Source: Thiothrix sp.
Lineage (GTDB): Bacteria; Pseudomonadota; Gammaproteobacteria; Thiotrichales; Thiotrichaceae
Assembly (NCBI RefSeq): GCF_028714775.1
Contig: NZ_JAQTLS010000004.1
Span: 117,232 to 181,231, forward strand
DNA: 64,000 nt
Direction of reading: 5' to 3'
Shown here: in pieces, positions 1-64,000 of the stretch
How positions within the stretch are numbered: the stretch's first letter is position 1
Layout: each line of letters begins with the position of its first letter
Position numbers and translations under genes: made by a program
Notes under the pieces: model-generated
Database searches by the model: none
The model's input: the letters and a program-made list of their open reading frames with translations, nothing else
Told to the model about the DNA's origin: nothing

Positions 1-842
1 TCCGCTTCCGGTATGTCGGCGGCTACTTCGGCAGTATGCCCATGATTGCTCAGGCTTTCTGCCAATGCTTTGGCGGCTTTGCTGGTAATGGTGAAAATGC
101 AGGTAGGTTCCCCGGCAAATTCATCCAGCAAGTGATCCATCAAAGCGATTTTGTGGGTGTAGTCATCCGCCAGATGCACGACTTGCGGAATTTGCAGCAG
201 TGGGTTGCGGTCATCGTCCATCTCCAGCTCTTCCGCGCCAGCAAGGACAGTGCGGGCGTAACCGGCAATGTCATCTTCCGGGCGTACAAAAGCAATAATC
301 GGGCATTCGGAGGAGCGCTCGGAGAGGATTTTATTGATCAGGCCATGTAAACCTTTGTGGTAGATGGCGCTCAAGTCGTCAATGATCAGCATTTCCAATT
401 TGGAAAAATCAGCTTTGTTGTTGTCAACCAAGTCATTCAAACGACCCGGCGTGGCAATCATCAAATCCAAAGGGCGGCGTAACAGGCGCATTTGTGGCTG
501 GTAGGGACGTCCGCTGACAATAAAGCCTGAGCGGATTTGGTTCCCATCACCCAGCAGGCGCTTGATGGTGTAATTGATCTGGTTCACGCGGTCGCGGCGC
601 GAAGTCAGGATAAGGACACGGGCGTGGCGGTGCTCTTCCAGCGGGTTGCTCAATACATGGTTGATGGCAGGTATCAGGAACGCGCCAGTTTTACCGGAAG
701 CAGATTGCGTCCAGATGATGACGCTTTTGTTCGCGGTCATCAATGGGATCAACTGCTTTTGCAGTTCAGTCGGATTTTCATAACCAGCCGCCTGAATGGT
801 GGCTGCGAATGTTTCGTTAAGACCTAGTTCTGAGAAAGACAA
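1..842 (-). CDS. Degenerate DEAD-box RNA helicase-like protein (C-terminal part lies outside the window)
   Basis: The reading frame is open from the window edge to a TTG start at 840-842, which has a GGGGAG ribosome site 8 bases upstream (851-856). The protein begins MSFSELGL, typical of DEAD-box proteins. Visible motifs are a Q-motif-like NPTELQKQLIP, a motif I reduced to QSASGKTG, an intact TPGRL, and a motif II that reads DDLS instead of DEAD. The SAT motif III is replaced by AFV in CPIIAFVRPED. The start of the helicase C domain follows (TCIFTITSKAAKALAESL). GKT is retained, but the catalytic Glu of DEAD is Asp here, so ATPase activity is uncertain. The gene lies downstream of radA on the same strand with a 205-bp gap. 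Confidence 0.75.
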   Translation of the reverse strand, partial: MSFSELGLNETFAATIQAAGYENPTELQKQLIPLMTANKSVIIWTQSASGKTGAFLIPAINHVLSNPLEEHRHARVLILTSRRDRVNQINYTIKRLLGDGNQIRSGFIVSGRPYQPQMRLLRRPLDLMIATPGRLNDLVDNNKADFSKLEMLIIDDLSAIYHKGLHGLINKILSERSSECPIIAFVRPEDDIAGYARTVLAGAEELEMDDDRNPLLQIPQVVHLADDYTHKIALMDHLLDEFAGEPTCIFTITSKAAKALAESLSNHGHTAEVAADIPEA

Positions 843-997
843 GACACGTACTCCCCGTCTGTAAAGGGTGAGAGTGGTTTAAAATTAACGGCAACTGCCA
901 CATTGGAGAAGGATGAACCAGCAAAATTACCCTCTGTCCGCTTCCAAAAACCCGTATTTATGACTCGAATGGCGGTGCGGGTAGTATTTATAAAATT

Positions 998-1026
998 ATT
1001 ATATCTGTTGCGTTTAGTCAACAATA
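998..1026 (-). promoter_or_regulatory. Putative sigma-70 promoter for the helicase-like gene
   Basis: On the minus strand a perfect TATAAT (998-1003) is preceded, 17 bases upstream, by TATTGT (1021-1026). This would give a 5' leader of roughly 150 nt before the TTG start. Long leaders are common for autoregulated DEAD-box helicase mRNAs, but nothing further supports that here. Confidence 0.4.
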
Positions 1027-1047
1027 ATAAGTGCTTCTGTGGTAATT

Positions 1048-2412
1048 TTACATCACTATTTCGATGGCTTTTTCTAGCCGCGAAACTGCTATGACGTTCA
1101 TCCCCTCTATCGGATGCCTCGGTTGGTTTCCTTTCGGCACAATGGCCTGTTTGAAACCGTGCTTGGCAGCCTCACGCAACCTTTCCTCCCCGTTTGGGAC
1201 TGGGCGAATTTCGCCTGCCAGCCCAACCTCTCCAAAAACCACCAGATCAGCAGGTAGAGGACGGTTACGATAACTTGAGAGCGCTGCCAACAACAATGGT
1301 AAATCAGCAGCGGTTTCTGAAATCTTAACACCGCCAACAATATTTATGAATACGTCTTGATCAAACATTGATATGCCACCGTGCCGATGTAGCACTGCCA
1401 ATAGCATCGCAAGGCGGTTTTGTTCTAATCCAAGGGTAACACGCCGGGGTGCAGCACCGTGGCTTTGATCCACCAAGGCTTGCACTTCCACCATCAGCGG
1501 GCGGGTTCCTTCGCGTGTGACCATGACGACGCAGCCCGAGACGGGTTCTTCGTGGCGGGAAAGGAAAATGGCGGAAGGGTTGCTGACGCCTTTTAGCCCT
1601 TGCTCAGTCATGGCGAACACACCGAGTTCGTTGACCGCGCCGAAACGGTTTTTCACCGCCCGTAGAATACGGTAACGTCCGCCCGGATCGCCTTCAAAAT
1701 ACAGCACGGTGTCAACCATGTGTTCCAGCACCCGTGGCCCTGCGAGCGTGCCTTCTTTGGTGACGTGCCCCACGAGGAACATGGCGGTCTGGGTTTGTTT
1801 GGCGAAACGCACCAGTTTAGCCGCTGCTTCACGGATTTGGCTGACCGAACCGGGGGCAGATTGCAAGTGCTCGGTAAAAATGGTCTGGATCGAGTCAATG
1901 ACCATGAGCTTGGGTTTTTCTTGCTCCGCCAGCGTGAGGATATTTTCCACGCAAGTTTCGGTCAGCAGGCGCAATTTGTCGGTTGGCAAGCCCAAACGTT
2001 GGGCACGTAGGCCAACTTGTTGCAGGGATTCTTCCCCGGTCACGTAAAGGCTATCCAGTTCCGTCAGTACGGTCAGCGCTTGTAACAGGATGGTGGATTT
2101 GCCGATGCCGGGGTCGCCGCCCATCAGCACCACGGAACCTGCGACTAAGCCGCCGCCGAGTACACGGTCAAGTTCGGGTTGGCGGGTAGGGATGCGCGGG
2201 TTTTCGCTTAAGCTGACTTCGTGCAGGGAACGGATGGCAACCTGCTCCCCGGCGTACCCACCGCTGCGGTTGTTTGATGTGCCTTTGGTGGTGGGGATGC
2301 TGAGGCTTTCTTCCAAGGTATTCCACGCGCCACAATCACTGCATTGCCCGCCCCATTTGGTATGCAAGCTGCCACAAGCGGTGCAATAGTACTGGAGTTT
2401 GGCTTTGCTCAT
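1048..2412 (-). CDS. radA: DNA repair protein RadA/Sms
   Basis: A 454-residue protein of full family length. It opens with the RadA C4 zinc finger (two CxxC pairs: CTAC and CSDC, residues 10-28). A RecA-like ATPase core follows with Walker A GGDPGIGKST, then the RadA-specific KNRFG motif, then a Lon-protease-like C-terminal domain (SETAADLPLLLAALSS, GEVGLAGEIRPV). RadA processes recombination intermediates by promoting branch migration. Its start overlaps the stop of the upstream CcsA/YpjD-like gene by 4 bases (ATGA), so the two are probably translationally coupled. Confidence 0.97.
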   Translation of the reverse strand: MSKAKLQYYCTACGSLHTKWGGQCSDCGAWNTLEESLSIPTTKGTSNNRSGGYAGEQVAIRSLHEVSLSENPRIPTRQPELDRVLGGGLVAGSVVLMGGDPGIGKSTILLQALTVLTELDSLYVTGEESLQQVGLRAQRLGLPTDKLRLLTETCVENILTLAEQEKPKLMVIDSIQTIFTEHLQSAPGSVSQIREAAAKLVRFAKQTQTAMFLVGHVTKEGTLAGPRVLEHMVDTVLYFEGDPGGRYRILRAVKNRFGAVNELGVFAMTEQGLKGVSNPSAIFLSRHEEPVSGCVVMVTREGTRPLMVEVQALVDQSHGAAPRRVTLGLEQNRLAMLLAVLHRHGGISMFDQDVFINIVGGVKISETAADLPLLLAALSSYRNRPLPADLVVFGEVGLAGEIRPVPNGEERLREAAKHGFKQAIVPKGNQPRHPIEGMNVIAVSRLEKAIEIVM

Positions 2413-3221
2413 GCTGGCGGGCTTACGAGGAATTCCAGCACAAACTTACTGCCAAAAAAGGCCAACATCAGGATAAAGAACCCACCGAGCGCCCAGCGGA
2501 TAGCAATGCGCCCGCGCCACCCATAGTGCCAGTGACCGAGCAGCAGGGCGGTAAACACAAACCAAGCGGCAATCGACAAAGTGGTTTTGTGCGTCAGGTG
2601 TTGGCTGAACAGGTTGTCTATGTACAACGCGCCGCTCAACAGACCGAATGACAGCAGTATTACGCCCAGCCCGATCAGCTTGAACAGCAATGCTTCCATA
2701 TCCAGCAAGGGGGGTAGGGTGCGGATCAGCCCGCCGGGATGATGGTTATGCAAATGTTTGTTTTGCCACGCCAGTAACAGGGCTTGCAAGGTTGCCAGCG
2801 TAAACATGCTGTAAGCCAGCAACGAAGTGAAAATGTGCACGCCCAAGCCGTTTTTCAGGTCAATGGTGTTGACGTGGGCGGAATCCAGCAAGGGGAATAA
2901 CATTGCCGTCAGGGTGAACGGTACGATGAATATCCCCAAGGTTTCCAATGGGCGGCTGAGCATGGCAGCAAACAGCAACAAGCTGCATAACCACATGACA
3001 ATGGAGCCAGCATCGGTAAAGTTGATGGAAATGCCTGGTGCTTGCGAGATGGCATGGATGATTGTCCACCCGTGCATGATGAGTGCTGCTAGCCACACGA
3101 GGATCAGCAAATGCCGGTATTGCAAAGGACGTGCTTGCAGGCGGTCACGCAAGCGCACGCCAATCAATAGCCACGTAGCTAGCCATGCCAAGGTTGCAAA
3201 CAGGTTGATCGTTATTGTCAT
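2409..3221 (-). CDS. ypjD: CcsA/YpjD-family inner membrane protein
   Basis: About 270 residues with around eight hydrophobic segments. The family-like core includes GVHIFTSLLAYSMFTLATLQ and a C-terminal GWRGRIAIRWALGGF. YpjD proteins belong to the CcsA/CcmC cytochrome c assembly superfamily and commonly sit divergent from ffh in gammaproteobacteria, as here. An in-frame TTG (3227) precedes the ATG at 3221; I chose the ATG. Whether it handles haem or has a structural role is not visible from sequence. It is coupled to radA by a 4-base overlap. Confidence 0.8.
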   Translation of the reverse strand: MTITINLFATLAWLATWLLIGVRLRDRLQARPLQYRHLLILVWLAALIMHGWTIIHAISQAPGISINFTDAGSIVMWLCSLLLFAAMLSRPLETLGIFIVPFTLTAMLFPLLDSAHVNTIDLKNGLGVHIFTSLLAYSMFTLATLQALLLAWQNKHLHNHHPGGLIRTLPPLLDMEALLFKLIGLGVILLSFGLLSGALYIDNLFSQHLTHKTTLSIAAWFVFTALLLGHWHYGWRGRIAIRWALGGFFILMLAFFGSKFVLEFLVSPPA

Positions 3222-3349
3222 TGTCAAATGAACTTCGTGTGTTAGCTGTCAATGTCAGGAGAAATGCCCCCCTTTCGGGAACGCACTCGTTTTTGCTTTA
3301 ATGTTATGATAGCAATTTGTGCCTGAATGGGACTAGAAAGAAGTCAAAC

Positions 3350-4732
3350 ATGTTCGAGAATTTAAGTGAACGTCTCTCGCAGACGGTAAAAAAACTCCGT
3401 GGTCAGGCGCGTCTGACCGATGAAAACATTAAAGATGCCCTGCGTGATGTGCGGATGGCGCTGTTGGAAGCGGACGTGGCGCTGCCAGTGGTGCGTGAAT
3501 TCACCAATCGGGTACGTGACCGCGCTATCGGGCAAGAGGTATTAGAAAGCCTTAGCCCCGGTCAAGCCCTGATCAAAGTGGTCAACGACGAGCTGGTTGC
3601 CATTATGGGCAAGGCAAATGAAACCTTGTCGCTGAATGCCCAGCCGCCCGCTGTTATCCTGATGGCAGGTTTGCAGGGTGCGGGTAAAACCACCACGGTC
3701 GGCAAGCTGACCCGTCTGTTGAAAGAACGCCACAACAAATCCGTGATGGTTGCCAGTTGCGACGTGTACCGTCCGGCGGCGATCAAGCAGTTGGAAACGA
3801 TTGCCGGGCAAACGGGTGGTATTTTCTTCCCCAGCGAGTCATCGCAGCAGCCTGTTGATATTGCCAAGGCTGCCGTTGCGCAAGCCAAACTCAAGTACAT
3901 GGACGTGCTTATCATCGACACGGCGGGGCGTTTGCATGTTGATGCGGAGATGATGGCTGAGATTCAGGCCATCCATGCAGCCGTCAACCCGATTGAAACC
4001 TTGTTCGTGGTCGATAGCATGACCGGGCAGGATGCTGCGAATACCGCCAAGGCGTTTGGTGATGCCCTGCCGTTGACAGGTGTAGTGTTGACCAAAGCAG
4101 ACGGTGATGCGCGGGGTGGGGCGGCACTTTCCGTGCGCCAAATTACCGGCAAACCCATCAAGTTCATCGGTATGGGCGAAAAGCTGGATGCGCTGGAACC
4201 GTTCCACCCTGACCGTATGGCGTCGCGTATCCTCGGCATGGGTGACGTACTCAGCCTGATCGAAGAAGCCCAGCGTAATGTTGACCACAAGAAAGCCCAA
4301 GCGTTGGCGAAGAAGCTCAACAAGGGAAAAAGTTTCGATTTTGAAGATTTGCGTGACCAAATGACGCAAATGTTGAATATGGGGGGCATTGCCGGTCTGT
4401 TGGATAAGCTACCGGGCGTCGGAAACTTGCCCGCCAACGTAAAAGATCAGGCCAATGACAAAGAAATCCGCCGCATGATTGCCATCATCAACTCCATGAC
4501 TTTGGCGGAGCGGCGGAACCCCGATCTGATCAAGGCCAGCCGCAAACGTAGGATTGCTGCGGGTTGTGGCTTGCAGGTGCAGGATGTCAACCGCCTGCTT
4601 AAGCAGCATTTGCAGATGAGTAAAGCGATGAAGCAATTCTCCAAGGGGGGCTTGCGCAAATTGATGGGTGGATTGAAAGGTAAGCTGCCTCCGGGAGGCG
4701 GATTCCCGCCGATGGGTGGTTTTCCGGGCTGA
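3350..4732 (+). CDS. ffh: Signal recognition particle protein Ffh (SRP54)
   Basis: The protein starts MFENLSERLSQ, the conserved Ffh N-terminus; an in-frame upstream ATG at 3317 adds 11 non-conserved residues and is rejected. The N domain is followed by the SRP-type G domain (GLQGAGKTTT, DTAGRLHVD, TKADGDARGG) and then the Met-rich M domain, which binds 4.5S RNA and signal peptides (QMTQMLNMGGI, MTLAERRNPDLI). The C-terminus is a short Gly/Pro/Phe tail. It works with 4.5S RNA and FtsY in co-translational targeting of inner-membrane proteins. About 460 residues, which is normal. Confidence 0.98.
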   Translation: MFENLSERLSQTVKKLRGQARLTDENIKDALRDVRMALLEADVALPVVREFTNRVRDRAIGQEVLESLSPGQALIKVVNDELVAIMGKANETLSLNAQPPAVILMAGLQGAGKTTTVGKLTRLLKERHNKSVMVASCDVYRPAAIKQLETIAGQTGGIFFPSESSQQPVDIAKAAVAQAKLKYMDVLIIDTAGRLHVDAEMMAEIQAIHAAVNPIETLFVVDSMTGQDAANTAKAFGDALPLTGVVLTKADGDARGGAALSVRQITGKPIKFIGMGEKLDALEPFHPDRMASRILGMGDVLSLIEEAQRNVDHKKAQALAKKLNKGKSFDFEDLRDQMTQMLNMGGIAGLLDKLPGVGNLPANVKDQANDKEIRRMIAIINSMTLAERRNPDLIKASRKRRIAAGCGLQVQDVNRLLKQHLQMSKAMKQFSKGGLRKLMGGLKGKLPPGGGFPPMGGFPG

Positions 4733-4956
4733 TTGCGGGTGATTTTTTCGTGTTTTTGTGACCGTATCCGCTTATTTGTGATAAGAGGAGTTTGCCTGTT
4801 CAATTATCTAGTTGTATGATGCGCTTCGTCCAGAGGTTCCATGAGATAGGCATGACGGGGGTTGTTGTGCTGAAAACTGGATAGCTCATGATTCGGATCG
4901 GCTTGATCCGGTTCAGTATTCCCCTTTCTATTATTAACCGTGAGAGAGTTTGACTT

Positions 4957-5205
4957 ATGAAAATGAAATCTCAATTTGCTATCGCTGCACTGCTGTTCGC
5001 AGGTCTGTTGGCTTCTGGTTGCCAACAACAACAAGCTTCCGGTGAGCAGACTACTGCTCAACAAACTGCTGAAGCTCCTGCTGCTGCTCCTGCTGCTCCT
5101 GTTGCTGCTCCTGTAGTGCCTAAAGTTAAAGCTAAAGGCAACTACAAAGGTCCAGTCGCACAAGACGCTGCTTCTGCTGCTGCTATGCAACAGTACAAGA
5201 AGTAA
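4957..5205 (+). CDS. Small Ala/Gln-rich lipoprotein, paralogue 1 of 3
   Basis: An 82-residue protein with a lipoprotein signal peptide ending in lipobox LLASGC (Cys 22). A Gln/Thr- and then Ala/Pro-rich low-complexity linker follows. The C-terminal block KVKAKGNYKGPVAQD...MQQYKK is shared with the next two genes. The DNA for this block (5119-5160) matches the third copy (6260-6301) at 40 of 42 bases, so the duplication or gene conversion looks recent. I recognise no known family. It is probably anchored to a membrane with the C-terminal motif exposed in the periplasm. It has its own terminator. Confidence 0.85.
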   Translation: MKMKSQFAIAALLFAGLLASGCQQQQASGEQTTAQQTAEAPAAAPAAPVAAPVVPKVKAKGNYKGPVAQDAASAAAMQQYKK

Positions 5206-5242
5206 TTCTTGTCGGATTAGCCATCTTCGGATGGCGCATCCA

Positions 5243-5274
5243 AAGCCCCTTACCTCGGTAAGGGGCTTTTTTTT
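5243..5274 (+). terminator. Rho-independent terminator after lipoprotein 1
   Basis: A 12-bp stem of AAGCCCCTTACC and its complement is followed by a run of eight T residues. Confidence 0.92.
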
Positions 5275-5366
5275 ATCTGTTTGATCAGGAAAGTTTACCG
5301 TTAGTCGGCTTTTAGGGCGAATTTGTACTAAATATATTACGTGTGCGGCAAAGGTCGGTCATCCTC

Positions 5367-5375
5367 TGCTACACT
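5367..5375 (+). promoter_or_regulatory. Extended -10 promoter of lipoprotein 2
   Basis: TGCTACACT (TGn plus a -10 hexamer TACACT) lies 61 bases before the start codon. The same 9-mer, with a matching block about 60 bases further upstream (GTCGGCTTTTA...CTAAAT.TATT at 5304-5338 and 5874-5908), recurs before lipoprotein 3. The promoters therefore appear to have been duplicated with the genes. Confidence 0.55.
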
Positions 5376-5435
5376 CAGATGCACTTTCTGAAGTATCTTC
5401 TAAAGTATTTATCTTAATGAAATGAGGCCAAAGCC

Positions 5436-5720
5436 ATGGAATTGAAGTCAAAATTAACACTTGCCACCCTGATCTGCGCTGGTCTGTTTGCTACAGGTTG
5501 TAGCCAACAGCAAGCAACTGGCAGCCAACAAACTACTGGTCAGCAGACTGCTGAGCCTGCTCCTGTTGTTCAAGCTCCAGTACAGCGGCCTGCTCCTGCG
5601 TACCGTCCACCTGCGGTTCCGCCTGTTAAAGTTCCTCACGTCAAGGCGAAAGGGAACTACAAAGGCGCTGTCCAGATGGATCAGTCTTCACGCCAAACAA
5701 TGCAACAATATCAGCGCTAA
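5436..5720 (+). CDS. Small Pro/Gln-rich lipoprotein, paralogue 2 of 3
   Basis: A 94-residue protein with a signal peptide and lipobox LFATGC. A Gln-rich and then Pro/Val-rich linker (PVQRPAPAYRPPAVPPVK) leads to the shared C-terminal block (VKAKGNYKGAVQMDQSSRQTMQQYQR). The linker differs from copies 1 and 3 while both ends are conserved. This suggests a variable-length spacer tethering a conserved C-terminal binding motif. Its function is unknown. It is transcribed alone, from its own promoter to its own terminator. Confidence 0.85.
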   Translation: MELKSKLTLATLICAGLFATGCSQQQATGSQQTTGQQTAEPAPVVQAPVQRPAPAYRPPAVPPVKVPHVKAKGNYKGAVQMDQSSRQTMQQYQR

Positions 5721-5744
5721 GTTGATGCTGGCTTGATTGTTGAG

Positions 5745-5774
5745 GGCCCCTATCTTGCCGATAGGGGCCTTTTT
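5745..5774 (+). terminator. Rho-independent terminator after lipoprotein 2
   Basis: A 10-bp perfect stem (GGCCCCTATC/GATAGGGGCC) with a 5-base loop, followed by TTTTT. Confidence 0.92.
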
Positions 5775-5937
5775 ATTTGAACCTACAATGGGGTTGGTGC
5801 AACCTACTGGTGGGCAACCATTTGTCTGCACGACTATCCCGCGCAGATTTATGTGCGGTATTTCATTATGTCTGTCGGCTTTTACGAAAAACCGTGCTAA
5901 ATTTATTCGGTGTCAAGCGATGAACCCCTTAATTCTT

Positions 5938-5946
5938 TGCTACACT
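5938..5946 (+). promoter_or_regulatory. Extended -10 promoter of lipoprotein 3
   Basis: TGCTACACT lies 41 bases before the start codon and is identical to the element before lipoprotein 2, with a similar block upstream (5874-5908). Confidence 0.55.
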
Positions 5947-5986
5947 CCTAAGTGCTTTCCCTTAAACAACGAAAGAGACCAAGACG

Positions 5987-6346
5987 ATGAAAATTAAATC
6001 CCAACTCACACTTGCAACCCTGATTGTTGCTGGCTTGTTTGCAACGGGCTGCCAACAAATGCAGCAAACTGAAGGTGCATCCAGTCAGCAAGTAGCTGAT
6101 AATGGCGGCGGTACTACTGGTGGCGGTGCTACTGGTAACACGCATAACCATCCAGAAGCGCCAGACTGCGCGAAGACTAAATCGCACAGCCATCCATTCA
6201 AAGATCCTAACCACAAGCACACTTACGGTTGCTTGGCGGGTCAGCAGCAGGTTGTAGTTCCTAAAGTTAAAGCTAAAGGCAACTACAAAGGCCCAGTCGC
6301 GATGGATGATGCATCCAAGCAAACGATGCAACAGTATCAAAAATGA
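5987..6346 (+). CDS. Small lipoprotein with His/Cys-rich insert, paralogue 3 of 3
   Basis: A 119-residue protein with lipobox LFATGC and the shared C-terminal block (KVKAKGNYKGPVAMDDASKQ...MQQYQK). Unlike copies 1 and 2, the linker carries a Gly-rich stretch and then a roughly 30-residue insert. The insert has six His, mostly as HxH pairs (THNH, SHSH, NHKH), and two Cys, which looks like a metal-binding loop. No known family is recognised. An independent transcription unit with a terminator at 6403. Confidence 0.85.
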   Translation: MKIKSQLTLATLIVAGLFATGCQQMQQTEGASSQQVADNGGGTTGGGATGNTHNHPEAPDCAKTKSHSHPFKDPNHKHTYGCLAGQQQVVVPKVKAKGNYKGPVAMDDASKQTMQQYQK

Positions 6347-6402
6347 TCTGTGCCGCTGCGGTAGGTCATTGTCTGCCCTGAAAAGCTAGGCAAATCTCCC
6401 TA

Positions 6403-6437
6403 AATGCCCAATTGCTGAGCGATTGGGCATTTTTTTT
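6403..6437 (+). terminator. Rho-independent terminator after lipoprotein 3
   Basis: A 10-bp stem (AATGCCCAAT/ATTGGGCATT) with a 9-base loop, followed by a run of T residues. Confidence 0.88.
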
Positions 6438-6578
6438 GGTTGAAATTCACGGTGATGCACACTAACCTAAGTGACTTTGAGATGGATGTGTTTCAGGATT
6501 CCCCTTTGGCGCAGCCTGCGGGCATATCCACTTAATCCGTGAGAGTGTTCACTAACTTTGTATCAAGATTGTAAGCCC

Positions 6579-7817
6579 ATGAAAAAAATATTTGGTTTGT
6601 ATTGCATATTGCTTGTCTTGCTTTCCTTCGTGCCGTCAGTTGCGTCTGCCGACGTGTGGCCGGAAGAAAATCAGTGGGATGACATGTGGGAAGGTCGTTA
6701 TCGCGATTGGGTAAAAACCAACTGGAAAGACGATATTTTCATGAACCCCGCCAAGCCGATTTACTACAAGTTTGAAAACGACTGTGCGGATGCGGTTTAT
6801 GCGATGCGCCTCATTTTCTCTTTCGAGAACCGCTTGCCATTTGCGATTAATAACCGTGATAAAGCTGGGCAAGTGATCAGTAACCGAATGAATATGTGGG
6901 ATAATCTCGCGCCTCCGCAGCGTGTGCGCCAGTTTATGAACTATGTTGCGGATATGACCAGCAGTGAGTCCTTGCGCAATGACACCTATCCTGTTGCGCT
7001 GAATGACATCAAACCGGGCGACGTTTATGTAGCACCGGGTGTGCATTCCTACCAGATTGCCGACGTAACCGATGCTGGGATCGCTGAGGTTATGGCATCC
7101 ACCACGCCTAAGCAGGCACGTTACTTGCTGCGCACCCCTTCCTTCCCGTTCTACGTGCCGGAAGACAAGCGTTTGGGTGATGGCTATCGCCGCTTCAAGC
7201 AAGCGCAAAATATTGGTCGTCCAGCCAGCCAGCAGCCTGGATACAGTGAAGAGCAGTTCCGTCTCGCTGCTGACCTGAACTACGATTATGTGGCTTTCAC
7301 CGACATCATTTCCAAGAAGCTGGGCAAGCGCGAAGAGAAGCCGGATGAAAAAACCATGCGTTTGTTGCTCGCGCTCTGCATGTATGCCAATGACCGCAGC
7401 GTCTATGTTTACGATGCCCTGTGGTATTTGCAAAAAATCCGTGGTGAAGGTCGCCGTTGCATGAACGCCAAGGAATACGATGACCATTCCACGCCGGGTC
7501 GTGATAAGCGTCTGAAGATGTTCTTTGATTCCATTCGTCGTCATTTGGATCGTGTCGGTCGCTTTGATCCGCGCTCACAGCCCGCACGTTGGGCAAAAGC
7601 AGTATTCTCCAATGATCAGCCGCCACCACAGGAAATGAAAAGCCTGAATAACTTCTGCATGGTGCAAATGACCTTGGGTGAAGAGTATTACATGACCTTG
7701 CGGGAGTTGCGTCAGAACGTGGATGCTGCTTCGCTGGTGTCTGATCCACATGCGCCTCTGCCGTTCCGTTGGGGGGTTGTGAAGGAGCCGTTCAATTCTG
7801 GATGCCCGAGTTATTAA
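6579..7817 (+). CDS. Secreted protein with papain/NlpC-like Cys-His features, unknown function
   Basis: About 412 residues from the ATG at 6579; an in-frame ATG at 6558 adds seven residues ahead of the signal peptide. The signal peptide MKKIFGLYCILLVLLSFVPS ends at SASA/D. The mature protein has a NDCADAVYAMR segment, which would place a Cys at the N-end of a helix. Later comes LNDIKPGDVYVAP followed by HSYQIADV, the usual strand-His layout of NlpC/P60-type Cys hydrolases. The last 200 residues are helical and match nothing I recognise. It neighbours a DUF1287 protein with the same kind of layout, so a cell-wall-related role is possible (inference). Confidence 0.6.
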   Translation: MKKIFGLYCILLVLLSFVPSVASADVWPEENQWDDMWEGRYRDWVKTNWKDDIFMNPAKPIYYKFENDCADAVYAMRLIFSFENRLPFAINNRDKAGQVISNRMNMWDNLAPPQRVRQFMNYVADMTSSESLRNDTYPVALNDIKPGDVYVAPGVHSYQIADVTDAGIAEVMASTTPKQARYLLRTPSFPFYVPEDKRLGDGYRRFKQAQNIGRPASQQPGYSEEQFRLAADLNYDYVAFTDIISKKLGKREEKPDEKTMRLLLALCMYANDRSVYVYDALWYLQKIRGEGRRCMNAKEYDDHSTPGRDKRLKMFFDSIRRHLDRVGRFDPRSQPARWAKAVFSNDQPPPQEMKSLNNFCMVQMTLGEEYYMTLRELRQNVDAASLVSDPHAPLPFRWGVVKEPFNSGCPSY

Positions 7818-7827
7818 TTCATGGGAA

Positions 7828-7860
7828 GATGCCTCAGCTATTAAGCTGGGGTATCTTTTT
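7828..7860 (+). terminator. Rho-independent terminator
   Basis: A 12-bp stem (GATGCCTCAGCT with AGCTGGGGTATC, two G-U pairs) and ATTA loop, then TTTTT. Confidence 0.88.
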
Positions 7861-7968
7861 GTCGGGTTAAGCTGATGCTAGCGCTGGTTACAACTACTAT
7901 TAGACGGCGTTTCCTGTGAGGTCTCTATCTGTCGTAGTGTTTCTGTTGCGTAAGCAAGAGAGGGGTAA

Positions 7969-8682
7969 ATGAGAAGTGTGTCTGTGTTTTCTAATTTAAG
8001 TGTAATGGCATTATTGGCTGGCGGTGTTGTGCTGGGCAGTTTGGGTGGTTGTTCCAGTCAGGAGGCTTCTTCTGATGGTTTCAACATGAAACGCTCACCA
8101 ACGGCACGGTATGGTTTGGCTACGCCCGAACGTTTGTCTTATGCGGCGCTTGACCGGCTGCGTCATCGGGTTGTGTATGATGGGCGTTACATTCCGATTT
8201 CTTACCCGAATGGTGATGTGCCACCTAGCATGGGTGTGTGTACGGATACAGTTATCCGTTCCTACCGTAAGTTGGGTGTCGATCTTCAGCGTCTGGTGCA
8301 TGAGGATATGTCACGTAACTTTTACTCTTACCCGAACTTGCCGAAGTGGGGTTTGAGTGGCCCGGATGCCAATATTGACCACCGTCGTGTGCCGAACCTG
8401 AAGGCGTTCTTTGCCCGTCACGGTGGGCGTGTTCCTGTTACCAGCAATGCGCGGGATTACCGTCCTGGCGATGTAGTGACATGGCATCTGGGTGGGGATC
8501 AGGAGCATATCGGTATTGTGGTTGACCGTGTGTCTTCCGCCGATCCTAGCCGTCATTTGGTTGTGCACAACATCGGTGAAGGTGAGAAAATTGAGGATGT
8601 CTTGTTCCAGATGCCAGTTAGCGGACATTTCCGTTATTTTCCGGGTGTCAGGAGAGGGACAAAGTACGCATCAGCTAACTAA
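7969..8682 (+). CDS. DUF1287-family lipoprotein (predicted NlpC/P60-like fold)
   Basis: A 237-residue protein with an N-terminal signal and lipobox GSLGGC. The DUF1287 hallmarks are all present: MGVCTDTVIRSYRKLGVDLQ (likely nucleophile Cys), DANIDHRRVPNLKAFFARHG, and YRPGDVVTWHLGGDQEHIGIV (likely catalytic His). VVHNIGEG comes near the end. Members are secreted and predicted to be Cys hydrolases of the NlpC/P60 superfamily; the substrate is not established. It is a single gene between two terminators. Confidence 0.85.
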   Translation: MRSVSVFSNLSVMALLAGGVVLGSLGGCSSQEASSDGFNMKRSPTARYGLATPERLSYAALDRLRHRVVYDGRYIPISYPNGDVPPSMGVCTDTVIRSYRKLGVDLQRLVHEDMSRNFYSYPNLPKWGLSGPDANIDHRRVPNLKAFFARHGGRVPVTSNARDYRPGDVVTWHLGGDQEHIGIVVDRVSSADPSRHLVVHNIGEGEKIEDVLFQMPVSGHFRYFPGVRRGTKYASAN

Positions 8683-8708
8683 ACCAGTCAGTTGGATGCC
8701 TGCGAACT

Positions 8709-8736
8709 AAGCCTCCGCCGTGCCGGGGGCTTTTTT
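8709..8736 (+). terminator. Rho-independent terminator after the DUF1287 gene
   Basis: A 9-bp stem (AAGCCTCCG/CGGGGGCTT, one G-U pair) followed by a T run. Confidence 0.85.
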
Positions 8737-8760
8737 CTTTGTAAGCGGTGTAATCAGCGC

Positions 8761-8788
8761 TTCACTTTTTCTGAAATTAACGTACAAT
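8761..8788 (+). promoter_or_regulatory. Promoter of the rpsP-rimM-trmD-rplS operon
   Basis: TTCACT (8761-8766) and TACAAT (8783-8788) are separated by 16 bases. The leader that follows holds a hairpin, GGCAGG-GTAG-CCTGCC at 8805-8820, upstream of the rpsP start. Confidence 0.6.
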
Positions 8789-8852
8789 TCCGCGTTTACT
8801 TCGGGGCAGGGTAGCCTGCCGCGTGTTGACTGTATTATTTTAAGGTTTCGCA

Positions 8853-9107
8853 ATGGTTAATATCCGCTTGGCAAGAGGTGGCGCGAAAAAGCGTCCGTTC
8901 TATCACATCGTTGTAAGCGACAAACGCAAGCCACGTGATAGTGGTTACATTGAGCGTATCGGTTATTTCAATCCGGTTGCGCGTGGTCAGGAAGTACGTC
9001 TGCACATTGAGCAAGACCGTGCTACTTACTGGTTGGGTTGCGGTGCGCAGCCAACAGATCGCGTTGCCAAGCTGCTGAAAGAAACAGCAGAAACAGTAGC
9101 AGCGTAA
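8853..9107 (+). CDS. rpsP: 30S ribosomal protein S16
   Basis: An 84-residue protein starting [20 protein letters not shown], the conserved bS16 N-terminus, followed by [13 protein letters not shown]. It is a structural protein of the 30S body. It is the first gene of the classic rpsP-rimM-trmD-rplS operon, with a TAAGG-type ribosome site and 3 bases before rimM. Confidence 0.98.
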
Positions 9108-9110
9108 GTT

Positions 9111-9617
9111 ATGTCCCAGCCGGACATGATTGCATTGGGAAAAATTGCTGGTGTTTTTGGTGTAAAAGGCTGGGTTAAGGTGTTTTCTCACACCGAACAG
9201 CGTGACGGCATTTTAGGGTATAACCCTTGGCTTTTACGTGTGGCGGGTGAGTGGAAGCCTTTTAAGGTGATCGCAGGACAAGTTCAGGGTAAGGGACTCG
9301 TCGCCCAACTGGACGGGATTGCTACACGTGAACAGGCGGAAGCATTAGTCGGTTGCGCTATCGCCATTCCACGGGAACAGTTACAGCCCTTGAGAGAGGG
9401 TGAATATTACTGGACTGACCTGAAAGGGATGGATGTGGTTACGACAGGTGGCGTTGGTTTCGGTAAGGTTGATTCCTTGTTTGAGACTGGCTCCAATGAC
9501 GTGATGGTGGTGCGCGGTGAAAGGGAACGTTTAGTTCCTTGGATCATGGGTGACGTGATCAAGTCGGTTTCACTGGAAGAACGACGTATTCTGGTAGAGT
9601 GGGATCCAGACTTTTAG
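9111..9617 (+). CDS. rimM: Ribosome maturation factor RimM
   Basis: A 168-residue protein. The N-terminal RimM domain carries the conserved [19 protein letters not shown]; the C-terminal PRC-barrel carries [12 protein letters not shown] and [13 protein letters not shown]. It binds uS19 and assists maturation of the 30S head. It lies 3 bases after rpsP and 1 base before trmD. Confidence 0.97.
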
Positions 9618-9618
9618 C

Positions 9619-10374
9619 ATGACCATGCAGTTTGATGTTGTTACGCTTTTCCCTGAATTGGTCGAAAGCGTCGTTCATAGCGGCGTAACGGGCAGGGCAG
9701 TCGAGCGGGGCATCATCTCCCTGAAGTCATGGAATCCGCGTGACTATGCGACGGATGTGCACCGTACAGTGGATGACCGGCCTTACGGCGGCGGCCCCGG
9801 TATGGTGATGAAAGCTGATTGCCTGCTTCAGGCCATACGTGCTGCCCGGCAAACGAATCCGGGTAAGGTTGTGTACCTAAGTCCGCAAGGTGTGCCGCTA
9901 AACCAAGCGTTAGCTGGCAAGTTAGCATCAGAAGATGGCCTTATCTTGTTATGTGGACGTTATGAAGGTATCGACGAACGCATTATTGCGTTGGAAGTCG
10001 ATATGGAGTGCTCAATTGGCGACTATGTACTCAGCGGCGGCGAGCTGGGGGCAATGGTCTTGATTGATGCCGTGGCACGCTTGTTACCGGGCGTATTAGG
10101 TCACAACGAATCCGCTGCACAGGATTCTTTTTTTGACGGATTGTTGGATTGCCCGCATTATACCCGCCCAGAAGAACTGGAAGGGCTAAGCGTACCGGCA
10201 GTCTTGAAAAGTGGTAACCACGCAGATATTGCCCGCTGGCGCAAAAAACAGGCGCTGGGTAGGACGTGGCAACGCAGGCCGGAGCTATTGCGGGCACGAC
10301 AGTTAACGGACAGCGAGCGTGTGTTGCTGGACGAATATGTAAACGAGTTTGATAGAAGTACGGAACTTCACTAG
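9619..10374 (+). CDS. trmD: tRNA (guanine-N1)-methyltransferase TrmD
   Basis: A 251-residue SPOUT methyltransferase that makes m1G37 in tRNAs, which prevents frameshifting. The conserved segments are [37 protein letters not shown] and the trefoil-knot SAM site [15 protein letters not shown]. The [18 protein letters not shown] substrate loop is present. The start may be the ATG at 9619 or 9625. Confidence 0.98.
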
Positions 10375-10383
10375 AGGATCATC

Positions 10384-10728
10384 ATGAGCACGATTATTCA
10401 ACAACTTGAACAAGAACAAATGACTAAGGAAATCCCTGCGTTTAACCCAGGGGATACTGTCGTGGTTCAGGTGCGCGTTAAAGAAGGTGACAAAGAGCGC
10501 CAACAGGCTTACGAAGGCGTTGTCATTGCCATCAAAAACCGTGGTCTGAACTCCTCTTTCACTGTACGTAAAATGTCTTACGGTGAAGGTGTTGAGCGTG
10601 TATTCCAGACGTTCAGTAACAGCATCGCTGGTATCGAAGTGAAGCGTAAAGGCGATGTACGCCGCGCTAAACTGTACTACCTGCGTGGACGTACCGGCAA
10701 ATCTGCCCGTATCAAAGAAAAAGTCTGA
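10384..10728 (+). CDS. rplS: 50S ribosomal protein L19
   Basis: A 114-residue bL19: [40 protein letters not shown] and [19 protein letters not shown] are diagnostic. It lies at the 30S-50S interface. Last gene of the operon; a terminator follows. Confidence 0.98.
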
Positions 10729-10747
10729 TCCCATCATTATGCAATGG

Positions 10748-10783
10748 AACCGGCAGTACTGTGTCCAGTCTGTCGGTTTTGTT
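10748..10783 (+). terminator. Terminator of the rpsP operon
   Basis: A 9-bp stem AACCGGCAG/CTGTCGGTT (one G-U pair) is extended by ACTG/CAGT across a one-base bulge. A short T run follows. Confidence 0.75.
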
Positions 10784-10810
10784 CGCGTCTATTACTGGGG
10801 GGGCTAAATC

Positions 10811-12622
10811 GTGGAACTCCTAGCGTCTTCATGGCAAAACAACGCAGCATGGTATCTGCTGATCGTCGTTATCGTTGCGGCGTTTGCGGGTATTTTGCTT
10901 ATCATGCGGAACCAGTTCCGTAAGCGTTTACGCTGGATGCAGCAGAATATGCTGTCGTCCTCACTGGCTGATGTTGCCGAAGTGGCAGTGCTGGTGGATG
11001 CTGGTGGTATCGTCGATTTCATTAACCCCGCCGCAGAAAAAATACTCAAATACAAGTTACGTAGCACCCGTGGTAAGCATTACAGCAGCTTATTTACGCT
11101 GATCGACCCGGTTACACGCAACCCGCTGGTCTGGTTGGAAAAGGTACTGCGGACTGACTGTACCCTGACAGGGAATGCCTTGTTGAATTCCGCTGGTATC
11201 CATGAGCTACAAGTTTCATACAGCATCCAGCCATTGCATTACGCCGAAGTTGATCAGCCCAGCTACATGTTGTTGCTGCGTGACCAGACTGAAATCCATG
11301 CGATGCAGTTGCGTTTGGATCACATGGAAATGCACGACCAGCAGACCATGTTGCTCAACAGCAAAAGTTTTGAATCGCGTCTGAAAGTGGCGATTGACCA
11401 AGTGCGGCAGCACGGTGTCAAACATGCGTTCTGTTTGGTGTCGATGGATCAGTTCAAACTGGTGAACGATTCTTTGGGGCACGGAGCGGGCGATGTGTTG
11501 ATTGAGCGTATTTCCCGTATCTTAAAAGAAGAAATTGATGTCAAACGCGATGTGCTGGCGCGTTTGGGTGGGGATGAGTTTGGTATCTTGTTTCAGGAGA
11601 GCGAACCGGCAGTTGCTGCCCGCGCCGCTGAGCATATCCGTCAGCGCTTAGAAAGTTACGAGTTCGAGTGGAACAAAGCCCGCCACAAGATTACCGCCAG
11701 TATTGCGTTCGTGCCTTTGTACAAAGGCTTGGCGACGCCTAACCGGATTCTATCCATAGCCGACGCCGCTTGCCGGGTTGCCAAAGACAAAGGTGGCAAC
11801 CGTATCCATATTTACAAACCAAACGATCAGGAAATCCTCAAGCAACGTGGCAACATGGTTTGGTTGGGGCGGCTGAAAAAAGCCTTTGAAGCGGGCAATT
11901 TCCGCTTGGTGGCGCAGCCTATCCATTCGCTGGAGCCGCAGGAATTCAAGAAGCCTTTCCACCATTACGAAGTGCTGATCCGTCTTTATGACGAAAGTAA
12001 CCAGCCGATTTCCCCTGATGAATTTATTCCGGCAGCAGAATATTACTCCATGATGCCGCGCTTAGACCGTTGGGTAGTGCGCCAATTGTTGCAATCCTTG
12101 AAGGAAATTACCCAGCGGGTTCCGCGCCCGATTTTTGCTGTTAACCTTTCAGGCCAGAGTTTGGATGAACCGGATTTCTTACAGTTTGTGCTGGCGGAAA
12201 TCCAGCTTGCGGGTATTAGCCCTGCGATGCTGTGTTTCGAGATTACTGAGCGGGTAGCGATCCATAACCTTGAATTGGCGCAGAAATTTATCGGTACGCT
12301 GAAAAGCTTGGGATGCAGTTTTTCGTTGGATGATTTCGGTACGGGCGTCAGTTCGTTTGGTTACTTGAAATCCTTGCCAGTCGATTATCTAAAAATTGAT
12401 GGCAGCTTCATCAAGGAAATTGCCACGGACGAAGTGGCAGAGGCGATGGTGCGTTCGGTGAATCAGGTCGGGCACTTGATGGGCGTGCAGGTGATTGCCG
12501 AGTATGTCGAAAACGACCGTATCATTCAGATTTTACGGGATATTGGGGTGGATTATGGGCAAGGTTATGGCATTTCCAAGCCTATCCCACTGGATGAAGT
12601 CATCCAACGCCATCGGTTGTAA
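10811..12622 (+). CDS. Membrane-anchored PAS-GGDEF-EAL protein
   Basis: A 603-residue protein from a GTG start with a G-rich ribosome site just upstream. Residues 10-35 form one membrane segment. A PAS-like domain follows (DVAEVAVLVDAGGIVDFINP), then a diguanylate cyclase domain with an intact GGDEF (LARLGGDEFGIL). The C-terminal EAL phosphodiesterase domain has EVLIRL in the EAL position, FEITERVAI, DDFGTG and YLKIDGSFIKE. The metal- and acid-base-type residues I can see are kept, so it could both make and degrade c-di-GMP; EVL for EAL is a common functional variant. It is the first gene of a unit with mpl 18 bases downstream. Confidence 0.93.
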   Translation: MELLASSWQNNAAWYLLIVVIVAAFAGILLIMRNQFRKRLRWMQQNMLSSSLADVAEVAVLVDAGGIVDFINPAAEKILKYKLRSTRGKHYSSLFTLIDPVTRNPLVWLEKVLRTDCTLTGNALLNSAGIHELQVSYSIQPLHYAEVDQPSYMLLLRDQTEIHAMQLRLDHMEMHDQQTMLLNSKSFESRLKVAIDQVRQHGVKHAFCLVSMDQFKLVNDSLGHGAGDVLIERISRILKEEIDVKRDVLARLGGDEFGILFQESEPAVAARAAEHIRQRLESYEFEWNKARHKITASIAFVPLYKGLATPNRILSIADAACRVAKDKGGNRIHIYKPNDQEILKQRGNMVWLGRLKKAFEAGNFRLVAQPIHSLEPQEFKKPFHHYEVLIRLYDESNQPISPDEFIPAAEYYSMMPRLDRWVVRQLLQSLKEITQRVPRPIFAVNLSGQSLDEPDFLQFVLAEIQLAGISPAMLCFEITERVAIHNLELAQKFIGTLKSLGCSFSLDDFGTGVSSFGYLKSLPVDYLKIDGSFIKEIATDEVAEAMVRSVNQVGHLMGVQVIAEYVENDRIIQILRDIGVDYGQGYGISKPIPLDEVIQRHRL

Positions 12623-12640
12623 AAGGTAAGCGGCACGCAC

Positions 12641-13990
12641 ATGAAAATTCATATTTTGGGTATCTGTGGGACTTTTATGGGCGGCATTGCCCTGTTGGCG
12701 CGCGAAAAAGGGCATCAGGTTACGGGTTCTGATACCAATGTGTATCCGCCGATGAGCACCATGCTGGCGGAACAGGGCGTGGACATCATGCACGGCTATC
12801 AGCCGCAGGATTTGCCGGAAGATGCCGATGCTATCGTGGTCGGTAACGTGATGAAGCGCGGGTTGGAAGTGGTTGAGCACATGCTTGACCGTAATCTGCC
12901 ATACATTTCTGGCCCGCAATGGCTGGGTGAAAATATCCTGCGCGAGCGTTGGGTGTTGGCGGTGGCGGGGACGCACGGCAAAACCACCACGGCGAGCATG
13001 TTGGCGTGGATTCTGGAATACGCTGGGCTAAAACCAGGCTTCCTAATCGGTGGAGTGCCAGAAAATTTCGGGGTATCGGCGCGGTTGGGTGACGCTCCAT
13101 TTTTCGTGGTGGAAGCCGATGAGTATGACACCGCGTTTTTCGACAAACGTTCCAAATTTGTGCATTACCACCCGCGCACGGTTATCCTGAATAACCTCGA
13201 ATACGACCATGCCGACATTTTCCCCGATGTGCAGGCGATCAAAACCCAATTTCACCATTTGATGCGTACCGTGCCGGGTTCCGGTTTGGCGGTTGTCAAT
13301 GCGCAGGACGCCAATTTGCGTGACACTCTGGCTATGGGCTGCTGGACGCCGGTAGAAACCTTTGCCGATGGTGACTGGAAAGCAGAGTACTTGCGTGCCG
13401 ATGGCAGTGAATTCCGGGTATTTTTCCAAGGTGTGGAACAGGGCGTGGTGCGCTGGGATTCACTGGGGGAGCACAACGTCAACAATGCGCTGGCAGCGGT
13501 TGCCGCTGCACGCCATGCGGGTGTGCCGAGCGTCCATGCGATTGCGGCGTTGGCAGAATTCCAAGGTGTGAAACGGCGGATGCAGGTGCGCGGAACGGTG
13601 CGTGATGTGACCGTTTACGACGATTTTGCCCACCACCCGACGGCAATTACTACTACGCTGGCAGGTTTGCGGGCGAAAGTAGGCAACGCGAAAATTATTA
13701 CGCTGCTGGAGCCGCGTTCCAACACCATGCGCATGGGGACACACAAAGCACAACTGGCGGCGTCCTTGCAGGCAGCCGATGCCGTGTTCCTCTACCAGCC
13801 GCAAGGTTTGGGTTGGGATTTGGCGGATGTGGTGGCAGACATTGGTGCGAAAGGCCATTTGCTGCACGATATTGATGATCTGGCGGTGCAAGCAACACGC
13901 TTAGCGCAGGCAGGAGACCACATTCTGGTTATGAGTAATGGCGGGTTTGGCGGGATTCATGACAAGCTGTTGGCAAAACTGGCTGACTGA
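12641..13990 (+). CDS. mpl: UDP-N-acetylmuramate:L-alanyl-gamma-D-glutamyl-meso-diaminopimelate ligase
   Basis: A 449-residue Mur-ligase-family enzyme starting MKIHILGICGTFMGGIALLA, the Mpl signature. The ATP loop is AGTHGKTTTASMLAW, and the Mur-ligase segments FFVVEADEYDTAFFDKRSKF, VYDDFAHHPTAI and EPRSNTMRMG are present. It attaches recycled murein tripeptide to UDP-MurNAc, bypassing MurC-E. It is co-directional with ubiX 12 bases downstream. Confidence 0.97.
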   Translation: MKIHILGICGTFMGGIALLAREKGHQVTGSDTNVYPPMSTMLAEQGVDIMHGYQPQDLPEDADAIVVGNVMKRGLEVVEHMLDRNLPYISGPQWLGENILRERWVLAVAGTHGKTTTASMLAWILEYAGLKPGFLIGGVPENFGVSARLGDAPFFVVEADEYDTAFFDKRSKFVHYHPRTVILNNLEYDHADIFPDVQAIKTQFHHLMRTVPGSGLAVVNAQDANLRDTLAMGCWTPVETFADGDWKAEYLRADGSEFRVFFQGVEQGVVRWDSLGEHNVNNALAAVAAARHAGVPSVHAIAALAEFQGVKRRMQVRGTVRDVTVYDDFAHHPTAITTTLAGLRAKVGNAKIITLLEPRSNTMRMGTHKAQLAASLQAADAVFLYQPQGLGWDLADVVADIGAKGHLLHDIDDLAVQATRLAQAGDHILVMSNGGFGGIHDKLLAKLAD

Positions 13991-14002
13991 GGACTTGTCC
14001 CT

Positions 14003-14611
14003 TTGACTAAAACCATTACCCTGATCATGACGGGTGCTTCCGGGGCGCAATACGGTTTACGCTTGCTGGAATGTCTGCTGCAAAGCGGTTGCCGGGTGTA
14101 TCTGCTGTTATCGCGCCCTGCACAGGTGGTGGTCAACATGGAAACCGAACACCGTTTGCCGGGGCGTGCCAGTGAGATTCAGGCGTATTTCAGCGCTTTG
14201 TATGGTGCTTCGGAAGGGCAATTGCAGGTCTTCGAGCGCGAGCAGTGGACAGCGCCGATAGCGAGCGGCAGTGGGGTGGCGGATGCTACCGTGGTGTGCC
14301 CTTGTACGACCGGAACGCTGTCCAGCATTGCCTGTGGTAGTAGCCGCAGCTTGATCGAACGTGCTGCCGATGTCGCTTTGAAAGAGCGTAAAAAGTTGAT
14401 TTTGGTAGTGCGCGAAACGCCACTTTCCGAGATTCATCTGGAAAACATGCTGAAACTGGCACGGATGGGCGTTATTATCATGCCTGCCTGTCCGGGGTTT
14501 TACCAACGCCCTGAAACGGTACAACAATTGGTCGATTTCATGGTGGCGCGGGTGCTTGACCATCTGGATATTTCCCACACGCTGATGCCGCGTTGGGGCG
14601 AACCAACTTAA
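14003..14611 (+). CDS. ubiX: Flavin prenyltransferase UbiX
   Basis: A 202-residue protein from a TTG start at 14003; a GAGGA ribosome site at 13988-13992 overlaps the mpl stop and supports this start. Family features are TLIMTGASGAQYGLRLLE, the FMN-binding segment VVCPCTTGTLSSIACGSS, LIERAADVALKERKKLILV and RETPLSEIHLENMLKLARMG. UbiX makes the prenylated FMN cofactor for the UbiD decarboxylase in ubiquinone synthesis. Confidence 0.96.
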   Translation: MTKTITLIMTGASGAQYGLRLLECLLQSGCRVYLLLSRPAQVVVNMETEHRLPGRASEIQAYFSALYGASEGQLQVFEREQWTAPIASGSGVADATVVCPCTTGTLSSIACGSSRSLIERAADVALKERKKLILVVRETPLSEIHLENMLKLARMGVIIMPACPGFYQRPETVQQLVDFMVARVLDHLDISHTLMPRWGEPT

Positions 14612-14634
14612 ATTTTTTATATAAGGAACTAGCT

Positions 14635-15003
14635 ATGGCAACTGAAGAACTTACCTCGCAAACGTTTGAGGAAACCATCACCCAGAACGACATCGTGATC
14701 ATTGATTTCTGGGCACCTTGGTGTGGCCCATGCCGTTCCTTTGCACCGATTTACGAAAAAGTCTCTGAAAATCATGCCGACATCGTGTTTGCCAAGGTGA
14801 ATACGGAAGATGAGCAGGAGTTGTCAGCGCATTTCCAAATCCGTTCTATCCCGACGCTGATGATTTTCCGTGAGCAGGTTGTCCTGTTTGCACAGCCGGG
14901 GATGCTGAGCGAAGGGCAACTGGAACAAGTGATTGCGCAAGTACGCACCATCGACATGGCGAAAGTCCATGCAGACATCGCAGCACAGGAAGAACAGCAG
15001 TAA
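14635..15003 (+). CDS. Thioredoxin-family protein
   Basis: About 122 residues from the ATG at 14635, which has an AAGGA ribosome site; an in-frame ATG at 14593 lies inside ubiX and is rejected. It has a thioredoxin fold with active site WAPWCGPCR and the cis-Pro loop RSIPTLMIF. It has a slightly long acidic tail (DIAAQEEQQ). A general disulfide reductase is likely; the partner is not evident. Last gene before a terminator. Confidence 0.93.
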   Translation: MATEELTSQTFEETITQNDIVIIDFWAPWCGPCRSFAPIYEKVSENHADIVFAKVNTEDEQELSAHFQIRSIPTLMIFREQVVLFAQPGMLSEGQLEQVIAQVRTIDMAKVHADIAAQEEQQ

Positions 15004-15029
15004 GCTCGTGTTTGCTTGTAGTGCTTCGC

Positions 15030-15056
15030 AAAAAGCCGGGTTTAGCCCGGCTTTTT
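15030..15056. terminator. Bidirectional terminator between the convergent trx and YdjM-like genes
   Basis: An 11-bp perfect stem AAAAAGCCGGG/CCCGGCTTTTT with a 5-base loop. A and T runs on either side let it work on both strands. Confidence 0.93.
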
Positions 15057-15067
15057 GTTTGGTGGGT

Positions 15068-15682
15068 TTAAATTCCCCACAAGGCCACGACGCAAACCAG
15101 CCCAATGGTCAGCAGCCCATACAGTTCCAACGTGTTGCCTTTGCCCATCAGGCTCAGCGCTGAATCGGTGTCGGCAGGACGGTTCTGCTCAGGGTTTGCT
15201 TTGGTATTCAAATCATCCAGCAACAGATGCACCAGATAACCTGTTGCCGCTGCTAAGAAGGCCGGGACTGCCGCCAGCGAATTGGTAGTCAAATAAGCGA
15301 CCCACGAAACCCCCAGTGACAAGCACACGGCTGCGATCACCGAATGGCTGCGCTTGCCTTGTTTCAGCAGGTTATGTAGCACCACCCAGAAGTTCGATAC
15401 CAAGAACAGCGATAACGCCACCCCCAACACAAGGTCGGTCGGTCGGTAGAAAAATTGGATGGAAGGAACCAATACAGCCGCCATTTTGCTCAGTGTTTGG
15501 ACGATTCGGAAATTCAGTGACTGTTCGTCATCGACATCCGCCAATAACCCGCCCACGTAACCGCTTAGCGCTGTTACCCCGATAATTGTCCAGTCAATCC
15601 CCGGCAGGAATGTCATCGCCGTTGCACCCGCCCCGATGCCTACTGCCAATGACGCCAGTTGATGCGTTTTGCATTCTGTCAT
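15068..15682 (-). CDS. YdjM/DUF457-family membrane-bound metal-dependent hydrolase
   Basis: About 204 residues from the ATG at 15682, which has GGGGA 8 bases upstream; a further ATG at 15697 is less well placed. There are about five membrane segments. Conserved metal-ligand clusters of the family are THQLAS near the N-terminus, LLADVDDEQS, GKRSHSVI, and GYLVHLLLDDLN. The LexA-regulated E. coli YdjM belongs to this family. Its function is not known in detail. Confidence 0.82.
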   Translation of the reverse strand: MTECKTHQLASLAVGIGAGATAMTFLPGIDWTIIGVTALSGYVGGLLADVDDEQSLNFRIVQTLSKMAAVLVPSIQFFYRPTDLVLGVALSLFLVSNFWVVLHNLLKQGKRSHSVIAAVCLSLGVSWVAYLTTNSLAAVPAFLAAATGYLVHLLLDDLNTKANPEQNRPADTDSALSLMGKGNTLELYGLLTIGLVCVVALWGI

Positions 15683-15995
15683 TGCCTGTATCCCCATGTT
15701 TTATTTTTGCTGTAATTTGTGACATCTGAATTTGCATTTGATTCCCAGCCCGGTCATCAATATGCGAATTGCCTTATTTTTGTTTATGGTATCACGGTAA
15801 AAAGAACAGCCAGATGAACGAAAAGGGTAAAAAAAGAGGGAACGGGCATCCCTCTATCGGGCTTTTGCGTCGAAACAACATAGCAATTATTTTTATCATG
15901 ACGAGTTTAATTTTATAGCAAAGCAAGAGTGTGGTCAATAAATATGCACGCCAAGACTACTGCCCGCCGTTCGGGATAACTGCTACAATCGCCCC
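15683..15995. promoter_or_regulatory. 313-bp intergenic region with an extended -10 promoter abutting aroC
   Basis: The region is AT-rich between divergent genes. A short hairpin AGAGGGA/TCCCTCT occurs at 15835-15855 without a T run. TGCTACAAT (an extended -10 with TACAAT) is at 15981-15989, only 6 bases before the aroC ATG. Transcription would then begin at or next to the start codon, and no Shine-Dalgarno sequence is present. I see no gene here. Confidence 0.6.
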
Positions 15996-17093
15996 ATGTC
16001 AGGAAATAGCTTTGGAAAACTTTTTACCGTGACCTCCTTTGGTGAGAGCCACGGCCCCGCAATCGGTTGCATCGTTGATGGCTGCCCGCCCGGACTCGCC
16101 CTCACGGCAAGCGATATTCAGATTGACCTAGACCGGCGCAAACCGGGGCAGAGCCGCCACACCACGCAGCGGCGCGAAGCCGACGAGGTGCAAATCCTTT
16201 CCGGCGTGTTCGAGGGTAAGACTACCGGCACGCCGATTGCGCTGATAATCCACAACACCGACCAGCGTTCCAAGGATTACGGCGACATCCTCGACCGTTT
16301 CCGCCCCGGACACGCCGATTACACCTACTACAAAAAGTACGGTTTCCGCGATTACCGTGGCGGCGGGCGTTCGTCGGCACGTGAAACTGCGATGCGGGTT
16401 GCTGCTGGTGCGGTTGCTAAAAAGTGGTTGCAGGAACGTTACGGCGTCACTATTCGTGGCTACTTGTCGCAACTCGGGCCGATTGTGGCGGAAAAGCTGG
16501 ATTGGGACGAAATCGCCAATAACCCGTTCTTTTGCCCGGATGCCTCCAAAGTGGCGGAAATGGAAAGCTACATGGATGCGCTGCGTTCGGAAGGCAATTC
16601 CGTCGGGGCAAAGATTACCGTGGTGGCCTCCAACGTTCCACCCGGCTGGGGCGAACCAATTTTCGACCGTTTGGATGCCGACATTGCCCACGCGATGATG
16701 TCGATCAATGCCGCTAAAGGTGTGGAAATCGGCGCGGGTTTCGACTGTGTGGCGCAAAAAGGCACGGAACACCGCGATGAAATCACGATGGATGGCTTCT
16801 TGAGCAACCACGCGGGCGGTATCCTCGGTGGCATTTCGTCGGGGCAAGAAATCATTGTGCACACCGCTTTCAAGCCGACTTCGAGTATGCGCATTCCGGG
16901 GCGCACGGTGAATCTGGATGGCGAAGCGGTAGAAGTGATTACCAAAGGCCGCCACGACCCGTGCGTGGGCATTCGCGCTACCCCGATTTGCGAGGCCATG
17001 TTGGCAATTACGCTGATGGATCATGCCTTACGGCATCGGGCGCAAAATGCGGATGTGGTCACGAGCCTGCCCGACATTCCCGCATCGCCTTGA
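15996..17093 (+). CDS. aroC: Chorismate synthase
   Basis: A 365-residue enzyme converting EPSP to chorismate (last step of the shikimate pathway, FMN-dependent). It starts [20 protein letters not shown], the conserved N-terminus, which fixes the start even though there is no ribosome site. Further hallmarks are [44 protein letters not shown] and [13 protein letters not shown]. The promoter position suggests a leaderless mRNA. Its stop overlaps the TTG start of the next gene. Confidence 0.98.
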
Positions 17094-18277
17094 ACCCGAA
17101 TCCGTTCACTTCAAGTACTGCAAAGCCGCCGTATGTGCGGCTTTCGGTTTTCTATTTCGCCTATTTCGCCGCGCTGGGGGTATTCGTCCCGTATTGGACG
17201 GTGTACCTGAAAAAAGTCACGGGCTTTTCCGCTGCACAAATCGGGGAACTGATGGCGGTGTTCATGGCGAGCAAAGTCATTGCACCGTTCATTTGGGGGT
17301 GGTTGGCAGACCATACCGGACACCGCTTGCGCATTATCCGCTTAGCAAGTTTGCTGGCAGTGTTGTGTTTTGTCGGGGTGTATTGGCAGCAAAGCTACGG
17401 CTGGATGGTGCTGCTGATGGCGGGTTTCGGGTTTTTCTGGAATGCTTCGTTGCCGCAGTTTGAGGCGTTGACGCTCAATCATTTAGGGACGCACATAGGG
17501 CGTTATAGCTGGATACGTTTGTGGGGTTCCATCGGTTTCATTGTGATGGTGGTGGGGTTGCCGCCGTTGCTGGAAAGTGGTGGCATGACGCGGGTGGTGG
17601 ATGCGATGCTGGTGCTGTTCGTCGGCATTTGGTTGGCGACGTGGCTGGTGCGGGATAAGCCGCACCATGCGCATACCGAAACCGCGAGCCGTTTGCGCGA
17701 AGTCATCCGCCAGCCTGCGGTGTGGATGTTGCTGTTGGCGTGCGCCTTGCAACAGGCTAGCCACGGGGCGTACTACACCTTTTTCAGCTTGTATTTGGAA
17801 GACCACGGCTATTCGCGCACCTTTACCGGCTGGATGTGGGCGCTGGGGGTGATGGCGGAAGTGGTGCTGTTTTTGTTCATGCACCGCCTGATCCAACGTT
17901 TCGGTGCGGAACGCTTGTTCGTGTTGGCAATGCTGCTGACTGGCATCCGCTGGTTGTTGCTGGGCACATGGGTGGATGTGTTGGCGGTGCTGCTGTTGGC
18001 GCAGGTGTTGCACGCTGCGACTTATGGGCTGTTTCATGCATCCGCCATCCATGTGGTGCATCATGTGTTTCCGGGGCGTTTGCAGGGGCGCGGGCAGGCG
18101 TTATATTCCGGGGTAAGTTTCGGGCTGGGCGGTGCGTTAGGCAGCTTGCTCAGTGGTTATGGCTGGGAAACCTTGGGTGCGACGCAAACCTTTTACATCG
18201 CAACTGTCACGGTCAATGTGGGCTTGTTCCTGAGCTTGTATGCCATGCGGGATTTGGGGAGGCGCTATGGGCAATAA
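17090..18277 (+). CDS. MFS transporter of the HcaT/nucleoside-symporter-like (MFS_1_like) group
   Basis: About 395 residues with around 12 membrane segments. The likely start is TTG at 17090, overlapping the aroC stop (TTGA); the open frame extends further upstream only inside aroC. The segments [37 protein letters not shown] and [19 protein letters not shown] resemble 3-phenylpropionate transporter-like MFS proteins. The substrate cannot be read from sequence. It overlaps birA by 11 bases. Confidence 0.8.
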
Positions 18278-19043
18278 CTTATCGGCTGATGAAATCCGCC
18301 AGCATCTGGATGTAGCGGATAGCGTGGGGTTACGTGACATCCACATTTTCCCGGAACTCGATTCCACCAACCGCTGGGCTTTGCAACACGGGCAATGTGG
18401 CGACGTATGCCTTGCTGAGCAGCAAACCGCTGGGCGCGGGCGGCGTGGGCGGCAGTGGGAATCGCCTGCGGGTGTAAACCTGTACTTTTCCCTGCGTTGG
18501 TGTTTTGCCCAAGTGCCCACGCATTTACCGATGCTCAGTCTGGTAACAGGTTTGGCAGTGGCGGAAGCCTTGGATGATTGCGCAATACACGGTCACGGCC
18601 TGAAATGGCCTAATGACGTGTACCATACCGGAAAGAAACTCGGCGGTATTTTGCTGGAAGCGGTGGGTACGTTGGATCAAGTAGTGATCGGCATCGGCCT
18701 GAACGTCAACATGCAACCGGGCACAAATTCCAGCATCGACCAGCCGTGGACGAGCCTACGGGCAGTGGTCGGGGCAAACCTTGACCGCAACCTGTTGGTC
18801 GCTGCCATCCTCAAACGTTTGCTGCCCCATTTGAGGGCATTCCCCCAACTGGATATGGCGCAATTCCAGCGCGACTGGCAACGTTGGGATATTCTGGCAA
18901 ACAGCCCGGTGCGGGTATTGTCTGGCAATGAAGTGCTGGAAGGGGTTGCTTGCGGGGTCGATAGTCAGGGACAATTACGGCTTGCATTAAATGATGGATT
19001 AGTAAAAGTTTTTTCTTCAGCGGATGTATCGGTGCGGATGTGA
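18267..19043 (+). CDS. birA: Biotin--[acetyl-CoA-carboxylase] ligase, short form without a repressor domain
   Basis: About 258 residues from the ATG at 18267, which has GGGGAGG six bases upstream. The catalytic domain is complete: ELDSTNRWAL, the biotinoyl-AMP loop AGRGRRGRQW, LKWPNDVYHTGKKLGGILLE, IGIGLNVNM and the small C-terminal SH3-like domain. Only about 25 residues precede it, so the N-terminal winged helix of E. coli BirA is missing. It should biotinylate AccB but not repress bio genes. It is coupled to coaX through a GTGA overlap. Confidence 0.95.
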   Translation: MGNNLSADEIRQHLDVADSVGLRDIHIFPELDSTNRWALQHGQCGDVCLAEQQTAGRGRRGRQWESPAGVNLYFSLRWCFAQVPTHLPMLSLVTGLAVAEALDDCAIHGHGLKWPNDVYHTGKKLGGILLEAVGTLDQVVIGIGLNVNMQPGTNSSIDQPWTSLRAVVGANLDRNLLVAAILKRLLPHLRAFPQLDMAQFQRDWQRWDILANSPVRVLSGNEVLEGVACGVDSQGQLRLALNDGLVKVFSSADVSVRM

Positions 19044-19801
19044 CAATTTTGCTGGTGGATGCAGGCAACTCACGCCTGAAATGGTCGGTGCTGGATGCTG
19101 CGGGTAACACCTCCGTCCAGCAGGCGCAGGCGTATGCAGGTCGCCCTGCGTTGGCAGCGTTTCTGGATTTGCTGGATACCTACCCAGAAGTGACGCACAT
19201 TACCTTGGTGCATGTGCTGACCACCCTGTTTGCCGACACGGTGGAAGAAACCTGTGCGCAACGTGGTATCGGCCTGCACATTGCGCGTTCCGCCGCCAAG
19301 GCTTACGGCATTACCTCTGGCTACCAGCTTCCGCAGACTTTGGGCGCTGACCGCTTTGTTGGCTTGGTGGCAGCACACCATTTGGTGGAGCGCAAAGCCT
19401 GCATCGTGGTTGATTGCGGCACGGCAGTTACGGTCGATGCGGTGGAAAAGGACGGGCGGCATCTGGGCGGGCTGATCTTACCCGGCTTGCAGCTCTCGGC
19501 GGATGCCTTGATTGCACGCGCCCAAAACCGCCTCAGCCTGTCGTTTGAACACCCCACCATTTTCGCCGATGGAACCAGCCGCGCTATTGGTGGTGGTTGC
19601 CTGTTCGGGCTTGTTGGCGCGATTGAAGGCATTTGTGCGCGGATGCAGCACGCCATGACTACCCCGCTGGTACGCATCCTCACGGGTGGCGATGCCGAGC
19701 ACCTGCGCCCGTGGTTGCAGGGCAATTGCCTGATTATCCCCGATTTGCTGATGCAGGGCTTGCGCTACATCACGGAGCAGGAAGCATGTATCCACTGCTG
19801 A
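19040..19801 (+). CDS. coaX: Type III pantothenate kinase
   Basis: A 253-residue protein from a GTG start overlapping the birA stop. ASKHA-fold motifs are LVDAGNSRLKW (phosphate-1), TLGADRFVGLVAAHH, VVDCGTAVTVDAV and GGLILPGLQLSADAL. It catalyses the first step of CoA synthesis. The birA-coaX pairing is common in proteobacteria. A membrane-anchored SPOR-like gene overlaps its 3' end by 16 bases. Confidence 0.96.
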   Translation: MTILLVDAGNSRLKWSVLDAAGNTSVQQAQAYAGRPALAAFLDLLDTYPEVTHITLVHVLTTLFADTVEETCAQRGIGLHIARSAAKAYGITSGYQLPQTLGADRFVGLVAAHHLVERKACIVVDCGTAVTVDAVEKDGRHLGGLILPGLQLSADALIARAQNRLSLSFEHPTIFADGTSRAIGGGCLFGLVGAIEGICARMQHAMTTPLVRILTGGDAEHLRPWLQGNCLIIPDLLMQGLRYITEQEACIHC

Positions 19802-20430
19802 TCATCCTGTTACTGCTCAATGTCTCGGTGCTGGCGTGGAATGTCGCAGTGTCGCGGGACGCGGAACATACCCGTCCGCCGTTGGTGGAGCCGAATGTCC
19901 CTGCGCTGGAATTGCGCACCGATGTGGAGCAGGTGGTTTACAGTAGCGGTGCGGCGAATACCCAAAGCAGTTGCTACACCATCGGCCCTTACAACAGCGA
20001 AAAAGCCGCGCAACTGGTTTCAGATAAAATCCGTGGCTTTGGCCTTGCGGTGCAAATGCGCCCGATGCGCAGCATGGAAACCCTCAACTTCCTCGTTTAC
20101 ATCCCCCCCCTTGCCGATTATGCGCTGGCGGAAAAGACCGCGCAGGAGATTGCCCACGCCGACGTGCAGGATGTCTCTATCATCAACGAAGGCCCTTACC
20201 GCAACGCGATTTCACTGGGCTTTTTCAACAACCTCAACAAGGCCAAACGCCACGCGGAATACGTCCGCTACCTCGGCTACGATGCGCGGTATACCGAGCA
20301 GCAGACGGCGCGGGAAGTGTTCTGGCTGGACTACGACGAGCCATTCGGCAGCAATACGCCTGTGCAGGCGTGGAGCGCGGCGATAGACGCGACTTCGGAA
20401 GTGCAGCGGATTCCGAGGGCGTGTAAGTAG
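19786..20430 (+). CDS. Membrane-anchored SPOR-like domain protein
   Basis: A 214-residue protein. Residues 2-23 form a signal anchor (YPLLIILLLLNVSVLAWNVA). A SPOR-type repeat follows: CYTIGPYNSEKAAQLVSDKI...FLVYIPP, then AISLGFFNNLNKAKRHAEYV and LGYDAR. SPOR domains bind denuded glycan strands of septal peptidoglycan, so an envelope role is likely. The start lies inside coaX (overlap 16 bases), so the genes are probably coupled. Confidence 0.8.
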   Translation: MYPLLIILLLLNVSVLAWNVAVSRDAEHTRPPLVEPNVPALELRTDVEQVVYSSGAANTQSSCYTIGPYNSEKAAQLVSDKIRGFGLAVQMRPMRSMETLNFLVYIPPLADYALAEKTAQEIAHADVQDVSIINEGPYRNAISLGFFNNLNKAKRHAEYVRYLGYDARYTEQQTAREVFWLDYDEPFGSNTPVQAWSAAIDATSEVQRIPRACK

Positions 20431-20488
20431 CGGTGTCGGGTTAGAATAGCGCGAATCGGTAAGTAACAACCCTGAAACGAGGTGTGCG

Positions 20489-20740
20489 ATGCAAACCATG
20501 ACAGCGAATGAGGCCAAAACCCATTTCGGAAAATTTATTGACAAAGCACAACGAACTCCTGTCGGCGTGATGCGCCGTGGGCGTTTGGTCGGTGTGATGG
20601 TATCTGTTGAAGATTACGAGCAAATGCGGAAGTTCTATGCGAACCGTTTGCTACAAACTCTATGCGAAGTGGGTGAGTATGCTGCCAGTCAGGGGCTAAC
20701 CGAAGAAAAGTTGGCTGAATTGCTTGCTGATGAAAGCTGA
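20489..20740 (+). CDS. Phd/YefM-family antitoxin, apparently without a partner toxin
   Basis: An 83-residue protein with the Phd/YefM fold signature MTANEAKTHFGKFIDKAQR...VGVMVSVEDYEQM and a helical acidic tail. Such antitoxins bind operator DNA and neutralise RelE/Doc-type toxins. No toxin follows: the next 460 bases hold only a hairpin, the DGR template-like repeat and a terminator. It could serve a toxin elsewhere or act only as a DNA-binding protein. Confidence 0.85.
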   Translation: MQTMTANEAKTHFGKFIDKAQRTPVGVMRRGRLVGVMVSVEDYEQMRKFYANRLLQTLCEVGEYAASQGLTEEKLAELLADES

Positions 20741-20819
20741 GTGGTGACGGAGATTTAACGGATTTGGCGATGGTTGGGGGAATTCCTATCCTTTCGCCGC
20801 GTGAGTGTTGGGAACGGAT

Positions 20820-20840
20820 GCAGCATTAATGCGGCTTTTT
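20820..20840 (+). terminator. Weak terminator after the antitoxin gene
   Basis: GCAGCA-TTAA-TGCGGC (6-bp stem with one mismatch) followed by TTTTT. If real, it separates the antitoxin transcript from the template-repeat transcript. Confidence 0.45.
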
Positions 20841-20892
20841 CGTTTGCAAATGCGCTAATTATCAGCCACATTCTTAGGCGGGTTGGGGCAAC

Positions 20893-21014
20893 TCGCGGCG
20901 GTTCTTGGAACAATACCTCCGACAACGTTCGGTGCGCTATCCGTAACAGGAATCATCCTAACAATCGGAACAACAACATAGGGTTTCGAGTGGTGTTAGG
21001 TGAGTGAGTTCTCC
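20893..21014 (+). repeat. DGR template repeat (TR)
   Basis: This 122-bp sequence aligns gap-free with 23841-23962. Of 21 differences, 20 fall on adenines of this copy (9 A to G, 9 A to T, 2 A to C in the other copy). One is T to C at 20959. In the reading frame of the variable gene this copy is loaded with AAC/AAT codons (NNTSDN, NRN, NNRNNN), which adenine mutagenesis can diversify without making stops. The last 34 bases are identical in both copies. This copy is not attached to an FGE gene, so it is the template and not a second target. Confidence 0.9.
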
Positions 21015-21141
21015 ATAGTCAACGGCTTGCATCCGGCAAAGCGGTGTATCCACGGATAGCCGACGGCGGTGCAATGACCAACAGCCAGCTTGTCCTGACC
21101 CGGATCGCGACGGTTTGCCCTCCGGTCGAATAGCGAAGCAA

Positions 21142-21181
21142 TCCCGCGCCCTGTCTTGGGTGGTACGGTGCGGGGTTTTTT
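21142..21181 (+). terminator. Terminator of the template RNA unit
   Basis: An 8-bp stem CCCGCGCC/GGTGCGGG (one G-U pair) with a 16-base loop, followed by seven T residues. It lies 24 bases before the start of the NACHT gene. Confidence 0.7.
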
Positions 21182-21204
21182 AAAGTGATGTGAGGAAGGT
21201 GCTT

Positions 21205-23955
21205 ATGCAGTCATTGTGGACGTGGATTTGGGGAAATATCCAAAGTATTGAAGCTCTTGCTGCATTTGTCCTGATTTTATGGGGTCTTTGGTGGGGGGTG
21301 TGGGGACGTTTGCGAAAACCTCCTGTGGTGGTATCCGAACCTACACCTGTTGTGCCACAACCTGCCCGTGATTTGACTGTTTTTTACTACGCGGGCTTGG
21401 ATGCAAGCTGTGAAATGCTAAAACTCAACTTGATTGAGAAACGCTTGGGCGACAAGCAGGCTGGGCGTTTAGGATTATCCGAAATTTATCAAGACCAACG
21501 TATCCGCCTGCCGGAGTCAGGCGATAAAGCCAAAGCGGGCGAACACCTGCGCGAAAGCAAAGATGCAGAGCCGTTGATGGAGGCATTGAATAAACTTGAA
21601 AGCCGCCGCTTGGTCATTCTTGGCAAACTGGGTTCAGGCAAAAGCAGTTTTGTGAATTACGTGACTCACTGCATTATCCAAAGCCGCAGCAAGCCCGTTG
21701 CCAATTTACCCAGTTTTATGAGTAACCGCCCCATCGTGCGGTTGTTGTTGCGTGAGGTTGGTTTGCATGTGGATTCAACCAGCAACAGTAATGGGCTGAT
21801 CTGGCGCGAACTCAAGGCAGGTGTCCAGCAACAGATTGAAAAGCATTTGTTGAGCCAAGGGGAAATGGCACTGAAACCAAGCGAGTTTGAACAGTTTTGG
21901 CCTGCGTTTCAACGTGATTTTATCCAGCAGAATGGTATTTTGCTACTGGATGGTTTGGATGAAGTGAGCAGGGAAGATGCTGTGGCTGCTTTGCGCGAAG
22001 GTTTGCTCGCGTTTGCTGCTGATAAAGCTAACCAGAATGTGTTTATCGTTGTGACCAGTCGCCCATCGGCGTATGAGCGTGAGGAACAACGCTTGCCGGG
22101 ATTCTTGCAGACTGAGCTTGAACCAATGAATGAAGACCAAATCCGTGCCTTTATCCGTCAATGGTATCAAGTGATCGAGAGTAGTGACCCGACTCAAGCG
22201 ACAAAGCGAGCGGATGACTTGGCGCGGGATATTTTTGATAACCCGGCCTTGAAAGAAAGGAAAGATTTACAGGAAATGGCGGAACGCCCTTTGCTGTTGA
22301 CCCTGTTGATTGGGCTGAACTCGGCGGGGAAAAGCCTGAACCGTTCACGCCCCGAAGTTTACCGGGAAATTATCGAGCTTTTGCTGCAACGTTGGCAGGA
22401 AAACTTGCGCGAACACCTGCCTTCTTTGCGCCCTGAGTTACAAGAGGGGATGCGGGTATTGCAAAAATCCCCGGATGCCTTGATGAAATCCTTACAGAAA
22501 ACCGCGTATGAAACCTACGAAAGCCTTGGGAGCGCGGGGGCGGGAAATGCCGTTTTGGAATTCAGTGCTGCCATTGCGTTGGGCAACCTGTACGGCAAGT
22601 GTGAAAGCGATAACCTCAACCATGTTTTGGAATTTCTGCAAGACCGTAGCACCTTGTTGGTGGCTGGCAATCAGCCGGGCAAGCTGCAATTTGCCCACAA
22701 GTCCTTCCATGAATATTTGGCGGCGCGGCATTTATTCAATGAGGCTGATTGGGAAGAGCAGATTACCCGCTTGCTGTTGGCTAACCCGCAGTGGTGGCGT
22801 GAAGTTTTCTTGTTCATGGCAAAAGATGAAGCAGATGGGCGTTATGGCAAAGCGGTGGCATTTTTGCATGACGCATTGTTGGGTGGTTATAAACGTGACG
22901 ATGTTGCCCAACAGCGTCTGCTGATTTTGGCGGCGGAAGCGGCGATGGAAATGGAATTGCCGGATAATCTTGGTAAACGTACCCATGAGGAGTTGTACCG
23001 TTTCCTGCAAACGGAGTTGGTTCTATTGTTACCAAATTCTGACCTTGCAGTGGTTGAATGTGCGGAAGCAGGACGCTTATTGGGTGAACTCGGCGATCCG
23101 CGCCCCGGTGTGGGTGTTATCCGCGATGGTGAAAGTAAAGGTTTACCAGATATTGATTGGGTAAGAATCCCATCGGGTAGGCTCCGCATGGGGTTTGAAG
23201 CGGATGAAAACCAATTGGAAAATTGGGACAAACACGCGAAGCCTGCCCACGATGTTGCCTTGCCCGTCTTTTTGATGAGCCGTTTCCCTGTCACCAATGC
23301 CCAGTTTGCCTGTTTTGTGGGGGCAGGTGGCTATCAGGATGAGCTTTATTGGAAGACCAGTGATGCGGGTTTTAAATGGTGGAAACAGCGTGAGGTGCGT
23401 TTCCCTGTGTATTGGGATCAACGCAAATGGAGTAACCCCAATCACCCTGTTGTGGGAGTGTGCTGGTATGAGGCTTTGGCTTTTTGTGAATGGCTAAATA
23501 GAATGGGCAATTTGCACGGGCAGCGGGTGCGTTTACCGACAGAGGCAGAATGGGAATATGCCGCCCGTGGTGCGGATGGGTGGCGTTATGCTTGGGGTAA
23601 TGAGGCTGACCCTAGATTGGGTAACTACGATGACACTGGGCTTGGGCAAACATCCGCTGTGGGCTTATTTCCTGCGGGTAAGGCATTTGGTTTACAGGAT
23701 ATGACAGGGAATGTATGGGAGTGGACAACTAGCCAATGGGGAAAAGATTGGCAGAATCCTGAGTTCACTTACGATAAATGGGATGAGGAGGCAGAAAAGC
23801 GTGATAACTTAAATTCCGATGGTGATGTTTTGCGCATAATTCGCGGCGGTTCTTGGGTCAGTTCCTCCGGCTTCGTTCGGTGCGCTGTCCGTTACTGGAA
23901 TCATCCCCTCTCTCGGAGCGGCGACTTGGGGTTTCGAGTGGTGTTAGGTGAGTGA
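21205..23955 (+). CDS. Membrane-anchored NACHT NTPase with C-terminal FGE-sulfatase variable domain (DGR target)
   Basis: About 916 residues from the ATG at 21205, supported by AGGAAGG five bases upstream; a GTG at 21190 lies inside that region. Residues 12-35 form one membrane segment. A NACHT/STAND ATPase follows with Walker A GKLGSGKSS (about 140-148), Walker B GILLLDGLDEV (about 245) and sensor TSRPSAY. A helical arm ends in FAHKSFHEYLAARHLF. Residues about 650-916 form a formylglycine-generating-enzyme/C-type-lectin-like domain (WVRIPSGRLRMG, MSRFPVTNAQF, RLPTEAEWEYAARG, GNVWEWTTSQWG, RGGSW). Its last 37 residues (880-916) are encoded by the variable repeat. NACHT-FGE proteins with hypervariable C-termini are thought to be ligand sensors in conflict or self-recognition systems; that role is inference here. 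Confidence 0.9.
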   Translation: MQSLWTWIWGNIQSIEALAAFVLILWGLWWGVWGRLRKPPVVVSEPTPVVPQPARDLTVFYYAGLDASCEMLKLNLIEKRLGDKQAGRLGLSEIYQDQRIRLPESGDKAKAGEHLRESKDAEPLMEALNKLESRRLVILGKLGSGKSSFVNYVTHCIIQSRSKPVANLPSFMSNRPIVRLLLREVGLHVDSTSNSNGLIWRELKAGVQQQIEKHLLSQGEMALKPSEFEQFWPAFQRDFIQQNGILLLDGLDEVSREDAVAALREGLLAFAADKANQNVFIVVTSRPSAYEREEQRLPGFLQTELEPMNEDQIRAFIRQWYQVIESSDPTQATKRADDLARDIFDNPALKERKDLQEMAERPLLLTLLIGLNSAGKSLNRSRPEVYREIIELLLQRWQENLREHLPSLRPELQEGMRVLQKSPDALMKSLQKTAYETYESLGSAGAGNAVLEFSAAIALGNLYGKCESDNLNHVLEFLQDRSTLLVAGNQPGKLQFAHKSFHEYLAARHLFNEADWEEQITRLLLANPQWWREVFLFMAKDEADGRYGKAVAFLHDALLGGYKRDDVAQQRLLILAAEAAMEMELPDNLGKRTHEELYRFLQTELVLLLPNSDLAVVECAEAGRLLGELGDPRPGVGVIRDGESKGLPDIDWVRIPSGRLRMGFEADENQLENWDKHAKPAHDVALPVFLMSRFPVTNAQFACFVGAGGYQDELYWKTSDAGFKWWKQREVRFPVYWDQRKWSNPNHPVVGVCWYEALAFCEWLNRMGNLHGQRVRLPTEAEWEYAARGADGWRYAWGNEADPRLGNYDDTGLGQTSAVGLFPAGKAFGLQDMTGNVWEWTTSQWGKDWQNPEFTYDKWDEEAEKRDNLNSDGDVLRIIRGGSWVSSSGFVRCAVRYWNHPLSRSGDLGFRVVLGE

Positions 23956-23962
23956 GTTCTCC
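23841..23962 (+). repeat. DGR variable repeat (VR)
   Basis: This is the 3' end of the NACHT-FGE gene plus 7 bases past its stop. It pairs with the template at 20893-21014 over 122 bp with no gap. Fourteen of the 37 encoded residues differ from the template translation; they cluster after RGGSW and around NHP, the usual ligand-facing positions of FGE/CLec variable domains. The single non-adenine change is silent (CCT to CCC, Pro). Confidence 0.9.
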
Positions 23963-24026
23963 CTGGCTTTTCTGCGGTGCTGGGTACTGGTATCCTGACT
24001 TCTGATTGCTGATCTTCTGCCGGAAG

Positions 24027-24062
24027 CCCTCACCCCAACCCCTCTCCCAGAGGTAGAGGGGC
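24027..24062 (+). repeat. REP-like dispersed repeat
   Basis: CCCTCACCCCAACCCCTCTC followed by a short loop and AGAGGGG forms a 7-bp hairpin. This C-rich string resembles a repeat found between genes in many proteobacterial genomes. It lies in the gap downstream of the variable repeat. Confidence 0.5.
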
Positions 24063-24093
24063 TAAGAAAAACAGCATCTTGCTCACCATCTAT

Positions 24094-24438
24094 TCACCGC
24101 AGAAATCCACCCACCTTGTTTTCCAACAGCCGCACCAACTCCGGCTGCATGTAGTCGTAATCATCAGGAATATCCAAACAGATAACCCGCTTGCCGTTCA
24201 GGTGAGTTTTGAACTGCTTTGCGAGTTTGTTGCGGTGGGTTTTTTCCATCACGAAAATCAGCGTTGCCCATTCGATTTGCTCGACGGATAGGCGCACGTC
24301 AGCATCATTGCCGAGTCCGGCAGAGTCCGTTTCCACATCAGGCCACATAGAAAAAACCTGCTCAGCGGTTGGGCTGCGCAGGCGGTTTTGGGTACAGATG
24401 AATAGGGCGCGAATCACAAGACACCAACCCACCCCCAT
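24094..24438 (-). CDS. Low-molecular-weight protein tyrosine phosphatase-like protein
   Basis: At most 114 residues. The P-loop is FICTQNRLRSPTAEQVF, a CX5RS motif close to the N-terminus as in LMW-PTPs. DSAGLGNDADVRLS, WATLIFVMEKTHRNKL and the late acid loop CLDIPDDYDYM match a small COG4551-like phosphatase group. The start is unclear: ATG at 24438, or GTG at 24417, which would give the usual short N-terminus (IRALFICTQN). The substrate is unknown. No terminator or coupling with its neighbours is evident. Confidence 0.85.
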   Translation of the reverse strand: MGVGWCLVIRALFICTQNRLRSPTAEQVFSMWPDVETDSAGLGNDADVRLSVEQIEWATLIFVMEKTHRNKLAKQFKTHLNGKRVICLDIPDDYDYMQPELVRLLENKVGGFLR

Positions 24439-24508
24439 GTACCACTAGCGGTATCACAGGGGGAGTGGTTTTTCGGCCTGCTTCCAATGAGTTTGTTGGG
24501 CAACGCAA

Positions 24509-25024
24509 TCAGAAAATGCAGGAGTGCGGCAGCGGTGCAACGTTGGCTTTGACCGTGCCTACGTTGAGTGTGGCTGATTGGAAGTCGGTATTAGGGACAC
24601 CGATAGAGGCTTGCTTTTGCCCATTGGCAGGGACTACCACAGGTGAGCCTTTGATGGTCACGAATTCGCCCGGTTTTGTCGTTTTGCATTTGGTAGGGAT
24701 GCATAGAGACCCAGCAGGCATACCACTGCAATCCACTGGGTAGTATTCGACGCATTGGTTTAGTTTTTGGCCTTTAAACACAGGCGTATAGGTTTGTGGG
24801 GTAGTGTTTTTGTTAACCAGTGTGCCGATGACGCTGGATGACGAGGGGTTGCCGCAGACGTATTTCACATCCTTGATCACGGGAGCCAGCAGCAAGGGGA
24901 TGTGGTTGCCGATGTTGGTGACAGCGGCGGCGCTTGGTAAGCGGACAGTATTATCAGCGATGGCTGTGCCAATGCTCATGGCAGCAGTCAAGGCGATCAA
25001 AGTGGCGATGTAACGTGGTTTCAT
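24509..25024 (-). CDS. Secreted Cys-containing protein of unknown function
   Basis: A 171-residue protein with an AAGGAG ribosome site. The signal peptide MKPRYIATLIALTAAMSIGT is cleaved after AIA. The mature part has six Cys (YVCGN, NQCVEY, VDCSG, SLCIP, TKCKT, HSCIF), suggesting disulfide bonds, and a Thr/Asn/Pro-rich beta-type composition. I recognise no domain. A single gene. Confidence 0.75.
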   Translation of the reverse strand: MKPRYIATLIALTAAMSIGTAIADNTVRLPSAAAVTNIGNHIPLLLAPVIKDVKYVCGNPSSSSVIGTLVNKNTTPQTYTPVFKGQKLNQCVEYYPVDCSGMPAGSLCIPTKCKTTKPGEFVTIKGSPVVVPANGQKQASIGVPNTDFQSATLNVGTVKANVAPLPHSCIF

Positions 25025-25160
25025 GGTGATACTCCTTATGCAAGTTAGTCTTTATAGGTAACGTTGATACCGGAATTTTGTTTACTGTTATAGAGTTAAA
25101 GCATACTCTTTTTTTTTGCGGGCGACAGTGCGTTTTGTGAACAGATGGCAGCAGATATGA

Positions 25161-25661
25161 CTACGATTCGTTTTGACAATTTTCGACAAAATCGGCAATG
25201 AAATCATACTGCTCTTGCGTCTCAGGGATTGGGAAGCCGCGTGCGTCTGAAACCATCTGGATGGCGGTTTCCATGTCATACCCATCGCGTTTGAGGATGC
25301 ACCCCGCCAGCACGCCAGTGCGCCCAATCCCCGCACGGCAGTGGATGGTGATGTTTGCCCCCGCGAGCAATTCTGTGTGCAATTCCGCCACCAGTTGCCG
25401 GAATGCTGGCTCATCCGTGGGGTTTTGGCTGTCGGCAATCGGGAAGTGGGTAAAGTCCAGCGCCGCTGCTTGGCAAAGTTCGTCCTCTTGTTCCAGCCCA
25501 AACTGCTGCATCTCGCTGTCTTCCAGCAAGCATACCACCCTGTTGATACCGAGTTGCTGGAAAAATGCCACGGCTTCCGGCAGGTAGTTACCGTCCGGTT
25601 TCGGCATGATGCACAGCGTGCCTGCGCCAACGGGGGAAACTTCAAAAATCAGTGGTTTCAT
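25161..25661 (-). CDS. Dual-specificity/tyrosine phosphatase family protein
   Basis: About 166 residues from the ATG at 25661; the open frame upstream overlaps the LysR gene. The signature HCRAGIGRTGVLAGC (HCX5R) is intact. Upstream are the general-acid-region candidates TEP/FPIADSQNP, and GDP-like NRVVCLLEDSEM. It resembles bacterial phosphatases of the cyclin-dependent-kinase-inhibitor-3/DSP type. It lies 16 bases downstream of the LysR gene on the same strand and may be co-transcribed. Confidence 0.85.
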   Translation of the reverse strand: MKPLIFEVSPVGAGTLCIMPKPDGNYLPEAVAFFQQLGINRVVCLLEDSEMQQFGLEQEDELCQAAALDFTHFPIADSQNPTDEPAFRQLVAELHTELLAGANITIHCRAGIGRTGVLAGCILKRDGYDMETAIQMVSDARGFPIPETQEQYDFIADFVENCQNES

Positions 25662-25677
25662 GCGGGTAGTGTCGCAC

Positions 25678-26553
25678 TCAAATAGGGCTTTGTTCCAGCA
25701 GGAAGTCGACGAACGCCCGGTTTGCTCGTGACAGATAGCCATCACGCCGCCATGCGATGCACAAATCCAGCCACAAGGGTTGTTCAAATGGCAAGTCCAC
25801 CAGTTCCGGGTCTTCTTTCGTCACCATCGTCAGCAGTGTGGAAATGCCAAAACCCTGCTTGATGATCGACTTGATCAGCGGCAGCAGGTTGGTTTCAAAA
25901 CCAATATTTGGCGTAACGCCAGCCTCTTGCGCCAGCCGGTCGATGATTTTGCGGTGAAAATAGCCGGGACGGAACATTACCAGTTCTTCGCTGAAAAAGT
26001 CATGCAAACTGACGCAGTTTTGGGTGGTAAAGCGATGGTCTTGCGCCACGATCACGCGCATTTCTTCGCGCCGGAAGGTTTTGGCTTCCAGCTCTTCTGG
26101 GACGAAATCACGCACGATTACCGCCAAATCCAGTTCACCACCTTCCAGCATTTGTTGCAGTTGCCATGTGCCGCCTTCCACCACTTGCAGGCTCAGGTGT
26201 GGATGGCAGTGGCGGAACGCCATCAGGATTGGCGGGAAATAGTACGAACCCAACATCCCCGGTATCCCGACGCGCACCATGCCTTGCGTCAGCCCCTTGA
26301 GTTCCTGCATTTCCAGTTGCGCATCACTGACGGCTTGCAGGATGCGTTGCGCATGGGGCAGCAAGCGTGCGCCTTCATCGGTCAGCGTCACTTTGCGGTC
26401 GTGGCGATGGAACAGGGTCAAATCCAGTTCCGCCTCCAACTTACGGATGGCGACACTGACGGCAGGTTGGGCGACGTACAAGGCTTCCGCTGCACGGGTG
26501 AAGCTGCCCAGCCGGACGATTTCGTGGAAATAGCGCAGTTGTTTGAAATCCAT
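25678..26553 (-). CDS. LysR-family transcriptional regulator (YnfL-like by context)
   Basis: About 291 residues from the ATG at 26553 (MDFKQLRYFHEIVRLGSFTR); the extra 44 upstream codons are non-conserved. The winged helix is at residues 1-60 and a periplasmic-binding-like effector domain follows (VRVGIPGMLGSYYFPPILMA). It is divergent from an MFS exporter at 26656, the same arrangement as E. coli ynfL-ynfM, so it probably controls that transporter. An inverted repeat fitting a LysR box lies 11 bases upstream. Confidence 0.92.
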   Translation of the reverse strand: MDFKQLRYFHEIVRLGSFTRAAEALYVAQPAVSVAIRKLEAELDLTLFHRHDRKVTLTDEGARLLPHAQRILQAVSDAQLEMQELKGLTQGMVRVGIPGMLGSYYFPPILMAFRHCHPHLSLQVVEGGTWQLQQMLEGGELDLAVIVRDFVPEELEAKTFRREEMRVIVAQDHRFTTQNCVSLHDFFSEELVMFRPGYFHRKIIDRLAQEAGVTPNIGFETNLLPLIKSIIKQGFGISTLLTMVTKEDPELVDLPFEQPLWLDLCIAWRRDGYLSRANRAFVDFLLEQSPI

Positions 26554-26564
26554 ACCAGCCCCTA

Positions 26565-26585
26565 TCGGTAAACAAACGTTATCGA
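26565..26585. promoter_or_regulatory. Putative LysR operator in the divergent promoter region
   Basis: TCGGTAA-N7-TTATCGA is an imperfect inverted repeat compatible with the T-N11-A LysR consensus. It lies between the LysR gene and the MFS gene it probably controls. Confidence 0.5.
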
Positions 26586-26655
26586 AACCATTCCTACTAT
26601 ATATTTTATCAATTTCTGCGGTGCAATTATGCTGGAAGAAATTCAGGAGATTGCC

Positions 26656-27858
26656 ATGATTGAAGCCAATACCCGCGCTTTTCACCTCGCCACGTTAGCC
26701 CTGTGTCTTGGCTCGGCGATGATTTTCGCCAACTTGCATTTGGTGCAGGCGTTGTTGCCGACCTTTGCGCTGCAATTTCACCTGACGGAATTGCAGGCCA
26801 GTTGGAGTTTGACCATCGCGATTTTAATGTTGGGTTTGTCATTGCTGGTCTACGGCCCGCTATCGGATGCGATTGGGCGCAAACCGATCATGGTGGTGAC
26901 AATGGCGGGGGCGGTGTTGACCACGTTGGCGTTGTCGCAGGTGGAAAGTTATTCCACGTTGCTACTGTTGCGCGGCGTGCAGGGCTTTTTCCTCGGCGGT
27001 TTGCCCGCGATTGCGATTGCTTACATGGGCGATGAATTCAGCCGTAAAGCGGTGGCGTTGGCAGTGGGTGTGTATATCAGTGCCAACAGTTTGGGCGGGG
27101 TCAGTGGGCGGATAGTGGGTGGTTTCGTGGGGGAACATTTCGGTTGGGCGGCAGCCTTTGGGGTGATGGGGATGATCAGCGCGGTGTTGCTGGTGGTTTT
27201 CGTATTGCTGTTACCGCCTTCGCGCCATTTCCAGCCTAAGCCGCTGCATCCGGTGCATGTGCTGCAAGATTTGTGGGGGCATCTGCGTAACCCGGTGTTG
27301 CTGGCGGCGTGTTTGGTGGCGGGGGGAAATTTCATGATCTTCCTCAACCAGTACAGCTACATCACCTTTGTCTTGGCGGATGCGCCTTATTACTTGTCGC
27401 CGCACGCGCTGGGGATGTTGTTCCTGACTTATTTGGGTGGAACGGTGACGGCGGCGTTTTCTGGGCGGATCGCGCAACATTTGCCTGCGCCACTGGGGAT
27501 GGCGCTGGGTATCCTATTGCTCATGGGTGGGACGTTGCTGACGCTGATCCCCAATCTGTATGCAATTGTGTGGGGTTTTATGGTCAGCAGTTTCGGTTTC
27601 TTTTTTACCCATTCGTTGGCAAGCAGTTGGGTCAGCCACCATGCGTTGAAGGCGCGGGCGAGTGCTTCGTCGCTGTATTTGGTGTTTTATTACTCGGGGG
27701 CGAGTGCGGGTGGGATTTTGCTTGCGCCGTTCTGGCATTGGCAAGGTTGGCTGGGGGTGGTGGTAGGTTCCTTGCTGGTTTATTCGCTGACCTTGGTTTG
27801 CAGCTTGTGGTTATATCGTTGGCAATCCATCCCAGCCGTCAGCAAAGTTGGGGTATAA
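26656..27858 (+). CDS. MFS transporter, YnfM-like drug/metabolite exporter
   Basis: About 400 residues from the ATG at 26656, which has AGGAG six bases upstream; the ATG at 26629 is less well placed. There are twelve predicted membrane helices and the MFS motif A GPLSDAIGRKPIMVV. LLLLRGVQGFFLGGLPAIAIAYM resembles the AraJ/YnfM DHA1 exporters. The substrate is unknown. It is divergent from the LysR gene. Confidence 0.88.
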   Translation: MIEANTRAFHLATLALCLGSAMIFANLHLVQALLPTFALQFHLTELQASWSLTIAILMLGLSLLVYGPLSDAIGRKPIMVVTMAGAVLTTLALSQVESYSTLLLLRGVQGFFLGGLPAIAIAYMGDEFSRKAVALAVGVYISANSLGGVSGRIVGGFVGEHFGWAAAFGVMGMISAVLLVVFVLLLPPSRHFQPKPLHPVHVLQDLWGHLRNPVLLAACLVAGGNFMIFLNQYSYITFVLADAPYYLSPHALGMLFLTYLGGTVTAAFSGRIAQHLPAPLGMALGILLLMGGTLLTLIPNLYAIVWGFMVSSFGFFFTHSLASSWVSHHALKARASASSLYLVFYYSGASAGGILLAPFWHWQGWLGVVVGSLLVYSLTLVCSLWLYRWQSIPAVSKVGV

Positions 27859-27892
27859 TCTGTTGGTCTCCCCCTTTGCCACAGGTTATGCC

Positions 27893-28501
27893 ATGACTGA
27901 TGTACGCCCACCTTTGCAAACCCTCCATGAAGTTTTGCCCAACTCCTTTATCTTTGTGAAACACGATGCCATTCCGGGTTTCTTGTGTGACAACATGGTG
28001 GAACGTTTCGAGCTGAACATGGCTGACCAATACGCGGGGCGCTTGGGGCAAGACACGGGCTTGAACCAAAACATCAAGAAAACCACCGATATTTTCGTCA
28101 GTGGTGACGACAAGCCGCATTGGAAGGACGTGGATAATAACCTGCACCGTTCCTTGGCGCTGGCTTTGCGTGAATTCCGCGAAACCTACCCGTATTTCAA
28201 AGGGCCTTTCAAGGACATGGGTTACAACCTGCAACGTTATGAGACGGGCGAGTATTACCACTGGCATATCGACGGTGGCAGCCATCAGTTTGCCATGCGC
28301 CAATTGGTGGCCTTGTGGTATTTAAATGATGTGCCGGAAGAAGCGGGCGGGGCGACTGAGTTCCTGTTCCAAAATATCAAAGTGCAACCGAAAAAAGGGA
28401 CGCTGGTACTGTTCCCGCCGTTCTGGACGCACGAACACCGCGCTGGCGTCGTGACCTCCGGTGCGAAATACATCGCCACCACGTGGGTCGTGTTTGCATG
28501 A
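27893..28501 (+). CDS. 2OG-Fe(II) oxygenase (prolyl-4-hydroxylase-like)
   Basis: About 202 residues from the ATG at 27893 (MTDVRPPLQTLHEVLP). Iron ligands are visible in YYHWHIDGGSHQ (HxD) and WTHEHRAGVV (distal His), with the 2OG-binding Arg in HRAG. RYETGEYY precedes the HxD. Its stop overlaps the soxX start (ATGA), so it is translationally coupled to soxXA. A link to sulfur oxidation is inference; the substrate is unknown. Confidence 0.85.
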   Translation: MTDVRPPLQTLHEVLPNSFIFVKHDAIPGFLCDNMVERFELNMADQYAGRLGQDTGLNQNIKKTTDIFVSGDDKPHWKDVDNNLHRSLALALREFRETYPYFKGPFKDMGYNLQRYETGEYYHWHIDGGSHQFAMRQLVALWYLNDVPEEAGGATEFLFQNIKVQPKKGTLVLFPPFWTHEHRAGVVTSGAKYIATTWVVFA

Positions 28502-28968
28502 AAATAGTCATGGCTTTGCTGCCGCTAGTGTTTGCTTACTCATCTGTTGCTCTGTCTGCCGATGCAGGTACATTGCCGCCGCCAGAAAAGTATTGCCAGT
28601 GGGAGATGAGTAATTATTCCATTACCGCGCCGCTGTGTGGCCTGAAAGGTGACGCTGCCCGTGGCAAGTTGATCGTGTCAGATGGTCACAAGGGCAATTG
28701 TTTGGCGTGCCATCAGTTGCCGATTGATGGGGTGGAAGCCTACGGCACGATTGCCCCGCCACTGGCAGGCATCAGCAACCGCATGAATGAAGCGCAACTG
28801 CGTTTGCGGGTGGTCGATTCGCGTAACCTTAACCCGATGTCGATCATGCCCGGTTTTTACCGCGACCCCAAGCTGATCAATCGCCCCGCCAAAGCCTATG
28901 AGGGCAGGACATTCCTGCAAGCGCAGGAAGTGGAAGATGTCATCGCTTATCTGGTAACACTCAAATGA
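28498..28968 (+). CDS. soxX: Sulfur-oxidation c-type cytochrome SoxX
   Basis: A 156-residue protein with a signal peptide (MKIVMALLPLVFAYSSVALS/A). One haem site is GNCLACHQLP, and the distal Met loop is LNPMSIMPGFYR. GTIAPPLAGISNRMNEAQLR is typical SoxX. With SoxA it forms the periplasmic SoxAX complex that conjugates thiosulfate to SoxYZ. It is coupled by 4-base overlaps to the oxygenase upstream and soxA downstream. soxYZ and soxB are not in the window. Confidence 0.95.
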   Translation: MKIVMALLPLVFAYSSVALSADAGTLPPPEKYCQWEMSNYSITAPLCGLKGDAARGKLIVSDGHKGNCLACHQLPIDGVEAYGTIAPPLAGISNRMNEAQLRLRVVDSRNLNPMSIMPGFYRDPKLINRPAKAYEGRTFLQAQEVEDVIAYLVTLK

Positions 28969-29732
28969 GCAAGCAAATACCGGCAGTTTTGTTGTTAGTG
29001 GTGCTGCTGATCGGCAATGTGTGGGCGGATGGCAGTGCAAAGTCCGGCTATGAATTCATCAAAGCAGAAACACGGGCAATGCAGGATGATGACATGCAAA
29101 ATCCCGGCTTCATCGCGGTGGAAGAAGGGCGTGGCTTGTTTAACAAGTCACCCGCTTCAGGTAAATCCTGTGCCAGTTGCCACGGCGAGGCAGGCGAAAA
29201 GTTGGCGGCGAAAAACCTTGCGCGTTACCCGATTTACGACAAAGCCCAAGGCGGGATCGTGCGCTTGCAGGACAAAATCAAAACCTGCCGCGAAAAGCAG
29301 TCTGGCGAATCGGCGTTACTCGCCAACCATCACGAGCTGATTGCGCTGGAAACGTTTGTGCGCCATCTGGCTTTCGGCGAACCCGTCAATGTACAAACCG
29401 ACGGTGAGATGGCAGACGTGCTGAAAAAAGGGCAGGAAATGTACAATGTGCGTTACGGCCTGATTGATATGTCTTGTGCGCATTGCCACGACAGGTATCC
29501 GGGGCAAATGATCCGGGGGCAAAAGATCAGCCAAGGGCAGGGCAACGGTTTCCCTGCTTACCGGCTGGATATTGGTGAAATGACCAACCTCGACCAACGC
29601 ATCCAGCAATGCCTGACGCTGATGCGTGCCGAACCGTTTGACGCTGATTCCGAGGAAATCAAATTGCTGGGGGCTTACGTTATGTCGCGTTCCAATGGCT
29701 TGAAGATCGAAACGCCTGCTGTGCGTTACTGA
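28965..29732 (+). CDS. soxA: Sulfur-oxidation c-type cytochrome SoxA (di-haem)
   Basis: A 255-residue protein with a signal peptide (VLLLVVLLIGNVWA/D). Two haem motifs, CASCH and CAHCH, mark the di-haem form. The C-terminal Cys in QQCLTLMRAEPF matches the active-site cysteine that becomes a persulfide haem ligand. SoxA and SoxX together load thiosulfate onto SoxY. The gene ends convergent with a small minus-strand gene, overlapping 7 bases. Confidence 0.95.
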   Translation: MSKQIPAVLLLVVLLIGNVWADGSAKSGYEFIKAETRAMQDDDMQNPGFIAVEEGRGLFNKSPASGKSCASCHGEAGEKLAAKNLARYPIYDKAQGGIVRLQDKIKTCREKQSGESALLANHHELIALETFVRHLAFGEPVNVQTDGEMADVLKKGQEMYNVRYGLIDMSCAHCHDRYPGQMIRGQKISQGQGNGFPAYRLDIGEMTNLDQRIQQCLTLMRAEPFDADSEEIKLLGAYVMSRSNGLKIETPAVRY

Positions 29733-30046
29733 ACCAGTTCATGCCCGGTCATGTCGCCTTCGATATTCATGTGCACTTCGCGCACCTGCGGCATCCGTTT
29801 GAGGATATATGCCGCCATCAAGGTTCCGCTCTTCATATTACCATTGGTCAGTGCAGTTAGAATTTTGTCGGCTATAATCTGGCAACGCTGTTCTTGATCC
29901 GGTTTGTCTACCCACAAGCGGCTCATTTGATAGCCTTTATTCATGTCCTGATCGAGTTGGGTGAAAAAATCTTCGCCTTCTTCCAGCATAAATTGAGGTA
30001 CGTCAATATCGCGTGTGGTGTCGTTGATTTGAATCCGTAATTGCAT
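29726..30046 (-). CDS. Hypothetical small acidic protein
   Basis: A 106-residue protein from the ATG at 30046, with GAGAG just upstream; a GTG at 30049 is adjacent. No signal peptide or membrane segment. MQLRIQINDTTRDIDVPQFM suggests a beta start, followed by helices (EDFFTQLDQDMNKGYQ). The C-terminus VREVHMNIEGDMTGHEL looks like a ferredoxin-like beta strand. I do not recognise the family. It is convergent with soxA and divergent from the PKHD hydroxylase gene. Confidence 0.7.
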   Translation of the reverse strand: MQLRIQINDTTRDIDVPQFMLEEGEDFFTQLDQDMNKGYQMSRLWVDKPDQEQRCQIIADKILTALTNGNMKSGTLMAAYILKRMPQVREVHMNIEGDMTGHELVQ

Positions 30047-30123
30047 CACTCTCTACCTGTTTTGTACTCGCAGGCAGATTACCGGATTCTGCCCCTGAAC
30101 GGAACCAACAAGAGGAAACCATC

Positions 30124-30792
30124 ATGTTATTACTGATCAAGAATGTACTCGACCCACAACGTTTGCAGGAAGTGCGGGAATTACTGGCGACTGGCGAATT
30201 TGTTGATGGACGCTTTTCCGCCGGGGCAGAAGCTGCCAAGGTCAAAAACAACGAGGAACTTTCCCTCAATAGCCCTTTGCATCGCCGCCTCAATGCGATG
30301 GTGATGGGGCCGCTGGTGCAACATCCGCAATACCAAGCAGCCGTGCTGCCGCTGCGCGTGGCGACCGCGTTTTACGCCCGCTACAAACCCGGCATGACTT
30401 ACGGTTTCCACGTTGATGACCCGATTATGGGGCCGATGTCAGGGCGCTACCGCACCGATGTTTCGACGACCGTGTTCCTCAATGATGATTACGAAGGTGG
30501 GGAAATCGTCATCCGTACCACTTATGGCGAAGAAAAAATCCGCGCTAAGGCCGGTGATGCCGTGGTGTACGACTCCGGTAGCTGGCACAAAGTGGCGGAA
30601 GTGACCAAAGGTGAACGTTTGGTCGCGGTGACATGGGCGCAAAGTTTGGTCAAAGACCCGGCGCAACGCGAGCTGCTTTACCAATTGGCACAGGCGCGTG
30701 AAGGGGTTATGGAAAAGCTGTCACTCTCCGATGAGGCGGCAAGTATCAGCACGGTACACATCAACCTTTTGCGCATGTGGAGTGAAGTATAA
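30124..30792 (+). CDS. PKHD-type Fe(II)/2OG hydroxylase (YbiX/PiuC family)
   Basis: A 222-residue protein. The catalytic motif is GFHVDDPIMGP (HxD). The distal His and 2OG Arg are in SGSWHKVAEVTKGERLVAVTW. LRVATAFYARYKPGM and YRTDVSTTVFLNDDYEGGE are the family's core strands. PiuC/YbiX proteins often accompany TonB iron receptors, but none is here. Single gene with its own ribosome site (AGAGGAAA). Confidence 0.93.
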   Translation: MLLLIKNVLDPQRLQEVRELLATGEFVDGRFSAGAEAAKVKNNEELSLNSPLHRRLNAMVMGPLVQHPQYQAAVLPLRVATAFYARYKPGMTYGFHVDDPIMGPMSGRYRTDVSTTVFLNDDYEGGEIVIRTTYGEEKIRAKAGDAVVYDSGSWHKVAEVTKGERLVAVTWAQSLVKDPAQRELLYQLAQAREGVMEKLSLSDEAASISTVHINLLRMWSEV

Positions 30793-30916
30793 ATATCAGG
30801 GATAACCACTTGGCAGAGGAATCTATTTTTCTGTCGGAGATTTTCTTGAAAGAATGCCGCATTGGCGCGAGAACTAACAAATGGATTTTAGTAAGTAGTT
30901 TTAGAAGGAGTTTGTG

Positions 30917-31789
30917 ATGGCGCGGTTGGTAGTTAAAAGAACCCCGTGGTGGGTAGCGCACAAAAAACTAGTGATGGTGTGGCTGCCATTGGCAACCTTG
31001 CAAGCGGCAACGTTGACAGGGTTCGGCTATTTCTATCACAGGCTCGACAACTTGGAACAGCAGGCGGATGTCAGTAATTCCCGCTCTATGGTGGTTGCCG
31101 ATACGCCGGTGATGTTAGCGGCGACTGATATATCGGTGGCTACCCCTGTCCCTCCCGTGCCCTCTAGCCCCCCGGTTTCGGAAGCGGATGTGTCGGTGGC
31201 GAAGGAAGTGCTGCTTCAAGCTGCTACCTTGCTGCGCGATAAAACGCAGGAAGATAAAGTGGTGGAGGAAGACAAGATCGTGTTGGCATCCGTCAAACCA
31301 GAGCCTGCCCCGGTTGCCGTTAAGCCTGCTGATCCCCCCAAAGCCAAAGCTGAGGCTAAAGAGCAGCCTAAGGCGGAAAAAAAGAAGCCTGAGCCAGAGC
31401 CTGTTGTTAAAGAGAAAAAGCAGCCAGCCAATAGCGATGCGGATAAGACCGCTATTGCCAACCGCGAGGCGCTCCACAGAAGTGCTGCGGCGACTGCTAG
31501 CCCCTTAGTAATGCCCGAGGTGAAGCCTGCTTCTGCCGAAGGCGGTGTTTGGGTGTATCTCGGCGAGTTGCGTGGTTACGGTTGGTATGACCAGAAGCTG
31601 CATATCTCTCCCAGTAGCGGTTTGCCGGAAGTCGGTAGGACATATAAAACCCAGCATATTCAGGGGTTCTACGACGCACCGTATGGGAAGCAGCGGGATG
31701 GTGAATTCCATTTAGGGGAATCGGTGTACATACAGGAAGTACGGCGCGGGGCAAAGAATGATGTGTGGGCAAAAGTGTCAGGGCGGTAG
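30917..31789 (+). CDS. Membrane-anchored protein with Lys/Pro/Glu-rich linker and small C-terminal domain, unknown function
   Basis: About 290 residues; the ATG at 30917 has AGGAG six bases upstream. A membrane segment (VMVWLPLATLQAATLTGFGYFYH) near the N-terminus is followed by a periplasmic Val/Pro region. A charged low-complexity stretch of KPEP and AKAEAKE repeats comes next. The C-terminal 85 residues (VWVYLGELRGYGWYDQKLH...YIQEVRRGAKNDVWAKVSG) look like a small SH3-like beta domain. The layout resembles TonB-like or SPOR-like envelope tethers, but I do not recognise the family. Confidence 0.65.
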   Translation: MARLVVKRTPWWVAHKKLVMVWLPLATLQAATLTGFGYFYHRLDNLEQQADVSNSRSMVVADTPVMLAATDISVATPVPPVPSSPPVSEADVSVAKEVLLQAATLLRDKTQEDKVVEEDKIVLASVKPEPAPVAVKPADPPKAKAEAKEQPKAEKKKPEPEPVVKEKKQPANSDADKTAIANREALHRSAAATASPLVMPEVKPASAEGGVWVYLGELRGYGWYDQKLHISPSSGLPEVGRTYKTQHIQGFYDAPYGKQRDGEFHLGESVYIQEVRRGAKNDVWAKVSGR

Positions 31790-31812
31790 GCCGTTGATCT
31801 CGTGCCAATAAT

Positions 31813-31838
31813 AAAAAAGCCGCAGAAGCGGCTTTTTT
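31813..31838. terminator. Bidirectional terminator
   Basis: An 11-bp perfect stem AAAAAAGCCGC/GCGGCTTTTTT with AGAA loop, between convergent genes. Confidence 0.95.
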
Positions 31839-31856
31839 ATTGGAGCTAGGATCAGC

Positions 31857-32048
31857 TTATTTCCAGAAATTGGCTTCTTGGGAAGCGATTTCACGGACTT
31901 CAGCAGCCAGTTCTTGGTAACGTTCACGGTAAGTTTTCCACTCACCAACGTAATATTCTTCAGCGTCAAACGCGCCAGATTGCTCGTGTGCAATGAATTT
32001 CTTCTGCATTTCAAGCATTTCGCTGATCAGCTCTTGCTTTTTGCTCAT
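31857..32048 (-). CDS. Small helical protein, unknown function
   Basis: A 63-residue, almost entirely helical charged protein (MSKKQELISEMLEMQKKFIA...) with C-terminal ASQEANFWK. No signal peptide, no Cys. It lies downstream of the DsrC-like gene on the same strand but behind a terminator-like hairpin at 32104. I do not recognise the family. Confidence 0.65.
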   Translation of the reverse strand: MSKKQELISEMLEMQKKFIAHEQSGAFDAEEYYVGEWKTYRERYQELAAEVREIASQEANFWK

Positions 32049-32103
32049 GTCCGATGCCTCTCGTAAAATAACCAGTTTCTGTGGTCAGGATAAACGGATA
32101 CTA

Positions 32104-32125
32104 AAAAGGGGGGAATACCCCCTTT
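32104..32125 (-). terminator. Terminator after the DsrC-like gene
   Basis: On the minus strand AAAGGGGG-TATT-CCCCCCTTTTT forms an 8-bp G/C stem ending in T residues, 11 bases past the stop codon. Confidence 0.8.
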
Positions 32126-32135
32126 CGGGTAGAAA

Positions 32136-32480
32136 TCAATAGCCGCCTTTGCGGTTAGTGGCTGGTAGGCCAGCAACTTTCAAGCCTTGCTTGCTCGGTG
32201 CGCGTGGGAACAGGGTGTACATGTCTTTACTGGACAGCTTTTTGTCGCCCCACTTTTCAGTCATCGCTTTCTGGATGATGCGTTCCATTGGCTGGTTGCC
32301 ACCATTGTTGATGTACTGGTCACGCAGGTAGTTGATGACATCCCAATGACGCTCAGTCAACTCGCCGAGACCTTCTTCAGTGGCGATAACCTTCGCAACT
32401 TCTTCGTTCCAATCATTTAGGTCTACCAAGTAGCCCGCTTCGGTGGTTTCGATGGTTGTGCCGTTTACTTCGTAAGCCAT
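32136..32480 (-). CDS. DsrC/TusE-family protein lacking both conserved cysteines (RspA-like)
   Basis: About 114 residues from the ATG at 32480. It has the DsrC fold sequence (YLVDLNDWNEEVAKVIATEE, LTERHWDVINYLRDQY, MYTLFPRAPSKQGLKVAGLP). DsrC ends in GLPKPTGCV with an invariant Cys and a second Cys about 11 residues earlier; this protein instead ends LPATNRKGGY and contains no Cys. It therefore cannot carry sulfur. Cys-less DsrC paralogues are known as RspA and are suspected to be regulators. It is about 2.2 kb from dsrA on the opposite strand. Confidence 0.88.
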   Translation of the reverse strand: MAYEVNGTTIETTEAGYLVDLNDWNEEVAKVIATEEGLGELTERHWDVINYLRDQYINNGGNQPMERIIQKAMTEKWGDKKLSSKDMYTLFPRAPSKQGLKVAGLPATNRKGGY

Positions 32481-32580
32481 GTTTTGTTCCTCATGCATTC
32501 GATGAAATTCTTGACCGCAAAATTATACGAAAAAGCGCTACACCTCCCATTCCTCAAAAGGGATAGGGGCAGTGGGGCGA

Positions 32581-33270
32581 CTATTCCGTGGGTTTCAGTG
32601 TTTTGATGCCTTTGTGCGGCATAAACAAGCCGCAGCCGAATTTACGCCCACCGCCCAAGCCATACTGTTGCAGCCCTACCGACGGGTCGTTATCCAGATC
32701 GGCAATCATCAGGTGGCGGGTGTGTTGTGTGCCTTGGGGGGTGTGCAAGGTATGGCTTTTGCCGCACAGCATTTTTTTTACCTTGAAGTCGGTGATGCGC
32801 TTCATTTCATCGACCATGCGCCGCAGGAAGCTGTTTTCGTCTTCTTCGGCACTGGATAAAACATAGCGGGCAAAGATCACCGAAGTATGGGTAAGCGGCT
32901 TTTCTTTCATATCGCGTAAGCTGACTGCGTAGCCGCCGACATCCAGCGTTTTACCAGTGAGCGCTTGTGTTGCTGCTATCCGGTTTTTCGGAATGCGCAA
33001 AAACAGGCGGGTGCGGCGTGAGGGCAGCAAAAACTGGTTGTTGGGGTCGTCCGGGCGTTCCCAGCCATTGCCGCTTTCCGCCACATGGATGGGGTGCACG
33101 CCAGCAACCACTTCCTCCGCAAACCACGGCAGGGCTTGCTGCACGGCTTGTGACAAATCCCACGCATGATCCAGTGGCAATTGCTTGCATTGGATGGCAA
33201 AACTCACATCCAGCACATCATCCGGTGCGATATAGGGTAGGGTCTTGTCTTCGTCTTCCTGCCAGAACAT
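32581..33270 (-). CDS. Cas6/Cmx6-like RAMP-family protein without a CRISPR array
   Basis: About 229 residues from the ATG at 33270, which has an AGGT ribosome site; the 29 upstream codons overlap the neighbouring gene. The segments VLDVSFAIQCKQLPLDHAWD, ESGNGWERPDDPNNQFLLPS, RRTRLFLRIPKNRI and KMLCGKSHTLHTPQGTQHTR fit what I recall of the Cas6/Cmx6 family. The C-terminal glycine-rich loop GLGGGRKFGCGLFMPHKG is the RAMP signature. No repeats or other cas genes are in the window. It is the third gene after a TauD-like gene and a 65-residue ORF. Its target RNA is unknown. Confidence 0.75.
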   Translation of the reverse strand: MFWQEDEDKTLPYIAPDDVLDVSFAIQCKQLPLDHAWDLSQAVQQALPWFAEEVVAGVHPIHVAESGNGWERPDDPNNQFLLPSRRTRLFLRIPKNRIAATQALTGKTLDVGGYAVSLRDMKEKPLTHTSVIFARYVLSSAEEDENSFLRRMVDEMKRITDFKVKKMLCGKSHTLHTPQGTQHTRHLMIADLDNDPSVGLQQYGLGGGRKFGCGLFMPHKGIKTLKPTE

Positions 33271-33274
33271 GGGT

Positions 33275-33472
33275 TTACCTCGCCGAAGAAAATGCGATTT
33301 CCAGTTGGTCGTACCAATCTTCCGGGCGGTCTTTGTAGCCGGGTGGTTCGATGTCAATCTGGAAAAAGATGGAACCCGTTTCCAGTGCGCGTTTCTGCAC
33401 GGTCTGTTTCAACTCGTCGAAAGTGCTGATCTGGTCGCCATCCACCAGCAAAATTTGGCTTAATGTCAGCAT
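33275..33472 (-). CDS. Small conserved-looking protein, unknown function
   Basis: A 65-residue protein with an AGGAG ribosome site. Its start overlaps the stop of the TauD-like gene and it ends 4 bases before the Cas6-like start, so all three are tightly coupled. DGDQISTFDELKQTVQKRALE then SIFFQIDIEPPGYKDRPEDWYDQLEIA suggests a small alpha/beta domain. No Cys, no signal peptide. No family recognised. Confidence 0.7.
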   Translation of the reverse strand: MLTLSQILLVDGDQISTFDELKQTVQKRALETGSIFFQIDIEPPGYKDRPEDWYDQLEIAFSSAR

Positions 33473-34377
33473 GTAGTCTCCTGAAAAGTCATGTTGGTAT
33501 TGGCTACGCGGTCGTAATAACGCCCGCGATACAACAGGCGTTTCTGCGCCGGGTCATCGCTGTCCTTGAATGAAGTACGGCAATGCAGCACGTTATTGCA
33601 CAGCAAACCTTCCCCCGCTTGCAAGGTGTACCTTATTTTATAAGGTGAGTCCTGTTGCCATAAATTCAATAGGAAATCTGCCGCCTCGCGGGTCAGCGGG
33701 TCGTCACGCCATTGTACATTGCGTTGGCGGGCGGAATAGCGCATGTGCAAGTTGCCTGCCGCTGTCACGCTGAACACGGGGCCAGATTGGGCGGCGCGGA
33801 TGGTTTCCCCATTTAATATATTGGCGGGGATGGTGAATGCCTCAGGGTGCATCAATGCCTCAATGTACTGTGGGTTAGTATCCCGCAGCAGGATGTAGGC
33901 AATTTCGTGATCCATCAGCCAGCTTTCACCGCCTTCGATTGCGTGTTGGGCGCAATGCAATAGTAATCCGTGGATTTGTTCTTCCGGCACATTGTAATAA
34001 CCATCGGTGTGCCAACTGAGCTGTTTGGTGGTATAGGGGATGTAATCGTGCTGGCCTGCGTGGGTGGTGACGTGCAACGAAGTCAGGCCATCCTCATCCA
34101 CGCACAGGTTGTTGTCCAAGCGGAAGAGGCCGCTTTTTTGTCCAAGTCGGTGGACATGGCGCTTGCTGCGTATATCCCCTTTGGCTAGTCGGTAGAGTGC
34201 GAGGTTGTAACGGCGGCAGGTGTCCTGAAGGCTCATTATTTCAGCATCATCGGGGGCTTCGGGGTTTTGGATGGTGGTGAACAGCCCATCGAGCCGTAAT
34301 GGATAGGCGGAAAGTTTTTCACTGCGCCACCCTTGATAGGCACTTAAGGCACTGAGATTAAAGGGAGAGTTGTTCAT
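33466..34377 (-). CDS. TauD/TfdA-family Fe(II)/2OG dioxygenase
   Basis: About 303 residues from the ATG at 34377, which has GAGGT upstream. Iron ligands are in SWHTDGYY (HxD) and NNVLHCRTSF (distal His), with the 2OG Arg in LLYRGRYYDR. Relatives include taurine dioxygenase and gamma-butyrobetaine hydroxylase; the substrate here cannot be assigned. It leads the minus-strand TauD-65aa-Cas6 cluster and is divergent from dsrA across a 318-bp region. Confidence 0.9.
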   Translation of the reverse strand: MNNSPFNLSALSAYQGWRSEKLSAYPLRLDGLFTTIQNPEAPDDAEIMSLQDTCRRYNLALYRLAKGDIRSKRHVHRLGQKSGLFRLDNNLCVDEDGLTSLHVTTHAGQHDYIPYTTKQLSWHTDGYYNVPEEQIHGLLLHCAQHAIEGGESWLMDHEIAYILLRDTNPQYIEALMHPEAFTIPANILNGETIRAAQSGPVFSVTAAGNLHMRYSARQRNVQWRDDPLTREAADFLLNLWQQDSPYKIRYTLQAGEGLLCNNVLHCRTSFKDSDDPAQKRLLYRGRYYDRVANTNMTFQETTC

Positions 34378-34695
34378 CTTGCAGACCTCAATACAGGCTG
34401 TTGGCATTTTCAACTATTTGCAATATTAAAAAATCCGAATATGCTATTGTACCGCTGCAAGTGAGCTATTTTTGTTTATGTTGAATGCCTATCCCCTTAG
34501 GGATAGCCCTTAGTTTCAGGTAACACCCCATGGGTGAGATTCTATGACGGGGACATGACGCATACACTTAGCACACTCGCAAATAGAGCGGACGCAAGTC
34601 TGCGCGACCCGTTTTTGACTTAATTTTCAGCCTGATTTCGGGTGTAGAGCCAGTCAGGGGAAAACGCCATCGTATCGTTTACTGAGGAGGCAGGT
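34378..34695. promoter_or_regulatory. Divergent regulatory region between the TauD-like gene and dsrA
   Basis: The 318 bases hold no gene. A perfect 7-bp inverted repeat, CTATCCC-CTTA-GGGATAG, lies at 34489-34506 and is a plausible operator. TTGACT at about 34614 could be a -35 box, but I find no good -10 at the proper spacing. An AGGAGG ribosome site precedes dsrA. The dsr operon is normally induced by reduced sulfur, so this region is the likely control point. Confidence 0.55.
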
Positions 34696-35994
34696 ATGGC
34701 AACGAAACATTATCCAACGCCGATGCTGGACGTGCTGGAAGAAGGCCCATGGCCTAGCTTCATCAGCGGTTTCAAGAAACTGCGTGATGATCATCCAGAT
34801 GAACGCATCCGTAGCACCATTAATGGTCTGCTAGGGCAGTTGGAGCACTCTTACGAAACCCGTATGGGCTACTGGAAGGGTGGTACTATTTCTGTCTTCG
34901 GTTACGGCGGCGGCATCATCCCGCGCTTCTCTGAAGTCGGTCACATGTTCCCTGAATCCAAAGAATTCCACACGCTGCGTGTACAGCCACCTGCGGGCAA
35001 CTACTACACCACCGACATGCTGCGCCAATTGGCTGATAGCTGGGAAAAATGGGGTTCCGGCCTGCAAACTTTCCACGGTCAAACCGGCAACATCATGTTC
35101 ATCGGTGCGAACAGCGTCAACTTCCAACACTTCTTTGATGAAATCAATGAATACGGTTGGGACTTGGGTGGTGCTGGCCCTTGCGTCCGTACAGGTATGT
35201 CTTGCGTGGGTGCTGCCCGTTGCGAAATGTCCAACTGCAACGAACACGCTATCCATCGCCGTCTGATGAATAACTTCACGGATGATGTGCATCGTCCGGC
35301 ACTGCCTTACAAGTTCAAGTTCAAAATTTCTGGCTGCCCTAACGACTGCCAAAACGCGATTGAACGTGCGGATATGGCTGTTATCGGTACTTGGCGTGAC
35401 GACATGAAAGTCAACCAAGAAGCCGTTAAAGAAATGATCATGAAGAAAGCTAAAGAAATTGGCAAAGAAGGTGATCGTTCCGCAGGCCGCCAATACATGT
35501 TCGACAACGTTATCAGCCGTTGCCCAACGCAAGCGATCAAACTGAACGATGATGACACCATCACCGTTGACAACAGCAACTGTGTACGTTGTATGCACTG
35601 CTTGAACGTTATGCCAAAAGCACTGCAAGTTGGTGACGACAAAGGCGTAACTATCCTGATCGGCGGTAAGCGTACCCTGAAGATCGGCGACTTGATGGGT
35701 ATCGTTACGATCCCATTCATGAAGCTGGATACCGAAGAAGATTACGAGCGCATCGTTGAACTGGCTGTCACCATCATCGACTTCTGGGCTGAAAACGGTC
35801 TGGAACACGAACGTTGCGGTGAAATGATTGAACGTATCGGTCTGGTGAACTTCCTCGAAGGCATCGGTATTGACCCGGATCCAAACATGATCAAGCAACC
35901 ACGTAACGTTTCTTACGTGCGTACTGACGGTTGGGACGAAGCTGCTGAAGCTTGGTTCAACCGCAAGCGCGAAGAAAAGATGGCGGCTGCCTAA
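34696..35994 (+). CDS. dsrA: Reverse-type dissimilatory sulfite reductase, alpha subunit
   Basis: A 432-residue protein. Sirohaem/4Fe-4S ligands lie in CVGAARCEMSNC (Cys 170/176) and SGCPNDCQN (Cys 214/218). An inserted ferredoxin domain carries CVRCMHC and ends in MPKALQVG. The operon with dsrEFH and dsrL marks the oxidative (sulfur-oxidising) type. With DsrB it oxidises DsrC-bound sulfur to sulfite in the cytoplasm. It is the first gene of dsrABEFHCMKLJOP. Codon use is very biased, consistent with high expression, and this also leaves long spurious antisense frames. Confidence 0.98.
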   Translation: MATKHYPTPMLDVLEEGPWPSFISGFKKLRDDHPDERIRSTINGLLGQLEHSYETRMGYWKGGTISVFGYGGGIIPRFSEVGHMFPESKEFHTLRVQPPAGNYYTTDMLRQLADSWEKWGSGLQTFHGQTGNIMFIGANSVNFQHFFDEINEYGWDLGGAGPCVRTGMSCVGAARCEMSNCNEHAIHRRLMNNFTDDVHRPALPYKFKFKISGCPNDCQNAIERADMAVIGTWRDDMKVNQEAVKEMIMKKAKEIGKEGDRSAGRQYMFDNVISRCPTQAIKLNDDDTITVDNSNCVRCMHCLNVMPKALQVGDDKGVTILIGGKRTLKIGDLMGIVTIPFMKLDTEEDYERIVELAVTIIDFWAENGLEHERCGEMIERIGLVNFLEGIGIDPDPNMIKQPRNVSYVRTDGWDEAAEAWFNRKREEKMAAA

Positions 35995-36085
35995 ACAGTA
36001 CTTTGTAAGCAGGGCGGTGAGTTATCCCGCCCCGTTTGCCCGGATTATTCACGAATTTTAAGTTTACTCTGACGGAGGCTAAACA

Positions 36086-37162
36086 ATGGCCGCACCAGAA
36101 ATGCGCGATCCTATTGAGTCTGGATGCCCGGATGGGTTCCAGTACATGCACCCTGTTATGCGCCGCAACTACGGTCTGTGGGCATACCATGAAGACCCAC
36201 GCCCAGGCGTATTGGTACACGTTTCTAAAACAGGCGAAAAAATCTGGACTGTCCGTGCGGGTACTCAGCGTATCCTCGACGTGTTCACCCTTCGCAAACT
36301 GATGGACATCGGCGATAACCTCGGCGATGGTTACGTCCACTTCACTATCCGTTCCAACATCGAATTCATGGTGGCGGACGAAGCGAAAGTTGCACCTCTG
36401 GTTGCCGCGTTGGAAGATGCCGGTTTCCCTGTTGGTGGTACTCGTAACTCCGTTACTTCCCTGTCCCACACCCAAGGCTGGTTGCACTGCGACATCCCTG
36501 GTACTGACGCATCCGGTGTCGTGAAAGCGATGATGGATGAGTTGCTGCCTGAGTTCAAAGCATGGAACATGCCTAACCGCGTACACATCACCACGTCTTG
36601 CTGCCAGATCAACTGCGGCGGTCAAGGTGACATCGCGATCAACGTCCAGCACACCAAGCCACCGAAAATCAACCACGCTTTGGTTGGTAACATCTGCGAA
36701 CGTCCAACGGTTGTTGCACGTTGCCCAGTAGCGGCGATCCGCCCTGCGATGGTTGACGGCAAGCCTTCCTTGGAAGTTGATGAGAAGAAGTGCATTTGCT
36801 GTGGTGCTTGCTACCCGCCATGCCCTCCTATGCAAATCAACGACCACGAAGCGACCCAATTGGCTGTCTGGATCGGTGGTAACCACTCCAATGCGCGTGG
36901 CAAACCAACCTTCCAACGTCTGGTTGCTGCCGGTATCCCGAACAATCCACCACGTTGGCCTGAAGCCACTGCGGTTGTTAAGAAAATCTTGGCTTGCTAC
37001 AAAGAAGGTGCGAAAGATTGGGAACGTATCAACGAGTGGGTTGAGCGTATCGGCTGGCCGCGTTTCTTTGAAGTCACTGGTTTGCCATTCACTAAGTACC
37101 ACATCGACAACTGGCGTGGTGCGCGTGCGAACCTGAACTCTTCAACGCACATCCGTTTCTGA
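36086..37162 (+). CDS. dsrB: Reverse-type dissimilatory sulfite reductase, beta subunit
   Basis: A 358-residue protein. The sirohaem-domain segments RVHITTSCCQINCGGQGDIA and FTIRSNIEFMV are present, and the ferredoxin insert carries CICCGACYPPCPPMQI. It pairs with DsrA as an alpha2-beta2 enzyme. Separated from dsrA by 91 bases, with a GGAGG ribosome site. Confidence 0.98.
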   Translation: MAAPEMRDPIESGCPDGFQYMHPVMRRNYGLWAYHEDPRPGVLVHVSKTGEKIWTVRAGTQRILDVFTLRKLMDIGDNLGDGYVHFTIRSNIEFMVADEAKVAPLVAALEDAGFPVGGTRNSVTSLSHTQGWLHCDIPGTDASGVVKAMMDELLPEFKAWNMPNRVHITTSCCQINCGGQGDIAINVQHTKPPKINHALVGNICERPTVVARCPVAAIRPAMVDGKPSLEVDEKKCICCGACYPPCPPMQINDHEATQLAVWIGGNHSNARGKPTFQRLVAAGIPNNPPRWPEATAVVKKILACYKEGAKDWERINEWVERIGWPRFFEVTGLPFTKYHIDNWRGARANLNSSTHIRF

Positions 37163-37190
37163 TCGAAGCGGCACGAGGAATGAAAACGGA

Positions 37191-37583
37191 ATGAAATACA
37201 CTATTCTGGTTAACGAAGGGCCTTATCAGCACCAAGCGGCTGATTCCGCCATTCAATTCGTCCGTGCTGCACTGGAGAAGGGACACGAAATTTTCCGTGT
37301 CTTCTTCTACCACGATGGCGTAAACAACGGTACACGTTTGACCGTTCCACCGGCTGATGACCGCCTGATCCAAAAAGCTTGGACAGAGTTGGCAGAAAAG
37401 CACGGCTTGGATCTGGTTATCTGTATCGCCGCTGCCCAGCGTCGCGGCATCATGGATGCAGACGAAGCTAAGCGCCAAGGTCTGGACGCCAACAACATTG
37501 CTCCCGGTTTCCGTATTTCCGGTCTGGGTCAATTGGTTGAAGGTGGTATTCAGGCTGACCGTTTAGTCGTGTTTGGCGATTAA
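37191..37583 (+). CDS. dsrE: Sulfurtransferase subunit DsrE
   Basis: A 130-residue DsrE/TusD-family protein. Cys 78 (LDLVICIAAAQRRG) is at the position of the active-site cysteine of Allochromatium DsrE. DsrE2F2H2 passes sulfane sulfur to DsrC. dsrEFH is found only with the oxidative type of Dsr system, which settles the direction of the pathway. Confidence 0.97.
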   Translation: MKYTILVNEGPYQHQAADSAIQFVRAALEKGHEIFRVFFYHDGVNNGTRLTVPPADDRLIQKAWTELAEKHGLDLVICIAAAQRRGIMDADEAKRQGLDANNIAPGFRISGLGQLVEGGIQADRLVVFGD

Positions 37584-37596
37584 GGAGCTGATAAAG

Positions 37597-38001
37597 ATGT
37601 CTACAAAGAATTTTCTGTTTGTAAACCGCAAAGCTCCTTACGGCACGGTCTACGCACTGGAATCACTGGAAGTTGTGCTGATTTCTGCTGCATTTGAGCA
37701 AAACGTAAGTTTGGCATTCATCGACGACGGTGTTTACCAAATTACCAAAGGCCAAAACAGCAAAGGTATCGGCATGAAGAACTTCTCGCCAACCTTCCGT
37801 GCACTGGGTGACTACGACATTACTAAGTTGTATGTTTCCACTGAGTCTTTGGCAGAGCGTGGCCTGACGGTTGATGACCTGATGGAACTCACTTACGAAG
37901 ACGCTGACGATGATTACGCTGAAAAGCCTTCCATCATTCTGGTCAACCGCGAGGAAATGGCTGCAATGATGGCTGAGCAAGAAGTGATCCTGAGCTTCTA
38001 A
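37597..38001 (+). CDS. dsrF: Sulfurtransferase complex subunit DsrF
   Basis: A 134-residue TusC-like protein from the ATG at 37597 (MSTKNFLFVNRKAPYGTVY), preceded by AAGGAG; a frame opening at 37573 overlaps dsrE. LESLEVVLISAAFEQNVSLA and FIDDGVYQI are family-typical. No Cys occurs, so it is structural in the DsrEFH hexamer. Confidence 0.96.
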   Translation: MSTKNFLFVNRKAPYGTVYALESLEVVLISAAFEQNVSLAFIDDGVYQITKGQNSKGIGMKNFSPTFRALGDYDITKLYVSTESLAERGLTVDDLMELTYEDADDDYAEKPSIILVNREEMAAMMAEQEVILSF

Positions 38002-38015
38002 CGGAGGGTTTGAGA

Positions 38016-38321
38016 ATGTCCATGTTACATATTGTGAACAAGTCCCCGTTTGAACGAGTGGCTTTTGCTAGTTGCTTGGCACATGCCAATGCAGGTGATT
38101 CGATCCTGATGATTGAAGATGCCGTGGTCGGTGCAGTCGATGGGTCAAGCTTTTCTGATAAAGTAAAAGCGGCAATGTCAGATAAAACCGTGTATGTGTT
38201 GGGTGCAGACCTAGCAGCACGCGGTTTGGAAGGCAAAGCGATGGAAGGGATTGTGAGCGTTGATTACGCGGGTTTTGTAGACCTGACCGCAAACAACGAC
38301 ACCACCCAAAGCTGGCTGTAA
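38016..38321 (+). CDS. dsrH: Sulfurtransferase complex subunit DsrH
   Basis: A 101-residue TusB-like protein from the ATG at 38016, with GGAGG eight bases upstream; the in-frame TTG at 38010 is rejected. Cys 20 (RVAFASCLAHAN) matches the conserved Cys of DsrH. IEDAVVGAV and VYVLGADLAARGL are typical. Confidence 0.96.
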   Translation: MSMLHIVNKSPFERVAFASCLAHANAGDSILMIEDAVVGAVDGSSFSDKVKAAMSDKTVYVLGADLAARGLEGKAMEGIVSVDYAGFVDLTANNDTTQSWL

Positions 38322-38353
38322 GTTTTAAACATTTTTTGACAGGAGGCCACACG

Positions 38354-38689
38354 ATGGCAGCATTTGAAGTTGGCGGTAAAACAATCGCTCTGGACGAAGA
38401 AGGTTACTTGGAAAATCTGAGCGACTGGACACCTGAAGTCGCAGAAGCACTGGCTAAAGCAGAAGACGTAACCCTGACTAGCGAACACTGGGAAATCCTG
38501 AATTTCCTGCGTGAATACTATGAAGAGTATCAAATTGCTCCAGCAGTCCGCGTTCTGACTAAAGCTGTTGGCAAGCGTTTGGGCGCTGACAAAGGTAACT
38601 CTAAGTACCTGTACAGCCTGTTCCCATACGGCCCTGGCAAACAAGCTTGTAAATACGGCGGTCTGCCTAAGCCAACTGGTTGCGTATAA
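38354..38689 (+). CDS. dsrC: Sulfur carrier protein DsrC
   Basis: A 111-residue protein from the ATG at 38354, with AGGAGG upstream. The C-terminal arm GKQACKYGGLPKPTGCV carries both conserved cysteines (about 99 and 110), so it can bind sulfur from DsrEFH and form the trisulfide seen by DsrAB and DsrMKJOP. Contrast the Cys-less paralogue at 32136. A hairpin follows before dsrM. Confidence 0.98.
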   Translation: MAAFEVGGKTIALDEEGYLENLSDWTPEVAEALAKAEDVTLTSEHWEILNFLREYYEEYQIAPAVRVLTKAVGKRLGADKGNSKYLYSLFPYGPGKQACKYGGLPKPTGCV

Positions 38690-38726
38690 TTATACGTCGC
38701 TAGTTCGGTCGTAAGACACGAAGAAA

Positions 38727-38744
38727 GCTCCGGTTCGCCGGAGC
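38727..38744 (+). terminator. Hairpin between dsrC and dsrM (possible attenuator)
   Basis: A 7-bp perfect stem GCTCCGG-TTCG-CCGGAGC with a UUCG tetraloop, followed by CTCTTCTC and not a clean T run. It may lower read-through into dsrM or protect the dsrABEFHC message. Confidence 0.55.
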
Positions 38745-38808
38745 CTCTTCTCAAACCCTGTTGTTGACAGGTTTTCAGAAGAGAGAATTTTGGCTTCAGG
38801 AGTACGCA

Positions 38809-39567
38809 GTGACATTCGTAAGTATCCTTTACGGACTGTTGTTTTGGGCGGCAACGCTGATCCTTGTTGGCGGTGTTGCTGTAAAAGTCCGTCAATACTG
38901 GAACACCCCAGCCCCATTGAAAATTCCAACCACGCCCGCGCCTATCACGCAAGGTGGGGTGGTGTGGCGTATGTTCCGCGAAGTGGCCTTCTTTGAAAGC
39001 CTGTTCCGCTCGAACAAAACGCTGTGGTTGTTTGCGTTCCTGTTCCACATGTCGTTGTGGCTGGTGCTGATCCGCCATGCCCGCTATTTCGTGAGCATGA
39101 ATGAGCTATTGGTGTTCATGCAACCGTTCGGGCGTTACGCAGGCATCACGATGGTATTGGGCTTGGCTGGTTTGTGGGCACGCCGCTTCGTGGTAGATCG
39201 TGTACGTTACATCTCCGCACCTTCTGACCACCTGATGTTGGCACTGCTGATCAGTATTGGTGTGACAGGGTTGATGATGAGCTTCGTTTCACACACCGAC
39301 GTGACGCAAATTAAAGGGTTTTTCCACGGTTTGATGGTTTTCCATTGGCAGCCGTTGCCGTCTGACCCGTTGGCATTGGTTCATCTGTTCTTGGTAGCGT
39401 TGCTGATGATCATTTTCCCGATCAGCAAGCTGTTGCACGCACCGGGAGTATTTTTCAGCCCGACCCGTAACCAAGTGGATAACCCGCGCGAAAAACGTCA
39501 TGTATCCGCATGGGCTTTGGAACTGGAACGTCAAGGTAAGCTTTACCGCGACGAACTGAACAAATAA
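38809..39567 (+). CDS. dsrM: DsrM, b-type haem membrane subunit of DsrMKJOP
   Basis: A 252-residue protein from a GTG start at 38809, supported by AGGAG six bases upstream; a frame from 38761 crosses the ribosome site and is rejected. Five to six membrane helices (VSILYGLLFWAATLILVGGV, LWLFAFLFHMSLWLVLIRHA) with His in the right places for two b haems, as in NarI/HdrE-like proteins. It exchanges electrons with the quinone pool. Confidence 0.95.
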   Translation: MTFVSILYGLLFWAATLILVGGVAVKVRQYWNTPAPLKIPTTPAPITQGGVVWRMFREVAFFESLFRSNKTLWLFAFLFHMSLWLVLIRHARYFVSMNELLVFMQPFGRYAGITMVLGLAGLWARRFVVDRVRYISAPSDHLMLALLISIGVTGLMMSFVSHTDVTQIKGFFHGLMVFHWQPLPSDPLALVHLFLVALLMIIFPISKLLHAPGVFFSPTRNQVDNPREKRHVSAWALELERQGKLYRDELNK

Positions 39568-39608
39568 ACGTGTAACTGAAGATCAGGTTTTGACAAGAGG
39601 TAAGCATC

Positions 39609-41165
39609 GTGGCTGATTACGAAGTCCCGAAATTGACCGGCGAAGGTTACACCGTGGTTCCGGCAGTACGTGAAGGTGTAATGGCAGGCAAAGGCCCGTT
39701 CATCGCCAAGCCGGATTTCCAGAAGGCGTTGCATTTCCCGGACGATTTTGCCGCTGTAGGTGAATTGGTTCCGAACTGGAAAGAACGCGCACTGGAAAAA
39801 ATGGCTGATTTGAAAAGCCGTTACCGTTCACTGCAAGTTTTCTTGGATATTTGCGTCAAGTGTGGCGCATGTACCGACAAGTGCCATTATTTCATCGGCA
39901 CGTCTGACGCGAAAAATATGCCCGTGGCACGTCAGGATTTGTTGCGTAAGGTTTATCGCCGTTACTTCACGTTTGCGGGCAAGTATTTCCCCAAACTGGT
40001 CGGTGCAACTGACCTGACTGAAGAAGTGTTGGCTGACTGGTATAACTATTATCACCAATGCTCCCAGTGCCGCCGTTGCTCAGTGTTCTGCCCTTACGGG
40101 ATCGACACCGCTGAAATTTCAATGGCAGCGCGGGAAATCCTTGACCATGTAGGTTACGGTCAAAAGTATTGTAATGAGATTATCGGCAAGGTCTTCAAGA
40201 TCGGTAACAACCTCGGCCTGCCTGGTCCTGCGCTGTTTGATACCGTAGAAGGTTTGGAAGAGGACGTTGAAGCCGATACTGGCATCAAAGTGCGCTTCCC
40301 ATTGGATGAAGACGGTGCGGAAGTGTTGTTGGTAACACCTTCTGCGGACTTCTTCGCCGAGCCGCACATCGACGGTTTGATTGGTTACGCCAAAGTGTTC
40401 CATGAAACCGGCGTGACATGGACGATGAGTACTATCGCCTCAGAAGCGGGTAACTTCGGGATGTTTATCGGCTCTTACGAGACCATGCGCAGGGTTTCCC
40501 TGCGGGTACGTGAGGCGGCAATCAAGCACAAGGTTAAGCGCATTGTGTTTGGGGAATGTGGTCACGCATGGCGGGTAGCGTATAGCTTCCTGAATACTTT
40601 GGCAGGGCCGTTTGATTTCCTCGACCAGCGTTATCCCGTGCCCCAGCACATTCTGGAATTCACTTGGAGCCATATCCAAGCGGGTACGTTGACGCTGGAT
40701 AAGACCGAGAATGACGACAAGGTATTGACCTTCCACGACTCATGTAACGTCGCGCGTGGTAGCCGTATGGGTGATTACCCCGGCGGTCAGTTCGATATTC
40801 CACGCAATGTCATCAAGGCGGTTTGTAACCACTTTGTGGACATGCCTGCCGATACCATCCATGACGCAACCTTCTGTTGCGGTGGCGGTGGCGGCTTGTT
40901 GACTGATGACTTGATGGAAATTCGCGTGAAAGGCATCCAGCCGCGTGCGGAAGCCCTCAGGCATGTCAGTATCAACAATGGTGTTACGCACATGGCAGCG
41001 ATTTGCGCCATCTGCAAATCACAGTTTACGAAAGTGTTGCCGTATTACGGTTTCACGATGGATCAGATTGTCAGCGTCCACCAGTTGGTGAGCAACGCAA
41101 TCATCCTGCAACGGCAAGTGTCCGTGCAGGCACGCCCTGACGAAGATGGGGATGACGACGACTGA
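39609..41165 (+). CDS. dsrK: DsrK, HdrD-like iron-sulfur subunit
   Basis: A 518-residue protein from a GTG start with AAGAGG upstream. Two 4Fe-4S motifs (CVKCGACTDKCHYF, CSQCRRCSVFCPYG) are followed by two CCG-type domains (FGECGHAW..., FHDSCNVARG, FCCGGGGGLLTDD, CAICKSQF). The latter bind the non-cubane cluster used in HdrB/HdrD chemistry. It acts on the DsrC trisulfide/thiols at the cytoplasmic face of the complex. Confidence 0.97.
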   Translation: MADYEVPKLTGEGYTVVPAVREGVMAGKGPFIAKPDFQKALHFPDDFAAVGELVPNWKERALEKMADLKSRYRSLQVFLDICVKCGACTDKCHYFIGTSDAKNMPVARQDLLRKVYRRYFTFAGKYFPKLVGATDLTEEVLADWYNYYHQCSQCRRCSVFCPYGIDTAEISMAAREILDHVGYGQKYCNEIIGKVFKIGNNLGLPGPALFDTVEGLEEDVEADTGIKVRFPLDEDGAEVLLVTPSADFFAEPHIDGLIGYAKVFHETGVTWTMSTIASEAGNFGMFIGSYETMRRVSLRVREAAIKHKVKRIVFGECGHAWRVAYSFLNTLAGPFDFLDQRYPVPQHILEFTWSHIQAGTLTLDKTENDDKVLTFHDSCNVARGSRMGDYPGGQFDIPRNVIKAVCNHFVDMPADTIHDATFCCGGGGGLLTDDLMEIRVKGIQPRAEALRHVSINNGVTHMAAICAICKSQFTKVLPYYGFTMDQIVSVHQLVSNAIILQRQVSVQARPDEDGDDDD

Positions 41166-41270
41166 TCTCGTCACTTGGTTCCTCCCGGCGTTGCTGGGAG
41201 TGGATTGAAACAACGATTTAGGTATTGATTGATCCGGCATTTTTTCCGGGTTTTCCAACAGGAGATAGGC

Positions 41271-43232
41271 ATGGCAACCGCAGCTCACGACAGCAAGCTC
41301 ACAGGTCAAGGTCAAACGTTCCGTCGTTTTAAAGACGGCGACAACGAATGGGGCAGTATGCACGACAGTATTTTTGTCGCAGATACTACCCACAAGTGCC
41401 CTACCTACATTCACAAAACGCCACCTTGCCAAGGTAGCTGCCCGGCTGGTGAAGACATCCGTGGCTGGTTGCAAATCGTGCGCGGCATTGAGAAAGCACC
41501 GGCTGGCATGACCATGCAGGAATACGCTTTCCGCCGCTCTACCAATGCTAACCCGTTCCCATCCATGATGGGTCGTGTTTGCCCTGCGCCTTGCCAAACT
41601 GGCTGTAACCGTAATGACGTTGACGATTTCGTCGGCATCAACTCCATTGAGCAATACATCGGTGATACCGCGATTGCCAACGGCTTCAAGTTTGAAGCAG
41701 CGGCAGAACTGAGCGGCAAGAAAGTTGCCATCATCGGTGGTGGCCCAGCAGGTATGGCAGCAGCTTACCAACTGCGGCGTATGGGTCATGCTTCCACTAT
41801 TTTTGAACAGCACCCTGAACTGGGCGGCATGATGCGTTACGGTATCCCTGGCTACCGTATTCCACGCGATAAACTGGAAGCAGAAATCCAGCGTATCGTC
41901 GACATGGGCGACATCGAAGTGCGCTGCAACACCAAAATCGGTGCTGACATCACGGTTGAGAAACTGGAAAGTGATTACGATGCCATCCTGTGGACTATCG
42001 GTTGCTGGAACGGTCGTGGCCTGTTCGTCGACAAATGGGCTGAAACCCCTAACTGCGTCACTGCCGTTGACTTCCTCGAAGCCTTCAACAAAGGCACGAT
42101 GAAATATACCGCACCGCGCGTAGTGTGCGTGGGTGGTGGTGATACATCCATCGACGTGGTATCCGTTTCCCGCCGTATCGGCACATTGGCTAACTACGCT
42201 GAAAATGCTGAAGACGCAGCAACTGGCAAACTGGTACACGGCGAAGTCGGCGAGAAAGTCGCACCTGCTGTTACCCTGACCAGCTTGTTCGCGCTTGACC
42301 AAATGACGGCAGCAGAACACGAAGTTCAGGACGCGCTGAAAGAAGGCGTTACCATCCTGACTGAAGTGATGCCAACCGAAATCGTACTGGATGCCAACGG
42401 TCGCGCTATCGGCCTGAAAGTGGTTGAGTGCGTGATGAAAGGCAACATGCCGCAAGCGAAAGAAGGCGGTAAAGAAACCATCATCGACGCTGACATCATC
42501 GTTTCTGCAATCGGTCAGTTCGGTAAGTTTGATGGTCTGGACGGTCTCAACAACGGTCGTAACCAAGTGAATGCTGATGCCCTGTACCAAGTTCCGGGCA
42601 AGAAAGGCCACTTCGCGGCTGGCGACATTGTGCGTCCACACCTGCTGACCACGGCTATCGGTCAAGCCTCCATCGCGGCTGAAACCATTAACCAGTACCT
42701 GCGTGCGGAAGAGCTGAAAAAGCGTCCGAAAGTGGACAAGCACCACTTCGACCTGATGCAAAAATTGCACGAAGCAGGTCTTGATCCGGCAGATTACGAA
42801 AGCACCCGTGCGGAAGATATGCGTGGTACGTCCGATGCAAGTTATGCCGTACACAACTACGATGACCGTTCCAAAAACGTGATCGTCCCATCTAAAGCCT
42901 TGTTCTTGGGGCACTTTAATAACGTAGCTCGTAACCTGCGTACTGAAGATGTGCCAACGGCTGAAGAAGTACTGGGGCACTTTGCAGAACGGATGAACCC
43001 GCTGGCAGAAGCTGATGCGGTTAAAGAAGCCAAACGTTGCATGAGCTGCGGTATGTGCTTCGAGTGCGACAACTGCGTGATCTACTGCCCACAAACGGCT
43101 GTTTACCGTGTTCCTAAGAAACAGGCAACACTGGGCCGTTATGTTGCAACCGATTACTCCAAGTGTGTCGGCTGCCACATCTGTGCAGACGTTTGCCCGA
43201 CTGGCTATATCGAAATGGGTCTGGGTGAATAA
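41271..43232 (+). CDS. dsrL: DsrL, NAD(P)H:acceptor oxidoreductase (GltD-like)
   Basis: About 653 residues from the ATG at 41271, with AGGAGA upstream. An N-terminal Cys-rich GltB-like segment (CPTYIHKTPPCQGSCPAGED, CPAPCQTGCNR) is followed by the FAD fold (VAIIGGGPAGMAAAYQLRRM) and the NAD(P) fold (RVVCVGGGDTSIDVVSVS). The C-terminus has two 4Fe-4S motifs (CDNCVIYCPQ, CVGCHICADVCPTG). DsrL is needed for sulfur oxidation and takes the electrons from DsrAB to NAD+. Confidence 0.97.
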   Translation: MATAAHDSKLTGQGQTFRRFKDGDNEWGSMHDSIFVADTTHKCPTYIHKTPPCQGSCPAGEDIRGWLQIVRGIEKAPAGMTMQEYAFRRSTNANPFPSMMGRVCPAPCQTGCNRNDVDDFVGINSIEQYIGDTAIANGFKFEAAAELSGKKVAIIGGGPAGMAAAYQLRRMGHASTIFEQHPELGGMMRYGIPGYRIPRDKLEAEIQRIVDMGDIEVRCNTKIGADITVEKLESDYDAILWTIGCWNGRGLFVDKWAETPNCVTAVDFLEAFNKGTMKYTAPRVVCVGGGDTSIDVVSVSRRIGTLANYAENAEDAATGKLVHGEVGEKVAPAVTLTSLFALDQMTAAEHEVQDALKEGVTILTEVMPTEIVLDANGRAIGLKVVECVMKGNMPQAKEGGKETIIDADIIVSAIGQFGKFDGLDGLNNGRNQVNADALYQVPGKKGHFAAGDIVRPHLLTTAIGQASIAAETINQYLRAEELKKRPKVDKHHFDLMQKLHEAGLDPADYESTRAEDMRGTSDASYAVHNYDDRSKNVIVPSKALFLGHFNNVARNLRTEDVPTAEEVLGHFAERMNPLAEADAVKEAKRCMSCGMCFECDNCVIYCPQTAVYRVPKKQATLGRYVATDYSKCVGCHICADVCPTGYIEMGLGE

Positions 43233-43271
43233 TCACCCTTGCCTTTGAGTGCAGGCTCGACAGGAATCAGC

Positions 43272-43787
43272 ATGACTAGCAAGTTTTCAAATATCCTTCT
43301 TGCAGCGGCGCTGGCATTTGCCGGGTTGCTGGCGGGCTGTGATTCAGCCCCGCCGCCAACCAATCTTGCCACCGCAAAGCAGAAGGCTGAACAGTGCGTT
43401 GAACCTACCGCTGAGATGCGCCGCAATCACATGGGGATGCTGATGCACCAACGTGACGCGACCATGCTCGAAGGTATCCGTACCAAGCAGCACAGCCTGA
43501 AAGAGTGCGTCAATTGCCACGTTGCTCCGACCAAAGACGACGGCACGCCGTTGCATTATGGTGATGAGCAACATTTTTGCACGACATGCCATGCGTATGC
43601 CGGGGTGAAAATTGACTGCTTCCAGTGTCATGCTGACCGTCCTGAAGTCGCGCAAGACCCTAATTACCAGCACACGGTTGGTAGTGCGGAAGGGCATCAC
43701 TTCACCCAAGGCGTTACGGCTGCGGCTGAACCGACAGCGGCTGAAGTCCAGATGGTGGCACAACCACAACAAGGAGCTGCAAAATGA
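43272..43787 (+). CDS. dsrJ: DsrJ, periplasmic tri-haem cytochrome c
   Basis: A 171-residue protein from the ATG at 43272. Three haem motifs: CVNCH, CTTCH and CFQCH. The N-terminal hydrophobic segment ends FAGLLAGCDSAPPP, which reads as a lipobox and suggests a lipid anchor instead of the usual uncleaved anchor. It is the haem subunit of DsrMKJOP and overlaps dsrO by 4 bases. Confidence 0.96.
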   Translation: MTSKFSNILLAAALAFAGLLAGCDSAPPPTNLATAKQKAEQCVEPTAEMRRNHMGMLMHQRDATMLEGIRTKQHSLKECVNCHVAPTKDDGTPLHYGDEQHFCTTCHAYAGVKIDCFQCHADRPEVAQDPNYQHTVGSAEGHHFTQGVTAAAEPTAAEVQMVAQPQQGAAK

Positions 43788-44536
43788 GCCAGAACCGTGT
43801 TGATGAATACCGCCGCAAGTTTGTGATGGCGTTGGGTGGTACGGCTGCGGCTGTTACGGTTGCACAGGGTTTTATCCTGCGTGAAGCCAATGCTGCTGGC
43901 GAAGTCTCCAGCCGCCCGCTTGATAAAGCAGTGACTAGCGACAAGCGCTGGGGCATGTTGATTGATGTGACCAAACTCACCGATGGTGGTGCGGGTATGG
44001 TCGAGGCTTGCAAGAAAGAGCATGGCTGGGGCAACGAAGCCGATTCCGATGAGGCGCAAAAAACGCATTGGGCGCGGGTGGTCAAGGTAACGGATAAACT
44101 TACCAAGAACAGCTTCAGCCTGCCAGTCATGTGCCAGCACTGTGAACAGCCGCCATGCGTGGACGTTTGCCCAACAGGTGCTTCCATGAAGCGTGCTGAC
44201 GGCATTGTGCAGGTCAACAAACATCTCTGCATCGGTTGCCGTTACTGCATGATGGCTTGCCCTTACAAGGCGCGTAGCTTTGTGCATGAAGCATTGCACG
44301 ACCAAAAGCCTTATTCCCCGCGTGGTATGGGCACGGTTGAAGCCTGCAATATGTGCATCCACCGCATCGACAACGGTCAATTGCCTGCTTGTGTGGAAGC
44401 TGCCCCGGATGCAGTGATTTTCGGTGATCTGAATGATCCGAACAGCACACTCAGCAAGACCTTGAAAGACATCGGTGGCAAGCAAATCCGTGCCGACCTC
44501 AACTTGAATACTGGCGTGCGTTACCACGGCATTTAA
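43784..44536 (+). CDS. dsrO: DsrO, Tat-exported iron-sulfur protein
   Basis: A 250-residue protein. The N-terminus has a twin-arginine signal (YRRKFVMALGGTAAAVT) and the mature part ferredoxin motifs (CQHCEQPPCVDVCPTGA, CIGCRYCMMACPYKAR, CNMCIHRI). It is the periplasmic electron-transfer subunit that partners DsrP. Confidence 0.97.
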   Translation: MSQNRVDEYRRKFVMALGGTAAAVTVAQGFILREANAAGEVSSRPLDKAVTSDKRWGMLIDVTKLTDGGAGMVEACKKEHGWGNEADSDEAQKTHWARVVKVTDKLTKNSFSLPVMCQHCEQPPCVDVCPTGASMKRADGIVQVNKHLCIGCRYCMMACPYKARSFVHEALHDQKPYSPRGMGTVEACNMCIHRIDNGQLPACVEAAPDAVIFGDLNDPNSTLSKTLKDIGGKQIRADLNLNTGVRYHGI

Positions 44537-44555
44537 CGGCAAAGGACGAACAGCA

Positions 44556-45761
44556 ATGGCGAGTCAAGCAATTATTTTCCGCGAAACCAAGGGCAGCAAA
44601 GGGTTCTTTACCCTCTTGGCTGTGCTCGGTGTATTCCTTGTGCTGGGTGCGATAGCGTTTTTCTATGCGGAACATCACGGGCATCATGTCACTGGCATGA
44701 ATAACCAAACGGTCTGGGGTTTGCCGCATGTATTCGCCATTTTCTTGATCGTGGCAGCTTCTGGGGCGCTGAATGTCGGCTCCATCGGTACGGTCTTCAG
44801 CAAGAAACTCTACCAGCCAATGGGGCGTTTATCGGCACTGGTGGCGATTTCATTGCTGATCGGTGGTTTGATCGTGCTGGTGCTGGACTTGGGTCATCCT
44901 GACCGCTTGATCATTGCGATGACCCATTACAACTTTAAATCCATCTTTGCGTGGAACATCATCCTGTATAACGGCTTCCTTGCCCTGTGTGGGATGTATA
45001 TTTGGACAATGATGGATCGTAAGGTGAAAGGATTCTACAAGTTGGCAGGGTTTTCAGCCTTTACATGGCGCTTGATCCTGACTACTGGTACGGGTTCCAT
45101 CTTCGGCTTCTTGGTATCACGCGATTTCTACAACTCTGCGGTAATGGCACCGTTGTTCATCGTGATGTCTTTTGCATTCGGTTTGGCGATTTTCATTCTG
45201 GTACTGCATTTCGCGTACAAATGGACAGAGCGTGAACTGGGCGAAGTGGTGATGAACCGTTTACGTAACCTGCTGGCAGTCTTTATCTGCGGCGTGCTGC
45301 TGCTTGAACTGGCGCGTCATTTGACAGGCTTGTATATTGCCCAACGGCTTGGGGTAGAAACTTTCATTCTGCGTGATGGCGGGATTTACACCCAATTGTT
45401 CTGGGTTGGGCAAATCCTGTTGGGTAGCTTGCTGCCGTTGGGTCTGATCTTCTGCCGTAAGTTGGCGAATAACCGCACTGCTTTGTTGTTGGCAGCGGCA
45501 TTCACCATCTTGGGTGGTTTTGCCCAACTGTACGTTATTCTGATTGGTGGGCAAGCCTATCCTTTGACGCTGTTCCCCGGCGCGGAAGTTTCCAGTGGTT
45601 ATTTCGACGGCGCTATCAATAGCTATGCCCCGAGTATTTGGGAACTGATGCTGGGTGTTGGCGGTGTGGCACTGGCTTTGGTGATGGTGACAATTGGGGT
45701 GAAAGTGTTGCGCTTCCTGCCCGATTCCCTGTCAGATGCGATGGTTGACCCTCTCAAGTAA
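44556..45761 (+). CDS. dsrP: DsrP, NrfD-family membrane subunit
   Basis: A 401-residue protein with about ten membrane helices of the NrfD/PsrC type (VWGLPHVFAIFLIVAASGAL, LVLDLGHPDRLIIAMTHYNF). It is the quinone-interacting partner of DsrO. Last gene of the operon; dsrN, dsrR and dsrS do not follow. A strong terminator comes 20 bases later. Confidence 0.97.
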   Translation: MASQAIIFRETKGSKGFFTLLAVLGVFLVLGAIAFFYAEHHGHHVTGMNNQTVWGLPHVFAIFLIVAASGALNVGSIGTVFSKKLYQPMGRLSALVAISLLIGGLIVLVLDLGHPDRLIIAMTHYNFKSIFAWNIILYNGFLALCGMYIWTMMDRKVKGFYKLAGFSAFTWRLILTTGTGSIFGFLVSRDFYNSAVMAPLFIVMSFAFGLAIFILVLHFAYKWTERELGEVVMNRLRNLLAVFICGVLLLELARHLTGLYIAQRLGVETFILRDGGIYTQLFWVGQILLGSLLPLGLIFCRKLANNRTALLLAAAFTILGGFAQLYVILIGGQAYPLTLFPGAEVSSGYFDGAINSYAPSIWELMLGVGGVALALVMVTIGVKVLRFLPDSLSDAMVDPLK

Positions 45762-45781
45762 GCGTTGCTTGAACTTCTAAA

Positions 45782-45806
45782 AAAAACCGGCCTCGTGCCG
45801 GTTTTT
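45782..45806. terminator. Bidirectional terminator of the dsr operon
   Basis: A 10-bp perfect stem AAAAACCGGC/GCCGGTTTTT with a 5-base loop, between convergent genes. Confidence 0.95.
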
Positions 45807-45824
45807 GTTTGCCCGGAGAGAAGG

Positions 45825-46436
45825 TTAGCGCGGTAAGTCGTGGGCGTATTTGTGCAGGATGTCTTCTAAGCGCTGGAAGGCTTCCGGCTTTTTGCTAGCG
45901 CCGGGGAAGCTTTGGTAAATCAGGTGTTTCTCAATACTTCCTGCATGGATTTCAAGGTGTTGGGCGTAGAAACGTTGGCCTTTTTGCGCCCCGCCCAGTT
46001 TGGTTTCATCAATGTCGAGGATGCCACTGTCACCGATGGCGGCGTAGAGCTTGTCGATCTCCTTGTCGGGTAATTTCACGCTAACGGTTTTTAGGTCATC
46101 CTCTGTCCAGCAGGGGCGGCTTTGCACCCATTGCCCACAACGTTTAGTGGTGTCTTCGAAGTAGGTGTAACTGAGGACGCCGTTTTCCAGTTTGATTTCA
46201 GTATAAAAACTTTCACCCGTTGCTAAAAAGCGCAGGTAGAGCTGGCTATCCGTGGCGGTTTGCGAAAGGGGTGGGGAAGGTGTTGCTTGGCTGGATGGGA
46301 TGGTCGGGGTGTTCATGTGGGTAGGTTCCGATGCGGGCGATGTGGGTTTGTCTTCGTGTTGGTCGCAGGCACTGAGTCCTAACAATAGCCCAGCCACCAC
46401 TAACCCGTGCAGCAAGCTGGTTCGGTTCCCTTTCAT
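45825..46436 (-). CDS. Lipoprotein of unknown function
   Basis: About 203 residues from the ATG at 46436 (an in-frame GTG lies at 46445). The signal peptide ends in lipobox LLGLSACDQ, followed by a Ser/Thr/Pro-rich tether. The C-terminal domain of about 140 residues (YLRFLATGESFYTEIKLENG, KRCGQW...RPCWTEDD) has two Cys and alternating beta and helix segments. It resembles uncharacterised periplasmic proteins and no family is assigned. Confidence 0.75.
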   Translation of the reverse strand: MKGNRTSLLHGLVVAGLLLGLSACDQHEDKPTSPASEPTHMNTPTIPSSQATPSPPLSQTATDSQLYLRFLATGESFYTEIKLENGVLSYTYFEDTTKRCGQWVQSRPCWTEDDLKTVSVKLPDKEIDKLYAAIGDSGILDIDETKLGGAQKGQRFYAQHLEIHAGSIEKHLIYQSFPGASKKPEAFQRLEDILHKYAHDLPR

Positions 46437-46460
46437 CGTATCCACGCCCCTTGTGGTTGA

Positions 46461-46497
46461 CTGAAAAGGGGGCAGTCGGTGTGGCTGCCCCTTTCAG
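46461..46497 (-). terminator. Inverted repeat downstream of the transglutaminase-like gene
   Basis: CTGAAAGGGGCAG and CTGCCCCCTTTTCAG on the minus strand pair around a 9-base loop, with one bulged C. The T residues lie in the stem and no clean tail follows, so the terminator call is moderate. Confidence 0.5.
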
Positions 46498-46499
46498 GG

Positions 46500-47957
46500 T
46501 TAACTGTTGGCAAACTGGATCAATTGCTCAACAATGGCGGCTAGTGGTGCGCCATCTGTTTTGGATGATTGTTGCGCAGCGGTACGCCAGTTCGGGGGAA
46601 CGGCTTGACCGCGTTGCCATGCTCCGGTTGCCAGATGATCGTAATGGGTGGTTGCCCTTGTTCCTTTCGGTGGTGTCCACAGGAAGTCAGGGTGTTTATT
46701 GGTGTACCACTCTCCCCCTATGATCTTGCCGCTGGCATCAAGTTCCAGATCGTAGTGGTAATCAGCACTTTGGATGGCATCATGGCTTGGATTGTCATCC
46801 GGGCGCTGGCTGGGGCTGGTTTCCACCACATAAGAAACCCGCATGGCAACCCCGACAAAAGAAACGGCACGGCTGCTGCGGTATGCCTTGAACTTGTCGC
46901 TGGTAAATGCCGCTTTACTGACCGTCGCACCGGCTAAGGTGCTGGCTTGGGTACGGGTTTGCGGGTTGAAATAGCTGTATTCGTAACCGTAAGTGGGTTG
47001 GTTCCACACTTCGTAGTCATAGGTGACATCCATGACCATGCTGCGCTTGGAAGCGCCAATCTGATTCACTACCGCCAAATGCCAAGTGCCGGGGTTGGTG
47101 TCGAAGCAGGTGCTGGAAGTGACGCGCCCAGTTACCGGGTCTTTCGCGGGGTTCTGGTCATTGCAACGCCCGCCGATGAAGCGTGAAGCGGAACGCACAT
47201 TCGCCCACAACAATGACCCCAGCGCTTTGATGTCAGAGGGGTAAAAGGTAATGGCGATACCGTTAGGGGTTTTTGCCACCACGGATTTGCGTGGACGCGC
47301 CAGCATGTAGGCCGCAGGAGCCCAGCCGTGGCAAATGCCCATCCATGTTTCCACGGAACCGTGCGCGTCGTAGAAATACTTGCCGTCTGACCATTGGCGG
47401 CGGGTCAGTGTGCCATTGGCATCACCCACCAGTGCATCGTATTTTTCTGCCGGAGACAGCCGGTTGATGGCGGCTGCATTGCCGCTGCTGAGGATGGCTT
47501 GTGGCGCGTGGGCGCGGACGTAATCAAAGTTCTGTTTCCAGTTACCGGAAGCTGGGAAGCTAGGGTCGGCATAACGCGCCCCAATAATCCCTTTGTAAAT
47601 GCCCCAGTAGTCATCTGACCACGGTGATTCCGCCAATTTGGCTTTGCGTAAGCCTGCGCTTTCCATGCTTGCCAGAGTGGCATAGGCGAACTTGTCTACC
47701 AGATTTTCGGCTTTGTCATTGGCTTCATACGCGGCGCGGTCATCCGCAACTTCTTCCATACGGTAAATGTGTTGGCGGATGCTGTCGCGGGCGGTGATGA
47801 AGGTCTGGTTATCAATGGCATCTTGGGAGAAGAGGGTGTTGCCGGTGACAACGTTGCCGTCTTGATCAAGTTTGGGTGGGATGCGATCCATGACTTCTGC
47901 GGTATTCTGGTCGAAGTCTTGCAGAAACGCATTAATTTGTTGTTCTGTCTGTGACAT
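46500..47957 (-). CDS. Transglutaminase-elicitor-family protein (TGase_elicitor-like)
   Basis: A 485-residue protein with an AAGGAGTT ribosome site. No signal peptide. A central Cys hydrolase core can be read as ETWMGICHGWAPAAYMLARP (nucleophile Cys), NPGTWHLAVVNQIG (His) and MVMDVTYDYEVWNQP (Asp). These are the features of the family named after the Phytophthora GP42 transglutaminase elicitor, which also has bacterial members. The N-terminal 90 residues are helical and acidic. Its physiological role here is unknown; protein cross-linking is a possibility (inference). Confidence 0.75.
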   Translation of the reverse strand: MSQTEQQINAFLQDFDQNTAEVMDRIPPKLDQDGNVVTGNTLFSQDAIDNQTFITARDSIRQHIYRMEEVADDRAAYEANDKAENLVDKFAYATLASMESAGLRKAKLAESPWSDDYWGIYKGIIGARYADPSFPASGNWKQNFDYVRAHAPQAILSSGNAAAINRLSPAEKYDALVGDANGTLTRRQWSDGKYFYDAHGSVETWMGICHGWAPAAYMLARPRKSVVAKTPNGIAITFYPSDIKALGSLLWANVRSASRFIGGRCNDQNPAKDPVTGRVTSSTCFDTNPGTWHLAVVNQIGASKRSMVMDVTYDYEVWNQPTYGYEYSYFNPQTRTQASTLAGATVSKAAFTSDKFKAYRSSRAVSFVGVAMRVSYVVETSPSQRPDDNPSHDAIQSADYHYDLELDASGKIIGGEWYTNKHPDFLWTPPKGTRATTHYDHLATGAWQRGQAVPPNWRTAAQQSSKTDGAPLAAIVEQLIQFANS

Positions 47958-47984
47958 GACTTAACTCCTTGTCGCAAGGTTTGC

Positions 47985-48040
47985 TTATTTTACAGTACCC
48001 CTTTAAATCTAGTGCATCAACGCACAATCTGTAAAATAAG
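47985..48040. promoter_or_regulatory. Nested inverted repeat upstream of the transglutaminase-like gene
   Basis: CTTATTTTACAG (47985-47996) and its exact complement CTGTAAAATAAG (48029-48040) are 32 bases apart. A smaller GTGC...GCAC repeat lies inside. The outer arm starts 27 bases upstream of the start codon, so it would overlap the promoter or leader. It may be a paired operator or a leader hairpin. Confidence 0.5.
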
Positions 48041-48111
48041 TTGACCAATGGTAGCAACAAGGCGCTGGTTGCCGAATAGAAAATAGACGGCAACAGGCTG
48101 ATTTTATGGAC

Positions 48112-48903
48112 TTAAGCTTTTTGCATGACAGGATGCAGGCGCTTAATCATTTCCTTGAAAACTTTGGGGTTGGCAGCAACGATGTTGCCGGTTTGCAAGT
48201 GGGTATTGCCACCGTGCATGTCGCTGATCAGGCCACCGGCTTCTTGTACCAGCAGTACCCCAGCCGCCATGTCCCATTCATTCAGGCCGAATTCCCAGAA
48301 ACCGTCAAAGCGACCGCAGGCAACGTAAGCCAAATCCAGCGCAGCAGAACCGGGACGGCGTACACCGGCAGTATCCGGCAGCAAGGCTTTCATGGTTTGC
48401 AGGTAGAGGTCGAGGTTTTGGTTGGCGCGGAACGGGACACCCGTACCCAATAGGGCGCTTTGCATACTGCTACGTTCGGAAACGCGGATGCGGCGACCAT
48501 TCAGGGTTGCGCCATCCCCACGTGCAGCCGCGAAGGTTTCGTCACGCAGTGGGTCATACACCACCCCAACTGCCAAGCGGCCTTTGTGTTTGAGGGCAAT
48601 GGAAACCGAAAATTGTGGGATGCCGTAGAGGAAATTGGTTGTGCCATCCAGCGGGTCGATGACCCATTCGTAATCGCTGTCAGCACCAAATTTGCCACTT
48701 TCTTCCCCTAAAAACGCATGTTCAGGGTAAGCGCGTTGCAATAAGCGGATAATGAGGGTTTCTGCTTCGCGGTCAACTTTTGTGACGAAATCATTGTGGT
48801 CTTTGTTTTCCACGTCCAGTTTTTGCACTTGGTTGGCGTAATGGCGGATGGCTTCGCCAGCCAAACGTGAGGCTTCAATTGCTTTTCTAAGCATGGGATG
48901 CAT
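48112..48903 (-). CDS. suhB: Inositol-1-monophosphatase family protein SuhB
   Basis: About 263 residues from the ATG at 48903, with GGAG upstream; the 39 earlier codons are not conserved. Metal-binding motifs are LGEESGKFG, WVIDPLDGTTNFLYGIPQF and NEWDMAAGVLLVQEAGG. SuhB also acts in rRNA antitermination in E. coli. Single gene. Confidence 0.96.
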   Translation of the reverse strand: MHPMLRKAIEASRLAGEAIRHYANQVQKLDVENKDHNDFVTKVDREAETLIIRLLQRAYPEHAFLGEESGKFGADSDYEWVIDPLDGTTNFLYGIPQFSVSIALKHKGRLAVGVVYDPLRDETFAAARGDGATLNGRRIRVSERSSMQSALLGTGVPFRANQNLDLYLQTMKALLPDTAGVRRPGSAALDLAYVACGRFDGFWEFGLNEWDMAAGVLLVQEAGGLISDMHGGNTHLQTGNIVAANPKVFKEMIKRLHPVMQKA

Positions 48904-49111
48904 ACAAGAACTCCGTTGCAGGACTGGATATACGGGGGCGCTAGGATAGCATAGTTGCCGCAAACTTGTGAGGACAGTTTTTCGCTGAAAAGTTCCATAA
49001 CATGAAACTATGGATAGCACAAGTATAATCTGGTTGTAAATTTATCGCGTTCAGCTAATGTTAAGTCGTGAAATTAGTTAGTTGATATGAGTAGGCAAAG
49101 GAGATGCCGTC

Positions 49112-49453
49112 ATGAACATGAAACGTTTTTTAGTGATGACACTGTTAATTGCAGCGCCTGTGATGTCTGCACACGCGGTTGGTACAGCAGCCACTCCAAC
49201 GCCCGCCCCGAATGTCAATTTGGTGGCAACGTTGAATAACGGCCCGGCTTTCAGTGCGGTTAAATGGTCGGTTTACCGTTTGGATAACGGCAGGCCAGTG
49301 CCTATCGAAACCTTTAACCACCGGCATTCCCTCTCGATTGCGCTGCCACCGGGGCGTTACCGGGCGGATGCCAGTTTGAATAATGTTAGCCGTTCACGCA
49401 TATTCGACGTGAGTAGCCGCACTGGCAGCAATATCGTGGTGGCGATGGATTAA
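49112..49453 (+). CDS. Secreted small beta-rich protein, unknown function
   Basis: A 113-residue protein with AGGAG upstream and a signal peptide cleaved after AHA. The mature part (VKWSVYRLDNGRPVPIETFN, HSLSIALPPGRYRADASLNN) looks like a small beta-sandwich such as is repeated in some secreted VWA-linked proteins. No family is assigned with confidence. It converges with the DUF1841 gene, overlapping 4 bases. Confidence 0.7.
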   Translation: MNMKRFLVMTLLIAAPVMSAHAVGTAATPTPAPNVNLVATLNNGPAFSAVKWSVYRLDNGRPVPIETFNHRHSLSIALPPGRYRADASLNNVSRSRIFDVSSRTGSNIVVAMD

Positions 49454-49878
49454 CGCGCTGCTATTTTCTGTATGCATTCCAAATAAGCCGCCTCGTCGGG
49501 GGCGGCATGGTTGCGTTGCGCCAGCCAGATACTTTCTGCCAAGCAATCCATCATCCGGTGTTCGGTTTCGTGGACACCGTGTTTGCTGATGAGTTGTTGG
49601 TAATGTGCGGCAATGCTGGTGGGGCGGTTGGTTGCTACCTGTTCGCGGATGCCTAAGTGTAAGCCCATGTGCAGGAAAGGGTTGGTTTCCCCAGTTTCGG
49701 GGATGTAGTCGCGCTGGATGGCGTGTTCATTTTTCCCCAGTAAAGCATGGTACTCAGGGTGTTCCGCTATCACGCTGGCAACCTGTTGTTCCAAAGCGTC
49801 CATCGGTAATTTTTGCTGTAATTTCTGCCAGCATTGCAGGTAGTAGCGGCGCATACTGTCACGGTCATTGCCAAACAT
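49450..49878 (-). CDS. DUF1841-family protein
   Basis: A 142-residue protein starting [20 protein letters not shown], with VIAEHPEYHALL and TNPFLHMGLHLGIREQVATN, which are the family's conserved blocks. The function is unknown. It follows nth by a 1-base overlap, an association seen in other gammaproteobacteria. Confidence 0.9.
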   Translation of the reverse strand: MFGNDRDSMRRYYLQCWQKLQQKLPMDALEQQVASVIAEHPEYHALLGKNEHAIQRDYIPETGETNPFLHMGLHLGIREQVATNRPTSIAAHYQQLISKHGVHETEHRMMDCLAESIWLAQRNHAAPDEAAYLECIQKIAAR

Positions 49879-50510
49879 CAGGCAGTTTTCTCCTTGAAAT
49901 CACACAGGTCGGCAATCAGGCATTGCCCACATTTAGGGGTACGTGCGGTACAGGTGTAGCGTCCGTGCAGGATCAGCCAATGGTGCGCATCCAGCAAGTA
50001 TGCTTTCGGCACGTATTTGAGCAGGGCTTTTTCCACGGCTAGCACGGTTTTGCCGGGGGCAATGCCAGTACGGTTGGCAACGCGGAAAATGTGCGTATCC
50101 ACCGCCATTGTTGGCTGGCGAAAGGCGGTATTGAGGATCACATTGGCGGTTTTGCGGCCTACACCGGGCAGTGCTTCGAGGGCTTCGCGTTGCGCGGGGA
50201 CTTGCGAATGGTGCTGTTCCACCAGTGCCTTACAAGTGGCAATGATGTTTTTCGCCTTGCTGTTGAACAGGCCGATGGTTTTGATGTAAGCCTTCAGCCC
50301 GTCTTCGCCGAGTGCATAAATCGCTTCTGGGGTATTTGCTACCGGAAACAGTTTTGCAGTGGCCTTGTTCACACCTTTGTCGGTGGATTGGGCAGAGAGG
50401 ATTACCGCAATCAGCAATTCAAATGCGCTGTTGTAGGCCAGTTCAGTAGTTGGCTCAGGGTTAGCATCGCGTAAGCGGCGGAAGATTTCTTCCCGTTTGG
50501 TATTGTTCAT
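49878..50510 (-). CDS. nth: Endonuclease III
   Basis: A 210-residue DNA glycosylase/AP lyase. The HhH motif [14 protein letters not shown] carries the catalytic Lys, and [13 protein letters not shown] the catalytic Asp. The C-terminal 4Fe-4S ligands are [17 protein letters not shown]. It removes oxidised pyrimidines. It is last in the rnfABCDGE-nth cluster and overlaps rnfE by 4 bases. Confidence 0.97.
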
Positions 50511-51145
50511 GCCAGCCGTTTGTCTATCCAGTTTTTAAGTGCCACTAACAAGCCCAAGCCGATGAATGCACCGGGGGGCAATGCCGCCAGCAACAGGCCA
50601 TGAAAATCCTTACCCAGACTGATCGTCCAAGCGCGAGCGGCTTCACCGAACATCAGGTGCGCTTGGGAAAACAGCGTGCCATTGGCGAACAGTTCACGCA
50701 TTCCCCCCAACACCATCAGTACCAGCATGAAGCCTACCCCCATCATCAGGCTATCTAACCCGGCGTGTAGTGGATGGTTTTTGGAGGCAAACGCTTCGGA
50801 ACGCCCCAGCACAATGCAGTTGGTAACGATCAGAGGGATAAAAATGCCCAGAATGCCGTACAACTCGTGGAAAAATGCTTTGATCAGCATGTCGATGATG
50901 GTGACATTAGCAGCAATGATCAGGATAAAGGCCGGAATGCGGATTTCTTGCCGGACAAAGTTACGCATTAGGGAAACCGCTACATTGCTGCTAATCAGTG
51001 CAATGAGGGTTGCCAACCCTAAGCCCAGCCCGTTGACCATGTTGTTGGTCACAGCCAGCAAGGGGCATAGCCCCAGCAGTTGTACCAAGCCGGGATTATT
51101 GCGCCACAAGCCGTTAACAGCAATGGTGCGGAAGTCGTTGGTCAT
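50507..51145 (-). CDS. rnfE: Rnf electron transport complex subunit E
   Basis: A 212-residue membrane protein with six helices ([40 protein letters not shown]), homologous to NqrD/RsxE. It overlaps rnfG and nth by 4 bases each. Confidence 0.96.
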
Positions 51146-51786
51146 GGTGCGGCCTCCGTGGGTGGGGGGGCGAAAGCGTTAGGGTAGTGGGTTTGCGCCC
51201 AAACCAGTACCCGCAGGGTAGCATTGACCACCGCACGGGGGGTAATGGTTGCGCCGCTGAACTGGTCAAATTCACCGCCGTCTTTGCGTACAGCCCAAGC
51301 TGCCAGCGGTGGTGAGCCAAGCGATTTACCGCTAAAACGGGTGATCCAATCGTTTTTTTCCGCCTCAATCTTATCCCCTAAACCGGGGGTTTCCTTGTGG
51401 GTGATGACCCTCACGCCCGCCAGTGACAGGTCGCTGTTGATGGCTACCAGTAGGCGGATATTCCCGCTATAGCCATCGGGTGCGGTCGTTTCAAACAGTG
51501 CCGCAACGGGTTGCCCCTGTTTGCGGGCGCGGTAAACGGTAACAGGTTCGGCACTGCCAAAATCAGCGGCAGGCAAGATCAGCTTATCCTTGGCGGGGGC
51601 ATTGTCATAAAGCTCGGCGGGAACCAACGCATTCAAACGGGCAAGGGTGGCAAGCTGGTCGTTTGCCTCGATCAGTGGTTTGGTCAGGTTAAAGATGAAA
51701 GCAAGCGCGACCGCCCCTAACAGGGCAAACCCCGCCAATAGCAGGGCGGGTTTGGTAATGTCTTTGATCAGTGGCAAATCCCGCAT
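51142..51786 (-). CDS. rnfG: Rnf electron transport complex subunit G
   Basis: A 214-residue protein with one N-terminal membrane helix. The flavin attachment motif is [15 protein letters not shown] (covalent FMN on Thr). [12 protein letters not shown] is the family signature. It carries electrons on the periplasmic side. Confidence 0.96.
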
Positions 51787-51796
51787 GTCCTATCCC

Positions 51797-52813
51797 TCAA
51801 GTCCCGTAAACCCGTGGTTGGGTGTAATAGTCAACCAATGGTACTACCATGTTCATGATGATGACGGAGAACGCCACCGCATCTGGGTAGCTTCCCCACG
51901 TGCGGATAACATAGACCAACACGCCAATGAACGCGGCATAGATCAGCTTGCCACGCGGCGTAGTGCTGGCTGTTACCGGGTCGGTAACGATGAAAAATGC
52001 CCCCAGCATGGCAGCCCCACTGAACAAGTGAAACAGCGCTGACGCATAGTGTGCAGAGTCAATCACCCAGAAAACCGTTGCCATCAAAGCTAGTGAACCC
52101 AAAAATGCCACTGGCAACTGCCACGCAATGACCCGCTGGTAGAACAGCCACAAGCCACCCACCAGCCATGCCACATTCACCCATTCCCATGCTTTGCCAC
52201 CCAATAGGCCAAACGGCTTGGTGGGGTAAATGTCTGCTAAAGCTTTGTGCAAATGCAGGTTAACCTTGACGGTATCCAGCACGGTTGCGCCTGTCAGAGC
52301 ATCCCAGCCCGTGGTTCCGCCCAGAAATACCTGTTGTACGGCCTGCATCAGCCCTATGTGGCTGAAACTGAAATCTTGCGGGGCAGGCCAGCCAGTCATT
52401 TGCACCGGATACGACACCAGCACCGCAGCATAGCCTACCATTGCCGGATTGAAAGGGTTGTACCCCAGCCCGCCGTACAAGTGTTTGGCAATGACGATGG
52501 CAAACAGCATGGCAACCGCGATCAGCCACCACGGCGCAAATGCAGGCAGCGCCACCGCCAGCAGCCATGCCGTCACCACCGCGCTGTAATCCGACAGGAA
52601 CGGGCGTATCGGGCGGTTACGCAGTTTCAACATACCCCATTCAAACCCTTCGGCGAAGAGCACTGCCAGTAGCAGGTTGCTGAGCATTCCCCAGCCGAAA
52701 TACCAGACCAGCAGCACAGTTCCGGGCAGCAGGGCATACAGTACTTGGCGCATGATGTGGCTGACATCGGTACTGGCGCTAATGTGGGGGGAGGTGCGTT
52801 GGGTGAAAATCAT
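51797..52813 (-). CDS. rnfD: Rnf electron transport complex subunit D
   Basis: A 338-residue NqrB-like membrane protein. The FMN attachment motif is DALTGATVLDTV. The helices GYNPFNPAMVGYAAVLVSYP and GAAMLGAFFIVTDPVTAST are typical. It overlaps rnfC by 4 bases. Confidence 0.96.
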   Translation of the reverse strand: MIFTQRTSPHISASTDVSHIMRQVLYALLPGTVLLVWYFGWGMLSNLLLAVLFAEGFEWGMLKLRNRPIRPFLSDYSAVVTAWLLAVALPAFAPWWLIAVAMLFAIVIAKHLYGGLGYNPFNPAMVGYAAVLVSYPVQMTGWPAPQDFSFSHIGLMQAVQQVFLGGTTGWDALTGATVLDTVKVNLHLHKALADIYPTKPFGLLGGKAWEWVNVAWLVGGLWLFYQRVIAWQLPVAFLGSLALMATVFWVIDSAHYASALFHLFSGAAMLGAFFIVTDPVTASTTPRGKLIYAAFIGVLVYVIRTWGSYPDAVAFSVIIMNMVVPLVDYYTQPRVYGT

Positions 52814-54372
52814 TCCGTGGGTTCCCCCGTGGTGGTGGCAGCGGCGGCTTGGGCTTTTTTGGCTTTGGCGCGTGCCAGTGCCGCTTGGATGGCAGCTTTC
52901 TTGGCGTCATCGGCTCCGGTTTTTGCTGCTTGTTCGCGATGTTTTGCCAGCTTTTCGGCTTTTTCTTGCTTGGCGCGTTCCAGCCGTTGTAGGCGGAATT
53001 CGTGGCGGTTGCGGGCGTGTTCGGCTTGGGCGTGGGTAGCGCGTTGGGTGCGGATTTCGGCCTTGGCAAAGCGGTAATAATCCACCAGCGGGATGTGGCT
53101 GGGGCAAACGTAAGCACAGCAACCGCATTCGATGCAGTCAAACAGGTGGTAGTGTTCTGTCTTATCAAATTCGCGGGCGCGGGCGTGCCAGTAAAGCTGT
53201 TGCGGTAACAGGTTGGCAGGGCAACTTTCCGCGCAACGTCCGCAACGGATGCAGGGCATGACGGGCTGTTGCTGTTCGGGAGCCGTTTTAACCAAGATGC
53301 AGTTGGTAGCTTTAACCACGGGAACTTGTCCGCTTTGCAGGGTAATGCCCATCATTGGCCCGCCCATCAATAGGTGGTCAGCCGTTGGTGTGCAGCCTCC
53401 GGCTTGGTTCAGCAAGTATTCTACGGACGTTCCCAATGGCACATTGAGGTTGCAGGGATGGGCAACCCCTTCGCCGGTGACGGTGACATAACGCTCAAGC
53501 AGTGGCTCACCCAGTACCACGGCGCGGTAAATGGCGCGGGCGGTCGCGGCATTGTGGCAAACCATGCCAATGTCGGCTGGCCTGCCGCCGCTGGGGACTT
53601 CCTTGCCGGTAAGGATTTTAATGAGCTGTTTTTCGCTGCCGGTCGGGTACAGGGTGGGGACGGATACTATCTGGATGCGTCTATCTCCCGCTTTTTCCGC
53701 TGCTGTTTGCATGGCGGCAAGGGCTTGGGGTTTATTGTCTTCAATCCCAACCAAGCACTGTTGGGGGGCAAGCATGTGCAGCATGATTTGGATGCCCGCG
53801 ATGATTTCGTCGGGCTTTTCGCGCATCAGCATGTCATCGCAAGTGATGTAGGGTTCGCATTCCGCCCCGTTGATGATCAGGGTAGTGATGGGAGTGTGGG
53901 CAGCCAGTTTGATCGCAGCGGGGAATACTGCCCCACCTAGTCCCACGATCCCGGCAGTACTGATGCGTTGGCGCAGGGTTTCAGGCTTTTCTTGTGCCGG
54001 ATCAAGGTAGGGTGTCATGCGGGCATCACCCCAGTCATCCTTGCCATCCGGGGTGAGGATAATGCACAGGTCGTTGAGGCCGGAAGGGTGTGCTACCGGA
54101 TGCTCTTCAATCGCCGTTACCGTGCCGGAAGTGCTGGCGTGTACTGGCACTTGCATCTGCCCATCGGGTTTTGTCAGCGCTTGGCCTTTATGCACGTAAT
54201 CGCCAACGCGCACGCATAAACTTGCCTTTTGCCCCATGTGCTGTTGGAGTGGGATTACTAGTTCAGCGGGTAATGGCAGGTTGCGTACCGGCTGCTGGGT
54301 CGATTCCTCTTTGTGGTAGTCGAGGTGCAAGCCACCGGGATTAAGCCAACGTTTGAGTAAGCTCGTGATCAT
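52810..54372 (-). CDS. rnfC: Rnf electron transport complex subunit C
   Basis: About 520 residues from the ATG at 54372, overlapping the rnfB stop. The NADH/FMN domain contains [14 protein letters not shown] and [12 protein letters not shown], and the two 4Fe-4S motifs are [12 protein letters not shown] and [15 protein letters not shown]. The Ala/Lys-rich C-terminal tail is much shorter than in E. coli RsxC. It is the cytoplasmic NADH-binding subunit. Confidence 0.96.
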
Positions 54373-54917
54373 GGCTTCACCTCCAGCTTGAACAGTGGGT
54401 AAGGCCATTTCCACGTCGTGGGTTCGGTCTTGGGTGCAACCATGCTGATGCAATCAACGGGGCAGGGCGGCAGGCACAGTTTACAGCCGGTGCATTCACT
54501 GGCAATGACTGTGTGCAAGTGTTTGGCAGTGCCGACGATGGCATCCACTGGGCAAGCCTGAAGGCACAAGGTGCAACCAATGCATATTTGTTCGTCAATG
54601 ACAGCCACCATTGGCACGGGGTCGCCCGTTGCCACATCCAGCCGCGTGGCATCCACCCCCATCAGTTCTGCCAAGGCTTTGACGGTGGTTTCGCCGCCGG
54701 GAACGCACAAATTGACCGGCGCTTCGCCCTTGGCAACGGCTTCGGCGTAAGGGCGGCAACCGGGATAGCCGCATTGCCCGCACTGGCTTTGAGGGAGCAG
54801 CTTATCTACTTTTTCTGCCAAAGGATTACCTTCCACCTTACAACGGATTGCGGTGTAACCCAAGAGTGCGCCGAAAAACAGCGCCAAACCACAAATGACC
54901 AGTATTGCTGCCAACAT
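54369..54917 (-). CDS. rnfB: Rnf electron transport complex subunit B
   Basis: A 182-residue protein: a membrane anchor, then a four-Cys cluster motif ([16 protein letters not shown]...NLC), then two ferredoxin motifs ([32 protein letters not shown]). It transfers electrons between ferredoxin and the complex. Confidence 0.96.
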
Positions 54918-54925
54918 AAGGCCGG

Positions 54926-55507
54926 TTATCCTTTCACCAAGCCAGAAAAACCCATGAACGCCAGTGCCATCAATCCCGCTGTGATCAGCCCGATAGCGTT
55001 ACCCTGAAATGTTTCCGGCACATCGCCAGCGGCAATACGCTCACGGATACCGGCAAACAGGATCAGCGCGAGGGTAAAGCCCAGCGATGCACCCAAACCG
55101 TACAGCGCCGATTCAATGAAGTTGTGGCTTTCCTGTATGTTTAGCAAGGCAACCCCCAGTACTGCACAGTTCACGGTAATCAGGGGCAGGTAAAGCCCCA
55201 GTACGTTGTACAGTACGGGGCTGCTTTTGCGCATCACCATTTCGGTAAAACTGACGGTCGCGGCAATCACCAGAATGAAACTGATGGTACGCAGGTATTC
55301 CAACCCAAACGGGATCAGCAGGTAAGCGTCCACCAAATAGCTCATAATGCTCGAAAGTGTCAGCACGAAAGTCGTCGCCATGCCCATACCGACAGAGGCT
55401 TCCAGCCGTTTGGATACGCCCACGAACGAGCACAGCCCCAGAAAGTGGGACAGCACAAAATTGTTGACCCAAATGGTGCTGACAAGGATCAGAAGGTATT
55501 CGCTCAT
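54926..55507 (-). CDS. rnfA: Rnf electron transport complex subunit A
   Basis: A 193-residue NqrE-like membrane protein from the ATG at 55507 ([20 protein letters not shown]), the usual length and start; 15 upstream codons are rejected. It leads rnfABCDGE-nth. Rnf couples NADH/ferredoxin electron transfer to ion movement; in gammaproteobacteria it also reduces SoxR. Confidence 0.97.
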
Positions 55508-55834
55508 ACGGGTAAGTCCACAAGCATCCGGTTTGTGTAGGAGGTGGCGCATTGTGCCACGGCTTCGCGATTATAACCTACAGCAAAGCCGCTCCCTGAG
55601 ATAATTGTCTGGAAGATCATAGTTCTATTCTTTGCCACTGGTCGCCGTTGCAGGATTGGCACTTGTATTCCGATGGTCAATGTATTAGTATCGACTTATA
55701 TACTAAATTAATAAATTTATTATATAGGCTTGAACTATTCTACTAAGTCTTGCGACATAGGGGTGTCTGTGTCGGGAAGGCATAACCAGAACGGGTGAAA
55801 GGTACTGGTTATACCCTCCTAGCGGTTGGGCATC
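55508..55834. promoter_or_regulatory. 327-bp region between rnfA and pdxA
   Basis: No protein gene. The middle (about 55680-55730) is strongly AT-rich and probably holds promoters, including that of rnfA on the minus strand; I could not fix boxes with confidence. The end next to pdxA holds the hairpins described in the following entry. Confidence 0.5.
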
Positions 55835-55852
55835 TTAGGGATGCCCTTTTTT
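55782..55852 (+). ncRNA. Candidate small RNA ending in a Rho-independent terminator
   Basis: On the plus strand an 8-bp stem ATAACCAG/CTGGTTAT (55782-55812) is followed by GGGCATC-TTAGG-GATGCCC (55828-55846) and six T residues. Neighbouring genes are both on the minus strand, so this terminator serves no visible gene. The last 18 bases are antisense to the 3' end of pdxA. The 5' end is unknown. Confidence 0.45.
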
Positions 55853-56851
55853 ATTCCCAACGCTTTTGTAGCCTAACTGGACAGCCAACCCAATCGCCTC
55901 CCGTAAACTGCCAGTATCAGCCTTACCCGTGCCCGCCAAATCCAACGCCGTGCCATGATCTACCGAAGTACGGATGATGGGCAAACCCAGCGTAATATTG
56001 ATGGCCTTACCGAACCCCACGTGCTTGAGTACCGGCAAACCTTGGTCGTGGTACATGGCAAGTACCGCATCTGCACCTTGCAGGTTACGCGGGGTAAATA
56101 GCGTATCGGCAGGCAAAGGCCCCGTCAGGTTCATGCCTTGCTGTTGTAACTGCCGGACGACCGGAATGATGGTATCCAACTCTTCCGTACCCAGATGCCC
56201 ACCTTCCCCCGCGTGTGGGTTCAAGCCACAGACCAGTATGTGCGGGTTGGGGATGGCAAATTTCTGCTGCAAATCCTGATGCAGGATGCGCAACACTTGC
56301 TCCAGCAATTCGGCGGTAATGGCATCACTGACCTTGCGCAAGGGTAAGTGAGTAGTTGCCAACGCTACCCGCAAGGTATCTGCGGTCAGCATCATCACCG
56401 GCAACGGTGCGTGGGTCAGTTCCGCCAGAAACTCGGTATGCCCGGTAAATGGAATCCCCGCATCATTGATAACCCCTTTGTGCAAAGGCGCGGTGACGAT
56501 GGCTGCGAATTCACCATTTAAACAACCCACGGTGGCGCGGCGTAAGGTTTGCAGTACGTATTCGGCATTGGTTGGGTTGAGTACGCCGGGTTCCACGGGG
56601 GCGGCACAAGGGATCGGCAATACGAGGTATTCGCCGGGTTTGCACGCGGGTTGTACTGCGTCAGGGGTGTAGATGCGCAGATGCACCTGGATACCCAGTT
56701 GCTGCGCCCGTGCCTGTAACACGTCCGGGTCAGCAATCACGACCAGATCAACCTCAGGCCAAAGTTGTTGTTGTAACAGCATCAGGATGATGTCAGGGCC
56801 GATCCCGGCGGGTTCCCCAGCGGTGATGGCAATGCGTAGACGTGGTTTCAT
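55835..56851 (-). CDS. pdxA: 4-hydroxythreonine-4-phosphate dehydrogenase
   Basis: A 338-residue protein with [13 protein letters not shown], the His metal ligands in [22 protein letters not shown] and [11 protein letters not shown], and [16 protein letters not shown]. It catalyses a step of pyridoxal phosphate synthesis. The lptD-surA-pdxA order is the conserved one; 6 bases separate it from surA. Confidence 0.97.
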
Positions 56852-56857
56852 GGTGTT

Positions 56858-58030
56858 TTAATGCAGTTGTAGGTTGTTGTCCAGCGGGACACGGTAGTCA
56901 ATGTAGGCGCTGTTGCGCAAGCCTTGCAGCCATGCTTGATATTGTTCTTCGGCTTTGCGTTCGCCGATGAAATCGCTGGCCTTGTTGCGCAGCGAATCGA
57001 CCGTGCGGTCTTCCTGTTTGTGTGCCAGCACTTGCAATATATGCCAGCCAAACTGGGTTTTAAACGGTTTGCTGATGGCGTTGTCGGCGATTTGGTTCAT
57101 GACTTGCTCGAATTCTGCCACGGTTTGCCCTGCCGTGACCCAACCTAAATCCCCGCCCTTTGCAGCGCTGCCGGGGTCGTCAGAATTGGCTTGGGCAAGC
57201 TGGGCAAAGCTCGCACCTTGCTTGAGTTGCTGGTACAGCGCATCAATTTTTTGTTTGGCTTGTTCTTCGGGGAGCTTTTCGGTGCTCACTAAAATATGGC
57301 GGGTACGGATGGCGGTGGCAGCCGCTGCTTGGCGTTTGCCCCCTTCGCGTTCCAGCAATTTCAGGATATGGAAACCTTTGGTGTCGCGGATGACTTCTGA
57401 CACATCCCCGGTTTTTAACAATGTGATGGCGCGGGTAAAACTGGAGGGGAGGCTGGTGGCATCTTGCCAGCCGAGGTTGCCGCCGTTTTTTGCCGCATTG
57501 GAATCGGATTCGCTGCGGGCAAGCTGGGCGAAATCTTCACCCGCAAGGATGCGGCTGCGGATTTGCTCGGCCTGTTGGCGGGTAGTATTGGCTTGGGCGA
57601 CCGAAACCCCGACAGGGGTAGCAATCAAAATGTGTTGCAGGTTGTAGCGCTCACCTTGGGTAATGGTATCGCTTTGGCTGGCAATTAAGTCTGCTACTTC
57701 TTGGTCGCTGACCTTGATCTTGCCTTGGAGTTGTTGCTTGCGCAGTGCCGCGATCATTTGGGCAGGGTCGCCATCGGGGATGCCTGCTTCTTTGGCTTTT
57801 TGTACCTGCAAACGCTCTAGGATCAGGTCATCAATGGCCTGTTTGAGTGTCGAATGTTGGGTAGCCATACGCTGCTGGGCTTCGCTCAGTAGAATTGAGC
57901 TGTTGTTGACCACTGCGGCAATCTGGTCGATGGGGGTGTCGGTTTCTGCCTGTGCTGGCTGCGTAGATGCAAGCACGGCAATAAGGGCTGCAACGATGGA
58001 AAAATACCGCAAAGCTTTATTCGTAACCAT
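56858..58030 (-). CDS. surA: Periplasmic chaperone/peptidyl-prolyl isomerase SurA
   Basis: About 390 residues from the ATG at 58030; the 57 codons upstream lie inside lptD. The signal peptide ends at AQA/E. The SurA N-domain (DQIAAVVNNSSILLSEAQQR) is followed by two parvulin domains (LQHILIATPV...GNLGWQDA, RTRHILVSTE...GGDLGWVTAG). It helps outer-membrane proteins fold, including LptD encoded just upstream. It overlaps lptD by 14 bases. Confidence 0.96.
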   Translation of the reverse strand: MVTNKALRYFSIVAALIAVLASTQPAQAETDTPIDQIAAVVNNSSILLSEAQQRMATQHSTLKQAIDDLILERLQVQKAKEAGIPDGDPAQMIAALRKQQLQGKIKVSDQEVADLIASQSDTITQGERYNLQHILIATPVGVSVAQANTTRQQAEQIRSRILAGEDFAQLARSESDSNAAKNGGNLGWQDATSLPSSFTRAITLLKTGDVSEVIRDTKGFHILKLLEREGGKRQAAAATAIRTRHILVSTEKLPEEQAKQKIDALYQQLKQGASFAQLAQANSDDPGSAAKGGDLGWVTAGQTVAEFEQVMNQIADNAISKPFKTQFGWHILQVLAHKQEDRTVDSLRNKASDFIGERKAEEQYQAWLQGLRNSAYIDYRVPLDNNLQLH

Positions 58031-60230
58031 ATACGCGGTCTGTAAATAGGTCGCGGGTTCCGCTGCCGAAGTTCCCCAGTCCTTTGAGTTCAAACTCGAT
58101 AAATACGGCGTTGTCGCGTGTTTTGTTATCGGGAAGGAGGTAATTACGCGCTGCCACACGGGTTTTCCAGCAACAGCTTTCATATTCCGCACCCAGTACA
58201 TTTTCTAGGTTGCGGTTGTTGAGCAAATCTTGGTTGACGCTGCCAACGGCTTTCCAGTTGTTTTTAACAGGTGTGGAAAAGGCCGCGTTGATGGCTTGGG
58301 CGCTGCCCTTGGTTTCGGTATAACCGACATTGAAGATGCGTTTTTTGTCATCCTTGTAACGCACGTTGAACTGGTTGGAAGTGATTTTTCGGGTGCTGGC
58401 ATCCCAAAGGGTGGTGCTGCTGACGTTGGTGCGGTCGTTGATTTGCCCACCTGTTTCCAGCACCAGTTCCGATCGTTTGCCAGTTTGGATTGCCTGACCT
58501 GGCAAGGTCACTTTGCGGTCATCGAAGTGGTAAATTTGCCCCGCGCTGACATGGAGCATTTCGCGCCCATCCTGCTGGTTTTGCAAACGGGAGGTTAGGG
58601 ATAGCGACAAACGGTTGGCATCTTCAATCCGGTCTTTGCCGGTAAAGCGATTTTCGCTGAATAACTGCCCGTAGCTTAAGCCATTTTCGCTGGAGTCGAA
58701 TATCGGGATGGCACTTTGGTCTTTGTACGGGGTGTAGGTGTAATACAGGCGCGGTTCCAGCGTTTGCAGGTACTTGCCCTGTTTCACATTGCGTTCAAAG
58801 AACAGCCCCGTATCCAAGGTGGCTGTTGGTAGCGTGCGGCTGATGCGGGTTTTATTACTGTCATCCAGCGCGTATTCGCTATGCCGCAGACTGATGGATG
58901 GTTTGATGTAAGCGGCATCATTGGAGAAGTTTTTGCTGACGCGGGTTTTTACATCCAAACGTGAGCCATTGGTAATGGTTTTGCTGCCAGTAAATTTGGT
59001 GTACTCGCTGTCCACAGCTACATCCGGCCCGTTACCTTGCCGCAATGGGTGGTAGTTCAATAGCAACTGCGGTAGGCGTGCGTGTGGTTGAGTTCCGCCA
59101 TCCAGCACCTGATAATCTTGTGTCAGGGCGGAAAAAGACCAGTTATCACCACTGGTTTGGTATTGCAGCCGCCGTTCCAAATTGACGGTGCTGGTGGCTT
59201 GTAGCGAGTTGCCAAGGTCGACGAAATACTGGCTATCAGATACGCCCTCAGCATTCAGGGTCAGTGAAGAGCGGCTGTCAATGCTGGTGTTATTTTTGAA
59301 GTTGAAATAATAACGGCTGCCAAGGTCACTGGCTTTGTCATCAGGTAACAAAACGTAGTTGAACGTGCCATTGTGTTTTTCTGTCAGGTAGCGGAATTCG
59401 CTGCCAAGCTGTAATCCCCGGTTGCTCAGCAGCGTAGGGGTCAGCGTCATGTCGTAGTTGGGGGCAAGGTTGAAATAGTACGGTGCGCCTATTTGCAGCC
59501 CTGTTTTGCTACTACTGCCGATGGTGGGGAACAAGAATCCAGATTTGCGTTTATCGGTCAGTGGGAAAGAGATATAGGGCAAGTACAAAATTGGTGTTTT
59601 GCGCACTTTCAGCGTCACGTTGGTTGCTGTGCCGCGTTCTTGGTCATGGTAAAGACGGATGTCGGGGGAGTTGAGGCTCCATGCGGCATTTCCGGGCGGG
59701 CAAGTGGTGTAAGTTGCCTGTTCCATGCGCGTCAGTTTGGGGCTTTCGCGCACCACCCGTTTGCTGGTTCCACGCCCGTCTGCGGTAATCAGACGGTAAT
59801 CTGCGTCCTTGAATTCGCCACTGCCTTGGTCAATGTTGTAATCAACTTCGCTGCCTTTGACATGCATTGTATCGGTGTTGAAAACCACATGACCCTTGCC
59901 AGTCACATGCGAGTTCGCCCGCTCATAGGTGGCCTTGTCGGCTTTCAGCTTTTGGTCATTTTGGGATATATGTACGTTACCTGACATCTCCGAGACTCCT
60001 TGCTCCTTGAAAAGCGCGGAATCGGCCTCAATATATACAGCGGGCGGAGGCAAGTCTGCCGGACGATGGATGTCGTTGGCAGGATCAGGAGGGACGGGGC
60101 AACTCATCCACTGGGTTTGGGCGAACGCAACCGCTGGGCTACAGGACAAACCCAGGAAGGCTAAGCGGATCAGGTTTTCTTGTAGTGATGTTCCCATGCG
60201 TCCGGTGCACTGTTTAAAGCGTCTTAACAT
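58017..60230 (-). CDS. lptD: LPS-assembly protein LptD
   Basis: About 737 residues. The start may be 60230 (MLRRFKQ), 60254 or 60197 (MGTSLQENLIRLA, the shortest good signal peptide). The N-terminal LptA-like domain (IEADSALFKEQGVSEMSGNV) is followed by a beta-barrel. Cys occur near the N-terminus (WMSCPVPP) and in the barrel (YESCCWKTRVA), matching the disulfides that LptD needs. With LptE it inserts LPS into the outer leaflet. Confidence 0.96.
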   Translation of the reverse strand: MLRRFKQCTGRMGTSLQENLIRLAFLGLSCSPAVAFAQTQWMSCPVPPDPANDIHRPADLPPPAVYIEADSALFKEQGVSEMSGNVHISQNDQKLKADKATYERANSHVTGKGHVVFNTDTMHVKGSEVDYNIDQGSGEFKDADYRLITADGRGTSKRVVRESPKLTRMEQATYTTCPPGNAAWSLNSPDIRLYHDQERGTATNVTLKVRKTPILYLPYISFPLTDKRKSGFLFPTIGSSSKTGLQIGAPYYFNLAPNYDMTLTPTLLSNRGLQLGSEFRYLTEKHNGTFNYVLLPDDKASDLGSRYYFNFKNNTSIDSRSSLTLNAEGVSDSQYFVDLGNSLQATSTVNLERRLQYQTSGDNWSFSALTQDYQVLDGGTQPHARLPQLLLNYHPLRQGNGPDVAVDSEYTKFTGSKTITNGSRLDVKTRVSKNFSNDAAYIKPSISLRHSEYALDDSNKTRISRTLPTATLDTGLFFERNVKQGKYLQTLEPRLYYTYTPYKDQSAIPIFDSSENGLSYGQLFSENRFTGKDRIEDANRLSLSLTSRLQNQQDGREMLHVSAGQIYHFDDRKVTLPGQAIQTGKRSELVLETGGQINDRTNVSSTTLWDASTRKITSNQFNVRYKDDKKRIFNVGYTETKGSAQAINAAFSTPVKNNWKAVGSVNQDLLNNRNLENVLGAEYESCCWKTRVAARNYLLPDNKTRDNAVFIEFELKGLGNFGSGTRDLFTDRVYGYE

Positions 60231-60628
60231 CGCACACTCTGCGTTGAGACTCAATGAAAAAACGCCGAAAGTTCATGCTATGGGCGTGAATTCCACAAGT
60301 ATCGTGATATGCTTCGAGGGTCTTGCGAGGACACTGCTGCTTGTGCCACTACCTGTGGTAACACATTTTATTTGAAACCGTTACACGGTGCAGTGTAACC
60401 TATGCGCCTGACATTATTGTTGTGTTTATTATCTGGTGAATTTATAGGCAAATCTGGCAGATTTGGTGCGTTTGCGTCGGTCATATATTTGAGCGATGTT
60501 TAGAAAACGACTTTTGTCATAAATAAAATTCTTGAATCGTCTTGATTTGTGTAAAACTTATTCAGATAATATTCACGTTTGAGTGTTGTCAAGTAACAGA
60601 ATTTTGTTCTTGGGTTGAGGGAGTATCA
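60231..60628. promoter_or_regulatory. Divergent region between lptD and the AT-hook gene
   Basis: No gene is seen in these 398 bases. GTTACAC-N6-GTGTAAC (60380-60399) is a perfect 7-bp-arm palindrome of operator type. A sigma-70 promoter for the AT-hook gene fits TTGATT (60542-60547), 17 bases, GATAAT (60565-60570), giving a leader of about 50 nt. Confidence 0.55.
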
Positions 60629-61093
60629 ATGAGAACTGAATATGCAACCGGAGCGGCAGGTATGGCGTTTGTCGCCCGGAGTGACGTTGATGAAAAACAT
60701 ACAGGTCAGACCGAGATGCAACCAGATAGCTCTATGAAAAAACGTGGAAGAGGTCGTCCGAAAGGTGCAACATCTAGCACTTTGTCCGATGTACGTGCCC
60801 AAGCTGCGGAAGAAAAGCGCAAAATAAGGGATGAATTGGGCGGCAAGCTTGATCAGCTACGTGCCCAGCTTGAAGAACTTGATGCAAAGTCACGCGAGGA
60901 AATCCGTGAATTGCAGGAAGCCTTAAGGGTTAGTGAGCAACGCGAGGCATTTTTTCGTGCCGCGTTGGAAGACCGCTTGCAGATTGTCGCCGACCATATT
61001 CACAAGAGTTTGGTCGACTGGGCAGATGCAGAGCTGGAAGAGGGGCAGGTCACGCGCCGCAAGCGTGGTCGACCGCGCAAAACCTTCAAGTAG
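60629..61093 (+). CDS. Small coiled-coil protein with two AT-hook motifs
   Basis: A 154-residue protein from the ATG at 60629, with GAGGGAG upstream. One AT-hook (KKRGRGRPKG) lies near residue 40 and another (RRKRGRPRK) at the C-terminus. Between them is a long charged helix (EEKRKIRDELGGKLDQLRAQ and LREL-type heptads) predicted to form a coiled coil. A dimer would offer several minor-groove contacts with AT-rich DNA, as for nucleoid-associated or architectural transcription factors. No specific family is recognised. Confidence 0.8.
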   Translation: MRTEYATGAAGMAFVARSDVDEKHTGQTEMQPDSSMKKRGRGRPKGATSSTLSDVRAQAAEEKRKIRDELGGKLDQLRAQLEELDAKSREEIRELQEALRVSEQREAFFRAALEDRLQIVADHIHKSLVDWADAELEEGQVTRRKRGRPRKTFK

Positions 61094-61100
61094 CCTGTGG

Positions 61101-62609
<1,509 letters not shown>

Positions 62610-62613
<4 letters not shown>

Positions 62614-63011
62614 TTGTCGTACCACTTGTGGTAAGCGCGGCGTCTGCCTGCGCGTTGGATAATCACGCCGACGATACGGTTCATGCCGCTGATTTCCATC
62701 GCTTCGTAAGCTTCATTGAGAGCAACGAGGATGTATTTGCCGTCGATGATGCGTAACTGGCGGAAAATGTATTCGTCTTTGTCGTCGATGGCGAATACAT
62801 ACGCGCCGTCACGCACAATGCCGGTCGGGTCGATGATGATGATGCAACCTTTGGCGAATTCCGGTTCCATGCTGTCGTCAATGACTTGCAGGGCATAGGG
62901 TTCGTTTTCGGAACAATTGCCTTCGGAACTCATGTTGTGCTTGAAGTCGGGCTGGGCAGCAGCATTCAGGCTTTGCTTGAAGGTTTCAACGTTGATGCGG
63001 GTTTCGGACAT
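62610..63011 (-). CDS. S24-domain protein without HTH, catalytic Lys replaced
   Basis: About 133 residues from the ATG at 63011. The domain matches the LexA/UmuD-type S24 fold (VIDDSMEPEFAKGCIIIIDP, DGAYVFAIDDKDEYIFRQLR). The nucleophile Ser is present in DDSMEP. The position of the general-base Lys (usually VKRL) appears to be Arg (IFRQL), so self-cleavage is doubtful. There is no DNA-binding domain. It lies 1 base after cysG and overlaps yffB by 4, so it is part of that operon. Confidence 0.78.
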
Positions 63012-63012
63012 C

Positions 63013-64000
63013 TTATGCCTCCACGGGGGTGTTGCGGCTGAATTCGCTGGCAATGACGTGGCGTTGCGGTTCATACCAATGCAATTTTTCATGCAAGTTG
63101 ACGACTTCGCCGACGATGGTCAGGGTGGGGGCGCGTACCCCGCTGTCTTTCACCAGTTGCGGCAAGGTGGCGACCGTGCCGATGTGGACGCGCTGGTTGC
63201 GGGTTGTGCCTTGTTCGACCAGAGCCGCAGGGGTGTCGCCGGAACGCCCAAATTCCTGCAATTTTTGGCTGATGACTTCGATACCCGTTAGCCCCATGTA
63301 GAACACGACCGTTTGGTTCGGCTGGGAAAGTTGCGCCCAGTTGAGGTCAATCGTGCCGTCTTTCAAATGCCCGGTGGCGAAGGTGCAAGATTGCGCATAA
63401 TCGCGGTGGGTGAGCGGAATTCCGGCGTAGGAAGAACAGCCAGAAGCAGCAGTAATGCCCGGTACGACTTGGAACGGCACGCCGTTTTCCGCCAGCGTTT
63501 CGATTTCTTCGCCACCACGCCCGAAAATGAACGGGTCGCCGCCTTTGAGGCGCAACACACGTTTGCCTTGCTTGGCGAGTTCCACCAGCAAGTCGTTGAT
63601 TTGCTCTTGAGGCACGGCGTGGTTGGCTTTTTCTTTACCGACGTAAATGCGTTCGGCGTTTTGGTTTGCCATGTCCAAAATCGACTTGGAAACGAGGCGG
63701 TCATAGACCATTACGTCGGCTTGTTGCATCAGACGCAGCGCTTTGAAAGTGAGTAAGTCCGGGTCGCCGGGGCCTGCACCGACCAAATACACTTCGCCCA
63801 TGGTTTGTCCGTTGGGGTAATTGCTGAGCATTTCTTCCAGCAAGCGGCGTGCATCATTCAAATGTCCAGCGTAAACCAGTTCGGCGAACGTGCCTTTGAG
63901 CGCTTGTTCCCAGAAACCTTTGCGCTGTTCTTCGGGCAGGCGGGCTTTCACGATGTCGCGGTATTCTTCGGTGATGCCTGCGAGTTCGCCGCATTGCGAG
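63013..64000 (-). CDS. cysG: Sirohaem synthase CysG (N-terminal part lies outside the window)
   Basis: The frame stays open to the window edge. The visible part starts in the dehydrogenase/ferrochelatase domain ([20 protein letters not shown]) and continues through the linker. The full uroporphyrinogen-III methyltransferase domain follows ([71 protein letters not shown]). The product is sirohaem, the cofactor of DsrAB and of assimilatory sulfite reductase. Confidence 0.95.

Follow-up and report, generated by a model that had tools for sequence, protein, structure and literature searches.

A template RNA and NACHT-FGE target of a diversity-generating retroelement in Thiothrix, probably stranded by loss of the adjacent reverse transcriptase and Avd

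The window, that is, the whole 64,000-nt stretch of DNA that was analyzed, from the filamentous sulfur bacterium Thiothrix sp., carries on its forward strand a gene for a 921-aa protein (21190..23955, putative start) with a NACHT domain (residues 139-326; Pfam, 42.5 bits) and a C-terminal FGE-sulfatase domain of the C-type-lectin kind (656-918; 196.1 bits). The FGE part resembles solved FGE-fold proteins, among them the Treponema denticola variable protein 1 (2y3c, E 1.2e-11), which we take to be a target of a diversity-generating retroelement (DGR). The search for an antiphage NACHT family gave no PADLOC match for the protein, and its NCBIfam EruA score of 17.4 bits fell far below the cutoff (1000). 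At the 3' end of the gene lies a variable repeat (VR, 23838-23962, forward strand), whose ungapped counterpart, the template repeat (TR, 20890-21014, forward strand), is found upstream of the gene. The TR is preceded by a conserved leader (20842..20889, forward strand) containing a TTTGCAAA box that is present in 5/5 Thiothrix loci, and is followed by a structured RNA on the same strand (21006..21182; model match 21006-21178). The leader may hold the promoter region of the TR-containing RNA (TR-RNA); a sigma-70 consensus scan called no promoter there. Immediately upstream of the TR-RNA, an 83-aa ORF (20489-20740) encodes a Phd/YefM-type antitoxin (Pfam, 44.9 bits).

Over 125 nt without a gap, the TR and the VR differ at 22 sites, 20 of which are template adenines, so that 20/33 A sites and 2/92 non-A sites are substituted (Fisher p about 1e-12). 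The remaining two differences are a C>T at the edge and a T>C at 20959/23907. A previous sequence-only reading of this DNA had described a 122-nt ungapped pair (20893-21014 and 23841-23962) with 21 differences, 20 of them at A; we recovered this pair at the same positions and with the same split into 9 A>G, 9 A>T and 2 A>C, and codon inspection agreed that the T>C is synonymous, in a Pro codon. The span from the first to the last changed A contains 27 adenines, of which 7 are the same in both copies, the number reported before. The template had also been called rich in Asn-type codons and proof against stops, and this description stands: AAC and AAT make up ten of the template codons, from each of which 15 amino acids and 0 stops can be reached, and no in-frame change of a template A yields a stop. 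Template adenines account for altered residues at 14 positions of the target, all within 890-913, while the edge C>T in the VR alters a fifteenth, residue 884. Judged from the sequence, the VR would lie inside the C-type-lectin/FGE domain. The stop codon of the target, TGA, includes one template A, which is kept in 5/5 Thiothrix loci. When further VRs of the window TR were sought in its own genome, only the TR of another DGR on contig C31 (70%) and matches of 31 nt and 18 nt were obtained beyond the TR and VR themselves.

The TR-RNA region, counted from about the TTTGCAAA box through the terminal hairpin (327-343 nt), is 86-88% identical between the window and four other Thiothrix loci, the target proteins of which share only roughly 31-39% identity with the window target. 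Its end, at about 21140-21181, is a GC-rich hairpin with a run of six T that looks terminator-like when read from the sequence, though it escaped a simple terminator scan. Among seven aligned sequences, double changes occur in 18/47 base pairs, compared with a mean of 5.4 in shuffles (0/500 reach 18), although this comparison favors structure because it was made on the same alignment from which the structure came; in a control with the pairing partners slid, at most 5 pairs had double changes. Within the five Thiothrix sequences alone, a double change is seen in 1/51 pairs. The RNA model detected the sequence of genome G018, which was held out and not used in building, at 89.7 bits. In the other DGR loci searched, its single match was a weak one to a second DGR of genome G009 (L064, E 0.005), and across 369 genomes sampled from the class, under stricter filters, it matched the window genome alone. 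The folding energy of the TR-RNA was no better than that of shuffles (z 0.72), an Rfam search of 20600-21300 returned nothing up to E 1, and the TR-RNA query had no match in the plasmid records. The covarying segment that follows the TR may be the RNA element by which reverse transcription is positioned. Conserved DNA also extends behind the VR (23954..24019, forward strand), where GAGTTCTCC-CTGG follows the VR, as against GAGTTCTCC-ATAG after the TR. We take the two to be IMH-like and IMH*-like, respectively, and the distinction between CTGG on the VR side and ATAG on the TR side holds in 5/5 Thiothrix loci.

Related copies of the locus were sought in several genome sets. Of 16 Thiothrix genomes searched, the window genome and G004, G007, G009 and G011 contained the 141-nt TR query in full. 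A 340-nt RNA query gave some match in 16 of 63 genomes of the order, a count that includes partial matches, VR-only matches and matches to the TRs of other DGRs. Among named records, an exact 20-nt TR-RNA pattern occurs in the T. fructosivorans plasmid pTfr446, in Thiothrix sp. UBA5583 and in a Gammaproteobacteria bacterium marine rock biofilm MAG. The TR/VR comparison was made with the window and seven homologous loci (G004, G007, G009, G011, G018, G031 and G054). At all seven the TR/VR differences are concentrated at A, and three have a reverse transcriptase (RT) and Avd, which supports the sequence-only reading of a NACHT-FGE gene as the target of mutagenic homing directed at adenines. The loci of G004 and G009 are arranged as TR-RNA, target, RT (364 aa) and Avd. 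The G004 RT contains the motifs GLPIGNLTSQ and YVDD, the G009 RT is 97% identical to it, and the G004 Avd scores above the NCBIfam cutoff (104.4 vs 80 bits). In G018, from the same family, the TR/VR pair is adjoined by an RT (residues 1-354, 72%) and an Avd (1-105, 80%). An intact RT thus adjoins 3/8 TR/VR pairs and none of the remaining 5/8. The complete locus resides on plasmid pTfr446 in T. fructosivorans (G004, L060) and on a 4.28-Mb contig in G009 (L062), with flanks that are 82-83% identical.

Behind the window target, nothing similar to RT or Avd follows. The conserved DNA stops at about 24019, and in the adjoining interval (24019..24048), where G004 and G009 continue to RT and Avd, the window has a dispersed 21-nt repeat (CCTCACCCCAACCCCTCTCCC, 24028-24048) with 26 exact copies genome-wide vs 0 for the reversed control. 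An intact DGR RT and an Avd elsewhere in the genome, which had been put forward as a check on the DGR reading, did not turn up: the 70-contig assembly contains no intact DGR RT, although an assembly gap or a lost replicon could hold one, and the search for Avd yielded one weak Avd-like gene on another contig (29%, C5:170033-170284, L167), which adjoins an FGE-type gene. Four RVT_1 matches were found in this draft. One, which carries GIIM and HNH domains, is of the group II intron type; one (C6:105213-105821) is a stand-alone RT adjoining a Cas1 gene (Pfam Cas_Cas1, 216 bits); and one (C4:83401-84027), on the window's contig upstream of the window, is a retron type XIII-like RT. The fourth, on C31, is a DGR-like RT with an in-frame deletion of its middle, the stretch that carries QGLPIGS and YMDD in its relatives. 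This core-deleted RT is part of a second DGR of the same genome (L010 10370-13358), together with an HRDC gene, a TR and two FGE targets, and the TR/VR differences of this DGR fall at A in 16/20 and 15/15 cases. Furthermore, a C-terminal RT remnant next to an FGE-type gene is located at C5:145785-146027 (L166); an A-biased TR/VR pair was sought at C5:145785 and C5:170033, with none at either.

The other loci that lack an adjoining intact RT differ in what remains. G007 is the sole genome among the 16 of the genus without any RVT_1 match, and the G004 RT finds nothing in it up to E 10; the RVT_1 profile covered these 16, the window genome among them, a set outside which G018, G031 and G054 fall. 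G011 has no RT beside the homologous target; elsewhere it has two further RT frames of the DGR type, each 350 aa long. In both G007 and G011 the sequence diverges no more than a few bases from where the RT would begin, and the sequence past the junction differs between them; a single old RT loss common to the two was considered and would be one way to read these junctions. In place of the RT, a BrnT-type toxin gene (Pfam, 83.9 bits) lies behind the G007 target (L070 6513-6902). At the end of the G007 VR (L070), a non-A change, T>A, turns the target stop TGA into AGA and the frame continues, with TGA kept in the TR. The G031 RT keeps residues 1-75 and has an internal stop, and pieces of Avd lie upstream of the TR on the opposite strand. 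A long inverted repeat, MITE-like by eye, is situated between the VR and this truncated RT (L156 5427-5640). A search of G054 with the G004 RT came back empty at E 0.001. Meanwhile, remnants of the same RT (1-30) and of Avd (1-40 and 81-110) are found in G006 (C1:815074-815482, L165), a genome with no TR match.

A comparison between genomes revealed that the VR and TR have changed together. At non-A sites where the TRs of two genomes are unlike, the VR follows its own TR in 11/13 cases when the window is compared with G004, in 11/11 with G009, in 6/7 with G007 and in 5/6 with G011, in 5/5 for G007 against G011, in only 1/3 for G004 against G009, and in 9/10, 14/16, 10/10 and 14/14 for the remaining genome pairs, all of these pairs being mutually non-independent. 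Since the VRs track their own TRs at non-A sites, homing, or conversion acting like it, continued after most of the cassettes had diverged; the concerted non-A change could partly stem from ordinary gene conversion. Within genomes, non-A differences amount to 2/272 at the three RT-bearing loci vs 6/445 at the five RT-less loci (Fisher p 0.72). Half of these six belong to G054 (A changed at 7/31, non-A at 3/82), the pair of which looks the oldest of the set. Non-A differences are therefore not detectably more frequent in the RT-less loci, which means that either the losses are young or an RT acts from elsewhere.

We consider it likely that the window holds the TR-RNA and target of a Thiothrix DGR whose adjacent RT and Avd were lost recently, beside the dispersed repeat. 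An RNA comprising the TR and the structured 3' part would have been copied by the RT, with errors at A, into a cDNA that took the place of the VR in the 3' end of the NACHT gene, changing 14 residues of the FGE/C-type-lectin domain that probably form a ligand-sensing surface. In the ancestral arrangement, the RT and Avd would have stood directly behind the target, as they do in the complete relatives, and in the window genome they would have disappeared next to the repeat not long ago, a time bounded by few sites. The locus is the product of a DGR and not demonstrably a working DGR in this genome, where it is presumably inactive at present. Against the loss, recent events of this kind at 5/8 loci are much to ask, and an RT acting from elsewhere would also explain the tight TR/VR match.

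In a rival reading the cassette is still active, with an RT and Avd on a plasmid, on a phage, in an unassembled stretch or in another DGR acting on the TR-RNA in trans. The complete T. fructosivorans locus is indeed plasmid-borne (pTfr446), G011 encodes the two further RT frames, and the RT-less pairs match at non-A sites about as closely as the RT-bearing ones do. On the other hand, the window assembly lacks an intact DGR RT and G007 lacks any RT match, the RNA model finds just the weak L064 match in the other DGR loci searched, and the plasmid records have no match to the RNA query, so that we regard present activity in trans as unlikely. A stronger form of the idea, in which the TR-RNA and target would constitute a non-autonomous DGR unit that persists without an RT of its own and is served in trans by RT-Avd pairs coming and going on plasmids or other replicons, strikes us as rather doubtful; if true, it would parallel non-autonomous transposons with borrowed transposases. 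No RT or FGE relatives were confirmed in viral contigs.

The absence of the RT may instead be a matter of the data, with an RT present in the organism and missed by the assembly, or with structural variants in the sequenced population. The assembly is in 70 contigs, and intact and broken variants coexist for DGRs 3 and 7 of Thiohalocapsa in the accessible part of PMC10907252. However, the locus lies inside a 241-kb contig with contiguous sequence behind the VR, and the same absence is encountered in G007 and G011, again distant from contig ends, which makes this explanation quite improbable. Ordinary duplication and divergence, with the upstream copy a fragment of a second FGE gene, would account for two similar copies in which the same frame is open. 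This is next to inconceivable given the A-specificity of the differences and the equal bias at the seven homologous loci, and the A restriction across loci rules it out; around the TR there is no further FGE match, tblastn of the target against 14001-32000 (E 1e-8) having returned the target alone, so that the upstream copy does not belong to a second FGE gene, a case in which the previous reading was said to fail. Loss of the adjacent RT and Avd remains the reading that we prefer.

In the Bordetella phage BPP-1 DGR, a TR/VR pair with A-directed changes, Avd and RT serves a target of C-type-lectin fold, the phage tail fiber. The Thiothrix loci share with it the TR/VR pair, the A-directed changes and the target fold and, in the complete relatives, Avd and RT. 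They differ in their order (TR, target, RT and Avd in the complete relatives), in having a host gene as the target and, in the window, in lacking the RT. Compared with a plasmid collection, the G004 RT is similar to RTs on Nostoc sp. UHCC 0926 pn2 (48.3%) and Acaryochloris marina pREC1 (47.0%), which are among the five best matches listed. These cyanobacterial RTs likewise lie near genes annotated as Avd and FGE-family; in contrast to Thiothrix, Avd there precedes the RT, and the FGE-family genes occur together with genes for proteases and for AAA or MoxR ATPases. The TR-RNA model found nothing on the pn2 and pREC1 DGRs.

A closer parallel is Thiohalocapsa sp. PB-PSB1, for which the accessible part of PMC10907252 describes nine DGRs, with STAND/NACHT and FGE targets among them, incomplete loci with repeats in place of RT or TR, and probable activity in trans. 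As far as that part goes, the two sulfur bacteria have in common a STAND/NACHT NTPase target with a C-terminal FGE/C-type-lectin VR, an aggregate-forming way of life, and loci without RT or TR with repeats at their sites. In Thiothrix, by contrast, the TR has its own structured RNA and precedes the target gene, which in the relatives is followed by RT and Avd; furthermore, the RT is missing repeatedly among genomes of one family, and the TR/VR pair is traceable from species to species. NACHT-FGE DGR targets of Thiohalocapsa and relatives are associated with RT clade 5D. The window locus is most likely a recently stranded DGR target of the kind already known from these incomplete Thiohalocapsa DGRs (PMC10907252, in the same part), and a defense or sensor role of the target may be suggested by analogy with the systems described there. 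A literature search pairing "diversity-generating retroelement" with Thiothrix, which covered few subscription journals, found no paper. The interesting part is the recurrent absence of the RT with TR and VR kept in register. For comparative work, these loci offer a series in which the same DGR has an intact RT, a truncated RT or none, and its TR and VR can be traced from one species to the next; the series makes it testable whether a diversified immune-type sensor is retained after a useful version has been fixed or whether the RT is borrowed. Elsewhere in the window, about 22 kb from the target, a gene at 46500-47957 encodes a 485-aa protein (Pfam TGase_elicitor) that is 67% identical to a protein encoded beyond Avd in the G004 locus (L060 10671-12302).
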